A stretch of DNA of 45,659 nt from Actinomycetota bacterium (GTDB taxonomy: Bacteria; Actinomycetota; Actinomycetes; Mycobacteriales; Pseudonocardiaceae). Below are positions 1 through 45,659 of the stretch, piece by piece (within the stretch, counting starts at the first letter, position 1; each line of letters opens with the position of its first letter). The position numbers and the translations under genes were made by a program. Below the pieces are notes generated by a model. That model was not told where the DNA came from. It saw only the letters and a program-made list of their open reading frames with translations, and did no database searches. The stretch spans positions 1 through 45,659 of the forward strand of contig JAJPIR010000036.1 of NCBI GenBank assembly GCA_021324675.1, read 5' to 3'.

Positions 1-1125
1 AACGGCTTACAGCTCTACCGGGCAAACATCATGGCCCGGTTGGCCGCCCTGCCTGCCCGGACGACCGACGTCCCGGTACAAGTCCTTGCACCGCAGCGGG
101 ACCCGTTTGTCTCACTCTCGCTGCAGACGGACATCGCCCGTTGGGTGCCCAACTTGGCGGTGCGGAAGCTGCCAGCCGGCCATTGGCTTCCGCGCACCCA
201 CCCGCATGCTGTGGCCCGCTGCGCGAGCGAGCTGATCGACTACACCGAACGCGGCGCGCAAGCCCGCGGCCTGCGCCGGGCCTGGCGCACCGAGCGCGAG
301 CGGCCCCGCTTCGCCGACGCCCTGGTGGTGATCAGCGGTGGCGGCAGCGGCATCGGCCGGGCGACCGCGCTGGAATTCGCCGAGCACGGGGCTGAGGTGA
401 TCGTCACCGACATCGACCAGCAGGCAGCCGAGCGCACCGCACAGCTGGCCAGCACCCTCGGCCACCGCGCGAGCGCCTACCTGCTGGACGTCTCCGATCG
501 TGGCGCGATGGAGAAGTTCAGCACCATATTGCGAGAAAACCACGGCATCCCGGACATCGTGATCAACAATGCTGGCATCGCCGTCGCCGGCCCCTTCCTC
601 GACACTACGGTTCCCGACTGGGAACGGATCATCGACGTCAATCTGTGGGGAGTCATCCACGGTTGCCAGGTGCTGGGCGGCCTGCTTGTGGGCGGTGGGC
701 TGGGCGGCACCATCGTCAACATCGCTTCTGCTGCGGCCTACCTACCCACCAGGTCACTCCCGGCATACGCCACCACCAAGGCCGCGGTGCTCGCACTCAG
801 CCAGTGCCTGCGTGGGGAACTGGCCCAGGCAGGCGTCGGCGTGGTGGCGATCTGCCCGGGTTTCGTGCACACCAACATCACGAACAGCGCCCGCTACGTG
901 GGGCTCGACGCCGCCCAGGAGCGGGCGGCAAAGCAGCGCGCGACCATGCTCTACCGCCTTCGCAACTTCACCCCGCGCCACGCAGCACGGGACATCCTGC
1001 GGGCAGTGGAACGCGATGCCGCCATCGCCCCGATCACCGTCGAGGCCAAGGCCGGGTTGCTGGCCTCCCGGTTGACGCCAGGCCTGCTTCGCGCGCTGGC
1101 CAAGACCGATCTCATCCCGCGATGA
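1..1125 (+). CDS. EphD-like alpha/beta hydrolase-SDR fusion, 5' truncated
   Basis: The reading frame is open from the first base of the window, so the gene starts upstream; the ATG at 31 is internal. Residues before about 100 look like the C-terminal end of an alpha/beta hydrolase, with the late strand VPVQVLAP and the His-containing AGHWLPRTHP. After a basic linker comes a complete short-chain dehydrogenase: cofactor motif GGGSGIGRA, NNAGIA, the IAS strand and the catalytic YATTK. Hydrolase-plus-SDR fusions of this order are the EphD type of mycobacteria and relatives, linked to epoxide and lipid metabolism. The next gene has a possible start overlapping this stop (ATGA at 1122), which suggests an operon with the two genes after it. 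The substrate cannot be read from sequence. Confidence 0.85.
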   Translation, partial: NGLQLYRANIMARLAALPARTTDVPVQVLAPQRDPFVSLSLQTDIARWVPNLAVRKLPAGHWLPRTHPHAVARCASELIDYTERGAQARGLRRAWRTERERPRFADALVVISGGGSGIGRATALEFAEHGAEVIVTDIDQQAAERTAQLASTLGHRASAYLLDVSDRGAMEKFSTILRENHGIPDIVINNAGIAVAGPFLDTTVPDWERIIDVNLWGVIHGCQVLGGLLVGGGLGGTIVNIASAAAYLPTRSLPAYATTKAAVLALSQCLRGELAQAGVGVVAICPGFVHTNITNSARYVGLDAAQERAAKQRATMLYRLRNFTPRHAARDILRAVERDAAIAPITVEAKAGLLASRLTPGLLRALAKTDLIPR

Positions 1126-1151
1126 CACCCCAGTTCGGAAGGGAGACGCCG

Positions 1152-2048
1152 ATGTTGCGCCGCCGCAACACCTCGGGGTATCGGACGGTGGATAACCTCG
1201 TGCTCACACCACGAGATGTCGCCTTCGACTGGACCAGCTTGCCCACGCACTGGGTGCCGGGCGAACCGTTCGTCACCCACACCATCAACGTGCTGCACCT
1301 GCTGCTACCGGCAGGAGAGCGCTGGTTTGTCGATGTGTTCACCCAGGCGCTGCCCTACATCAAGGACGACAAGCTGCGCGAGGAGGTCCTGGGCTTCATC
1401 GGCCAGGAGACCATTCACGCCCGTTCGCACCAGGGCGTGCTGGATCACTGGAAGGCCAAGGGGATTGATACCGATCCCTACGTGCGGCAGATCGACTGGA
1501 TGTTCTTCACAGCACTGGGCGATCGCGACCTCATTTCCAAGCGACGCGAAGAGTGGTTGATCGAGCGGCTGGCAATCATCGCTGCAATCGAACACATCAC
1601 GGCGATGCTGGGAAACTGGGCGCTCAATTCTCCCGCGCTCGATGCGGCCGGTGCAGACCCGACGATGCTGGATCTACTGCGCTGGCATGGCGCTGAGGAG
1701 GTCGAGCATCGCGCGGTGGCGTTCGATCTGTTCACCCACCTCGACGGCCGGTACCTGCGCCGCATCCGGGGGATGACGGTCACCTGGCCGGTCATGTTGT
1801 GGCTGTGGGTGCGGGGTGTGGTCTTCCTGATGCGCACCGATCCTGAGCTGACCGGCCGGCGCAAGAAGGCTCGCTGGCGGTACTATTTCCGGGCCAGCCG
1901 CCGGCACCTGCTACCCCCGGCAAACGAAATCGTTCGTGGGGTACTCAGGTACCACCGACCCCGGTACCACCCGTTGAAGGAGTTCTCTACCGGGCAAGCT
2001 GTCGCCTATCTGGCCAGCTCCCCTGCAGCGAACGCCGCGGCGGTGTGA
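1152..2048 (+). CDS. Metal-dependent hydrolase family protein (PF10118-like), possible di-iron enzyme
   Basis: A 298-residue protein. I chose the ATG at 1152 because GGAAGGGA at 1138-1145 precedes it; an ATG at 1122, overlapping the previous stop, is in frame and possible. The sequence resembles the predicted metal-dependent hydrolase family PF10118. Acidic and His residues recur in helices, as in ferritin-like di-metal proteins: GQETIHARSH, IEHITAML and GAEEVEHRAVAF. It lies between a lipid-type SDR fusion and a flavin/2Fe-2S reductase with only 1 nt to the latter. That context would suit an oxygenase fed by the reductase, which is an inference. The family's biochemical function is poorly established. 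Confidence 0.8.
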   Translation: MLRRRNTSGYRTVDNLVLTPRDVAFDWTSLPTHWVPGEPFVTHTINVLHLLLPAGERWFVDVFTQALPYIKDDKLREEVLGFIGQETIHARSHQGVLDHWKAKGIDTDPYVRQIDWMFFTALGDRDLISKRREEWLIERLAIIAAIEHITAMLGNWALNSPALDAAGADPTMLDLLRWHGAEEVEHRAVAFDLFTHLDGRYLRRIRGMTVTWPVMLWLWVRGVVFLMRTDPELTGRRKKARWRYYFRASRRHLLPPANEIVRGVLRYHRPRYHPLKEFSTGQAVAYLASSPAANAAAV

Positions 2049-2049
2049 C

Positions 2050-3132
2050 ATGGGAGCAGGCACGGTCGCACCCCCCGACTTGCGGGGCCGTCAGCATCCC
2101 GACCGGCTGTTCACGCTGCTCGGGAAACTGATAACCGTCCTTGAATGGCTTGCCAGCGGTTCCTACATCCGGCGGCCCCAGGCCCAGCCAGCGGATCGGG
2201 ACCTGCAGCTGGTGGTGGACGAGGTGCGCGTCGAAGCATCCGACGCCCGCAGCTTCCGCCTGGTCGCCGCAAATGGCACCGAACTGCCCCGCTGGCAGCC
2301 AGGCAGCCATCTCGAAGTGCTGCTGCCATCCGGCCGGCGCCGCCACTACTCGCTGTGCGGCGATCCTGCGGATCGCCGCTGCTACCGCATCGCGGTGCGA
2401 CGGCTCGCCGATGGCGGCGGGTCACAAGAGCTGCACGACTCGGTCGAACCCGGCAGCATCCTGACCGTCCGCGGTCCGCGCAACGCCTTCCCCTACGCAC
2501 CTCCTCTCGTGCCTACAGCCGGCTACCTGTTTCTCGCGGGTGGGATCGGCATCACACCGATCCTGCCGATGGTCAAGCAGGCAGCAGTCGAGGGTGCACC
2601 ATGGCAGCTCGTCTACACCGGGCGTTCTCAGGCTTCCATGCCATTCCTTGATGAGCTCAGCGAGTTGGACGCAGACCGGGTCCAGATACGACCGTACGAT
2701 GAGCACGGTTTCCCTTCGGGCGCGCAACTGCTGGAGCAAGCACCGGCTGGAGCGACCGTGTACTGCTGCGGCCCGGCCCCCATGATCGCTAGCGTGCGGG
2801 AGGCCTTCCCGGCCAGCGCGGCGACCGCATTGCAGTTCGAACGATTCACGGCACCGCCGGTGATCGACGGCGAACCCTTTGAGATCGCCCTGCAGCGCAG
2901 CAAGCGCGTGCTGACCGTGCCCGCCGACGTCTCTGCCCTCGAGATCATCCGCCAGGCAGTGCCGGGCGTCCCCTACTCCTGCCAGCAGGGATTCTGCGGA
3001 ACCTGCCGGACCCGGGTGCTGTCGGGCGAGGTCGACCACCGTGACCGGGTACTGACCGATCAGGAGCGCGCCGACAGCATGACGATCTGCGTGTCCCGTA
3101 GCCGGGGGGGCCGGATCGCGGTGGATCTCTAG
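2050..3132 (+). CDS. PDR/VanB-type oxidoreductase with C-terminal 2Fe-2S ferredoxin domain
   Basis: A 360-residue NAD(P)H-dependent electron-transfer protein. Residues about 55-150 form the flavin-binding barrel, with the HYSLCGDP flavin motif typical of phthalate-dioxygenase-reductase-like proteins. A nucleotide-binding domain follows (FLAGGIGITPI, then YCCGPAPMI). The C-terminus is a plant-type 2Fe-2S domain with CQQGFCGTC and a fourth Cys in MTICVS. Such proteins pass electrons from NAD(P)H to an oxygenase. The start codon is 1 nt after the preceding stop, so translational coupling to the PF10118-like protein is likely and that protein is the natural partner candidate. Confidence 0.92.
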   Translation: MGAGTVAPPDLRGRQHPDRLFTLLGKLITVLEWLASGSYIRRPQAQPADRDLQLVVDEVRVEASDARSFRLVAANGTELPRWQPGSHLEVLLPSGRRRHYSLCGDPADRRCYRIAVRRLADGGGSQELHDSVEPGSILTVRGPRNAFPYAPPLVPTAGYLFLAGGIGITPILPMVKQAAVEGAPWQLVYTGRSQASMPFLDELSELDADRVQIRPYDEHGFPSGAQLLEQAPAGATVYCCGPAPMIASVREAFPASAATALQFERFTAPPVIDGEPFEIALQRSKRVLTVPADVSALEIIRQAVPGVPYSCQQGFCGTCRTRVLSGEVDHRDRVLTDQERADSMTICVSRSRGGRIAVDL

Positions 3133-3138
3133 CGGCTG

Positions 3139-3516
3139 TCAGCTGACACTGACGAGATCTACCACGAAGACCAGGGTCTCGCCGGGCTTGATCGCCGCGC
3201 CTGCGCCGCGGTCGCCGTACGCCAGGTGCGGCGGGATCGTCAGCCGGCGCCGGCCTCCCACCCGCATTCCCACGATCCCGTCGTCCCAACCCTTGATCAC
3301 CCGGCCGGTGCCGAGCCGGAACTCCAGCGGGGCACCCCGGTCCCACGATGCGTCGAACTGCCGCCCGGACGAGTGCGCGACGCCAACGTAGTGGGCCCTG
3401 ATCTGGGACCCGACGATCGCCTCGGGTCCATCACCGATGATCTGATCTTCGACTACCAGTCCGGTGGGCGCCGGCCCCTCGGGTACCTCCACGGTGGGCC
3501 GCGTCAGCTTGCTCAC
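3139..3516 (-). CDS. FKBP-type peptidyl-prolyl cis-trans isomerase
   Basis: A 125-residue single-domain FKBP. The frame is open further upstream, but the GTG at 3516 is preceded by a strong GGAGGG (3525-3530), so I start there. Typical FKBP motifs are visible: HYVGVAHSSGRQFDAS, VIKGWDDGIVGMRVGG, RRLTIPPHLAYGDRG and VFVVDLVSV. There is no signal peptide, so it should be cytoplasmic and act as a folding helper. It converges on the reductase gene, whose stop is only 6 nt away, and diverges from hemC. Confidence 0.95.
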   Translation of the reverse strand: MSKLTRPTVEVPEGPAPTGLVVEDQIIGDGPEAIVGSQIRAHYVGVAHSSGRQFDASWDRGAPLEFRLGTGRVIKGWDDGIVGMRVGGRRRLTIPPHLAYGDRGAGAAIKPGETLVFVVDLVSVS

Positions 3517-3691
3517 GTCGTTGTCCCTCCTCGTTCCCCCACAGTTGACGGGCCACCATCCTGGCAGCCTGGCAGCAGAGTGCAACCGCGGCTCCGTCTC
3601 CCGGCGGCAAGCCGTGCGATACGCCGACACGGTCGCATCGCATCGAACGGGTTAAGTCAGGAGCCTTACGATCAGTGCGTACAGTTCTGGT

Positions 3692-4618
3692 ATGGCGCAC
3701 GTGCGAATCGGCACCCGCTCCAGCCCGATGGCCCTGCATCAGGCTGAGCAGGTCGCCGCGGCGTTGGAGGCACTGGATCCGACGGTCACCACCGAGCTGA
3801 TCAAAGTGACGACCAGCGGTGATCAGTGGATGGGTGACCTCGCAAAGCTGGGCGGCAAAGGTGCGTTCGTCCGCGAGATCGATCGCAACCTCCTGCAAGG
3901 ATGCGTCGATCTGGCGGTGCACTGCCTCAAAGACATCCCCGGCGACGTGCCGGTGATTGAGGGCCTGAGCTTCGCCGCCTTCCTGCCGCGGGAAGACGTC
4001 CACGATGCGGTTATTTCCCACACGGGTGCGCCGCTGGCCGAGCTGCCCGCCGGTGCCCTGATCGGGACCAGTTCGGTGCGCCGCGCGGCCCAGCTGCGCC
4101 TGCATTACTCGCACCTGGAGATCAAGCCGTTGCGGGGCAATGTCAACACTCGCCTGATGCGCGTCGACGAGGGCCACTTCGACGCGATCGTGGCTGCGGT
4201 GGCTGGCCTGCATCGGGTCAACGAAGCTCACCGGATCACCGAAATCCTGCCACTGGAGATGATGTGCCCGGCCATCGGCGCAGGGATCATCGCGCTGCAG
4301 TGCCGGAGCGACGACACTGCCCTCCGTACGCTCGTGGCGCAGCTCAACGATGCCGAAACGGACCGGCACGCCACCGCTGAGCGGGCCATGCTGCACGCCC
4401 TGCAGGGCCACTGCAACTCCCCTATCGCCGGCTACGCCAGCACCGAGCCCAGCGGCAAGCTGACGTTGCGCGGCAAGGTCTTTTCCCTCGACGGAAGCCA
4501 GTGGCTCGACTCCCACCACTGGGGCGTGCCCGAGGAACCGGCCGCCCTCGGCTACTTCGTCGGTGCTGATCTGTTGCGGCAAGGAGCCCGGCGGCTCATC
4601 GACAGCATCGCGCACTAG
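3692..4618 (+). CDS. hemC: Hydroxymethylbilane synthase (porphobilinogen deaminase)
   Basis: A 308-residue enzyme that joins four porphobilinogens into hydroxymethylbilane in tetrapyrrole biosynthesis. It begins RIGTRSSPMALHQAE, then KGAFVREID, AVHCLKDIP, GTSSVRRAAQLR and LRGNVNTRL. C241 in LQGHCNSPIAGYA is at the position that carries the dipyrromethane cofactor; many homologues have Gly-Gly-Cys there. The usual HSLKDLP motif reads HCLKDIP. No hemA, hemB or hemD lies nearby, although hemC commonly clusters with them in actinobacteria, so this may be a second copy or a relocated one. Confidence 0.93.
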   Translation: MAHVRIGTRSSPMALHQAEQVAAALEALDPTVTTELIKVTTSGDQWMGDLAKLGGKGAFVREIDRNLLQGCVDLAVHCLKDIPGDVPVIEGLSFAAFLPREDVHDAVISHTGAPLAELPAGALIGTSSVRRAAQLRLHYSHLEIKPLRGNVNTRLMRVDEGHFDAIVAAVAGLHRVNEAHRITEILPLEMMCPAIGAGIIALQCRSDDTALRTLVAQLNDAETDRHATAERAMLHALQGHCNSPIAGYASTEPSGKLTLRGKVFSLDGSQWLDSHHWGVPEEPAALGYFVGADLLRQGARRLIDSIAH

Positions 4619-4625
4619 TTGACCG

Positions 4626-4640
4626 CAACCGGTGCGGTTG
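4626..4640 (+). terminator. Possible short hairpin after hemC
   Basis: CAACCG-GTG-CGGTTG is a perfect 6-bp stem with a 3-nt loop, 8 nt after the hemC stop. The downstream sequence is only weakly T-rich. It could be a weak terminator or an operator-like palindrome in the 135-bp gap before the acyl-CoA ligase. Confidence 0.25.
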
Positions 4641-4753
4641 TATCAAACGTGCCGCACTCGATGTCCCTAACAGCATGGCAGGCCATCCCGGGCTCGTCAC
4701 GATGAGACCTGCTCCTTGTCACTGCCAGCGACAGGCTCAAGGAGGATCCTGCG

Positions 4754-6478
4754 GTGACCGGCGAACCGAGCGCTGACTACCGCGCTTTCCTGGCCGCCCG
4801 TGACTTTTTGCTTGCGGTCGGCACGGACTACGACCGCGCGTACCAGGAGTTCCGGTGGCCCGAGCTGACAGAGTTCAACTGGGCGCTGGACCATGTTGAT
4901 GCCCTGGCCATGGACGCGGAGACGGCCCGGCGCCCAGCGCTGTGGATCGTGGAGGCGGACGGCTCCCAGCGGCTCTGGTCATTTGCGGAGATGTCGGCGC
5001 GGTCTAACCAGGTCGCCAACTGGCTGCGCAGCGTCGGCGTCCAACGCGGAGACCGGCTCATTCTGATGCTGTCCAACCAGGTGGAGCTGTGGGAGACGAT
5101 CCTGGCGGCGATGAAGCTGGGTGCGGTACTCATCCCGGCAACACCGCTGCTGGCGTCAGCCGACCTGCGCGACCGGATCGGCCGGGGCAACGCCCGCCAC
5201 GTCGTGGTACGCGCCGCTGATGCCGGCAAGTTCGATGACGTTCCCGGCGAGTACACCCGCATCGCGGTGGGCGGGCCGGTGGCAGGCTGGCTTCACTACG
5301 CGGACGCCTGCCAGGCCTCGGCGCAGTTCTGGCCGGACGGAGTGACCAAGGCATCGGACACGCTGCTGCTCTATTTCACCTCCGGTACCACCGCGACGCC
5401 CAAGCTCGTGGAACACACCCACGCGTCGTATCCCGTAGGCCACCTGTCCACGATGTACTGGATCGGCCTGCGGCCGGGCGACATTCATCTCAACATTTCC
5501 TCGCCAGGATGGGCCAAACACGCCTGGTCGAATGTCTTCGCACCGTGGAATGCCGCGGCAACCGTGTTTATCTACAACTTCGCCCGCTTCGACGCCGACG
5601 CCCTCCTGGACACCTTAGCCAGTTGCGGTGTGGACACCGTCTGCGCGCCGCCAACGGTGTGGCGGATGCTCATTCAGGCCGATCTGAGCCTGGTCAAGGT
5701 CAGAATCCGTGAGCTGGTGAGCGCTGGTGAGCCGCTCAACCCGGAAGTCATCGAGCAGGTGGAGAAGTCCTGGGGGATCCAGATCCGAGACGGCTTCGGC
5801 CAGACCGAGACAACGCTGCAGATCGGCAATACACCAGGGCAGCTGATCAAGCCCGGCTCGATGGGCCGCCCGGCACCGGGCTATCCCGTCGTGCTGATCA
5901 ATCCCGTGACCGGCGAGCCGGCCGAAGAGGGCGAGATCTGCCTGGATCTGTCACAGCGCCCGCTGGGTCTTATGGTCGGCTACCGCGACGACGACGCAGG
6001 CACGACCGCCGCCATGGCCGGTGGCTACTACCACACCGGTGACATTGCTTCGCGGGACAGCGACGGCTACATCACCTACGTCGGGCGCACCGACGATGTC
6101 TTCAAAGCCTCCGATTACCGGCTATCACCTTTCGAGCTGGAAAGCGTGCTCCTTGAACACGAGGCGGTCATCGAAGCCGCCGTGGTGCCCTCCCCCGACC
6201 CCGTGCGGCTGGCCGTCCCGAAAGCGTACGTGACGCTGGCCGACGGCCACCAGCCATCGGCCGAAACGGCGTTAGCGATCCTGCGGTATGCCAGGGACCA
6301 TCTCGCGCCCTTCAAACGGATCCGCCGGCTGGAATTCGCTGAGTTACCTAAAACCATCTCTGGCAAGATCCGCCGCGTCGAGTTGCGCCACCGGGAATTG
6401 CAGCTGCGCGCTAATCCGAACGCCCAGCCAGACAGTGAATACCGCGATGAGGACTTCCCGGAGTTACGAGCGGGGTAA
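4754..6478 (+). CDS. Acyl-CoA synthetase, AMP-forming (MACS-like)
   Basis: A 574-residue adenylate-forming enzyme starting at GTG, preceded by AAGGAGG at 4739-4745. It should convert a carboxylic acid to its CoA thioester using ATP. It has the phosphate-binding loop YFTSGTTATPK, the DGFGQTETT motif, the YHTGD motif and a C-terminal PKTISGKIRR, whose Lys is K538. The stretch around SSPGWAKHAWSNVFAPW resembles medium-chain acyl-CoA synthetases. It converges on a second ligase, leaving a 37-bp gap. The substrate is not predictable; it may feed acyl-CoA pools together with the two ligases next door. Confidence 0.9.
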   Translation: MTGEPSADYRAFLAARDFLLAVGTDYDRAYQEFRWPELTEFNWALDHVDALAMDAETARRPALWIVEADGSQRLWSFAEMSARSNQVANWLRSVGVQRGDRLILMLSNQVELWETILAAMKLGAVLIPATPLLASADLRDRIGRGNARHVVVRAADAGKFDDVPGEYTRIAVGGPVAGWLHYADACQASAQFWPDGVTKASDTLLLYFTSGTTATPKLVEHTHASYPVGHLSTMYWIGLRPGDIHLNISSPGWAKHAWSNVFAPWNAAATVFIYNFARFDADALLDTLASCGVDTVCAPPTVWRMLIQADLSLVKVRIRELVSAGEPLNPEVIEQVEKSWGIQIRDGFGQTETTLQIGNTPGQLIKPGSMGRPAPGYPVVLINPVTGEPAEEGEICLDLSQRPLGLMVGYRDDDAGTTAAMAGGYYHTGDIASRDSDGYITYVGRTDDVFKASDYRLSPFELESVLLEHEAVIEAAVVPSPDPVRLAVPKAYVTLADGHQPSAETALAILRYARDHLAPFKRIRRLEFAELPKTISGKIRRVELRHRELQLRANPNAQPDSEYRDEDFPELRAG

Positions 6479-6515
6479 CTGCTGAGACCCGCCTGCCGCG
6501 CTCGAAGGTTTGGCC

Positions 6516-8123
6516 TCAATCCTTGATATGGTGCCGCCCGGCTGACCGTTCCCGTTCCCGAAGAGCGAACTTTTGGAGCTTGCCCGTGGAAGTTTTCGGC
6601 AGCTCCTCAACAAACTCAATGAAGTCGGGCGCTTTGAAGCGAGCAATTACCCGCTTGCAGTGATCAATCAGCTCCTGGGCCGCTACCTGCTGATCGTGCT
6701 TCAGTACCACGAAAGCTTTCGGCCGCTCACCCCACCGGTCGTCTGGAACACCAATGACAGCGGCCTCTAACACCGCCGGATGGCCGACGATCGCCTGTTC
6801 GACCTCAATAGTGGAAATATTCTCCCCACCAGAGATGATGATATCTTTGGCCCGGTCACGAAGCTCGATATAGCCATCAGGATGCCAGACGGCGAGATCA
6901 CCCGAGTGGAAATAGCCGCCGTGGAATGCTTTATTGGTTGCTTCCGGATCGTTGAAATAGCCAGCCATGACATTGTTGCCGTGCATGACGACTTCACCGA
7001 TAGTCCGGCCGTCCCGGGGCACGTCGCACATCCGTTCATCGACCACGCGAATCGGGTCGGCGATCAGCATCGCCACACCCTGGCGGGCGAGTTTGCGGGC
7101 ACGATCAGCGACCTCCTCATCCGCCCATCTGGGCTGCCATTGGCAGACCGTATAGGGACCGTAGACCTCCGTAAGGCCATATACATGGACCACCCGGGCG
7201 CCAAGCTTTTCCATCTGAGCGATAATCGTCGGGCTCGGCGGCGCCCCCGCCGTGGTGACCACAAGCTCACGACCCAGTCGCTGGGCCTGCGGCGCGTTGG
7301 CCATAGTGCTGAGCACGGTCGGGGCACCGGCTAGGTGGGTGACTGCCTGAGTGGTCAGCGCATCCCAAATCGTCTGGGCCCGGACCTGGCGCAGACAGAT
7401 ATGGCTGGCGCCGATCCCGGTAACAGCCCATGGCATGCACCATCCGTTGCAATGAAACATCGGTAGTGTCCACAGGTAGACGGTTTCGGGGGTAAAAGTG
7501 CAGTGGATAATCTCGCCCAATGCATTCAGGTAGGCGCCCCGATGAGTGTACATCACGCCCTTGGGCCGTCCTGTCGTGCCCGAAGTATAGTTCAGACAGA
7601 TCGTGCGGTACTCGTCGTCCACTTTCCACGGCAAATATTTTTCACCGGCGCCTCGGTGCAAAAAATCTGCATAGCTCGGTCCGGCCACCCGCGACGCAAC
7701 TCCGGCGCCGTCGACGCTCACAATCTCGCGGACGCTGGCTAACCTGCCGGCGAGCGGCTCAAGTACCGGGTGCAACTCCGTGTCGACGAAAAGCAGTTTC
7801 GCGCCTGAATGGTCGCAGATGTAGCGGATCTCCTCGGATGCGAGGCGATTATTGATCGCCACGAGCACGGCACCAGCCAGCGGCACCGCGAAATGCGCTA
7901 TCAGCATCTCGGGAATGTTCGGGCATAGATAGGCTACACGGTCGCCGGGAGCGATCCCAGAGGCGTGCAGTGCACTCGCCAGCTGCTGGGCATGAGCCGC
8001 AAACTCTCGGTAGGACAAGCGACACTCACCGTGGATGATTGCGATTTTCTCCGGATACACCTGCGCGGACCGCTCCAAGAACGACAATGGCGTTAGTGCG
8101 GTAAATGAAACCTCGGCGGGCAT
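6516..8123 (-). CDS. Acyl-CoA synthetase of the FadD/DmdB-like AMP-ligase group
   Basis: A 535-residue adenylate-forming ligase. The ATG at 8123 follows AAGGGAG. Motifs: [57 protein letters not shown], the hinge [15 protein letters not shown] and the catalytic Lys in [10 protein letters not shown]. The FHCNGW signature is typical of the group containing methylmercaptopropionate-CoA ligases and short- or medium-chain acyl-activating enzymes. It lies 26 nt downstream of prpE on the same strand, so the two are probably one operon. Its codons look more AT-rich than those of its neighbours, which may mark transfer. The substrate is unknown. Confidence 0.9.
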
Positions 8124-8149
8124 GGTGACTCCCTTATAGTGCCTTCCGG

Positions 8150-10042
8150 TTAGGGCTGTTGTGAGCTGCCCGCCAAGGTCTGGAAGATCTCGTCGAGGAT
8201 TTTGGGGTCATCGATTGTCGGCGGGACGGTGTATTGCTGGCCATCGGCAATCCGGCGCATAGTGCCCCGCAGGATCTTCCCGGAACGGGTCTTGGGCAGC
8301 CGCGCGACGACCTCCACCCGCTTGAACGCGGCCACCGCGCCGATCTGATCACGGACGAGCTGCAGGAGCTCAGCGTGCAGGTCGCTGTGGTCGCGGTCGG
8401 CGCCAGCCTTGAGCACCACAAACCCAAGTGGGACCTGGCCTTTGAGTTCATCCCGCATGCCGACCACGGCACACTCGGCGACATCTGGATGGGAGGCAAT
8501 GACTTCCTCGATGGCGCCGGTGGACAGGCGGTGACCTGACACATTGATGACGTCGTCGGTGCGACCCATGATGAACAGGTAGCCGTCGGCGTCGATGTGG
8601 CCACCGTCACCGGTGAGGTAGTAGCCGTGGTGTGCGGACAGGTAGGTCTCGACGTATCGATCGTCGGCTTGCCACAGCGTCGGCAGCGCTCCCGGAGGCA
8701 GCGGCAGCTTGACTGCCACCGCACCGTCGCGATTTGCCGGTAGCTGGGCACCGTCGTCGCCGAGGATCCGCACGTCCCAACCGGGCACCGGCTTAGTGGG
8801 GGACCCAGGCTTGATCGGCAGCGGCTGGATGCCCATGCAATTCGCGGCGATCGCCCAGCCGGTTTCGGTCTGCCACCAGTGGTCGATGACCGGAACGTGG
8901 AGCAAATCCGATGCCCAGCTGTAGGTGTCGGGGTCAAGCCGCTCGCCAGCCAGGAACAGGTAGCGCAGTGTCGACAGGTCGTGGCGGGCGCAGTGCGTGC
9001 CGTGCGGGTCATCCTTCTTGATCGCCCGTATCGCGGTCGGTGCGGTGAACAACGTCTTGACCCTATGCTCGGCGATAACCCGCCAGAACGCGCCCGGATC
9101 CGGGGTGCCGACCGGCTTGCCCTCGTACAACACGGTGGTTGCACCGGTCAGCAGCGGGGCATAGACGATGTAGGAATGACCAACGACCCAGCCGATGTCC
9201 GAAGCCGCCCAGTACACGTCGCCGGGACCGGTGTCGTAAATGTTGGTCATCGACCAGCGCAAGGCAACGGCGTGACCGCCGTTGTCCCGCACCACGCCTT
9301 TGGGCTGGGCGGTCGTGCCGGACGTATACAGAATGTACAGGGGGTCGTTCGCCGCAACCGGAACGCAGGCAGCGGGTTCGGCGCCTGCGACGGCGCTGTC
9401 CCAGTCCAGGTCCCGGCCGGTGAGCAGCTCAGCCTTGGCCTGCAGCCGTTGAGCAACAACGCAGAATTGGGGCTGGTGCGCGGACAGCTCCAGCGCGCGG
9501 TTGACCAGCGGGGCATATTCGACAATGCGCCCCCCCTCGATCCCGCAGGAGCCGAAGACGATCGCCTTGGGCTTGGCGTGGTCGATGCGGCTGGCCAGTT
9601 CGGCCGCCGCGAACCCTCCGAACACCACCGAATGGATTGCGCCAAGGCGCGCGCAGGCCAGCATCGCGATCACCGCTTGGGGCACCATAGGCATGGAGAT
9701 CACCACGCGGTCGCCTTTGCCAACGCCCCGAGCGGCCAACGCTCCGGCGAACCGGGCGACTTCTGCCCGCAGCTCGCGATACGTGAAGCGCTGGATGGTG
9801 GAGCTCACCGGCGAGTCGTAAACAAGTGCGACCTGGTCGCCGCGGCTGCCGTCGGCATGCCGATCGAGCGCGTTGTGGCAGGTATTCAACACCCCACCGG
9901 CAAACCAGCGGTAGAACGGTGCGCCAGAGGCGTCCAGTACCTGCTCCGCAGGCTTGATCCACTCAATATCATGCGCCGCGTCCGCCCAGAAGCCAGCCGG
10001 ATCAGTCAAGCTGCGGCGGTAGACGGTCTCAAAAGTTGCCAC
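8150..10042 (-). CDS. prpE: Propionate--CoA ligase (PrpE-type)
   Basis: A 630-residue enzyme, matching the usual PrpE length. I use the GTG at 10042 because GGAGGG (10049-10054) lies just upstream. It has an N-terminal acetyl/propionyl-CoA synthetase leader, YILYTSGTTAQPKGVVRDNGGH, VIDHWWQTETGW, GYYLTGDGGHIDADGY, VINVSGHRLSTGAIEE and PKTRSGKILRGTMR. The ACS/PrpE hallmarks around SVVFGGFAAAELASRID are also present. It activates propionate (possibly other short acids) to the CoA ester. Upstream lies a divergent P-loop kinase; downstream, 26 nt away, is a second acyl-CoA ligase. Propionyl-CoA is also a potential polyketide precursor, but nothing ties this gene to the synthase further on. Confidence 0.92.
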   Translation of the reverse strand: MATFETVYRRSLTDPAGFWADAAHDIEWIKPAEQVLDASGAPFYRWFAGGVLNTCHNALDRHADGSRGDQVALVYDSPVSSTIQRFTYRELRAEVARFAGALAARGVGKGDRVVISMPMVPQAVIAMLACARLGAIHSVVFGGFAAAELASRIDHAKPKAIVFGSCGIEGGRIVEYAPLVNRALELSAHQPQFCVVAQRLQAKAELLTGRDLDWDSAVAGAEPAACVPVAANDPLYILYTSGTTAQPKGVVRDNGGHAVALRWSMTNIYDTGPGDVYWAASDIGWVVGHSYIVYAPLLTGATTVLYEGKPVGTPDPGAFWRVIAEHRVKTLFTAPTAIRAIKKDDPHGTHCARHDLSTLRYLFLAGERLDPDTYSWASDLLHVPVIDHWWQTETGWAIAANCMGIQPLPIKPGSPTKPVPGWDVRILGDDGAQLPANRDGAVAVKLPLPPGALPTLWQADDRYVETYLSAHHGYYLTGDGGHIDADGYLFIMGRTDDVINVSGHRLSTGAIEEVIASHPDVAECAVVGMRDELKGQVPLGFVVLKAGADRDHSDLHAELLQLVRDQIGAVAAFKRVEVVARLPKTRSGKILRGTMRRIADGQQYTVPPTIDDPKILDEIFQTLAGSSQQP

Positions 10043-10116
10043 GTTAGACCCTCCTGCTCCAAAACAAGAATGCGGGCGACGGCGAATCCATTTCACCCAA
10101 GTTACGGGGTAGGCGT

Positions 10117-10794
10117 ATGGCCGTGCCGGTGAAATGGCCTGACCTGGTGGCCCGCGCACAGTCCCTGGCCAGCGGCGCTGGCCGGCGGATATTGGGTATC
10201 ACTGGAGCGCCGGGGGCTGGCAAGTCAACACTGGCGCGTCGGCTGGTCGGTGCGCTCGGTGATGCCGCGGTCCTGATCGGGATGGACGGGTATCACCTTG
10301 CGCAGGCGGAACTGGAACGGCTAGGGCGGACGGAGCGCAAAGGTGCTCCGGACACTTTCGATGCTGCCGGCTACGTCGCTCTGTTGCGCCGGTTACGCGC
10401 ACCCGACGCCAGCACCGTGTACGCCCCGGAGTTCAGGCGTGCGATCGAAGAACCGATCGCGGGCGCTGTGGCGGTACCGCCTGACGTGTCGCTGGTCGTC
10501 ACCGAAGGCAACTACCTGCTGCTCGATATCGAGCCGTGGTCAGCGGTCCGCGGGTTGCTGGACGAGGTCTGGTTCCTGGCACCCGATGAGGCAACCCGCC
10601 GAGCATGGTTGACCGCCCGGCACTGCCGGTACGGGCGTACCCCGGAACAAGCAGCCGCCCGCGCATCCGGCAGCGACGAGCGCAACGCCCGGCTGGTCGC
10701 GCAGACCTCAGACCGCGCCGACCTGCTTCTCGACCCGACCCACTGGCCTCACACAGGCACGAAGACATATCGGGGTTTCGGGACGGGGAATTAA
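10117..10794 (+). CDS. Nucleoside/nucleotide kinase family P-loop protein
   Basis: A 225-residue P-loop kinase resembling the uridine-kinase/pantothenate-kinase-like family often annotated as nucleoside/nucleotide kinase. Walker A is GAPGAGKST (residues about 31-39), followed by IGMDGYHLA, an acceptor-site-like segment with RKGAPDTFD, and VVTEGNYLLLD as the strand that ends at the catalytic region. A lid-like Arg-rich part, RRAWLTARHCRYGRTPEQA, closes the fold. The substrate could be a nucleoside, a sugar or a vitamin. It is transcribed divergently from prpE with about 74 bp between. The ribosome binding site is weak, so the exact start is less certain. Confidence 0.85.
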   Translation: MAVPVKWPDLVARAQSLASGAGRRILGITGAPGAGKSTLARRLVGALGDAAVLIGMDGYHLAQAELERLGRTERKGAPDTFDAAGYVALLRRLRAPDASTVYAPEFRRAIEEPIAGAVAVPPDVSLVVTEGNYLLLDIEPWSAVRGLLDEVWFLAPDEATRRAWLTARHCRYGRTPEQAAARASGSDERNARLVAQTSDRADLLLDPTHWPHTGTKTYRGFGTGN

Positions 10795-10823
10795 CCCGGT
10801 CTGTCTCCATCTCGGGTTTGCCG

Positions 10824-11225
10824 TCACGGATGGTTCGGGCGGTAGAACATCTCAAGCTGGAACAGGTCGGGATCTTTGAAGGTCAGCACCGAACCGTACG
10901 GTGCATCCACGATCGGCGAGTGTGTGACGCCCTGTTGCGTGAACCAATCGGCCCAGGCATCCAGCTCCTCCCGGCTGTCCACCTTCAGACCCAGATGGTC
11001 CCCGCCAGTGCGGGCCGGATCGAACTCTTCGCCCCGATTCGCCTTGTGCTGCTGGAGACACAGCACCATCCCATTACGTGGATGCAGCAGGATCCACTCG
11101 TCGAAGGCGTCGGTCCGGGACTCTTCGAACTGAGCGAAGCCCAACACCCGGTGATACCAGTCGCGGCTCGCATCTCGGTCTCTGACCGACAGCGATACGT
11201 GCGACAGCCCAGCGAACTCTGGCAT
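10824..11225 (-). CDS. VOC (glyoxalase/bleomycin-resistance fold) family protein
   Basis: A 133-residue vicinal-oxygen-chelate protein with two beta-alpha-beta-beta-beta halves: HVSLSVRDRDASRDWYHRVLGF at the start and DHLGLKVDSREELDAWADWF in the second half, ending FKDPDLFQLEMFYRP. Candidate metal ligands are the first-half His (GLSHVSL), the His in GGDHLGL and the Glu in QLEMF. GGAGGG precedes the ATG. It diverges from a PadR regulator 66 bp away, which may control it. Members range from dioxygenases to drug-binding proteins, so no substrate can be assigned. Confidence 0.88.
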   Translation of the reverse strand: MPEFAGLSHVSLSVRDRDASRDWYHRVLGFAQFEESRTDAFDEWILLHPRNGMVLCLQQHKANRGEEFDPARTGGDHLGLKVDSREELDAWADWFTQQGVTHSPIVDAPYGSVLTFKDPDLFQLEMFYRPNHP

Positions 11226-11291
11226 ACAGACCCTCCTATACTGCCCTGGGCACTATCGGACCTTCCGCATCCACCCGTCAAGAGATTTCCC
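11226..11291. promoter_or_regulatory. Divergent promoter region between VOC protein and PadR regulator
   Basis: These 66 bp must carry promoters for both divergent genes. They contain the VOC ribosome binding site and a small palindrome GCCCTGGGC near 11243-11251. PadR-type regulators commonly bind beside their own gene, so an operator here is plausible. No clear -35/-10 pair is visible. Confidence 0.35.
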
Positions 11292-11948
11292 ATGAAGCCG
11301 CTAACCACGACGTCATATGCCATCCTCGGGCTCCTTGCGATCAAGCCGTGGACTACCTACGAGCTGGCCAAGCAGATGGAGCTCAGCCTGCGCAACTTCT
11401 GGCCCCGCGCGGAACGGAAACTCTATGAGGAACCCAGGAAGCTGGTCGCGCATCAGCTTGCAACGGTGCAACGCGAGACGGTCGGCAAGCGCCCACGGTC
11501 GGTGTACCGGATCACCGCTGATGGCCGGCAAGCGCTGCGAGCCTGGCTCGATGAGCCGGGCGCACCGGCCTCGCTAGAGTTCGAGGCGCTGATCAAAGTC
11601 TTCTTCGCGGAGCACGGCAACAAGCAACAGCTGCTCGCCAATCTTGAACGTATCCACACCGAAGCAACCGCACGCGCCATGATCGATGCGCAGTGGGCCC
11701 AGCACTACCTGGCCACCGGTGGGCAGTTCCCGCAACGGATGGCCGTGATCAGTCTTGTCGGGACGCTGCAGGCCCAGCTCAACCAGGCCATCCTGGCTTG
11801 GTCCGGCTGGGCGCGGCAGCTCGTCGACACGTGGCCAGAAGATCTGCGCACTGCTCCCCCTGCCCGCGACAGCCTCGAACTGATCGCGCGCTGGACACGG
11901 CACACGACCAGCGAGACCCTTAACCGCCAAACAGGGCCGGTATCTTGA
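11292..11948 (+). CDS. PadR-family transcriptional regulator
   Basis: A 218-residue regulator. The N-terminal winged helix is typical of PadR: TTTSYAILGLLAIKPWTTYELAKQM, then LYEEPRKLVAHQLATV and SVYRITADGRQALRAWL. A C-terminal helical dimerisation region (residues about 95-200) follows. The frame runs open far upstream, but the ATG at 11292 begins the conserved domain. It faces away from the VOC gene and may autoregulate. Its 3' end overlaps the small antiporter-subunit gene on the other strand by 29 bp. Confidence 0.9.
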   Translation: MKPLTTTSYAILGLLAIKPWTTYELAKQMELSLRNFWPRAERKLYEEPRKLVAHQLATVQRETVGKRPRSVYRITADGRQALRAWLDEPGAPASLEFEALIKVFFAEHGNKQQLLANLERIHTEATARAMIDAQWAQHYLATGGQFPQRMAVISLVGTLQAQLNQAILAWSGWARQLVDTWPEDLRTAPPARDSLELIARWTRHTTSETLNRQTGPVS

Positions 11949-12060
11949 TCACTAGCTGGCACAGTCCGTACAGGAACGGCGCGATGACCCATGCCCAAGC
12001 CAGCACGGTGAGTACAAGGCGCGAGCGGGGGAGGATCGGCCTGGCCATCTGTGCAGTCAT
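11920..12060 (-). CDS. Small membrane subunit of an OFA-type MFS transporter
   Basis: A 46-residue protein too short for most gene callers. It has a basic N-terminus (MARPILPRSR), a single hydrophobic helix (LVLTVLAWAWVIAPFLYGLCQL) and a short tail. The AWxWVxxPxLYG pattern and its place directly after an OFA transporter match what databases call the MFS transporter small subunit. Its ATG overlaps the last codons of the transporter remnant (ATGA, 12057-12060), as expected for translational coupling. The frame is intact although the transporter gene is broken. It overlaps the end of the PadR gene on the other strand. Confidence 0.7.
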   Translation of the reverse strand: MTAQMARPILPRSRLVLTVLAWAWVIAPFLYGLCQLVIKIPALFGG

Positions 12061-12949
12061 CCTGCTGCCACCACCTTCGGCGCCGTCCGCCCGGACACGG
12101 GCTCGTGGAATCTGGGATGTAGCGGACGGACGAGCTCGTTAGCCAGCAAACCAAGCACGAGCAAGCCGAGCATGATTGAGAACGACGCGGTATAGCGGCT
12201 CGGCCCGGTCACCCCGGCAGCAATCCTGCTGTCAGCAACAGCGTTAATGATCATCGGGCCGAGCACGCCTGCGGTCGACCACGCAGTGAGCAACCGGCCG
12301 TGGACACCAAGGAGATCTGACGCGGACGACCACACGAAACGGCCCAGCATGTTGGCCAGCGACAGGATCGCGACAAAGCCAGCCGCGGCAGCGGCCTGCC
12401 CCGCACCGGAGGCAAAGAAATCGGAGTAGATCGGTGCTGCACGCTCCAGAATGCCGATACCGGCCGTCACGTTGACGCACAGCACCGCCCACAGTAGCCA
12501 GGACTGCGGCGTCCGGATCGCAGTGCGCGCCGAAACGTCGCCGTCGCCCATCAACCCGCTCGGCGGCTGTAGAGCAGGCGTCCACCCGGTGCCAGGGATC
12601 CGCCGGTACCCGGATCAGCAGCCACCCCATCGACATGAACACCGCGTAGACGACGCTGTGCGCCGCAAAAACAGCACATCGAGATAAACATTGCCCAGCG
12701 CGGACCATGACGGTCCACACTGGTGCCGAATAGCGCCGCCGATAGGCCGAGCATCACGATCCCGAGGGTGAACGGCAATGCACTGGCCACTCCAGATACC
12801 CAGTGCCGTCTCCAATGGCTTTTGAACACACTCCAGGCGTAGGCCTGGCCTATCGCCAGGTGGATCGACAGAGCGGCCGGCGGCACCAACCAGCGCCTCC
12901 ACCCTGCTGGTGCCACGATCTGGGAACGCTGGAGGTATTTGGCAACCAC
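12057..12949 (-). pseudogene. Decayed OFA-family (oxalate/formate antiporter-like) MFS transporter
   Basis: Transporter sequence is spread over three reading frames. From the GTG at 12949 comes a normal N-terminus (WLVPPAALSIHLAIGQAYAWSVF, then GTSVDRHGPRWAMFISM). It stops being recognisable near 12680. A second frame then gives VYAVFMSMGWLLIRVPADP, the segment that in OFA proteins precedes the central loop. From about 12610 a third frame gives GTGWTPALQPPSG and then TPQSWLLWAVLCVNVTAGIGILERAAPIYSDFF to the stop. About 300 codons remain where roughly 430 are usual, so the middle helices appear deleted and at least one frameshift is present. A sequencing error could explain a frameshift but not the missing middle. 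Confidence 0.8.
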
Positions 12950-13077
12950 TGGTGGTCCCTCTCTTGCACGCCGTCTAGTACACGTACGAGTGCATGCTGC
13001 TAGCGCTACTGGTGAGGAGCTGGCCAGGTGGCACGGTGATACTCGTCAGCCGCGTTGTGCGCGGAAGGGGTGGATAG

Positions 13078-14412
13078 GTGGATGGCACGCAGGAGGCGCT
13101 ACCGGGCGCCGCTGGAATGCGCCGGGTAGCGCTAGCAAGTTGTGTGGGTACCACCATCGAGTTCTATGACTTCTACCTCTACGGCACGGCCGCCGCGCTC
13201 GTGTTTCCGAAAGTCTTTTTTCCAGCGCTGGGTTCGACCGCCGGTACGGTAGCGGCCTTCGCCACCTTCGCGGTGGCCTTCGTCGCCCGACCAGTCGGAG
13301 CGATGATCTTCGGGCACTACGGAGACCGGTACGGCCGCAAGCAGACACTGATCGCGACGCTGCTGCTCATGGGTGCGGCGACCGTGCTGATCGGGCTTCT
13401 TCCCGGAGCTACGACAATCGGTATAGCAGCGCCGGTCATGCTGGTGGTGCTGCGATCCGCGCAGGGCCTCGCGGTAGGCGGCGAGTGGGCCGGCGCGACG
13501 TTGCTTGCTGCGGAGTATGCACCGCCGGGAAGACGGGGCTGGTATGCGATGTATCCCCAGCTTGGAGCACCGATCGGGCTAGCGCTGTCCAGCGCTACGT
13601 TCTTGATCACCGGTCTCACCCTCGGCAACACCGACCAGACATTTTTCGACTACGGGTGGCGGGTCCCGTTCTTGATCAGTGTTGTGCTGCTCGGAGCAGG
13701 GTTGTACGTCCGGTGGAGAATCGAAGAAACGCCGGTATTTCGACGGGATCAGGCGCAACGACCAGTGACGCGCGCTCCGCTGCGAGAAGCGTTGAGCCAA
13801 GCTCCACGGGAGATTCTGCTGTCCGCTGGGACGTTAACGATGATTTTCGCCCTGTTTTACATCGGTACCACGTATCTCACCAGCTACGGCACTAGTCCCA
13901 CCGGGGCGGCGCTGGGCCGGACTCTGGTGTTGTCGATAGGGATCAGTGCGGGGGCGGCGATGGCGGCCGGTGTCATCCTGTCGGCGATAGGTTCTGACCG
14001 GCTCGGCCGCCGGGTCGTGGTAATGCTGACCTGCAGCGCGGCGGTGGTGTGGTCTTTGCTGTTGTTTCCCCTTCTCAATACCCGCATTCCGATTGCCTTC
14101 GGGGTCAGCGTCATCGTCACGTTGACGTTGATGGGGCTTGCTTACGGCCCCGTCGGCGCGTTGCTGCCTGAGACCTTTCCCACCAGATTTCGCTACACCG
14201 GGGCCGGTACCAGCTACAACCTGGCCGGCATCGCGGGCGGCGCAATACCACCGCTGGTCGCCGCACCATTGGCGACAGCTTTCGGCAGCTTCTCCATCGG
14301 CATCCTGCTCTGCGCGATCTCGCTGCTCAGCCTGCTGTGCACCAAAGCCCTCGTGGAGACGAAGGATCAGGATCTCCAGGATCTCCGGCTGGGCTTCAGC
14401 GCGCGATACTGA
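13078..14412 (+). CDS. MHS-family MFS transporter (metabolite:H+ symporter)
   Basis: A 444-residue, roughly 12-helix transporter. The GTG at 13078 follows GGAAGGGG (13063-13070). MHS signatures: ASCVGTTIEFYDFYLYGTAAAL, RPVGAMIFGHYGDRYGRKQTL, RSAQGLAVGGEWAGA, GWRVPFLIS, RRIEETPVF-like WRIEETPVF, and LLPETFPTRFRYTGAGTSYNLAGI. These proteins import organic acids, osmolytes or similar solutes with protons. Its end overlaps the CocE/NonD hydrolase on the other strand by 17 bp. The solute cannot be inferred. Confidence 0.92.
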   Translation: MDGTQEALPGAAGMRRVALASCVGTTIEFYDFYLYGTAAALVFPKVFFPALGSTAGTVAAFATFAVAFVARPVGAMIFGHYGDRYGRKQTLIATLLLMGAATVLIGLLPGATTIGIAAPVMLVVLRSAQGLAVGGEWAGATLLAAEYAPPGRRGWYAMYPQLGAPIGLALSSATFLITGLTLGNTDQTFFDYGWRVPFLISVVLLGAGLYVRWRIEETPVFRRDQAQRPVTRAPLREALSQAPREILLSAGTLTMIFALFYIGTTYLTSYGTSPTGAALGRTLVLSIGISAGAAMAAGVILSAIGSDRLGRRVVVMLTCSAAVVWSLLLFPLLNTRIPIAFGVSVIVTLTLMGLAYGPVGALLPETFPTRFRYTGAGTSYNLAGIAGGAIPPLVAAPLATAFGSFSIGILLCAISLLSLLCTKALVETKDQDLQDLRLGFSARY

Positions 14413-16297
14413 TCGGGAATGTGGCGCTGGACTTGCCTGGCGTCGCCGGAATGAGGGGCAACACCAGCGCTGACGGGTGCTCGGCATCATGAAAGACAGT
14501 CTGGTGGGCAACCTGTGTCGTGGTGCTGTCGCCTAGCCACGAGCCGGTATTGGGGTTCGGATCGAACTGCGGAAAATCGCTTGAGGAGATCTCCAAGCGG
14601 ATCCGGTGACCGGCGCGAAAAAGGTTGCTTGTCGGCCATACGGTAACGGTGTACTGGTAAACCTTGCCGGGCTCAATCGGTGTCGGTGCGCTGCTCGACT
14701 CACGGAAGCTGGCCCGCTGGATGCCGTTGTTGAGGTTGACCGCCGTGCCGTCGGGGTGCACATCGACCAGCTTCGCGGTCCAATCCGTGTCGGGAGCCGA
14801 CGAGCTGGCGTAGAGCGTGACGCTGACCGGTCCGGTCACTTCAGTGTCGGTGGCCAGCGGCCGGGTGCTGTACACCAGTACATCCGGTCGCTGCTCCACG
14901 GCGTGCTGATCGTAGGGACCCTGGGTACCGGTCAGCGCCGCACAGCAGGAATGCCCGCCCACGCTGGGCACCGGGTTACGGGGGTCATAGTCATAGGTAT
15001 CAGGCTCCTGCCCGCCGGGTGGTTCATCGGTGAGCAGCTGACCGTCACCCGTTACCGACGAGGCATGCCCGTTGCTGGACAAGTAATACTTTGTCCACCG
15101 AGTACCAGGAATAGGCCAGGCCGTCGTCGTTTTCCAAACATGGGCACCCATCTCGAAGTAATTGACTGTCGGGCCATTACTCACACCATTGTCAATGCCC
15201 TTGAGGAAGTGATCCCACCAGGCGAGCATCAGTTCGTTCACTGGAGAATTGCCCACCGGTCCGATCTGCCGGAGCATCGGTGCCGCGGGGCTGCCGGGTC
15301 GGCCCCAGCTGAGGTGGTCCCATGGGCCGATCACGATCCGCTGATTGTTGCGCGCGAAAGCTGACCCACCTGAACTGACCATGCCGGTGAAGTTGCGTAC
15401 CCCACCGGCAAGAAAGGCGTCATACCAACCTTCGATGTGCAGCACCGGGATGGTGACCTTAGGGTAGTACTGCTGTGGCGCCCATTGCTGCCAGTACGGG
15501 CCATCGGTGCGATGAGAGATCCACTCGTAAAAGTACGGCGCCACTGCACCATCACCCGGATGCAACGGCGGGAAGCTTCGGTAGGGCGTGTACCGCAGCC
15601 AACTGGCGATGTCCAGAGAGTCTCGTGCGAGTTGCTCGGCGACCTTGGCGTCCCCACGATTCTTGGCCGCAGACAGCGCGATCGAGTCCATCGTCCACGG
15701 CTCGATGAAGTTCAGCCGGAACGCACCATTCTCATAGGTCCAGCCCTCGTAGTAGTCCGACGCGGTGTTGGCCGGCACGATGGTGGTCAGGTGCGGTGGA
15801 GCCGTCTCGGCGGCCAACCATTGGGTCGCGCCTACGTAAGAAGACCCGTACATACCGACCTTTCCAGATGATCCCGGCAACTGCGCGGCCCATTCCACGC
15901 TGTCATAGCCGTCATTGCGGTCGTCGGCGAACTCGGAAAATGCGCCTGCCGAGGCGAACTGTCCCCGGATGTCCTGGATCACCACGAGGTAGCAGTGGGA
16001 GGCGAACCACTCCGGACGCGCGTATCGCGCAGGCGCAACCTGAGCGGCCTCCTTGCCGTACTGCGTCCGCATCAAGATCACTGGAACTGCCTCGGCAGTG
16101 GCCGGCCGGTACACATCGGCGCGCAGCAGCGTGCCGTCACGCATCGGGACCGCCACGTTGGTCGTCCTCGTCACTGCACAGACACCCGCGCCCGAGAATG
16201 GCGGCGCCGGCGCCGCACATGCCGCGGCACCGGCGAGCATCACCGCGACAACCAACGACGCAGACCTTCTCAGCCAGCCCACCACGTCTGCCAACAT
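14396..16297 (-). CDS. Secreted CocE/NonD (X-Pro dipeptidyl-peptidase-like) hydrolase
   Basis: A 633-residue hydrolase with an N-terminal signal segment (RRSASLVVAVMLAGAAACAAP); the Cys at residue 27 could be a weak lipobox. The alpha/beta fold follows: PMRDGTLLRADVYRP, QDIRGQFASAG, nucleophile motif MYGSSYVGATQW (S153), an Asp in EGWYDAFLAGG, and the His in IGPWDHLSWG. A C-terminal jelly-roll typical of the family runs from about residue 430 (VTGPVSVTLYASSSAPDTDW, HRIRLEISSSDFPQFDPN). Members cleave esters, amides or X-Pro dipeptides. The ribosome binding site at this start is poor, so the precise start is tentative. Confidence 0.9.
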   Translation of the reverse strand: MLADVVGWLRRSASLVVAVMLAGAAACAAPAPPFSGAGVCAVTRTTNVAVPMRDGTLLRADVYRPATAEAVPVILMRTQYGKEAAQVAPARYARPEWFASHCYLVVIQDIRGQFASAGAFSEFADDRNDGYDSVEWAAQLPGSSGKVGMYGSSYVGATQWLAAETAPPHLTTIVPANTASDYYEGWTYENGAFRLNFIEPWTMDSIALSAAKNRGDAKVAEQLARDSLDIASWLRYTPYRSFPPLHPGDGAVAPYFYEWISHRTDGPYWQQWAPQQYYPKVTIPVLHIEGWYDAFLAGGVRNFTGMVSSGGSAFARNNQRIVIGPWDHLSWGRPGSPAAPMLRQIGPVGNSPVNELMLAWWDHFLKGIDNGVSNGPTVNYFEMGAHVWKTTTAWPIPGTRWTKYYLSSNGHASSVTGDGQLLTDEPPGGQEPDTYDYDPRNPVPSVGGHSCCAALTGTQGPYDQHAVEQRPDVLVYSTRPLATDTEVTGPVSVTLYASSSAPDTDWTAKLVDVHPDGTAVNLNNGIQRASFRESSSAPTPIEPGKVYQYTVTVWPTSNLFRAGHRIRLEISSSDFPQFDPNPNTGSWLGDSTTTQVAHQTVFHDAEHPSALVLPLIPATPGKSSATFPISIAR

Positions 16298-16345
16298 CGA
16301 GATCTAGATGTACCGGATCATCAGCTGAGCAACAATCGGGTGACT

Positions 16346-16355
16346 GTGACGTCAC
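16346..16355. promoter_or_regulatory. Palindrome GTGACGTCAC
   Basis: A perfect 10-bp palindrome in the gap between the CocE/NonD hydrolase and the PKS operon. Its core TGACGTCA is a common shape for dimeric regulators. It is about 50 bp upstream of the hydrolase start and 500 bp upstream of the synthase, so it could serve either gene. No protein can be named. Confidence 0.25.
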
Positions 16356-16549
16356 TGCGAGCGACCGTGCCGAGCGTCACCCCACGGACCACCTACGTAG
16401 TACGGATCCATTGAGTAAGTACTCGCACCCATTTCGGTCCGTACCAATACGCCATCAGAGCCACATTGGGCCTTGTAGGCACTGTTGCTATCACCTAGTG
16501 TTACTGATTGTAAGTCGGTAGCCCCGAATGAGGGGCAGTAGCCAGTACG

Positions 16550-16648
16550 ATGGGCAAGGGGGGCCTGGCCGTGCTAGCGACAATCGCGGTTGCGTTTTTC
16601 GTGGTCACGAACTCGGCGTCAGCGAGAGCAATCCACGCTGCGCCATAG
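16550..16648 (+). CDS. Possible 32-residue signal-peptide-like small protein
   Basis: The ATG at 16550 opens a 32-codon frame: MGKGGLAVLATIAVAFFVV, then NSASARAIHAAP and a stop. This resembles a signal peptide with an Ala-x-Ala site and almost nothing after it. It may be a small secreted or membrane peptide, the remnant of a truncated secreted protein, or chance. The best purine-rich stretch upstream (GAGGGG) is too far away for a strong ribosome binding site. Confidence 0.25.
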   Translation: MGKGGLAVLATIAVAFFVVTNSASARAIHAAP

Positions 16649-16860
16649 CGGCAGCCGCGAGCTCGCCCATCTTTCTTTACCGAGTGGCCGGAATCTTTCG
16701 TTGCCGCATCACTGGCGGACCCGGGTGGTCATCGAGGGGGGATCACCCGGGTCACTCCAACCCTGCGCACGCAGACATACCAGCCACGCGCCCGCCACAC
16801 CCCGGCAACCGCCACCGGCTACCGGGGTCGCCGCGTCGTACAGGAAGGACGAAGCCCAGG

Positions 16861-19800
16861 ATGAGCAGGCTGCAGGACCGAGAGCTGGTGGTGGGGATCA
16901 CGCCGTTCGAGGAACCCAATGCCGCTCTGGTAGTCGCACTTGCGCGGGCCGGCTCGCTGGGTGTCCTGGACCTGGGACGGGATTACGACCGGGCACAGGC
17001 CGCGCTGGCGGAAGTATGCCGGTGGTGGTCCGGAACATTCGGGGTACGGCTGCCGATCGGGTGCCCGCTATCACCGGCCGATCTACCCAGCCAGGTCGAT
17101 GTGGTGGTGCTGGACGCCGGCACGGGCCGTCCGGCAGCCCCGGGCCGGCGCATGTTCATTGAGGTGACGTCGGTGACGCAGGCGCATGCAGCGATCCGGG
17201 CCGGGGCTTGGGGCTTGATCGCCAAAGGCGCCGAAGCGGGCGGTCGGGTTGGTGCCACATCAACCTTCGTGCTGTTGCAGCAGTTACTCGGCGACCCCCG
17301 GATCGAGATCCCGATCTGGGCGGCTGGTGGAATCGGACCGCACACCGCTGCCGCGGCCATCGCCGGTGGTGCCGCCGGGGTCGTGCTCGATGGGCAGCTG
17401 GCACTGGTCGCCGAGGCCGACTTGCCGACCCAGGTCGCCGCCGCGATCCGGGCAATGGACGGCACCGAGACGGCAATCATCGGCGGTCACCGCCTTTTCA
17501 CACGTCCGGATGTGCCGGTTGTGAACGCCGATTCCGTCGCAACCCAGTTGGGCGCCCGGCATCTGGGTGCCTTACCCGTCGGGCAAGACGGTGCCCTGGC
17601 CGGTCTGCTGGCTCGGCGCTACGTCACAGCGGGTGGTGTGGTGATGGCAGTCCGCGCGGCGATCACCGACGCACTGCGCGCCGCCCAATCGCAATCGGCG
17701 CGGGAGTCCCGGCCCCTGGTGGTGCAGGGTCCGATGACTCGGGTCAGCGATCAGGCTGGGTTCGCGGCGGCCGTCGCAGCCGCCGGCGGCCTGCCGTTTC
17801 TTGCCTTGGCCTTGAGTGACGGCGAGCAGACCCGCGCATTGCTGGAACAAACGGCTGCCGCCATGGACGGCCGCCCGTGGGGAGTGGGCATTCTTGGCTT
17901 CGTCCCACCGGAGGTGCGTCAGGCACAGCTAGCCGCTGTCCAACGGGTCCAGCCTCCCTACGCGCTGATCGCCGGTGGACGGCCCGCGCAGGCGGTGCCC
18001 CTCGAGGCGGCCGGGATCGAGACGTTCTTGCACGTGCCATCGCCAAGCCTGCTGGATCGGTTCCTGACCGAGGGGGCGCGCCGGTTCGTTTTCGAGGGCC
18101 GCGAATGCGGGGGCCATGTCGGGCGGCTGGCGAGTTTCCCCTTATGGGAAATGCAGCTGCAGCGGCTGCTGGCCTACGACGACGGCCACGGTTGTGCAGA
18201 CCGGTTGCAGGTGCTGTTCGCCGGGGGTATTCACGACGAGCGTTCCGCGGCAATGGTGGCCACGCTGGCCGCGCCACTGATCGAACGCGGTGCGCGGGTG
18301 GGCGTGTTGATGGGCACCGCGTACCTGTTCACACAGGAAGCGGTCGCCGCCGGCGCCATCGCCCCGGTCTACCAGGAAGCAGCGCTGGCTTGCGCGGGCA
18401 CCGTGTTGTTGGAGACCGCGCCCGGGCATGCAATCCGCTGCGCGGATTCGCCGTATGTGCACACCTTCACCGAGACGCGGGCCCGGTTGGCGGCTGCAGG
18501 GCTACCGCGGGATGCAGTGTGGGCGGAGTTGGAGCAGCTCAACTTGGGTCGGTTACGCATCGCAAGTAAGGGCCTGCGCCGTCAAGGTGATGCGCTGGTT
18601 GCGGTTGACGAGCAGGTCCAGCGCCGCGAGGGCATGGTCATGCTGGGTGAGGTGGCCACGCTGCGCCATGAGACAACGACCATCGAAGCGTTGCACCATC
18701 AGGTTACCGAGGGTGCCGCTGCCGTCCTCGCTGCGCGGGTCGCCGAGCTGATCGACGAACCCCTCGAAGTGGCCACGCCACCAGCACAGCCGTTAGAGGT
18801 GGCGATCATCGGTATGGCAGGGATCTTCCCCGGTGCTGAGGATCTGGCAACGTACTGGGCGAATGTGCTGGCCGGGGTAGACGCGGTGACCGATGTCCCC
18901 CCGGAGCGCTGGGACCCGGCAGCGTACCCGCATGCAGCCGGTGCGGGTGGTTTTCTCCCGGATGTTCCCTTCGATGCGCTGGCTTACGGGATCCCCCCAG
19001 CGGCGCTGGCCAGCATTGAGCCAGTCCAGCTGCTGGCGCTCGAGGTGGCTGCCCGCGCGCTACGCGACGCAGGATACGAGCAGCGCCCCTTCGACCGCGA
19101 ACTCACCTCGGTGATCTTCGGCGCGGAGGCGGGCGCCGATCTGGCCAGTGCGTATGGGTTCCGTTCCCTCTATCCCGCGTATCACGGGAAGTTGCCGGCA
19201 GAACTAGAGGCGCAATTGCCAGCACTGACCGAGGACTCCTTTCCTGGAGTGCTCGCCAACGTGATTGCCGGACGGATCGCCAACCGGCTGGATCTCGGTG
19301 GCGCCAACTACGCGGTCGATGCCGCATGTGCATCCTCGCTGGCCGCGATTGACCTGGCGTGCAAGGAACTGCGGGCCGGCACCAGCAGCATGGTGATCGC
19401 CGGTGGCGCCGACGTGCACAACAGCATCCACGATTACCTGATGTTCGCCTCGGTACGCGCCCTGTCGCCCACTGGCCGGTGCCGGCCCTTCGACGCCTCC
19501 GCCGACGGCATCGCACTCGGCGAAGGTGTGGCGTGCGTAGTGCTCAAGCGGCTGGGCGACGCAGAACGCGACGGCGACCGCATCTACGCGGTGATCAAGG
19601 GAATTGGCTCGGCCAGCGACGGGCGCTCGCTCGGGCTCACCGCACCGCGACCCGAGGGTCAGCGCCGGGCGCTTGAGCGCGCCTACCAGATGGCCGGGAT
19701 CTCACCGGCGGACGTCGGGTTGGTAGAGGCCCATGGCACTGGCACCGTGGTCGGCGACCGCACCGAACTGGCGGTGTTGACCGAGTTGTTCTCCGCCGCT

Positions 19801-22800
19801 GGCACAACGATCGGTAGCTGCACGCTGGGATCGGTGAAATCCCAGATCGGGCACACGAAGTGTGCCGCGGGAGTCGCCGGACTGATCAAAGCGGTTCTCG
19901 CGGTGCACGCCGGGGTGCGGCCGCCCACCAGCCAGCTGCGTAATCCGAACCCGTACTGGGATCCTGCCGCCAGCCCGTTCTCCTTTGATGTTGCCGCGCG
20001 GCCATGGCCGTCACCGTCCGCCCGGATTGCTGGCGTGAGCGCATTCGGGTTTGGGGGGACGAATTTCCACGCGGTGGTCTCCTCCTACGAGGGAGCTCCA
20101 CGGCCCCGGCACGGTGTCGACGCCTGGCCGGCAGAGCTTTTCCTGTTCACCGGCCTGGACAGGTCCGCGGCGATCGAGAAGATCGATCGGCTATCCGACC
20201 TGCTCACGACCAATGATGCCGCTGGCCGGCCGTGGCGGTTGCGGGATCTCGCCTGGGGTCTTTCAGGCGAGTCCGGTCACGATCCGGTCTGGGTGGCTGT
20301 GGTAGCCGAGGACCTGGATGATCTCGCGACGAAGCTGGCGCGGGCCCGGTCCGGTGCCAGCGGTGACGGTGTTTTCGTCGCGTCCGAAGACGCGAGCGCA
20401 ACAGGTCAGGTCGCGTTCCTGTTTCCCGGCCAGGGCAGCCAACGGCCCGGCATGCTGGCCGACCTCTTCGTGGCATTTCCACGGTTGCAGCGACTCCTGG
20501 AGCTCGGCAGGCGGTGGGCCGGCGCGATGTTCCCGGCCGCCGCTTTCGGTGACAACGACGCTGCACGGCAGCGCGCGATACTCACCGATACGCGGGTCGC
20601 CCAGCCAGCGCTGGGCATCGCTGGGCTGGCCATGCACGAGTTGCTGACCTCACTAGGCGTGCAAGCAGACCATCTCGGCGGACACAGCTACGGCGAGCTC
20701 GTCGCACTCGCCGCCGCTGGCGCGGTCAGCGCCGGTGACCTTCTCGAACTCAGCGAGGCCAGAGGCCAAGCCATCCTCACTGCAGCTGGATCCGATCCCG
20801 GCACGATGGCCGCGGTCGCCGCAACCGCTGAGCAGGTGCGGGCCGTGCTCGGGGACGGACCGGTCGTGGTGGCCAACCACAACGCGCCCGGCCAGACCGT
20901 CATCTCCGGACCTGCTCTGGCCGTGGATGCGGCACTGAAACGGCTGGGTGAGGCAGGACTGACCAGCGCGCGGCTCCCAGTGGCCTGTGGCTTCCACAGC
21001 CCGGTGGTGGCCGATGCCTCCCGTACTTTCGCAGCTGAGCTGGGATGCCGTGCATTCGGTTCACCGCGGCTACCGGTGTGGTCAAACACCACAGCTGCGC
21101 TGTATCCGGGTGATCCCGCCGCCATCAAGGCAATGCTGGCTGCCCACGTCGCCGAGCCAGTTCGGTTTGTGGAACAAGTGGAGGCGATGTACGCGGCGGG
21201 GGCGCGGATTTTCGTCGAAGCAGGGCCGGGTCGGGTGCTCACCCGACTGGTCAACGAGATCCTTGGCGACCGGCCGCACACGTCCGTCCCTACAGACGTA
21301 CCCGGCGAGTCCGGACTGCGGCGCCTGCTGCTAGCCCTGGCCGAGCTCGCCGTCGCCGGCGTACCGATCGATACGGCCGGACTTTTCCAGGGTCGGGAGG
21401 CCCGCCCGGTGCCCGCTTCGGTGGCGACAACAACGTCGGGAACAGTCGCTCCTCGCCGCGCCGGATGGGTGCTGAATGGCCACCTGGTCAAAACCGCTGA
21501 CGGGCAATACCTCCGGGGCGGGCTACGTCCGGCCCAGCAGGTGGCTGCACCAGCCGGCGAGGCAGCATCCAACGCCGGCAGTACAGCCGGGCGAGAGGCG
21601 ACCGTACTGGAGTTCCTGCGCAGCACCCGGGAACTCGTCGCGGCCCAACGCGAGATCATGTTGGGGTATCTCGGTACCACTCCAGCACCTGCCGAACTAC
21701 CGGCTCCCGGCTTGCCGCCCGTAGTGGTATCGCCAGCCCTGGCCGGGCAGCTCGCCCCAGCGCAGGACGCGACGGCTAATACGAGCGTCGACGCGGCTCC
21801 TCCGGAACGAGTCGAACCGGCTGAACTGACGCCTGGTTCGGTGCTGGCCACCGTACGGTCCCTGGTAAGCAACCGAACCGGCTACCCGGTGGACATGCTC
21901 GGAGCTGACCTCGATCTGGAGGCAGATCTCAGTATCGACTCCATCAAACGCACTGAGCTGGTCGGCCTGCTCACCGACCAGCTCGGGCTGGCGTGCGCCG
22001 GCAGCCCGCTGGATGACTCGGTGGCCGAGGAGCTGAGCCGGCTTCGCACACTGCGCAGCATCGTGGACTGGATCGTCAACCGACTTGGCAGGCAATTACC
22101 GGCCGACCCAGCACCGACCTCCACTGCCCAGTCGAGCAGACGCCCGCGCGCGCGCCGCTACCTCGTCGAGGCCACCTCATTGCCACTGCATCCTGGCCGG
22201 CCGGGGACGTCGATGTCCGGGCGGCGGGTCACCATTATTGGCGACGGCGGCGGCCTCGCGCTGGACCTGTCCGTCCTGCTGGAACAGCACGGCGCCGAGG
22301 TACGCCTGCTGGGCATGGATCAGATCACCCAGAAGACGCGCGCCGATGCACTCGTCTACCTAGCAGCACTGGATCGTGGTCGGGCGGCAATCCTGCCGGA
22401 CGGGTTCATCGCGCTCCGCGATGCCATCCGCGGTGGCGTGAGCAAGTTGCTTGTCGTGACAGGTTCTGGAGGTCGCTTCGCTCGGACGCCCAACCCCAAC
22501 GGTGTTGCCGGGGTGGGCCTGGCGGGTCTGGTCCGCACGATCGCACGTGAATTTCCCGATCGGTTTGTCCGTGTCGTCGATGTGGACCCGAAGGAGGAGC
22601 CGGCCCATCTCGCCGAGCATCTGCTCACTGAGCTGCTCACTGCTGATGCACCGAGTGCGGTGGGGTACGCGGCCGGTGAACGGGTCACGTTGCAGGTTGT
22701 ACCAGCGCCGCTGGAGCACCGCGCAGCCGGCGTGGCCGGGCTGGGGCCAGAGTCAGTGGTACTGCTGACCGGTGGTGCTCGAGGCATCACTGCGCGAGTC

Positions 22801-23616
22801 GCCGCCGGCATGGCTCGCGCGAGTGGCTGCCATCTGGAGCTGGTCGGTCGGACTTCGCTGCCCGGCGGCGATGAGGAGCCGGTGACCGCAGCGGCAGCTG
22901 ACCGCGTGACTTTGCGGCGGGTACTTGCCCAGTCCCGGGGTGGTACACCGGTCGAGATTGACGCAGCAGCCAGCCGCCTTTTGGCCGAGCGAGAGATCCG
23001 TGCCACGCTGGGCGAGCTGGCTGGGCTGGCCGCCTCAGTCCACTACTCGACGGTGGATGTTCGCGATCCGGCGTCGGTCACGGCCCTGGTGAATGACGTG
23101 TACCGGCGGCATGGCCGGCTCGACGGGATCGTGCACGGCGCGGGGCTGCTCGCTGACCGGTTGCTCGTCGACAAGACTGCCGAGGATTTCACCCAGGTAT
23201 GGGAGACCAAAGTCAATGGGGCACGGGCGCTGGTTGAGGCGGCGCGGGGAGACCTCAGGTTCCTGGTGCTGTTCGGCAGCGTGGCCGGGGTATTCGGCAA
23301 TCGCGGCCAGGCCGATTACTCCGCGGCGAACGACGCGCTAGACACCTTGGCCCGGATCTGGACTCCGCGTGCCTGCGGCCGGGTGGTCGCAGTGGATTGG
23401 GGGCCATGGGCGGCGTTCGAAAACGGGACAGGGATGGTCTCAGCCGAACTCGAGCGCGAGTACGCCAGACGCGGCATTGGTCTGATCGAGCCGGAGGACG
23501 GGGTTGCTTGCCTGCTCGCCGAACTGACCAGCGGCACCGAGCCTCAGGTCGTGTACATGTGCGCTGACCCAGCCGCGTTTGAGGGTGCCGCCTTCGGGGT
23601 CGGCCAGGATGGCTGA
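16861..23616 (+). CDS. Iterative type I polyketide/lipid synthase: NPD-NPD-KS-AT-ACP-KR
   Basis: A 2251-residue synthase from the ATG at 16861. Residues 1-270 form an NPD (PfaD/nitronate-monooxygenase-like) barrel with EAGGR at 125-129. Residues about 283-600 form a second barrel starting VVQGPMTRVSD, with ECGGH at 415-419, as in PKS-linked NPD domains. KS spans about 645-1075 with C823, H958 and H998. AT spans about 1180-1480 with S1276 in GHSYGE and R1301, the carboxylate-binding Arg; GFHS favours malonyl-CoA. An Ala/Pro-rich linker leads to one ACP with S1694 in LSIDSIKRTEL, the form seen in PUFA synthases. KR spans about 1780-2220 with GGARGIT, S2140, Y2153 and N2157. No DH or thioesterase is present; DH is in the next gene, which overlaps by 8 nt. 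The NPD barrels are candidate enoyl reductases. The product is unknown. Confidence 0.93.
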   Translation: MSRLQDRELVVGITPFEEPNAALVVALARAGSLGVLDLGRDYDRAQAALAEVCRWWSGTFGVRLPIGCPLSPADLPSQVDVVVLDAGTGRPAAPGRRMFIEVTSVTQAHAAIRAGAWGLIAKGAEAGGRVGATSTFVLLQQLLGDPRIEIPIWAAGGIGPHTAAAAIAGGAAGVVLDGQLALVAEADLPTQVAAAIRAMDGTETAIIGGHRLFTRPDVPVVNADSVATQLGARHLGALPVGQDGALAGLLARRYVTAGGVVMAVRAAITDALRAAQSQSARESRPLVVQGPMTRVSDQAGFAAAVAAAGGLPFLALALSDGEQTRALLEQTAAAMDGRPWGVGILGFVPPEVRQAQLAAVQRVQPPYALIAGGRPAQAVPLEAAGIETFLHVPSPSLLDRFLTEGARRFVFEGRECGGHVGRLASFPLWEMQLQRLLAYDDGHGCADRLQVLFAGGIHDERSAAMVATLAAPLIERGARVGVLMGTAYLFTQEAVAAGAIAPVYQEAALACAGTVLLETAPGHAIRCADSPYVHTFTETRARLAAAGLPRDAVWAELEQLNLGRLRIASKGLRRQGDALVAVDEQVQRREGMVMLGEVATLRHETTTIEALHHQVTEGAAAVLAARVAELIDEPLEVATPPAQPLEVAIIGMAGIFPGAEDLATYWANVLAGVDAVTDVPPERWDPAAYPHAAGAGGFLPDVPFDALAYGIPPAALASIEPVQLLALEVAARALRDAGYEQRPFDRELTSVIFGAEAGADLASAYGFRSLYPAYHGKLPAELEAQLPALTEDSFPGVLANVIAGRIANRLDLGGANYAVDAACASSLAAIDLACKELRAGTSSMVIAGGADVHNSIHDYLMFASVRALSPTGRCRPFDASADGIALGEGVACVVLKRLGDAERDGDRIYAVIKGIGSASDGRSLGLTAPRPEGQRRALERAYQMAGISPADVGLVEAHGTGTVVGDRTELAVLTELFSAAGTTIGSCTLGSVKSQIGHTKCAAGVAGLIKAVLAVHAGVRPPTSQLRNPNPYWDPAASPFSFDVAARPWPSPSARIAGVSAFGFGGTNFHAVVSSYEGAPRPRHGVDAWPAELFLFTGLDRSAAIEKIDRLSDLLTTNDAAGRPWRLRDLAWGLSGESGHDPVWVAVVAEDLDDLATKLARARSGASGDGVFVASEDASATGQVAFLFPGQGSQRPGMLADLFVAFPRLQRLLELGRRWAGAMFPAAAFGDNDAARQRAILTDTRVAQPALGIAGLAMHELLTSLGVQADHLGGHSYGELVALAAAGAVSAGDLLELSEARGQAILTAAGSDPGTMAAVAATAEQVRAVLGDGPVVVANHNAPGQTVISGPALAVDAALKRLGEAGLTSARLPVACGFHSPVVADASRTFAAELGCRAFGSPRLPVWSNTTAALYPGDPAAIKAMLAAHVAEPVRFVEQVEAMYAAGARIFVEAGPGRVLTRLVNEILGDRPHTSVPTDVPGESGLRRLLLALAELAVAGVPIDTAGLFQGREARPVPASVATTTSGTVAPRRAGWVLNGHLVKTADGQYLRGGLRPAQQVAAPAGEAASNAGSTAGREATVLEFLRSTRELVAAQREIMLGYLGTTPAPAELPAPGLPPVVVSPALAGQLAPAQDATANTSVDAAPPERVEPAELTPGSVLATVRSLVSNRTGYPVDMLGADLDLEADLSIDSIKRTELVGLLTDQLGLACAGSPLDDSVAEELSRLRTLRSIVDWIVNRLGRQLPADPAPTSTAQSSRRPRARRYLVEATSLPLHPGRPGTSMSGRRVTIIGDGGGLALDLSVLLEQHGAEVRLLGMDQITQKTRADALVYLAALDRGRAAILPDGFIALRDAIRGGVSKLLVVTGSGGRFARTPNPNGVAGVGLAGLVRTIAREFPDRFVRVVDVDPKEEPAHLAEHLLTELLTADAPSAVGYAAGERVTLQVVPAPLEHRAAGVAGLGPESVVLLTGGARGITARVAAGMARASGCHLELVGRTSLPGGDEEPVTAAAADRVTLRRVLAQSRGGTPVEIDAAASRLLAEREIRATLGELAGLAASVHYSTVDVRDPASVTALVNDVYRRHGRLDGIVHGAGLLADRLLVDKTAEDFTQVWETKVNGARALVEAARGDLRFLVLFGSVAGVFGNRGQADYSAANDALDTLARIWTPRACGRVVAVDWGPWAAFENGTGMVSAELEREYARRGIGLIEPEDGVACLLAELTSGTEPQVVYMCADPAAFEGAAFGVGQDG

Positions 23617-26600
23617 GCCGGTCGAGGTGGCCATTGTCGGGATGGCCGCCGTGTTCCCCGGTTCGCCCAACTTGGCCACTTACTGGTCCAACATCCTCGA
23701 CGGCGTAGACGCGATTGCAGAAGTACCCGCTTCCCGCTGGGACCCGTGCTACTACGACCCGCAGGCTGCCGCGACCCGGCACAGCGACCGGCTGTACTGC
23801 CGCCGCGGTGGTTTCATCGACCATGCCACCTTCGACCCGACCCGGTACGGGATCATGCCCAGCGCGGTGCAAGGTGCCGAGCCCGACCAGCTTCTCGCGC
23901 TGCACGTCGCCGCGGAAGCGATCCGCGACGCCGGCGGGAACGACCAGCTGGGCGACCGGTCCCGAGTCGGCGTGATCATCGGTCGGGGGGGTTACCTCAC
24001 CCCTGGCCTGGCCCGGTTGGACCAGCGAATCCGGACGGCAAACCAGCTCGTCACCACTCTGCGCGAGCTACTGCCCGACCTTGCAGACGCCGAGTTGGAG
24101 CGAGTCCGACATGCGTTCCAATCGCGGCTCGGCCCCGACCGACCGGAAGCCGCGATTGATTTGGTTCCCAACCTGGTCGCGTCCCGGGTGGCCAACCGCC
24201 TCGATCTCGCCGGACCCGCATACACGCTCGATGCCGCCTGCGCCTCGTCGCTGCTCGCCATCGACCACGGAGTCGCCGAGCTGATCGCCGGCCGCTGCGA
24301 CGCGATCCTCGCAGGGGGGGTACACCACTGCCACGACATCACGTTGTGGAGTGTGTTCAGCCAGCTCGGCGCACTAAGCCCGAGCCAGCGGATCCGGCCC
24401 TTCCACCGGGATGCCGACGGCATCCTCATCGGCGAAGGCACCGGGATGGTGGTGCTCAAACGCCTCGCCGACGCCCGCAACGATCGGATCTACGCGGTGA
24501 TCCGCGGAACCGGGATCGCCAGCGATGGCAGGGCAAGCAGCCTGATGAGCCCGCGTGCTGAGGGCCAGGTGCGGGCCATGGAACGGGCGTGGCAGGCCGC
24601 TGGACTGGATCCCACCGAACCGGCTGCACTTGGGCTGCTCGAAGCTCATGGCACTGCCACTCCCGCTGGCGACCACACCGAACTAACGTCACTCACCCAG
24701 GTTTTCGGTCGACCTAATGGCGCCGGTCATGACATCGGCATTGGCTCAGTGAAGTCGATGATCGGCCACACCATGCCGGCCGCCGGCATCGCCGGCCTCA
24801 TCAAGGCCGCGCTCGCCGTGCACCACGGCGTGCTGCCGCCCACCCTGCACTGCGACGACCCGCACCCAGCACTGGCCGAGTCCAGGTTCGCGCCGATCAC
24901 CGAAACCCGGCCATGGGATCTGCGCAGTGACAGGCCGCGCCGAGCAGCAGTGGACGCCTTCGGCTTCGGCGGCATCAATGCGCATGCCATCCTGGAGCAG
25001 CCACCAGCCACCCGACATTCCCGCCGGATCAAGCCGGCCGGTCCCGAGCCGGTACTGCTCCTGGCCGCCAGCACACCGACCGAGCTGGGGCGGCTCCTTC
25101 AGGTACCGGACATCAGTTTGCTCCCCCGGGACGGCACCTCCGCCCTACCAGCGAGCGGGGCCTGCCGGCTGGCCATCGTCGCGCCCACCGCGCGCCGCCT
25201 GGCGCTGGCGCGCAGGATCGTCGGGCAGGGCAGACCGTGGCGGGGTCGGGATGACATCTGGTTCACCACCACGCCACTGAGATCAGAACCCGGAGCAGGT
25301 CAGCTGGCGTTTGTCTTTCCGGGATTGGAGCAGGAGTTCAACCCGCGGATCGACGATGTCGCTGAACACTTCGGGCTCGACCGGCCGAACCTCGGTGACA
25401 ACGCGGTACTCGGTCGCCATGGCCTTGACGTGTTGAGGGTCGGCCGGCTGCTCGATGCGGCACTACACCAGCTCAACATCATGCCGGACCTGGTTGCTGG
25501 GCACAGCATCGGCGAATGGAATGCGATGACGGCCGCCGGCATATACCCGAACCGGGCAGTCGACGAGCTCATCGCCTCCTTCGACCCAGCAACGCTGCAG
25601 GTTCCTGGACTGGTGTTTGCTGCACTGGGGTGCGGCGCCGAACAGGCTGCCCAGGTCATCGAGGGGCTGGACGGGGTGGTGGTCTCCCACGACAACTGCC
25701 CGCACCAGTCGATCATTTGCGGTGACGAAGCTGCCGTGGCCGCCGTCCTGAAGCAGCTGCAGGCGCGCCGGATCGCCGGTCAAGTGCTGCCGTTCCGGTC
25801 TGGCTTCCATTCACCGATGCTGGCGCCATACCTGAACCGGATTCTGGCCATCTGCAGCCGCCTTACGGTGCGACCACCGGTACTGCCGATCTGGTCGGCC
25901 ACCACTGTCGATCGCTACCCGGACGGTCCCGACCAGATCCGCGCCCTCGCTGCTCGCCACCTTCTCGAACCGGTCCGTTTCGGTCCGCTGATCCAGCGCC
26001 TCTACAACGCCGGCGCGCGTGCCTTCGTACAGGTCGGCACCGGGAGCCTGCCTGCCTTCGTTACCGACACACTGGGTGATCTGCCGCATCTTGCGGTGAC
26101 CGCCAACACGTCGCGGCGGTCCGGGCTCGACCAGTTACGCCGGGTGGCGGCGGCATTGTGGGTGGAGGGCTGGGCACCCCGATTTGATCAGCTGCCGCTC
26201 ACGTCACCCGTCGGGTCCCCGCCTTCTCGCGGGACTGCCATACCCCTTGCCTTAGGGGCCCCGCTGGTCCGGCTCGGGCAAGACGTTGGAGCACTCATTC
26301 CGGCCCGGGATGCCTCTGCATTGCCAACGCGGGGAGCCGCTAGGGAGCATCCGGTGCTGGCAGAGCTCGACGCCGCACTCCGGCAGGTCACAGCCACCGC
26401 CACGGAGGTCGTGGATTCGTGGGCACGGGTCACCTCCCGGCAGGCCAGCACGACGCAAACGCTGTCTCTGGCCGCCATGCCGGACCTTCTCGATCACTGC
26501 TTTTACCGGCAACCCGACGGCTGGCCGGAGCTGGCCGATCGGTACCCCGTGGTGCCGCTGACCACGATGCTCGAGCTCATGGCAGACGCTGCCCGGGAGT

Positions 26601-27994
26601 TGTCTCCTGGCCGCACGGTCGTCGGCCTGAAGGACATCCGCGCAATGCGCTGGCTAGCGGTTGCGCCCCCGGCCAAGGTGACGACCAGGGCATCAGTGGG
26701 CTCGGATGGCAACGTGACCGTGGTGCTCGACGGCTACGCGCGCGCTACCGTACTGCTCGCCGACAGCTACCCGTCTTCGTACCCGGCGGCCTCTGAACCG
26801 TCGCTGTCCGGGCAACGGCCCTGCGAGGTGACCGCCCAGGAGCTGTACCGGGATCGCTGGATGTTCCACGGCCCCGCATTCCAGGGCGTCACCGAGCTCG
26901 GTCCGATAGCTGATGAAGGCATCCTCGGTGAGCTGCTCGTCCCCCCAGCACCGGGAGCTCTGCTGGACAATGCCGGGCAACTGCTTGGCTTCTGGATCAT
27001 GATGAGGACTGCCCGAGACCGGCTTGCCTTCCCAGCTGGGATCGACCGGCTGCACTTCTACGGCCCAGCTCCTGGAGCTGGTGAACGAGTTCGATGCGCG
27101 GTCCGGATCGTCTCTGTCTCGGCCACCGAGGTCGTCGCTGACCTTGAGCTGTGGCGCGCGGACGGCCAGCTGTGGGCCCGCATTGATCGGTGGCGGGATC
27201 GCCGATTCAACACTGACGAGGTGACCTGGCCGGTCTTCGTCTTCCCGGAACACAACCGCATCGCACAACGCCAGCCTGGCGGATGGTTCCTGGTCCAGGA
27301 CCGGTGGCCAGATCCGGCCACGAGGGAACTCGTCATGCGTCGCTATCTGAGTGCCGCTGAACGAGCGGAATACCACCGGCGCACCCCACGGGCGTCCCAG
27401 CAGTGGCTGCTGGGACGGATCGCGGTCAAAGATGCGGTGCGGCAATGGCTTTGGGACGCCGGCGCCGGCCCGGTATTCCCCATCGAGATCACAGTAATTA
27501 ACGATGCGTCGGGACGCCCGCGAGTGGTGGGCCCATTCACCGAACCGCCGGAGGTATCGCTGGCGCATACCGGATCGCTGGGCGCCGCATTCGTCGGCGA
27601 TCCCGGGTGCGCAGCCGGAGTAGGCATCGACATTGAACAGATCACAGATCGCGATGACCGAACCGTCAACGCGATTCTCACCACAACCGAACGCGACCTG
27701 CTCGACACGTTGTGTCTGTCGCAGCAAAGCCGTTCAAGCTGGGTCACCCGGTTTTGGGCCGCCAAAGAGGCGGTGGCCAAAGCCGCCGGTACCGGGCTGG
27801 CTGGCCGACCGCACGAGTTTGTCGTCGAGCGGGTCGACGGAGATCGGCTACTGGTGGCAACGGGACACGCAGCGCCGAGCCGATGGGTGCACGCCGCAGT
27901 CAGCACCGAACCCGAACCGTACGCGGTGGCCTGGACTTTGCCGGAGATTGCAGGCCAAAAGTCGAAACACACGCAGGAGGGGACAACCGGATGA
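23609..27994 (+). CDS. Polyketide/lipid synthase: KS-AT-DH-phosphopantetheinyl transferase
   Basis: A 1461-residue partner of the preceding synthase; the ATG lies inside its stop region (ATGGCTGA). A TTG at 23579 is in frame but less likely. KS (residues 1 to about 460) is complete with C211, H347 and H387, so it is not a chain-length-factor-like dead copy. AT (about 565-830) has S633 in GHSIGE, but the usual GQGxQ reads GLEQE and the Arg expected 25 residues after the Ser is F658, so it may move a non-dicarboxylic acyl group. DH (about 950-1230) has H963 and D1120/Q1124 (DNAGQ). The C-terminus is an Sfp-type PPTase with D1341 and E1343 in GIDIE, and K1386 in WAAKEAVAKA. It probably activates both ACPs. 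There is no ACP or KR of its own. Confidence 0.92.
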   Translation: MAEPVEVAIVGMAAVFPGSPNLATYWSNILDGVDAIAEVPASRWDPCYYDPQAAATRHSDRLYCRRGGFIDHATFDPTRYGIMPSAVQGAEPDQLLALHVAAEAIRDAGGNDQLGDRSRVGVIIGRGGYLTPGLARLDQRIRTANQLVTTLRELLPDLADAELERVRHAFQSRLGPDRPEAAIDLVPNLVASRVANRLDLAGPAYTLDAACASSLLAIDHGVAELIAGRCDAILAGGVHHCHDITLWSVFSQLGALSPSQRIRPFHRDADGILIGEGTGMVVLKRLADARNDRIYAVIRGTGIASDGRASSLMSPRAEGQVRAMERAWQAAGLDPTEPAALGLLEAHGTATPAGDHTELTSLTQVFGRPNGAGHDIGIGSVKSMIGHTMPAAGIAGLIKAALAVHHGVLPPTLHCDDPHPALAESRFAPITETRPWDLRSDRPRRAAVDAFGFGGINAHAILEQPPATRHSRRIKPAGPEPVLLLAASTPTELGRLLQVPDISLLPRDGTSALPASGACRLAIVAPTARRLALARRIVGQGRPWRGRDDIWFTTTPLRSEPGAGQLAFVFPGLEQEFNPRIDDVAEHFGLDRPNLGDNAVLGRHGLDVLRVGRLLDAALHQLNIMPDLVAGHSIGEWNAMTAAGIYPNRAVDELIASFDPATLQVPGLVFAALGCGAEQAAQVIEGLDGVVVSHDNCPHQSIICGDEAAVAAVLKQLQARRIAGQVLPFRSGFHSPMLAPYLNRILAICSRLTVRPPVLPIWSATTVDRYPDGPDQIRALAARHLLEPVRFGPLIQRLYNAGARAFVQVGTGSLPAFVTDTLGDLPHLAVTANTSRRSGLDQLRRVAAALWVEGWAPRFDQLPLTSPVGSPPSRGTAIPLALGAPLVRLGQDVGALIPARDASALPTRGAAREHPVLAELDAALRQVTATATEVVDSWARVTSRQASTTQTLSLAAMPDLLDHCFYRQPDGWPELADRYPVVPLTTMLELMADAARELSPGRTVVGLKDIRAMRWLAVAPPAKVTTRASVGSDGNVTVVLDGYARATVLLADSYPSSYPAASEPSLSGQRPCEVTAQELYRDRWMFHGPAFQGVTELGPIADEGILGELLVPPAPGALLDNAGQLLGFWIMMRTARDRLAFPAGIDRLHFYGPAPGAGERVRCAVRIVSVSATEVVADLELWRADGQLWARIDRWRDRRFNTDEVTWPVFVFPEHNRIAQRQPGGWFLVQDRWPDPATRELVMRRYLSAAERAEYHRRTPRASQQWLLGRIAVKDAVRQWLWDAGAGPVFPIEITVINDASGRPRVVGPFTEPPEVSLAHTGSLGAAFVGDPGCAAGVGIDIEQITDRDDRTVNAILTTTERDLLDTLCLSQQSRSSWVTRFWAAKEAVAKAAGTGLAGRPHEFVVERVDGDRLLVATGHAAPSRWVHAAVSTEPEPYAVAWTLPEIAGQKSKHTQEGTTG

Positions 27995-28293
27995 CGTCTG
28001 AGCAAGTTCTGGCCGATGTCCGGGCCATATTGATCGAGATCATGGGTGCTGAGTATGCGTTGAGTCTGGATATTGGTATGGAGACGGCTTTTGAGGCAGA
28101 TCTCGAACTGGAGAGCATCGAGTTCGTCAAGCTGTCGACCATGCTTGCCGAGCATTACGATGACCGGATTGATTTCGTGGGCTTTTTGGCCGACAAAAAC
28201 CTCAACGAGATCATCGATATGACCGTCGGCGACGTGGTCACCTACATTGCCCGCTGTCTGGATGGCACTCATGCGGTGACCGTCGATGCCTGA
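27991..28293 (+). CDS. Free-standing acyl carrier protein
   Basis: A 100-residue carrier protein. The pantetheine attachment site is S42 in LELESIEFVKL, with Glu in place of the common Asp before Ser. GGAGGGG at 27977-27983 and an ATGA overlap with the synthase stop support the start. The rest, EHYDDRIDFVGFLADKNLNEIIDMTVGDVVTYI, is an ACP helix II-IV pattern with an extended middle. It is separate from the ACP inside the first synthase and has a different site (ESIEF against DSIKR). It may therefore carry a starter, receive the finished chain or present it to the tailoring enzymes. Confidence 0.9.
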   Translation: MTSEQVLADVRAILIEIMGAEYALSLDIGMETAFEADLELESIEFVKLSTMLAEHYDDRIDFVGFLADKNLNEIIDMTVGDVVTYIARCLDGTHAVTVDA

Positions 28294-29086
28294 GGTCGTG
28301 GCCAACGGCGTGCGGCTACACGTCCAACGATTGTCGCCCCAACACCGCCTGCTCACCCGGGCCCAGCCGGTGGTGTTCATCCATGGGCTGGGTATGGACA
28401 ACATGTCCAGCTACTACTACACCCTCGCCAACCCGGTCGCCCAAGCCGGCGCCGAGGTGGTCCTGTACGACCTACGCGGCCACGGCCTGTCCGAACGGCC
28501 ACGCACCGGCTACCGAGTCGCGGATTCAGTGGCCGACCTGGCTGCACTACTTGACGCCCTTGGCATTGACGGACCAGTTCACCTGGTCGGCAACAGCTAC
28601 GGCGGCATCGTGGCACTGAGTTTCGCCGCCGACTGTCCCCACCGTGTGGCCAGCCTGGTGCTCATCGAAGCACACTTCACCGTCGCCGGCTGGGCCGAAC
28701 AAGTCGCCGCCGAACGCGACCGCATCGAAACCGCCGTCGCCGGCGCTCGGCGCAGCGGATGGCTCGACCAACTAGGACGCAAAGTCACCCGGCTGCTCGC
28801 CATGGCCGACGAGCTGATCAACCACACCACGTTTCTGGCCGATCTCAAGGCAGTACAACCCCTCCCGGCCAGCCAGCTGCGCCAGCTGACCTGTCCGGTA
28901 CGCGCCGTATACGGCGAGCACTCCGACGTGATCGACTACGCCCGCGAACTCGACGCGTGCCTCCCCCATTGCGTGCTGACGGTGCTAGCGGGTTGCGGTC
29001 ACTCGGTGCTCATGGACGCCACCGCAGCGCTGCGTGACATCGTGCTGGACTGGCTGACCACCCAGACCACCGCCGCGGTGCGATGA
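28286..29086 (+). CDS. Alpha/beta hydrolase, candidate product-release or acyl-transfer enzyme
   Basis: A 266-residue alpha/beta hydrolase. The ATG overlaps the ACP stop by 8 nt (ATGCCTGA). Catalytic elements: oxyanion region VVFIHGLGMDN, nucleophile S104 in VGNSYGGIVAL, acid in GEHSDVIDYA and His in GCGHSVLMDA. No signal peptide, so it is cytoplasmic. Neither synthase has a thioesterase domain, and this gene directly follows the free ACP, so it is the natural candidate for chain release or hydrolysis of a carrier-bound acyl group. It could also be an esterase or epoxide-hydrolase-like enzyme acting later. That role is inferred from position. Confidence 0.88.
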   Translation: MPEVVANGVRLHVQRLSPQHRLLTRAQPVVFIHGLGMDNMSSYYYTLANPVAQAGAEVVLYDLRGHGLSERPRTGYRVADSVADLAALLDALGIDGPVHLVGNSYGGIVALSFAADCPHRVASLVLIEAHFTVAGWAEQVAAERDRIETAVAGARRSGWLDQLGRKVTRLLAMADELINHTTFLADLKAVQPLPASQLRQLTCPVRAVYGEHSDVIDYARELDACLPHCVLTVLAGCGHSVLMDATAALRDIVLDWLTTQTTAAVR

Positions 29087-30249
29087 GCCGGTTCTTGTTC
29101 GTCGTCCCTCCCTTCGCCGGCCACATTCTGCCCACCCTGGCCGTAGGTCAGCAGCTCATCGATCGGGGCCACACCATCGCCTGGACCGGGCACCCGGCCA
29201 CCCTCGGCCCGCTGCTGCCCCCCGGAGCCCACGTCATCCCGATCGCAGCAGAGTTTTCCGGGCAGAGGCTGGCCGAGATTCGCAGCCGTTCGCTCGGCCT
29301 GCGCGGCACAGCGGCCTTCCGATTTCTCTGGGCAGAGGTGCTCATCCCGCTAGCCCAATCCATGGTTCCGGCAGTCACCGCCGTGGTAGACGACTTCCGT
29401 CCCGATGTGCTGGTCGTCGACCAGCAGGCGCCCGCCGGAGCCCTGGTGGCCCGCCAACGAGGACTGCCCTGGGCGACTTCGGCCACCACCTCCGCGGAGC
29501 TGACCGATCAGTTCACCACCATGCCGAAAGTCGGCGCGTGGGCACGGCAATGCTTGTTCGATTTCCAACGCGACTTCGCCGTGGCAGAACCTGTCGATCT
29601 GCGGTTTTCTGACCATCTTGTGCTGGTATTCAGCACAATCGCCTTGCTGGGGCCCAGCTGCGAATTCCCCGGCCATTACGCGTTCGTGGGCCCATCGATC
29701 GGTGAACGAGCCGGTGTACCTGGTTTTCCCTGGAATTGGCTCGACCCCCACCGCGCACACGTGCTCGTCAGCCTGGGCACGCTCAATCAAGAGGCCGGAC
29801 GGCGGTTCTTTACCACCGTGCTAGCAGCGATAGCACCACTAGCCGACCAGCTCCAAGCCATCATCGTGGCTCCACCGCACCTGATCGACTCGCTGCCAGA
29901 CCACGTCCTGGTCCGCGAGTTCGTTCCGCAGCTCGACCTGCTCCCGCATCTGCACGCCGTGGTCTGCCACGCCGGGCACAACACCGTCTGCGAAACCCTC
30001 AGCCATGGCGTCCCTCTTGTGGTCGCACCTATCCGCGACGACCAGCCCGTCATAGCCAACCAAGTCACCACCGCCGGAGCCGGCATCCGGGTCCACTTCA
30101 GCCGCGTCAGCGCCGGTGAGCTACGCACGGCACTGACCACTGTGCTTGCCAACCCCTCCTACCGCAGCGCGGCACGACGCATCCAGACCTCGTTCACTGC
30201 TGCTGGCGGGGCGGCGGCCGCTGCTGATCATCTGGAGAAATTGTTATGA
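29083..30249 (+). CDS. GT1 (MGT/UGT-like) glycosyltransferase
   Basis: A 388-residue glycosyltransferase of the nucleotide-sugar GT-B type used on natural products. The N-terminal acceptor domain begins FVVPPFAGHILPTLAVGQQLIDRGH. The C-terminal donor site has VCHAGHNTVCETLSHGVPLVVAPIRDDQPVIAN, the macrolide-glycosyltransferase-like signature with the Asp-Gln sugar-binding pair. The start overlaps the hydrolase stop (ATGA). It probably adds a sugar to a hydroxyl of the synthase product. No sugar-biosynthesis genes lie in the operon, so a common activated sugar would have to be the donor. Confidence 0.92.
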   Translation: MSRFLFVVPPFAGHILPTLAVGQQLIDRGHTIAWTGHPATLGPLLPPGAHVIPIAAEFSGQRLAEIRSRSLGLRGTAAFRFLWAEVLIPLAQSMVPAVTAVVDDFRPDVLVVDQQAPAGALVARQRGLPWATSATTSAELTDQFTTMPKVGAWARQCLFDFQRDFAVAEPVDLRFSDHLVLVFSTIALLGPSCEFPGHYAFVGPSIGERAGVPGFPWNWLDPHRAHVLVSLGTLNQEAGRRFFTTVLAAIAPLADQLQAIIVAPPHLIDSLPDHVLVREFVPQLDLLPHLHAVVCHAGHNTVCETLSHGVPLVVAPIRDDQPVIANQVTTAGAGIRVHFSRVSAGELRTALTTVLANPSYRSAARRIQTSFTAAGGAAAAADHLEKLL

Positions 30250-31292
30250 CCGATCCGTACGAGGCGTGCAGGTTGTACTACCAGACAGAGTTGGCCAGCG
30301 GAATCGAAAGGTTTCTCGAACCGCGACGGGACACCTGTCCCTGGTGTGGTTCCGCCAGCCTATCAATACGGTTGCGTACCACCGATCTCATTCAGCGCAA
30401 GCCGGGCCGGTTCACGTTGGAACAGTGCGGCGCGTGCCGGCATATCTTCCAGAATCCGCGGCTGACGCCAGCGGGACTGGATTTCTATTACCGTGATTTT
30501 TATGACGGTCTCGGCCAAGAACAGGCGGAAAAGGCATTCGCGGCGACGGGACGCTCCTATCGTGGGCGGGTGGACATGATCAAGCGATTCACCACGCCGC
30601 GAGTATGGCTAGACGTCGGTGCCGGTTACGGCCATTTCTGCCGACTCGCCCGTGAGGTGTGGCCGGGCGCCCGCTTCGACGGCTTGGACCTCAGCGTCAG
30701 CGTCGAGGAGGCTCAGCGCCGTGGCTGGATTGACCGCAGCTACCTGGGAGAATTCGTCACGCTGGTCGACAAACTGGCCGGGCGCTATGACGTCGTCAGC
30801 ATGCATCACTACCTAGAGCACACCAGGGAGCCATTCGACGAGCTCGATGCGGCGGCGAAAATTCTGTCCACCGGCGGCTACCTGCTGATCGAACTGCCCG
30901 ACCCTGAGTCGTTGTTGGGTCATCTGTTCGGCCGCTGGTGGCTGCCCTGGTTCCAGCCACAACACCAGCACATGATCCCCGTCCGTAACCTCATACAAGC
31001 GCTCGCCGATCGCGGGTTGTCGACTGTCGCTGTCGAACGCGGCGAAGCCCATCAAAGCGTCGACCTGTTCGTCAGCTTGGTTCTGGCGCTCACCGCCATC
31101 GCCCCCGACCCACAGCTGCCGTGGCTGCCCACCCGGGCAACGCGCGTCAGCCAGATACGGCACACCGTGGTGTGGGCAGCGGGCCGGCCATTGCTTGTGA
31201 TCGCGTACTTACTCGACAACCTGCTTGGCCATATCGTGCGCCGTACTCGTGGGGGCAATACCTACCGGGTGCTCGCTCGCAAGGACGGCTGA
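30246..31292 (+). CDS. SAM-dependent methyltransferase with N-terminal zinc-ribbon-like Cys4
   Basis: A 348-residue class I methyltransferase. C31/C34 (CPWC) and C61/C64 (CGAC) form a likely zinc ribbon. The SAM-binding core has motif I LDVGAGYG at 122-129, FDGLDLS for the ribose-binding acidic residue, and DVVSMHHYLEHTREP for motif II. The C-terminal 80 residues are hydrophobic in part. The start overlaps the glycosyltransferase stop by 4 nt. It could methylate the acyl chain, a hydroxyl or the attached sugar. Zinc-ribbon methyltransferases are common among sugar and surface-polymer enzymes, so sugar methylation is possible. Confidence 0.88.
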   Translation: MTDPYEACRLYYQTELASGIERFLEPRRDTCPWCGSASLSIRLRTTDLIQRKPGRFTLEQCGACRHIFQNPRLTPAGLDFYYRDFYDGLGQEQAEKAFAATGRSYRGRVDMIKRFTTPRVWLDVGAGYGHFCRLAREVWPGARFDGLDLSVSVEEAQRRGWIDRSYLGEFVTLVDKLAGRYDVVSMHHYLEHTREPFDELDAAAKILSTGGYLLIELPDPESLLGHLFGRWWLPWFQPQHQHMIPVRNLIQALADRGLSTVAVERGEAHQSVDLFVSLVLALTAIAPDPQLPWLPTRATRVSQIRHTVVWAAGRPLLVIAYLLDNLLGHIVRRTRGGNTYRVLARKDG

Positions 31293-32831
31293 TTGGAAGA
31301 CACCGTGCAGTCATTGGCACAGCCGGACGAAAACCGCCTGCTACTGGTAGAGCAAGCAAAACCCCGGGATACGGAATATCCACCCACTCCTTGGCTGGCG
31401 CGGTGGCCTGTGCTGGCGATCGCCGGCGGCGTCGGGTTGGTGTTGTTGCTCGCCAGTGGACGAGTCGGTTATTTCGCCGACGAATTGTACTTCTTAGCCG
31501 CTGGCCGCCATTTGTCCTGGGGATATGCTGATCAAGGGCCGCTGGCGCCCCTCCTGGCCCGTGCTATGGACAGTATCTTTCCGGGCTCGCTGGTCGCCGA
31601 ACGGCTGCCGGTCACGATACTGACGGCCGCGGGCGTGTTCGTAGCCGCACTGATCGCCCGGGAGCTAGGTGGCCAACGCCGAGCACAAGTGCTGACCGCC
31701 GGCGCGTACGCAATGGGAATGTTGACAGGTGGTCATCTTTTCACGACCGCTGCAATCGATGTAGTCATGTGGACGGCAGCTACCTGGTTACTGGTGCGCT
31801 GGGTGCGCCTTCGTGACGATCGCTTGATCATCGCGCTCGGTGGCCTCACGGCGATCGCTTTGCAGAACAAATTACTTATTGTCGCTTTGTGGATCGTCGC
31901 TGGTCTCAGCGTGTTCGTTTTCGGCCCACGAGAGCTGCTGCGCAGACCAGCATTGTGGCTCGGCGCATCCATTGCTGTGGTTGCGATACTGCCCAACCTG
32001 ATCTGGCAAGCCCACCACGGATGGCCGCAGCTGGAACTGACTCGGGTGATCGCTAGCGAGCCTTTTTCAGGCGGAGGGCTGGCTTTCTTGCCGCTGGCGC
32101 TCGCTAACGCGGGAATCCTCCTCGGAGCAACGCTGGTCTGCTACGGCTTGTGGCGTCTGCTGCGGTCATCGGAGCTGCGTCCGTATCGCTTCCTGGGGTG
32201 GACGCTGCTGGGACTGACTACGCTTTTCCTTATCACCGGCGGTCGATTCTACTATATCCAGGGTTTATTCCCGGTTTGCTGGGCTGCGGGCACGGTGGAG
32301 CTACAACGGCATAGTCCAGCGCGCTGGTGGCGATGGGTGTTTAGTGTGCCAGTTTATGTTCTGTCGACAGTCGTCGCACTTACGGGCCTACCGGTTTTGC
32401 CTGCTTCCTGGCCGACCCCGGCATGGCCCGTATCCCAGGCAAGTCTCGGCTGGCCAGAGGTGACGGAGACAGTCGCCGACGTCTACCACTCACCCTCCTT
32501 GGCATCCCGGCACAACATGGTGGTAATGACCGAATGGTTCTGGGATGCAGCCGCTATCGACCGGTTCGGCCCAGCGCAGGGAATACCGCACGTCTACAGC
32601 GCCCACCGCGGTTACTGGTACTTCGGCGCGCCTCCGGATAGCGCCGACACCGTCCTGTTCGTCGGCTCCGACCCTGCTTACCTGCACCAGTTCTTCACTG
32701 AAGTACACCAAGTCGCCACCATCACCTCTGGCCCCGCAATGAACCTGTTCTCATACCGCACACCGGTCTGGCTCTGCTCCGGTCAGCACGAACCATGGTC
32801 ACGACTGTGGCCCCAACTCCGCCACCTCTGA
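31293..32831 (+). CDS. Multi-span GT39/ArnT-like glycosyltransferase family membrane protein
   Basis: A 512-residue integral membrane protein with a cytoplasmic tail, then about ten hydrophobic helices and an extracytoplasmic C-terminal domain. YFADELYFLAAGRHLSWGYADQGPLAPLLAR is the first-loop DE...D-x-x-P signature of the PMT/ArnT (GT39) group, which uses lipid-linked sugars on the outer face of the membrane. The TTG at 31293 directly abuts the methyltransferase stop; a GTG at 31305 is an alternative. As the last gene of the operon it may add a second sugar to an exported lipid or attach the product to an envelope acceptor. It has four TTA codons and looks less GC-rich than the synthases. 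Confidence 0.85.
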   Translation: MEDTVQSLAQPDENRLLLVEQAKPRDTEYPPTPWLARWPVLAIAGGVGLVLLLASGRVGYFADELYFLAAGRHLSWGYADQGPLAPLLARAMDSIFPGSLVAERLPVTILTAAGVFVAALIARELGGQRRAQVLTAGAYAMGMLTGGHLFTTAAIDVVMWTAATWLLVRWVRLRDDRLIIALGGLTAIALQNKLLIVALWIVAGLSVFVFGPRELLRRPALWLGASIAVVAILPNLIWQAHHGWPQLELTRVIASEPFSGGGLAFLPLALANAGILLGATLVCYGLWRLLRSSELRPYRFLGWTLLGLTTLFLITGGRFYYIQGLFPVCWAAGTVELQRHSPARWWRWVFSVPVYVLSTVVALTGLPVLPASWPTPAWPVSQASLGWPEVTETVADVYHSPSLASRHNMVVMTEWFWDAAAIDRFGPAQGIPHVYSAHRGYWYFGAPPDSADTVLFVGSDPAYLHQFFTEVHQVATITSGPAMNLFSYRTPVWLCSGQHEPWSRLWPQLRHL

Positions 32832-32998
32832 CAGCGAAGTGCCTCGACCGGCTCCGGATGCCGGCCAGCTGTAACCACTTAGTGTGATCTTCTCATCTCA
32901 GCTTGTAACGGACGTCCGGCGGACACCGATTGTTGGGGCATCGCCTGCTGGGCCGTCTGTCGCCCGGCGAAGCAGATGCCAGTTAGAGATGAGGTGAC

Positions 32999-33487
32999 AT
33001 GGCCCTAGCACCCGCGGTCCCGCAGGTCCAGCCAGCCTCGGTGACGAGGCAGGCTTCGAAGGACACGCCGGTTACCAAGCCACGGAGGGCTATCACTAGG
33101 GCACTGGTGCTGTTGCTCATCGCCTTCGTCGCCAACCTGGTCGTCATCGCGATCATCGTGAACCGCGGCGAACCGGCTACGGCGCTCCCGGCCCAGGCGC
33201 CGTCCGTCCCGGCTGCGCCACCAGCGCCGGCGTCGGCACCGGTGCTGCCGAGCAGTTTCGGTGAGGGCAAGTTCGTGGTGGGCACCGACATCGCCCCGGG
33301 GACCTACCGGACTGCCGGGAAAGCCGGCCACTTCGACTGCTATTGGGAACGTCTCAAGGACGTCAGCGGAACCGGCGAGTCCATCATCGCCAACAATCTA
33401 GCTCCGGGCCCGGCTACGGTGACGATCGCCAAGTCAGACGGCGCCTTTCAGACGCGCTGGTGCCGCCCGTGGACCCGGGCCAACTGA
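32999..33487 (+). CDS. Membrane-anchored extracytoplasmic protein of unknown function
   Basis: A 162-residue protein: a basic cytoplasmic leader, one transmembrane helix (residues about 34-55), a Pro/Ala-rich linker, and a compact C-terminal domain, FVVGTDIAPGTYRTAGKAGHFDCYWERLKDVSGTGESIIANN, ending in WCRPW. The two Cys residues could form a disulfide. Domains of this kind are widespread on actinobacterial surfaces and lipoproteins without known function. A purine-rich GATGAGGTG precedes the ATG. It converges on the next gene with no gap. Confidence 0.75.
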   Translation: MALAPAVPQVQPASVTRQASKDTPVTKPRRAITRALVLLLIAFVANLVVIAIIVNRGEPATALPAQAPSVPAAPPAPASAPVLPSSFGEGKFVVGTDIAPGTYRTAGKAGHFDCYWERLKDVSGTGESIIANNLAPGPATVTIAKSDGAFQTRWCRPWTRAN

Positions 33488-34444
33488 TCACCGAGGAAAC
33501 CGCATCGCGACAGTCGTACCGGTAGAACTGTGGTGGGTGGTCAAAACGTCGGCGAGGTGGCGCGCCATCCAGACGCCCCGGCCGCGCCGGGCGTTGGTGG
33601 GGGGCCGTATGTAGCCGGTGGTCTGGGGTATCCCGGTACGGCCATGGTCGTCGACGCGAACGAAGACAGCGTCAGCTGTAGACCAACCCCGAACCCGCGC
33701 AGGAGGCTGGCCATGCTCTAAGGCATTGGTAGCGATCTCGTCCACCGCGATGACAATGTCCTCGGTATCGCGGTCACCGAGCGCAGCGTCAGTGCCCCAT
33801 GAGCGCAAGCGCCGGCGTAGTGCGGCAAGGCCGTCGGCGGAATCGAGGAGCAGATCGAGATCGAGATCAACGGGAGCAGCCGGGGCGGACGGCGCATTGG
33901 CAGTCAGGTAGTCGACGGGCGCACAATACTCGGTATTGACGATCAAGCCACGACTACCGAACAGGAGGGGATGGACCGCGCGGACATGGGCCATCACCTC
34001 GGGCGGGTAGCGGCGTTCATCCCACAGAAACAGCATCGGACATCCGTATGCTGCATAAACCTCGTTGGCCATAGACAGGTGCCGCAGGTACTGGCTCAAC
34101 CGCTCGGAGCTGAGATCTGAATCGGGCTCCCCTATGACATGAGCGGGCACGCCGGCACGGCGGCGCTGCTCCAGGTAGTCCCCGAAGGCACCAAACATGC
34201 GACCGAGCCGGCTGCAGGACAGTCCGGGGCCGCCCCACTGGACCGAACCTGCAGCGTCACGCAAGGCGTCACGGAGCACTCGTTCGGCGGTCACCGAGAT
34301 CACTAGCAGGACATCTTCACGACGGGCCAGCGCCCCGGCGAGGTAAGGCAGTAGCAGGTTGCGAAGTTGCGAGTCAGAGCTATATAGCACAGCGACCTGC
34401 GCGAACCCCGCGCTGCGACCCCCCGGATCCGCGGCAGCACTCAT
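33488..34444 (-). CDS. MEDS domain-HATPase_c regulator (anti-sigma/sensor type)
   Basis: A 318-residue cytoplasmic protein. Residues about 15-185 resemble the MEDS (DcmR-like) sensory domain found with actinobacterial regulators. Residues about 215-318 are a GHKL ATPase of the RsbW/SpoIIAB kind: N box VDEIATNALEH, G1 VDDHGRTGIP and G2 GRGVWMARHLADVL. There is no phosphoacceptor His domain, so it more likely acts as a serine kinase or anti-sigma factor than as a histidine kinase. No sigma factor or anti-sigma antagonist lies beside it. Downstream it faces the membrane-anchored protein without a gap. Confidence 0.85.
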   Translation of the reverse strand: MSAAADPGGRSAGFAQVAVLYSSDSQLRNLLLPYLAGALARREDVLLVISVTAERVLRDALRDAAGSVQWGGPGLSCSRLGRMFGAFGDYLEQRRRAGVPAHVIGEPDSDLSSERLSQYLRHLSMANEVYAAYGCPMLFLWDERRYPPEVMAHVRAVHPLLFGSRGLIVNTEYCAPVDYLTANAPSAPAAPVDLDLDLLLDSADGLAALRRRLRSWGTDAALGDRDTEDIVIAVDEIATNALEHGQPPARVRGWSTADAVFVRVDDHGRTGIPQTTGYIRPPTNARRGRGVWMARHLADVLTTHHSSTGTTVAMRFPR

Positions 34445-34708
34445 AACGAGACCGGTGCCTTGCTGAACTGGAGATCGCCGCCGTCGGTTGCCCCGGCCGG
34501 ATCATCACAACTCATAGGTCTTCCCGGTACCCGCTACTCGTCGCATTAAACATTCCCGTCACGCAGCGGGCCGTCTGCGCGGTATGGGAAGCTGCGACCA
34601 GCGGCTACCGACCGCTGGTACATCCCTGTCGGACTCACCGATGTCGGCGCCCGGTTTGAGCAATGCGCTCGACTATCTCGGATCACCCAGCACCCTTAGC
34701 ATTCGGCC

Positions 34709-35533
34709 ATGACCGATCGCTCTGCTACCAGCCCGGCCGTTCCGCAGCAGGATACCGAGCGGACTTTCGACCGGCTGGTGGATGAAGGCACGCAACGTCT
34801 TGGTCGGTCCTGGTCCGGACTGCTGGCAACCGGATTTCTCGGTGGCCTTGACGTCGGGGTTGGCGTGCTCGCCTTGCTGTTGCTGGAAGAGGCCACCCAC
34901 AGCGCTCTGCTCGGTGGTCTAGGTTTATCACTCGGATTTGTCGCGCTGACCTTGGCGCGAAGCGAACTATTCACCGAGGATTTCCTCGTTCCCGTAGCGG
35001 CGGTGGTGTCTAAGAGCGCAAGGCTAACCTCCCTCGCGCGACTGTGGTTGCTGACAACGGTGACCAACCTAGCTGGTGGATGGGTCATTACCGGCCTGGT
35101 GATGGCGGGGTTTCCTTCGCTGCGTGCCACGGCGGTCGAGTCGGGGACGTTCTATATCGCCCTTGGCATCACGTGGAAAGCTTTCGCTCTGGCCCTCATC
35201 GGAGGCATGCTCATCACGCTGATGACCCACCTCCAGCACTCCACCGACTCCGACGGCGTTCGGCTGATACCCGCGGTCGTCGTGGGGTTCCTGCTAGGTG
35301 CCGGCAAGCTCAATCACGCCATCGTCGCGTCGTTGATCTGCTTTGCCGCATTGCAGGTCGGTGCGCCGTTCGGCTATGCGGACTGGTTGGGGCTGCTTGC
35401 CTTCGCGGTACTCGGCAACATGCTCGGCGGTCTGGGGCTGGTCACCCTCATGCGCTTGTTGCAGATTCCGCATAAGGTGCTGGCCGAGCGGACAGGTAAC
35501 GTCCACCGCAGCGGTGGAACGGAAGTCGCCTAA
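34709..35533 (+). CDS. Formate/nitrite transporter (FNT) family channel protein
   Basis: A 274-residue membrane protein with six to seven hydrophobic segments. FNT-like features include GLDVGVGVLALLLL early on, the broken-helix-like ARSELFTEDFLVPV, the paired repeat around GITWKAFALALIGGMLITLMTHLQHS, and GAGKLNHAIVAS. It resembles the YfdC branch of the family, whose substrates are unclear. The initiating ATG has a weak ribosome binding site. It overlaps the end of the next gene, on the other strand, by 4 bp. Confidence 0.88.
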   Translation: MTDRSATSPAVPQQDTERTFDRLVDEGTQRLGRSWSGLLATGFLGGLDVGVGVLALLLLEEATHSALLGGLGLSLGFVALTLARSELFTEDFLVPVAAVVSKSARLTSLARLWLLTTVTNLAGGWVITGLVMAGFPSLRATAVESGTFYIALGITWKAFALALIGGMLITLMTHLQHSTDSDGVRLIPAVVVGFLLGAGKLNHAIVASLICFAALQVGAPFGYADWLGLLAFAVLGNMLGGLGLVTLMRLLQIPHKVLAERTGNVHRSGGTEVA

Positions 35534-36042
35534 CCGGCAGCGTCTACGTCGTACACCTCGGCCGCGGGAGTCGCCAGCAGCAGCTGCGCCATCTCGCGTT
35601 TCAGGACGGTCAGGCGATTTTCCTGCGGCTGAGTCCGCTGCGGCATTCGCGCCAGGGCAATGAACTCCTCCCCAACGTATCCCTCACGCAGGACAACGGT
35701 CACAGGGCGCGCCCGGTAATTGAGCCGGAAAATGAAACGTTCCCGCGTCGAGCCCAGTTCGGGACGCGCCAAAGCGTCGTCGACGGTATACCGGCCTTCG
35801 GTCACCGCCCGAATAGCCATTTCGAAGGCATCACGGGCTCCAGGTCCGGCGAAAGCCGTCTGCACTTCGATCTCGCGCCGCTGCGGTAGACCATCGGCCT
35901 CAAGAAGCGGCAGCGCCCGTTGCATCACCTTCAGGGCGTGGGCCACGCCCGCAGGGGAACTTGGACCGTGGTAGCGCATCAGATCCTCGAATGTATAGGC
36001 GAGCACTTCGCCCTGGTCCTCGACCTCAACCGTGTCGATCAA
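35530..36042 (-). CDS. Hypothetical protein with FmdE-like N-terminal pattern
   Basis: A 170-residue protein starting at TTG, supported by a strong GGGGAGGAG upstream. The segment YTFEDLMRYHGPSSPAGVAHAL recalls the FmdE/FwdE opening HGHxCPGxA, but the Cys is replaced by Ser. The following REIEVQTAFAGPGARDAFEMAI matches the second half of that fold only loosely. Without the usual Cys ligands a metal or cofactor role would be altered. I cannot assign a function. It converges on the FNT-family gene with a 4-bp overlap and diverges from the next gene. Confidence 0.6.
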   Translation of the reverse strand: MIDTVEVEDQGEVLAYTFEDLMRYHGPSSPAGVAHALKVMQRALPLLEADGLPQRREIEVQTAFAGPGARDAFEMAIRAVTEGRYTVDDALARPELGSTRERFIFRLNYRARPVTVVLREGYVGEEFIALARMPQRTQPQENRLTVLKREMAQLLLATPAAEVYDVDAAG

Positions 36043-36113
36043 CCGAAACTCCTCCCCGGTGCTGATGCAGTCAGGTCCACAACGGTACGTCGAAACCTGG
36101 AATCATCGAGCTG

Positions 36114-36797
36114 GTGGCACCTTTCCCGCGCTGGCAATCGAACGCCCCTCCACGGTGGCGATTCGACGGTGAGATCGCCGCCTTCGGCACGGCCTTGGGC
36201 CACCGCATCGTCATCGGACGATGGTCGGTGTCACCATTTGGCCCCATCAGCGATGTCATGGTCGAGGATCCTCACGGAGCCCGGCTGCTCATCGCTCCCA
36301 GTGATGATGTCGCCGAATTCATCGCCAGTACCTACCGCTTCGATTCGGTCGACGTCACGCCAGTCAACGTGGTCCGCTGCCCTGGGCAACTGCATGTGGC
36401 CGCAGGTCCGCTGTGCAGCGATCTGACCATCGGACGACGTGGCTGGCTCGGGTTGCTACTGCGGGCTGTGCCCCGCCGCGTCGCTAGCTCTCCCACCTGG
36501 GCAAGATTGATCGATCCCTTCACTCGAGCCGTACTACCAGGAGTGCGGACCCACGGTAGTGCCGGATCCGAGCGCAGGGAATGGTACGGAGCCTGGGATC
36601 TTCACCCACTGGTGTCAGTGACCGCTAGCTGGCATGGCACAGACCTCGGGGCGATGGCGGATGTCTGCCCGCCAGTCCGGTTCGGCTTCGGCTCCGCCCC
36701 ACGCCGACCGTCAATCGTCCGGCTCACCAGTACCGTGCAGCTGTGCCGCCAGGCCCGCTTCCGCGGCCCCGGTATGGAGACATGTCTGCGCAATTGA
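36114..36797 (+). CDS. Conserved-looking hypothetical protein
   Basis: A 227-residue soluble protein starting at GTG, 71 bp from the divergent neighbour. I do not recognise a family. It has no signal peptide or membrane helix. Trp- and Arg-rich stretches (APPRWRFDGEIAAFG, IGRWSVSPFGPISDVMVEDPHGARLLIAPS) suggest a compact beta-rich fold, and a conserved-looking WYGAWDLHPLVSVTASWHGTDLG lies near the end. Codon use is normal for the window. An inverted repeat covers its last codons and the following gap. Confidence 0.6.
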   Translation: MAPFPRWQSNAPPRWRFDGEIAAFGTALGHRIVIGRWSVSPFGPISDVMVEDPHGARLLIAPSDDVAEFIASTYRFDSVDVTPVNVVRCPGQLHVAAGPLCSDLTIGRRGWLGLLLRAVPRRVASSPTWARLIDPFTRAVLPGVRTHGSAGSERREWYGAWDLHPLVSVTASWHGTDLGAMADVCPPVRFGFGSAPRRPSIVRLTSTVQLCRQARFRGPGMETCLRN

Positions 36798-36827
36798 CCA
36801 CCCGACGCCCCGACATGTCTCCATACC
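36771..36827. repeat. Perfect 16-bp inverted repeat between convergent genes
   Basis: The left arm GGTATGGAGACATGTC (36771-36786) is matched exactly by its reverse complement at 36812-36827, with a 25-nt spacer. Each arm contains the palindrome GACATGTC. The left arm overlaps the last codons and stop of the hypothetical gene; the right arm lies 16 bp before the end of the convergent DUF3054 gene. A bidirectional terminator is the simplest role. Paired operator sites are also possible. Confidence 0.75.
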
Positions 36828-36842
36828 CGCGGAGTGAGCGCG

Positions 36843-37214
36843 CTACGACGGAATGATGCGGCGCATCGCTGCGCGCCAGCCAAGCAGCAACAGCGCCAAG
36901 CTGGCGGCGGCGACCAGAACGAATGTCACGGGCAACCGGTGGGTGAACACCGCCCGTAAGCCAAGACCGATGACGGTGGTAGCAATCCACACCGCCGTTG
37001 CGACCGGTAACCGTAGCGGTGCCCGCCACGCTCGGGCCACCAGCCAACCGATGACCAACCCCAGCACGAACGGTGCCGCAGTGGTCAGCACTCCGAACGC
37101 ATCGACCACCTCGGCATGCGCATTGCGCCCTATGGCGGCGAACACCAGCACGGCTACCACGTCGGCTCCTGCGGCGATCGTCAGCGTTGCCGGTCCGACG
37201 GTCGGCATGGCCAC
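36843..37214 (-). CDS. DUF3054 family membrane protein
   Basis: A 123-residue protein with four hydrophobic segments, matching the small DUF3054 family: ADVVAVLVFAAIGRNAHAEV, then APFVLGLVIGWLVARAW, VATAVWIATTVIGLGLRAVFTHRLPVTFVLVAAASLALLLLGWRA. Start is GTG at 37214 or ATG at 37208. Function is unknown. It is convergent with the previous gene. Confidence 0.88.
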   Translation of the reverse strand: MAMPTVGPATLTIAAGADVVAVLVFAAIGRNAHAEVVDAFGVLTTAAPFVLGLVIGWLVARAWRAPLRLPVATAVWIATTVIGLGLRAVFTHRLPVTFVLVAAASLALLLLGWRAAMRRIIPS

Positions 37215-37294
37215 GTCAGCAGCCTAAGCCCCTGTTGCCCGGCCTCGGCACACGGCTCCACGACGCACCGGGAGCCTGTTGCCAGGCTTCCCCA

Positions 37295-37648
37295 TTAGCG
37301 CTGATCCTTGACCAACATCGCATCGAGCCGGGCAACAACCACATCAGCGTGCAGCGGGACCGTATTTTCTCTTAGCGGACCAGAACCGCGCAGTTGCACC
37401 TTCGCTGGAAACTCGTCGTCGGAGCGCTCGTCGTCAGTCTCGATGCCAGCTAGATAAGCGTCGCCCGTCCATACAGTGCTGTCGGGAAGGTGCAATTCGA
37501 CCGCCACATCGCTTCCCAGTTCGTTGGACCGCGACTTGTCCTGGGTAGTGACCGACCAGCTCACCAAGGGAGCGATTTGTTGAGCAATCTCCAATTTGCC
37601 AGGCCTGAGTGGGCCATCGTCAATGCGGCACATCACTTCGACACTCAT
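37295..37648 (-). CDS. Hypothetical protein
   Basis: A 117-residue protein with a good GGAGGT before the ATG at 37648. It has no signal peptide or membrane helix. The middle is acidic (GIETDDERSDDEFPAKV) and the rest is beta-rich (LGSDVAVELHLPDSTVWTGDAYLAGI). I do not recognise a family. The clear ribosome binding site and uninterrupted frame support a real gene. Confidence 0.55.
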   Translation of the reverse strand: MSVEVMCRIDDGPLRPGKLEIAQQIAPLVSWSVTTQDKSRSNELGSDVAVELHLPDSTVWTGDAYLAGIETDDERSDDEFPAKVQLRGSGPLRENTVPLHADVVVARLDAMLVKDQR

Positions 37649-38053
37649 GCTCTACCTCCGTTTGCGTGGTGCCATCCTGCCTTCCCCAATCTGGCAGTCA
37701 GGCGTCCGTGAAGTGCGCCGCTGAGCCGAGGCTACGGCAAGTAGGGAGGGTCTGGTGCAGGACGGTTGACCGGCCCGCAGCAAGAATCCACCCCACCGAG
37801 GTGAATCGTTGCGCATACCTTCAGGGTGAATCGTCGCGCATACCTTCAGGCTGCGCCAGCAGCCCCACAGTATCGCCCAGCCTGTATGCCGCCGGTTGGT
37901 CTCGGCAGGACGCGCGAGCGAATCACCTGGTGACGTATGATCAACCAGGCATAGCCGCAACCAGCGTCACGGATCACTTCGACGATCTCGAGGATCTCGC
38001 CATCCTCCTTGAGCGCGTCGTGCTGAGCCGGGTGCGGGTCACGGGGAGGCATC
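37649..38053. other. Gene-free stretch with a short tandem duplication
   Basis: Several open frames cross this 405-bp gap on both strands, but none has a ribosome binding site or recognisable content. The only clear structure is the two-copy repeat at 37800-37849. The metallopeptidase promoter should lie toward the right end, with GGGGAGG just before its ATG. Confidence 0.5.
37800..37849. repeat. Two tandem copies of a 25-bp unit
   Basis: The unit GGTGAATCGTTGCGCATACC plus TTCAG is at 37800-37824 and again at 37825-37849, with a single T-to-C change. The copies are head to tail without spacer. It may be a recent slippage duplication, or a pair of protein-binding sites. Confidence 0.8.
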
Positions 38054-38968
38054 ATGCGCTTCGATGAAGGCACCGACCTCGACACCTCGCAAGTCGATGA
38101 CCAGCGCGGTCGTGGCGGCCTCGGCGGCCGAGTCGCAATCGGTGGTGGTGGCGTCAGTCTGGTCGGCCTGCTGCTCTACTTTCTGCTCTCCCAGCTCGCC
38201 GGTGGGTCCAGCAGTCCGCTACCGAACGGTTTGCCTAATCTGGGCACAGGGCAGACTGCCGACGACACGCAACTTAGCCAGAGTTGCCGGCACGGCAGCG
38301 ACGCAAACACCAAGCTCGACTGCGAGGTCGTCGGCGTCGATAACTCGCTCGACGCCTACTGGAGTGACACATTCGCCCACACCGGCCAGCCCTTCCGCAA
38401 GCCGCGGATCACCTTTTTCAACGGCGGGGTGAACACAGGCTGCGGTGCTGCCAGCGCAGACGTCGGCCCGTTCTACTGCCCAGCCGATCGCGAGATCTAC
38501 ATCGACTTGGGTTTTTTCCAGGAGCTTCAGCAGCGCTTCGGCACCCAAGGCGGTCCCTTCGCCCGCGCGTACGTGATCGCCCACGAGTACGGCCACCACG
38601 TGCAGAACCTGCGCGGCACCACACGCCAGGTCCAAGCGGGCGAATCCGGGCCGACCTCCGGCTCAGTACGGCTCGAATTGCAGGCCGACTGCTACGCCGG
38701 GGTCTGGGCGAAGCACGCGAGCACCACACCGGGACCGTCCGGCCAGCCACTGATCACTGACGTGACGGACGCGGACGTCAACGCAGCACTCGATACCGCC
38801 GCCCACATCGGTGACGACTACATTCAATCCCACCTCGGTGGCGGTCGCGTTAACGAAAGCCAGTTCACTCACGGCACCTCCGAGCAGCGCCAGAAGTGGT
38901 ACAGCGCTGGGTACCAGTCCGGGGATCCGTCACGTTGCAACACCTTCGACACGCCCGACCTCGGCTGA
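38054..38968 (+). CDS. Neutral zinc metallopeptidase (YpfJ/KPN_02809 family)
   Basis: A 304-residue membrane-anchored protein. After a Gly-rich charged leader comes one transmembrane helix (about residues 33-49). The extracytoplasmic part has the HExxH zinc motif HEYGHH (H177, E178, H181), a downstream ELQADCYAGVWA carrying a likely third ligand, and the closing segment TSEQRQKWYSAGYQSGDPSRCNTF. This order is characteristic of the putative neutral zinc metallopeptidase family. GGGGAGG precedes the ATG. Substrates are unknown. Confidence 0.92.
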   Translation: MRFDEGTDLDTSQVDDQRGRGGLGGRVAIGGGGVSLVGLLLYFLLSQLAGGSSSPLPNGLPNLGTGQTADDTQLSQSCRHGSDANTKLDCEVVGVDNSLDAYWSDTFAHTGQPFRKPRITFFNGGVNTGCGAASADVGPFYCPADREIYIDLGFFQELQQRFGTQGGPFARAYVIAHEYGHHVQNLRGTTRQVQAGESGPTSGSVRLELQADCYAGVWAKHASTTPGPSGQPLITDVTDADVNAALDTAAHIGDDYIQSHLGGGRVNESQFTHGTSEQRQKWYSAGYQSGDPSRCNTFDTPDLG

Positions 38969-39211
38969 GACCACCAGCACCGAGGCAACCATAGCCACGC
39001 CGGCCTTGGCATCAGGGCAACGTCACGGACCACCGCACCAGCGTTCTGTTGCTCCCGTCCATGATCGTAAGGTGGTTCGGCGCGGCGATGAGCCGAGATG
39101 CTCAGTGGGCTCTGAGTGACTCCCAGCGAACTTTCAGCTGCCTCGCACAACGGTTTTTGTAACGAAACGTCCCTTCTGAGGTCTCACGTACTCGACCGAG
39201 GAGGGCTGACC

Positions 39212-39493
39212 ATGCATCGTGGCCGGACAGCACTTCGAGGCAGCGTCCTGGCGCTTTGTGCTGCTGGCGCGGTGGCACTTGGCGCAGGTTCGGCGCCGGC
39301 CAGCACGGTGACCCCGGCCCCGCGGGGTTCTGGCATCAGTTCCAGCCAGGTATACCGCGCAGACTGGGACTACTGCGATGACTGGAACCATCGCGGCGAC
39401 TCGCATTGCCGTGGAGACCGCTGGACCTGGGATCCGGCCCATCATTGCTGGGTTCATGATCGATGGGACGGCCACCACTGGAACCGCCGGTGA
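39212..39493 (+). CDS. Small secreted Trp/His/Asp-rich protein
   Basis: A 93-residue protein. GAGGAGGG at 39198-39205 supports the ATG at 39212. The signal peptide (RGSVLALCAAGAVALGAGSAPAS) should be cut near residue 32. The mature part is short and aromatic: DWDYCDDWNHRGDSHCRGDRWTW, HHCWVHDRWDGHHW. Three Cys residues and many His/Asp suggest a disulfide or metal binding. I do not recognise a family. Confidence 0.7.
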   Translation: MHRGRTALRGSVLALCAAGAVALGAGSAPASTVTPAPRGSGISSSQVYRADWDYCDDWNHRGDSHCRGDRWTWDPAHHCWVHDRWDGHHWNRR

Positions 39494-39847
39494 GTGTCTT
39501 CGCCAAAAGAAGCGATGATCCAACGTTGACGGGCCCATCCCGCGGATTCATGCAGGTCCGTGGGTTAGGCTCGGCCCTCCTCAGTGGCGATGGAGGTTCA
39601 GCGTTACCACGCGGCGTAAGCGAAGCGCCAGACCGCTGGTCAGTGGTTCGACGTCAAGTGGCGACCAGTACCGGTCCATGCGACCAGGTCGGTCGTTGAA
39701 CGCTGAGGGCGAATTGCGTGCCCCTACGGCTAGCGGGCCGGTCGAAGATATCGCCGCTTCATCGGTCGCGGACAGGACCTATGAAGTGGCACGCAGCAGT
39801 GAAGCCAGAAGCAGTTCATGTCAGGTGGCAGGAGGGGCGGGCGGGCG
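39494..39847. other. Intergenic stretch without a supported gene
   Basis: About 350 bp between the small secreted protein and the PAP2-family gene. Short open frames exist on both strands, but none shows a recognisable product. GGAGGGG at 39831-39837 is the likely ribosome binding site of the following gene. Confidence 0.5.
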
Positions 39848-41155
39848 GTGGGTCACCACTCGTTGGGCAAGATCGTCGTCGCATCCAGCTGGACTGGCAG
39901 AAGATCATGGGCGCATGGGCTCCAGGTAGCTGAGACGATCTCACCGCGTCACACGACCGCATGGCCGCCGATCCGGGTCGTGGCAGCGGTGAGCTATCTG
40001 CTGGGCTTTGCCGCGCAGTGCCTCTGGTGGGGATGGCCGACCGACACGCTACTCATCTTCGCCTGGCTAGGCGCCGGGGCGCTGTGCTGGAACGTTGGCC
40101 AACCATGGCGGGTGGCATTGCGCTGGGTGCGTGACTGGGGTCCTGTCTGTGCTGCGTTGGTGGGTTATGACTACAGCCGCGGACTGGCCGCACACGGACT
40201 GGCACCACACGTCACGGCGATGATCAAGGTTGATGAGTTCCTCGCCGGTGGCCGGCTGCCAACGCTGTGGTTGCAGCAGCATCTCTATGACCCGCAGCGA
40301 GTGCACTGGTGGGACGTGCTGGCTTCGGTGGTCTACCTGTCCCATTTCGTCGCGGTACCCGGAGTCGCTGGCGTGCTGTGGCTGCGTCGACGGCAGATGT
40401 GGTCGGCCTTCGTGCGGCGTTGGCTGTTGCTGGCCATCGCCGGTGTTGCGACCTACCTGGCCTACCCCGCGGCGCCACCCTGGTGGGCCTCGGTACACGG
40501 CTACCTTGGTGAGCACGTCGAGCGGCTCTCAGCACGAGGCTGGGCCGCTTTAGGCCTGGACAGCACGGGGCCGCTGTTCAACCAGGGTCAGGCGCTGGCT
40601 AACCCGGTTGCCGCAATGCCGTCGCTGCATGCCGCGTTCTCGATGTTCCTCGCCGTGTTCTTCTTCCCCAGAGTGCGCCAGCGATGGCGACTGCTGCTAT
40701 TTGCCTATCCGCTGACGATGATGTTCACGGTGCTGTATTGCGCCGAGCATTACGTTGTCGACGTGCTTGCTGGGTGGGGTTACGTTCTTGCGACCTGCGG
40801 GCTGGTGGGCTTTGTCGAGCGGCGATGGCAGCACAACACCGGTGTTTCCGAGCGGGGACGCCACCGTCGCCATACTCGCTGCTTCCCCGGCTATCCCCGG
40901 CGTGCTCCGCTTACCGCACCCGCATCGTCGTCGCCGGTGCCGGCGGGTGGCGTGGTTGACCACAAGGATCGGCAACTCGCCGGCAATCCGCCCCGGTACA
41001 GCCAGCCTGGGACTGCAGGCGGTCCTGCTGCGCCGTGGCGAACGGCCAGTCCGGTTCATTGCAGACTTGAATGGCACAGTCCTCAGGTGCCAGGGGAAGT
41101 AGAACAAATCGGTCATCCGCATGTTCGCTGCGCGGTCGCTGGACCAGCTGGTTAA
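39848..41155 (+). CDS. PAP2-superfamily membrane phosphatase/phosphotransferase
   Basis: A multi-span membrane protein. I use the GTG at 39848 with GGAGGGG upstream; an ATG at 39818 is in frame. Helices run from VVAAVSYLLGFAAQCLWW. The PAP2 active-site motifs are PSLHAAFSMFLAVFFFP and CAEHYVVDVLAGWGYVLA, preceded by YLAYPAAPPWW. The arrangement is that of the PAP2_3/inositolphosphotransferase-like group acting on lipid phosphates. The recognisable protein ends near VGFVERRW (about 40830). The last 105 or so residues are low-complexity and Pro/Arg-rich, as if the original stop were lost by a frameshift. Confidence 0.85.
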   Translation: MGHHSLGKIVVASSWTGRRSWAHGLQVAETISPRHTTAWPPIRVVAAVSYLLGFAAQCLWWGWPTDTLLIFAWLGAGALCWNVGQPWRVALRWVRDWGPVCAALVGYDYSRGLAAHGLAPHVTAMIKVDEFLAGGRLPTLWLQQHLYDPQRVHWWDVLASVVYLSHFVAVPGVAGVLWLRRRQMWSAFVRRWLLLAIAGVATYLAYPAAPPWWASVHGYLGEHVERLSARGWAALGLDSTGPLFNQGQALANPVAAMPSLHAAFSMFLAVFFFPRVRQRWRLLLFAYPLTMMFTVLYCAEHYVVDVLAGWGYVLATCGLVGFVERRWQHNTGVSERGRHRRHTRCFPGYPRRAPLTAPASSSPVPAGGVVDHKDRQLAGNPPRYSQPGTAGGPAAPWRTASPVHCRLEWHSPQVPGEVEQIGHPHVRCAVAGPAG

Positions 41156-41263
41156 CCACCCATCGTTGGCGCCTACGATCAACTGCGCGCCGCAATGATG
41201 CGCCTACCGGTGTTGGCTGCACTGAAGATGGTGTGGAAGGACAGGTCGTGACAGGCTTCGCCA

Positions 41264-42421
41264 GTGACGAGGATTGTGATCGTCGGCGCCGGGATCGTCG
41301 GTGCTGCCCTGGCCGACAGGTTGGCCGCGCGGCGAGGCGGTGACGTAGTTCTCATCGACCGGTCGTCGCCGGGCTTGGGAACTAGTCGCGCCAGCTTTGC
41401 ATGGCTCAACGCGAACAAGAAGCTGCCGCGCGCCTACTTCGACTTTTCGGTCGAGGCGATGCGTGAGTGGGGCCACCTGGGCGGCGAATTCGGCCAACCT
41501 TCCTGGTATCAAGCAGCGGGAAATCTTGCTTGGGCGAGATCGCCGCGGGCGCGCGACGAACTCGTCGAACGGGTTGACCGGCTCCGAGGTTGGGGATACG
41601 GGGCTGAAGTGATCACAGTGTCCCGGGCGCGAGAACTCGAACCCAACGTGACGATCCCCTCCGACGCCCAGATCGCGTTTTTCCCTGACGAGGGATACAT
41701 CCATGGCGGTCAAGCAGCGCAGGCGCTTGTTCAGCGAGCTTTGTCTCTGGGCGCAACGCTCATCACGGACGTGGAAGTCAGCGACCTTGTCGTTAACCAC
41801 AATCGGGTAACCGGCGTGCGCCTTGCCGATGGCGAACGAATCGCCGCAGAGACCGTCGTGTGCTGCGCGGGCTGGCGAAGCCCTGAGCTACTCGCGCCGT
41901 TGGGCATCGACCTGGCCCTCGTCCCCGCCTCCACGCCAGGATCGGGAACACGGGCCCTTACGGTCACGATCGGGCGGATCGTGCCGCAACCTGATCGTGT
42001 CGTCCACACCCCAGAGCTCGATGTGCGCCCGAACGGCGAGGGCCAGCTTCTTCTGGAGGCCGGTGACATTGACAGTCGCGTCGATATCGCGGGTGGAGAC
42101 GATGACCTGGACGAGTGCGCGCAGGAGCTTTTCACCCGAGCTCGCAGGCTCGTCCCAGCAGCCGTGTCAGCCAGGATCGTGGAAGCGTCACTATGCGTGC
42201 GACCGCTACCGATCGACGGCCATCCCCTCGTGGGGCCGGTGTCGGGTCTCCCGGGTCTCTACATTGCCGTAACACACAGTGGAATCACTCTGGCACCTGC
42301 TCTTGCTCGCCATGCTTCCCTGGAACTTCTCGGCGCCGAGAGCCCGATACTTCGGCATTATCGTCCCGACCGCGCCTCGACCGGAGTCCCGCTAGAGCAG
42401 GCTGAGGAGGGTAGCCTTTAG
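41264..42421 (+). CDS. FAD-dependent oxidoreductase (D-amino-acid-oxidase/glycine-oxidase-like)
   Basis: A 385-residue flavoprotein of the DAO family starting at GTG. The N-terminus RIVIVGAGIVGAALADRL is the FAD-binding Rossmann motif, followed by VVLIDRSSPGLGTSRASF. The GGQAAQALVQRALSLGATL segment and VVCCAGWRSPELLAPLGI are typical, and the second FAD-contact region reads LPIDGHPLVGPVSGLPGLYIAVTHSGITLAPALA. It should oxidise an amine or amino acid. The ribosome binding site is poor, so a nearby alternative start is possible. It precedes glutamate decarboxylase by 219 bp. Confidence 0.9.
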   Translation: MTRIVIVGAGIVGAALADRLAARRGGDVVLIDRSSPGLGTSRASFAWLNANKKLPRAYFDFSVEAMREWGHLGGEFGQPSWYQAAGNLAWARSPRARDELVERVDRLRGWGYGAEVITVSRARELEPNVTIPSDAQIAFFPDEGYIHGGQAAQALVQRALSLGATLITDVEVSDLVVNHNRVTGVRLADGERIAAETVVCCAGWRSPELLAPLGIDLALVPASTPGSGTRALTVTIGRIVPQPDRVVHTPELDVRPNGEGQLLLEAGDIDSRVDIAGGDDDLDECAQELFTRARRLVPAAVSARIVEASLCVRPLPIDGHPLVGPVSGLPGLYIAVTHSGITLAPALARHASLELLGAESPILRHYRPDRASTGVPLEQAEEGSL

Positions 42422-42640
42422 CCTCCGAGTACCATCACCGGTAACTACCGCTGAAGCCAAGCCATCGGGCTTCACCGGCCTCTCTGTCAAGGATGACGGC
42501 GCACCTCACGATTGCAGGCAATCAATACAGCCGGGTAGCTCAGCGCTTGAGGTCAACCGCAGCAGGCACATTCCGTAGCGTGAACGCAAATTTCGATCGT
42601 GGAACGCGATGCGCACACCTGTCCGACTACTGTCAGTTCC

Positions 42641-44125
42641 ATGCCACTATCGCATCCTTCGAACAGGCGTAGGCAAGGTCGGCCGGATCTGTCGGTAAAC
42701 CCCGTGGTCACCAGGGTGCCGGTGACAGTTCCGAGAAACGCATTTCCCGCGACCGGCATCGATCCCGACATCGCTTACCAGATCGTGCATGACGAGCTGA
42801 TGCTTGATGGGAATGCACGGTTGAACTTGGCTACCTTCGTCACCACGTGGATGGAGCCACAAGCCACGACCTTGATGACCGAGTCCTTCGATAAGAACTT
42901 GATCGACAAGGACGAGTACCCGCGTACCGCCGATCTGGAACAGCGCTGCATACGGATGCTGGCTCGGTTATGGCACGCCGTGGAAGCAGACGATCCGATC
43001 GGATGTTCGACCACCGGGTCCAGCGAGGCGTGCATGCTGGGCGGTCTAGCGCTCAAACGGCGCTGGCAACACGCCCGCCGCGCCGCTGGCAAGCCTACCG
43101 ACCGGCCAAACATCGTGATGGGAATAAACGTCCAGATCTGCTGGGAGAAATTCGCCAACTACTGGGACGTGGAGCCACGTCTGGTGCCGATGGAAGGCAA
43201 TCGATTCCACCTGTCGCCGCGTGAGGCGGTGGCTCAATGCGACGAGAACACCATCGGGGTGGTCACCGTTCTGGGTTCTACGTTCGATGGCAGCTACGAA
43301 CCGGTTGCCGAGATCTGTGCGGCACTGGACGACCTCGAGTATCGCAGCGGGCTGGACATACCGGTGCACGTGGACGGTGCGTCCGGCGCACTGATCGCGC
43401 CGTTCTGCGATCCGGACCTCGCCTGGGACTTCCAGCTGCCCAGAGTTGCCTCCATCAACGCCTCCGGACACAAATATGGCCTGGTGTATCCGGGCGTGGG
43501 CTGGGTGGTATGGCGCGAGCCCACAGCGTTACCGGAAGACCTCGTGTACCGGGTGAATTACCTGGGCGGCAACATGCCAACATTCGGGCTGAATTTCTCC
43601 CGCCCTGGTTCCCAGGTCGTCGCCCAGTATTACAACTTCATCCGGCTGGGCCTCGAAGGCTACCAGCGGGTACAGCAGTACTCGCGTGAAGTAGCAACGT
43701 CGCTGGCCGCGCGGATCGCCGAGCTGGGGCCGTTCCAGCTGCTCACTGATGGCACCCAGTTGCCGGTGTTCGCGTTCACCGTACCTGAGGAAATCACCGC
43801 GTTTTCGGTGTTCGACGTTTCGGCTGCGCTGCGAGAGAGCGGATGGCTCGTCCCGGCCTACACGTTCCCCAACAACCGCACTGATCTAGCAGTGCTGCGC
43901 ATCGTCGTGCGCAACGGTTTCACCCACGATTTGGCCGATCTCTTGCTGGATGATCTACGGCGTTCGCTGCCCCGGCTAGAACGGCAATCGATGCCCTTGC
44001 AGGGCGCGGAAACCAGCTCGTTCGCCCACGGTGCTGGCTCCGCGAAAGCCGGGCGGCGAACAGCACCAAGCCCCGAAACAGCAACGCCGCCCGAAAAGGT
44101 GCCATCACCACAGACTCAAAGATAG
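42641..44125 (+). CDS. Glutamate decarboxylase (PLP-dependent)
   Basis: A 494-residue enzyme converting glutamate to GABA and CO2. I choose the ATG at 42641 because the N-terminus MPLSHPSNRR resembles actinobacterial homologues; an upstream GTG at 42599 is in frame. Motifs: HDELMLDGNARLNLATFVTTWMEP, GCSTTGSSEACMLGGLALKRRW, PVHVDGASGALIAPF with the PLP-pairing Asp, and the PLP Lys K278 in NASGHKYGLVYPG. The C-terminal 45 residues are Ala/Pro-rich and not conserved. Cytosolic; usually part of acid resistance or GABA metabolism. No GABA antiporter is visible next to it; the following gene is an MFS transporter of a different type. Confidence 0.95.
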   Translation: MPLSHPSNRRRQGRPDLSVNPVVTRVPVTVPRNAFPATGIDPDIAYQIVHDELMLDGNARLNLATFVTTWMEPQATTLMTESFDKNLIDKDEYPRTADLEQRCIRMLARLWHAVEADDPIGCSTTGSSEACMLGGLALKRRWQHARRAAGKPTDRPNIVMGINVQICWEKFANYWDVEPRLVPMEGNRFHLSPREAVAQCDENTIGVVTVLGSTFDGSYEPVAEICAALDDLEYRSGLDIPVHVDGASGALIAPFCDPDLAWDFQLPRVASINASGHKYGLVYPGVGWVVWREPTALPEDLVYRVNYLGGNMPTFGLNFSRPGSQVVAQYYNFIRLGLEGYQRVQQYSREVATSLAARIAELGPFQLLTDGTQLPVFAFTVPEEITAFSVFDVSAALRESGWLVPAYTFPNNRTDLAVLRIVVRNGFTHDLADLLLDDLRRSLPRLERQSMPLQGAETSSFAHGAGSAKAGRRTAPSPETATPPEKVPSPQTQR

Positions 44126-44312
44126 GGGACTGAGGTATACGCTGCCGCGCACCGTCGGGAGCGAGGGGCCACGCGCTTTACCTTGCCCCGGTAGCTGCGC
44201 CCTGGCCTCACGGGCCTAGGACGGCAAGCCTGATCAGCGCGTTGTCGACTACAGCTCAGTGCGGTGATTAGCTTGACCAGCACGACGACGTCGGACGGAG
44301 GGTGGGCGAGCG

Positions 44313-45659
44313 ATGGCGCAGGCCACGGCGAGCGCAAGGGAGTTCGGCGACAAAAGTTTCCTGCGGCGGCTGACGTTGGCTACGGCCTGGGGCGAAGGAC
44401 TCGATGGGTTCGACCTCGGGGTGCTGAGCGTGGTGCTGGTGCCGCTGTCGCGGGAGCTCGGGATCTCGCCGGCGTGGGCTGGCCTGATCGGGGCGTCATC
44501 GCTGATCGGCATTTTCTTCGGCGCACCGATCGGCGGTTTCCTGACCGACCGGTTCGGCCGCAAGCAGCTGTTTCTGATTGATATCTGCCTCTTCGTCGTT
44601 CTTGGGGTGCTGCAAACATTTGTCACCGGAGGATGGCAGCTGTTTGCCGTGCGACTACTGTTGGGTATCGCCATTGGAGCCGAGTACTCGATCGGCTCGT
44701 CAATGCTCTCGGAATTCGTGCCAGCGCACGGGCGTGGCCGCCGAGTGTCCTACATGCTCGTCTTTTGGTACGGCGGATATCTGGTCTCGGTGGTGGCCGC
44801 TTACGGGCTGCTCGATGGCCTAGGCTGGAGCTGGCGCGCCACACTGGCCACCAGCGCGATTCCGGCGCTGATCGTGCTAGGCCTGCGCATCGGTCTACCC
44901 GAGTCGCCGCGCTGGCTGATGCTGCACGGGCGGACCGACGACGCACGCGCGATCATTGACCGGTACCTCGGCGGTGAGGATCACATGGCCGAGGCCGACT
45001 ACGGCTCGGACAGCAGAAACGAGGCCGGTTGGCGGCAGCTGTTCGCCCGGGGCATGCGCTCGCGCACCTTTTTTGTCTGCACTTTCTATATCTGCGTTGT
45101 GACGCCCTACTTCGCTATCTTCACATTCGCCCCTAAGGTGTTCGAGTCCCTGAAGCTCAACGAGATGGCTGGTACGATCTTTGCCAATGGCATCGCGTTC
45201 CTCGGGGCGATCGCCGGCATGCTGACCATCGAGCGCATCGGCCGCCGCAATCAGCTTATCGGCCCGTTCTGGATCATGGCAGTGGCATTGTTGGTTATCG
45301 GGTTGTGGTCAGGTGCACCCCCGATGACACTCGTCGGCGCCTTCGCGGTTTTTGCCTTCTGCAACGCTCTGACCGGCAACCTCACCGCCGTGTACCCGAC
45401 TGAAGTGTTCCCCACCGACGTGCGGGCCACTGGGGTGGGTATCGCCAACGCCTTTAGCCGGATCGGCGCTGCGGCAGGCACATTCCTGCTCCCCATCGGC
45501 ATCGAGGCCATCGGCCTGGGGTGGTGCATGGTGATCGGGGCCACACTGTGTGTGATCGGCGCTGTGGTTTCCCAGCTGCTCGCCCCGGAGACCACCGGCA
45601 AATCGCTCAGCCACACCGGCATGGTCACTCGGCTCTCACCAGGGATCGCCCATACCTAG
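44313..45659 (+). CDS. MFS transporter, sugar-porter-like
   Basis: A 448-residue, 12-helix transporter that ends exactly at the right edge of the window (TAG at 45657-45659). GGAGGG lies about 9 nt before the ATG at 44313. Signatures: GFDLGVLSVVLVPLSRELGI, GGFLTDRFGRKQLFLIDI, LLLGIAIGAEYSIGSS, RIGLPESPRWLMLHGR, and YPTEVFPTDVRATGVGIANAFSRIGAA. These are typical of the sugar/metabolite branch of MFS. The solute is not determinable. Confidence 0.92.
   Translation: MAQATASAREFGDKSFLRRLTLATAWGEGLDGFDLGVLSVVLVPLSRELGISPAWAGLIGASSLIGIFFGAPIGGFLTDRFGRKQLFLIDICLFVVLGVLQTFVTGGWQLFAVRLLLGIAIGAEYSIGSSMLSEFVPAHGRGRRVSYMLVFWYGGYLVSVVAAYGLLDGLGWSWRATLATSAIPALIVLGLRIGLPESPRWLMLHGRTDDARAIIDRYLGGEDHMAEADYGSDSRNEAGWRQLFARGMRSRTFFVCTFYICVVTPYFAIFTFAPKVFESLKLNEMAGTIFANGIAFLGAIAGMLTIERIGRRNQLIGPFWIMAVALLVIGLWSGAPPMTLVGAFAVFAFCNALTGNLTAVYPTEVFPTDVRATGVGIANAFSRIGAAAGTFLLPIGIEAIGLGWCMVIGATLCVIGAVVSQLLAPETTGKSLSHTGMVTRLSPGIAHT

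Follow-up and report, generated by a model that had tools for sequence, protein, structure and literature searches.

Gene organization and domain content

Our analysis of the window, i.e., the whole 45,659-nucleotide stretch of DNA, revealed seven genes on the forward strand (16861-32831) that encode two multidomain synthases (A and B), a discrete acyl carrier protein (ACP2), an alpha/beta hydrolase, a GT1-type glycosyltransferase, a methyltransferase, and a PMT_2 membrane protein. Five of the six gene junctions are overlaps (8, 4, 8, 4, and 4 bases), and at the sixth the genes abut; therefore, they are regarded as one operon. The earlier note had listed KS, AT, ACP, KR, DH, NPD-type flavin, and PPTase domains in the two synthases, all of which were found by Pfam.

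According to Pfam and NCBIfam, synthase A (2251 aa, 16861-23616) has the domain order NPD1-NPD2-KS1-AT1-ACP1-KR. Its open reading frame spans 16528-23616, and translation probably starts at 16861, a position chosen from the upstream sequence and the coordinate in the earlier note; numbered from 16528, the Pfam matches are two NMO domains, KS (residues 757-1136), AT (1297-1612), ACP (1775-1826), and KR (2077-2295). The front of the protein is formed by NPD1 (16876-17685; PF03060, 40.9 bits), an FMN-type TIM barrel in which Arg replaces the catalytic His, and NPD2 (17701-18735), a FabK-like enoyl reductase barrel with GGH. Arg occupies the catalytic position of NPD1 in 74 of 85 aligned loci and His in one, and the two barrels resemble a dead and a live FabK-type reductase, respectively. 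A fold search with both barrels gave an alignment almost confined to NPD2; hence, the fold of NPD1 rests on Pfam and a structure model. Further downstream, KS1 (18790-20100) has an intact Cys-His-His triad (Cys in 86/86 relatives, each His in 85/86), and AT1 (20416-21363) is of the malonyl type with Ser, His, and Arg at Ser+25 (Arg in 87/88 relatives). ACP1 (21850-22005) carries the DSIKR motif that had been noticed before, in the form LSIDSIKR, with its Ser present in 89/89 relatives, and KR (22756-23412; PF08659) retains its Tyr in 94/95.

The open reading frame of synthase B spans 23579-27994. With the ATG at 23609 as its start (1461 aa, 23609-27994), the gene shares its first 8 bases with the last 8 of the synthase A gene. 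Pfam domains, numbered from 23579, are KS (16-425), AT (635-821), PS-DH (1079-1211), and PPTase (1347-1451). The C211/H347/H387 triad assigned earlier to KS2 (23624-24853) is exact when numbered from the ATG, and these residues are present in 97/97, 96/97, and 97/97 relatives, respectively. AT2 (25481-26041) has an acyltransferase fold in its structure model (pLDDT 86.7) and lacks the malonyl-binding Arg: the Ser+25 position is Phe in 82 of 97 rows and Arg in none. The DH (26813-27211) is of the PKS type rather than FabA-like, with His in 95/96 and Asp in 96/96 relatives; no PDB relative was found at the cut-offs used. In the PPTase (27617-27931; PF01648) Asp and Glu are each kept in 81 of 95 relatives and lost in some.

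The synthases are followed by ACP2 (27991-28293), which has a serine within LESIEF (Ser in 94/94 relatives) and NCBIfam acyl carrier protein matches below cut-off. The existence of this gene restricts the previous statement that there is one ACP to the interior of the two synthases. The alpha/beta hydrolase (28286-29086; PF00561), a candidate release or ester-forming enzyme, has Ser in 84 and Cys in 7 of 91 relatives and His in all 91; conservation is poor at the acid position, where 46/91 have Asp. The nearest NCBIfam model of the GT1-type glycosyltransferase (29083-30249) is MGT, below cut-off. The SAM methyltransferase (30246-31292; PF13489) gave no match in the PDB within the thresholds applied, and the PMT_2 membrane protein (31293-32831; PF13231) is a possible second glycosyltransferase.

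Conservation of the cluster and probable loss of KS2

In total 97 loci were compared: the best 80 of 327 relatives found by similarity, two plasmid records, and 15 genome stretches; statements on shared architecture refer to these 97. Two of them (L010 and L026) have KS2 more than 99% identical to that of L009. Because the loci were selected for their resemblance to synthase B, the conservation of this protein follows from the sampling itself. NPD1, NPD2, KS1, AT1, and KR are present in all 77 loci for which 7.5 kb or more of upstream sequence was available, and ACP1 was detected in 76. In 83 frames of relatives that contain both KS1 and KR, ACP1 occurs once in 70, twice in 12, and three times in one. 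The 84 loci with at least 6 kb downstream contain ACP2 (84), the glycosyltransferase (83), the hydrolase (81), and the methyltransferase (53, absent in 31). PMT_2 was matched on the same strand downstream in 2/84 and is thus nearly private to the close kin of the source. The conserved core consists of five genes, encoding the two synthases, the ACP, the hydrolase, and the glycosyltransferase, and it recurs across actinomycetes. Relatives occur in Streptomyces and Pseudonocardiaceae. In genome samples of the source's family and class, an AT2-DH probe found matches in 80 of 200 and 54 of 394 genomes, respectively. Two genomes with nifH that hold the cluster are presumably Frankia.

Some relatives without the methyltransferase have other genes at its position, namely a WS/DGAT acyltransferase in L012 (Pfam; the L011 protein is 66% identical to it) or an ABC exporter. 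Such replacements suit an acylated or exported glycolipid. The L183 locus contains four methyltransferase homologs in a row.

Seven relatives lack KS2, probably because of a single loss; since five of them come from nine loci fetched mainly for their short reading frames, with L160 and L161 found earlier, seven is not a frequency. One genome (G044) holds both the KS2-plus and KS2-minus forms. Together with the KS2-loss clade, it provides a natural test of the role of a second ketosynthase in an iterative synthase.

Ketosynthase phylogeny and the predicted product

For phylogenetic analysis 91 KS rows were cut out, five CLF rows being excluded from both trees. The LG+G4 tree comprised 86 rows, and the mixture-model tree 49, after thinning of family rows and exclusion of two long ones (L149 and L146). 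Reference KSs were labeled by domain order. KS1 and KS2 each formed their own clade in both trees, separate from PfaA-type, PfaC-KS, putative enediyne, and modular references, in agreement with the earlier assignment to secondary-lipid synthases. In the mixture-model tree the KS1 clade (100/100) is sister to ArsA-like and NPD-fused KSs (96/91), and this group next joins PfaA-type KSs (94/92), modular PKS KSs being apart; the KS1 relatives are lipid lineages. A KS nested inside a characterized family of the same domain order and known product, named in the earlier note as evidence against a distinct system, was not observed: KS1 lies outside the ArsA-like rows, in a tree without the characterized Azotobacter ArsA, and synthase B is unlike ArsD. 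KS2 grouped with PfaC-type KSs under LG+G4 (87/68); this grouping disappeared under the mixture model and is therefore not claimed. The enediyne references (L152-L156, assigned solely from frame length and domain order) formed a separate clade (100/100). This separation and the presence of two chains argue against an enediyne synthase, in line with the distinction from the single-chain enzyme drawn earlier.

Judging from the sequence, we propose, with a probability of about two in three, that a glycosylated long-chain lipid is the product of the operon, assembled by an iterative type I enzyme from the lineage of PUFA synthases and ArsA. Each catalytic step given here is a prediction. AT1 would put malonyl units onto ACP1, and condensation would be carried out by KS1 with the assistance of KS2. 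In each round KR, the PKS-type DH, and the FabK-like NPD2 may reduce the chain, fully or with hydroxyls left, NPD1 presumably serving as a non-catalytic barrel that partners NPD2, and the built-in PPTase would activate the ACPs. AT2, which lacks the malonate-holding Arg, could transfer an uncharged acyl chain, bringing the starter in or passing the finished chain to ACP2. A hydroxyl would be glycosylated by the glycosyltransferase, further decoration may come from the methyltransferase and the PMT_2 protein, and the hydrolase would free or esterify the chain. The lipid reading is weakened by the nearly private PMT_2, the methyltransferase missing from 31 of 84 loci, the hydrolase Asp kept in 46/91, and the PPTase residues lost in some relatives.

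Moreover, the glycosyltransferase resembles macrolide glycosyltransferases (its nearest model being MGT), and so the product could be a glycosylated reduced polyketide of the macrolide type rather than a lipid, with the alpha/beta hydrolase serving as a macrolactonizing thioesterase. However, the KSs cluster with lipid synthases, at a distance from modular PKSs, and only one set of iterative domains is present, which makes this alternative unlikely.

A more specific candidate is a macrocyclic glycolipid resembling cycloviracin, fattiviracin, and glucolypsin, in which the hydrolase would link two glycosylated hydroxy fatty acids head to tail. These actinomycete compounds contain C18 to C33 hydroxy fatty acids and glucose, and the outer sugars of cycloviracin are methoxylated at C2 (PMC4365757), features that match the kinds of enzymes encoded in the operon, where an iterative synthase with a complete set of domains is joined by a glycosyltransferase, a methyltransferase, and a hydrolase of a type capable of ester formation. 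The row of methyltransferases in L183 and the occurrence of relatives in Streptomyces and Pseudonocardiaceae are also consistent with such a product. On the other hand, most clusters have one glycosyltransferase, whereas cycloviracin carries several sugars, and no gene-cluster paper for the three compounds was found in the literature searched under these names as spelled here; overall, a product of this kind is improbable. A broader and slightly more doubtful idea is that of a glycolipid family common to many actinomycetes (Frankia probably included), in which the dead and live FabK-type barrels would form a built-in enoyl reductase, the second KS-AT would set chain length or hydroxyl pattern, and the products would include cycloviracin, fattiviracin, and glucolypsin as orphan macrodiolide glycolipids. 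If this holds, KS2 loss in one clade would have generated a natural series in which the lipids are shorter or carry fewer hydroxyls.

For the favored glycosylated lipid, no product report was found for the cluster in the literature searched, mostly outside subscription papers. The five-gene core is found in many actinomycetes and, if its product is a glycolipid, an unassigned class of actinomycete lipids becomes testable.

Comparison with known synthases

Both proteins have TIGR02813 (PfaA) as their best NCBIfam match, and polyunsaturated fatty acid (Pfa) synthases of types A, B, and L share the KS-AT-ACP-KR order, the DSIKR-bearing ACP, an NPD-fold enoyl reductase, and a PPTase with the present system. 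However, the scores (919.8 bits for synthase A and 481.3 for synthase B) are below the cut-off of 1010.1 bits, and the domains defining Pfa synthases are missing. In contrast to the CLF, FabA-like DH pair, and tandem ACPs of these enzymes, the source locus has a single ACP1 and a PKS-type DH, and neither a FabA-like DH/isomerase, as stated in the earlier note, nor a CLF-like additional KS was detected in synthases A and B by Pfam (E up to 0.001). No PfaD model appeared among the NCBIfam matches (E up to 0.01), and NPD2 resembles FabK. A Pfa synthase is thus highly improbable. The contrast drawn earlier between an intact second KS and the CLF of PfaC holds in part: KS2 is intact, but so is the KS of PfaC, and what is absent is its CLF neighbor, the place of which is taken by AT2.

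Compared by description only, the heterocyst glycolipid (hgl, Type F) system is similar in that a PUFA-like synthase without DH/I acts together with a glycosyltransferase to yield a glycolipid, while the KS-CLF-AT order of hglC differs from that of the present synthases (PMC3098273, PMC11804610).

Several actinomycete systems have been catalogued previously. Type M of Shulse and Allen includes Actinosynnema mirum, Frankia, Renibacterium, and S. avermitilis (PMC3098273), and hglE-KS clusters were reported by antiSMASH in Streptomyces olivoreticuli and Lentzea (PMC12472026, PMC9120177), hglE-KS being a label rather than a product and the likeness being at the species or genus level. Actinosynnema pretiosum holds the present cluster and has no TIGR02813 matches over the cut-off, and another strain of S. 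olivoreticuli is among our loci (L027). The present system is possibly already catalogued under one of these names; however, both Frankia-like nifH genomes also carry PfaA over the TIGR02813 cut-off, and so Type M could be that PfaA instead. The antiSMASH label "13% hexacosalactone A" in S. olivoreticuli led nowhere, hexacosalactone A being a polyene macrolide by the title of its reference.

The closest resemblance is to the Type P class (Shulse and Allen, 2011; PMC3098273), represented by the ars-like operons of Beijerinckia (pBIND02) and, similarly, Methylosinus (pMSC49a). Their ArsA-like proteins, with two ACPs in Beijerinckia and one in Methylosinus, have the NPD1-NPD2-KS-AT-ACP-KR order of synthase A and the same dead and live barrels (Arg or Gln in NPD1, GGH in NPD2), and the two-protein order is found in many actinomycete genomes; hence, the earlier description of the domain order as uncommon is not supported. 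The partner protein shares the DH-PPTase unit, and the Beijerinckia operon is also followed by a glycosyltransferase gene. A phenolic-lipid (ars) synthase is nevertheless extremely unlikely, as KS1 falls outside the ArsA-like rows, synthase B has the extra KS2-AT2, and the type III PKS of the Type P operons (PF00195) was not matched in the present operon or in the source genome (95% complete), the control giving matches in 5 of 14 known genomes. Azotobacter ArsA itself makes C23-C25 fatty acids (PMC4824345). Unlike the Type P operons, the present one continues after the synthases with a discrete ACP, a hydrolase, and a glycosyltransferase. By its predicted domain content, the cluster combines a synthase A of ars order with an ars DH-PPTase partner that carries a KS-AT in front.

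Operon structure and catalytic residues

The window lies on contig C325 of a 5.63 Mb genome in 364 contigs. Seven of its genes (16861-32831) form a single operon, as judged from overlaps of 8, 4, 8, 4 and 4 bases between adjacent genes and from the abutting final pair. Its first two genes encode synthase A (2251 aa, start 16861; NPD1-NPD2-KS1-AT1-ACP1-KR) and synthase B (1461 aa, start 23609; KS2-AT2-DH-PPTase); these large ORFs are the two proteins of the earlier note, with the domains found as listed and C211/H347/H387 of the second KS exact in synthase B. A discrete ACP gene (ACP2, 27991-28293) follows, and then genes for an alpha/beta hydrolase, a GT1-type glycosyltransferase (GT), a SAM methyltransferase, and a PMT_2 membrane protein. 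Three adenylate-forming enzymes are encoded in a row 5' of the operon, at 4754-10159 (4754-6478, plus strand; 6516-8123 and 8150-10159, minus strand). Moreover, the same genome has a 3.7 kb contig (L002; G000:C346, 1-3708) encoding a piece 91% identical to residues 343-1575 of synthase A, which reflects either mixed strains in the assembly or a second, closely similar copy.

Residues were counted in an alignment of related loci, the denominators varying by domain. The catalytic cysteine is present in all KS1 (86/86) and KS2 (97/97) domains, and the KS2 histidines in 96/97 and 97/97. In acyltransferases such as FabD (S92/R117), an arginine holds the carboxylate of malonyl. This arginine is found at active serine +25 in 87/88 AT1 domains; at this position AT2 has phenylalanine in 82/97 and arginine in none of 97, with serine and histidine retained in 97/97. 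The histidine proposed as the catalytic residue of FabK and PfaD (PMC13311796, available text) occurs in 85/86 NPD2 domains; at the same position NPD1 has arginine in 74/85 and histidine in 1/85. DH has its histidine in 95/96 and its aspartate in 96/96, and ACP2 its serine in 94/94. The hydrolase has a serine (84/91) or cysteine (7/91) nucleophile and an invariant histidine (91/91), its acid position being less conserved (Asp 46/91). The PPTase aspartate and glutamate are each present in 81/95, so this domain may be worn in some relatives.

Distribution of the cluster

The window's nearest relatives are Pseudonocardiales metagenome genomes. Scanning named genomes with synthase B yielded 327 relatives; among the best 80 of these, seven Pseudonocardiales/Pseudonocardiaceae metagenome genomes share 72-86% identity (best segment), and the remainder are mostly Streptomyces (47-54%). 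The same operon, in the order A, B, ACP, hydrolase, GT, methyltransferase, occurs on two Streptomyces plasmids. The comparison set comprised 97 loci in all. NPD1, NPD2, KS1, AT1 and KR were found in every locus with at least 7.5 kb upstream (77/77), and ACP1 was detected in 76/77; loci with at least 6 kb downstream have ACP2 (84/84), GT (83/84), hydrolase (81/84), methyltransferase (53/84) and a same-strand PMT_2 gene (2/84). A probe of AT2 and DH matched 80 of the 200 genomes sampled from the window's family (18/46 genera) and, at class level, 54 of 394 (13/138 genera). Given this recurrence, the domain order is not uncommon, contrary to the earlier note; the observation itself was sound, but its unusualness was overstated, the cluster being widespread. 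A close relative (L134:17001-19999, minus strand; G002:C109) carries the synthase pair a second time; there, PMT_2, methyltransferase and GT lie on the other strand.

KS phylogeny and natural variants

The KS trees, from which HglE, Azotobacter ArsA and Type M sequences are absent, had reference classes labelled from domain order. In a mixture-model tree of 49 rows, family KS1 domains formed a single clade (100/100), whose sister (96/91) comprises the ArsA-like rows together with L136/L139, an NPD-fused group; PfaA-type rows come next (94/92). KS2 was also a single clade (100/99), its sister being the second KS of L136/L139 (99/95), and putative enediyne and modular KSs were separate (100/100 each). 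Both family clades agree with the first tree (86 rows), where the KS1-ArsA grouping reached just 92/58, with a long-branch warning. L136 and L139 (G006:C551, G005:C505) represent another two-KS synthase fused to NPD, found in the window's genus; of its KSs, one is sister to KS2 and the other groups with ArsA-like KSs.

Seven related clusters (L160, L161, L170-L174) lack KS2, having AT2-DH-PPTase only; the other domains are retained within the fetched stretches, NPD1 lying beyond the stretch end in L170 and L171. Two such rows fall inside the KS1 clade of the 49-row tree, and in a KS1 tree of 50 rows the KS2-less clusters form one nested clade (100/97), pointing to a probable single loss of KS2. 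KS2 is also missing in the ArsA-like outgroup, but it is present in the deep-branching L085 and represented by a sister domain in the NPD-fused group. Both forms occur in one genome (G044). In L176:1554-4628 (minus strand) the order is KS2-DH-PPTase, with AT2 not detected. Close relatives L011 (16676-18271) and L012 (16091-17700) encode a WS/DGAT (wax ester synthase) acyltransferase in place of the methyltransferase, as called by Pfam on L012 and by 66% identity to it for L011. Four consecutive methyltransferase homologs adjoin GT in L183:146-7044 (minus strand), as though several positions were methylated.

Product and relation to known systems

The best reading of the cluster is an iterative synthase making a glycosylated long-chain lipid (probability roughly two-thirds). 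A cycloviracin-type macrodiolide is possible, as such compounds contain glycosylated, partly O-methylated hydroxy fatty acids (PMC4365757, available text); however, the cluster is not linked to any cycloviracin-type producer, and we consider this product unlikely. The cluster is a widespread secondary-lipid synthase variant with no product reported in the literature searched, mostly non-subscription papers. hglE-KS clusters are listed in actinomycete papers, the available portions giving no product.

Type M members include Actinosynnema mirum, Frankia, Renibacterium, and S. avermitilis (Shulse and Allen, PMC3098273, available text). Actinosynnema pretiosum has the present cluster and no match to the PfaA model TIGR02813 above cut-off (control genomes above: 0/14). 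The cluster is also present in two single-contig genomes of 5,433,628 and 7,497,934 bases, sizes that match Frankia CcI3 and ACN14a, both with nifH above a cut-off that 3/14 control genomes also exceed. As both additionally have PfaA above cut-off, Type M could be either the present cluster or that PfaA. One taxonomic family (f32; G312, G262 and 30 more genomes) accounts for 32 of the 54 class-wide probe matches; among 11 of its genomes tested, nifH was above cut-off in 8 and two fit Frankia strains by size. The three lacking nifH also have the cluster, an argument against a function linked to nitrogen fixation.

The Azotobacter enzyme ArsA produces fatty acids of C23-C25 (PMC4824345, in part), and the phenolic-lipid (Type P) list includes Beijerinckia indica ATCC 9039 (PMC3098273). 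In a Rhodobacteraceae plasmid synthase (L149:6904-14079), KS-AT-ACP-KR is preceded by an NPD barrel; neighbouring genes encode a TauD-type dioxygenase and a methyltransferase, and another is annotated as a PPTase. No type III PKS (PF00195) match was found in the window's genome as assembled (95% complete); in the Beijerinckia plasmid operon, two genes carrying the annotation KAS III C-terminal domain protein occupy the type III PKS position. That operon encodes a 2674-aa NPD1-NPD2-KS-AT-ACP-ACP-KR protein, so the order of synthase A was already known, and a 629-aa DH-PPTase protein; synthase B has the domains of the latter preceded by KS2-AT2.
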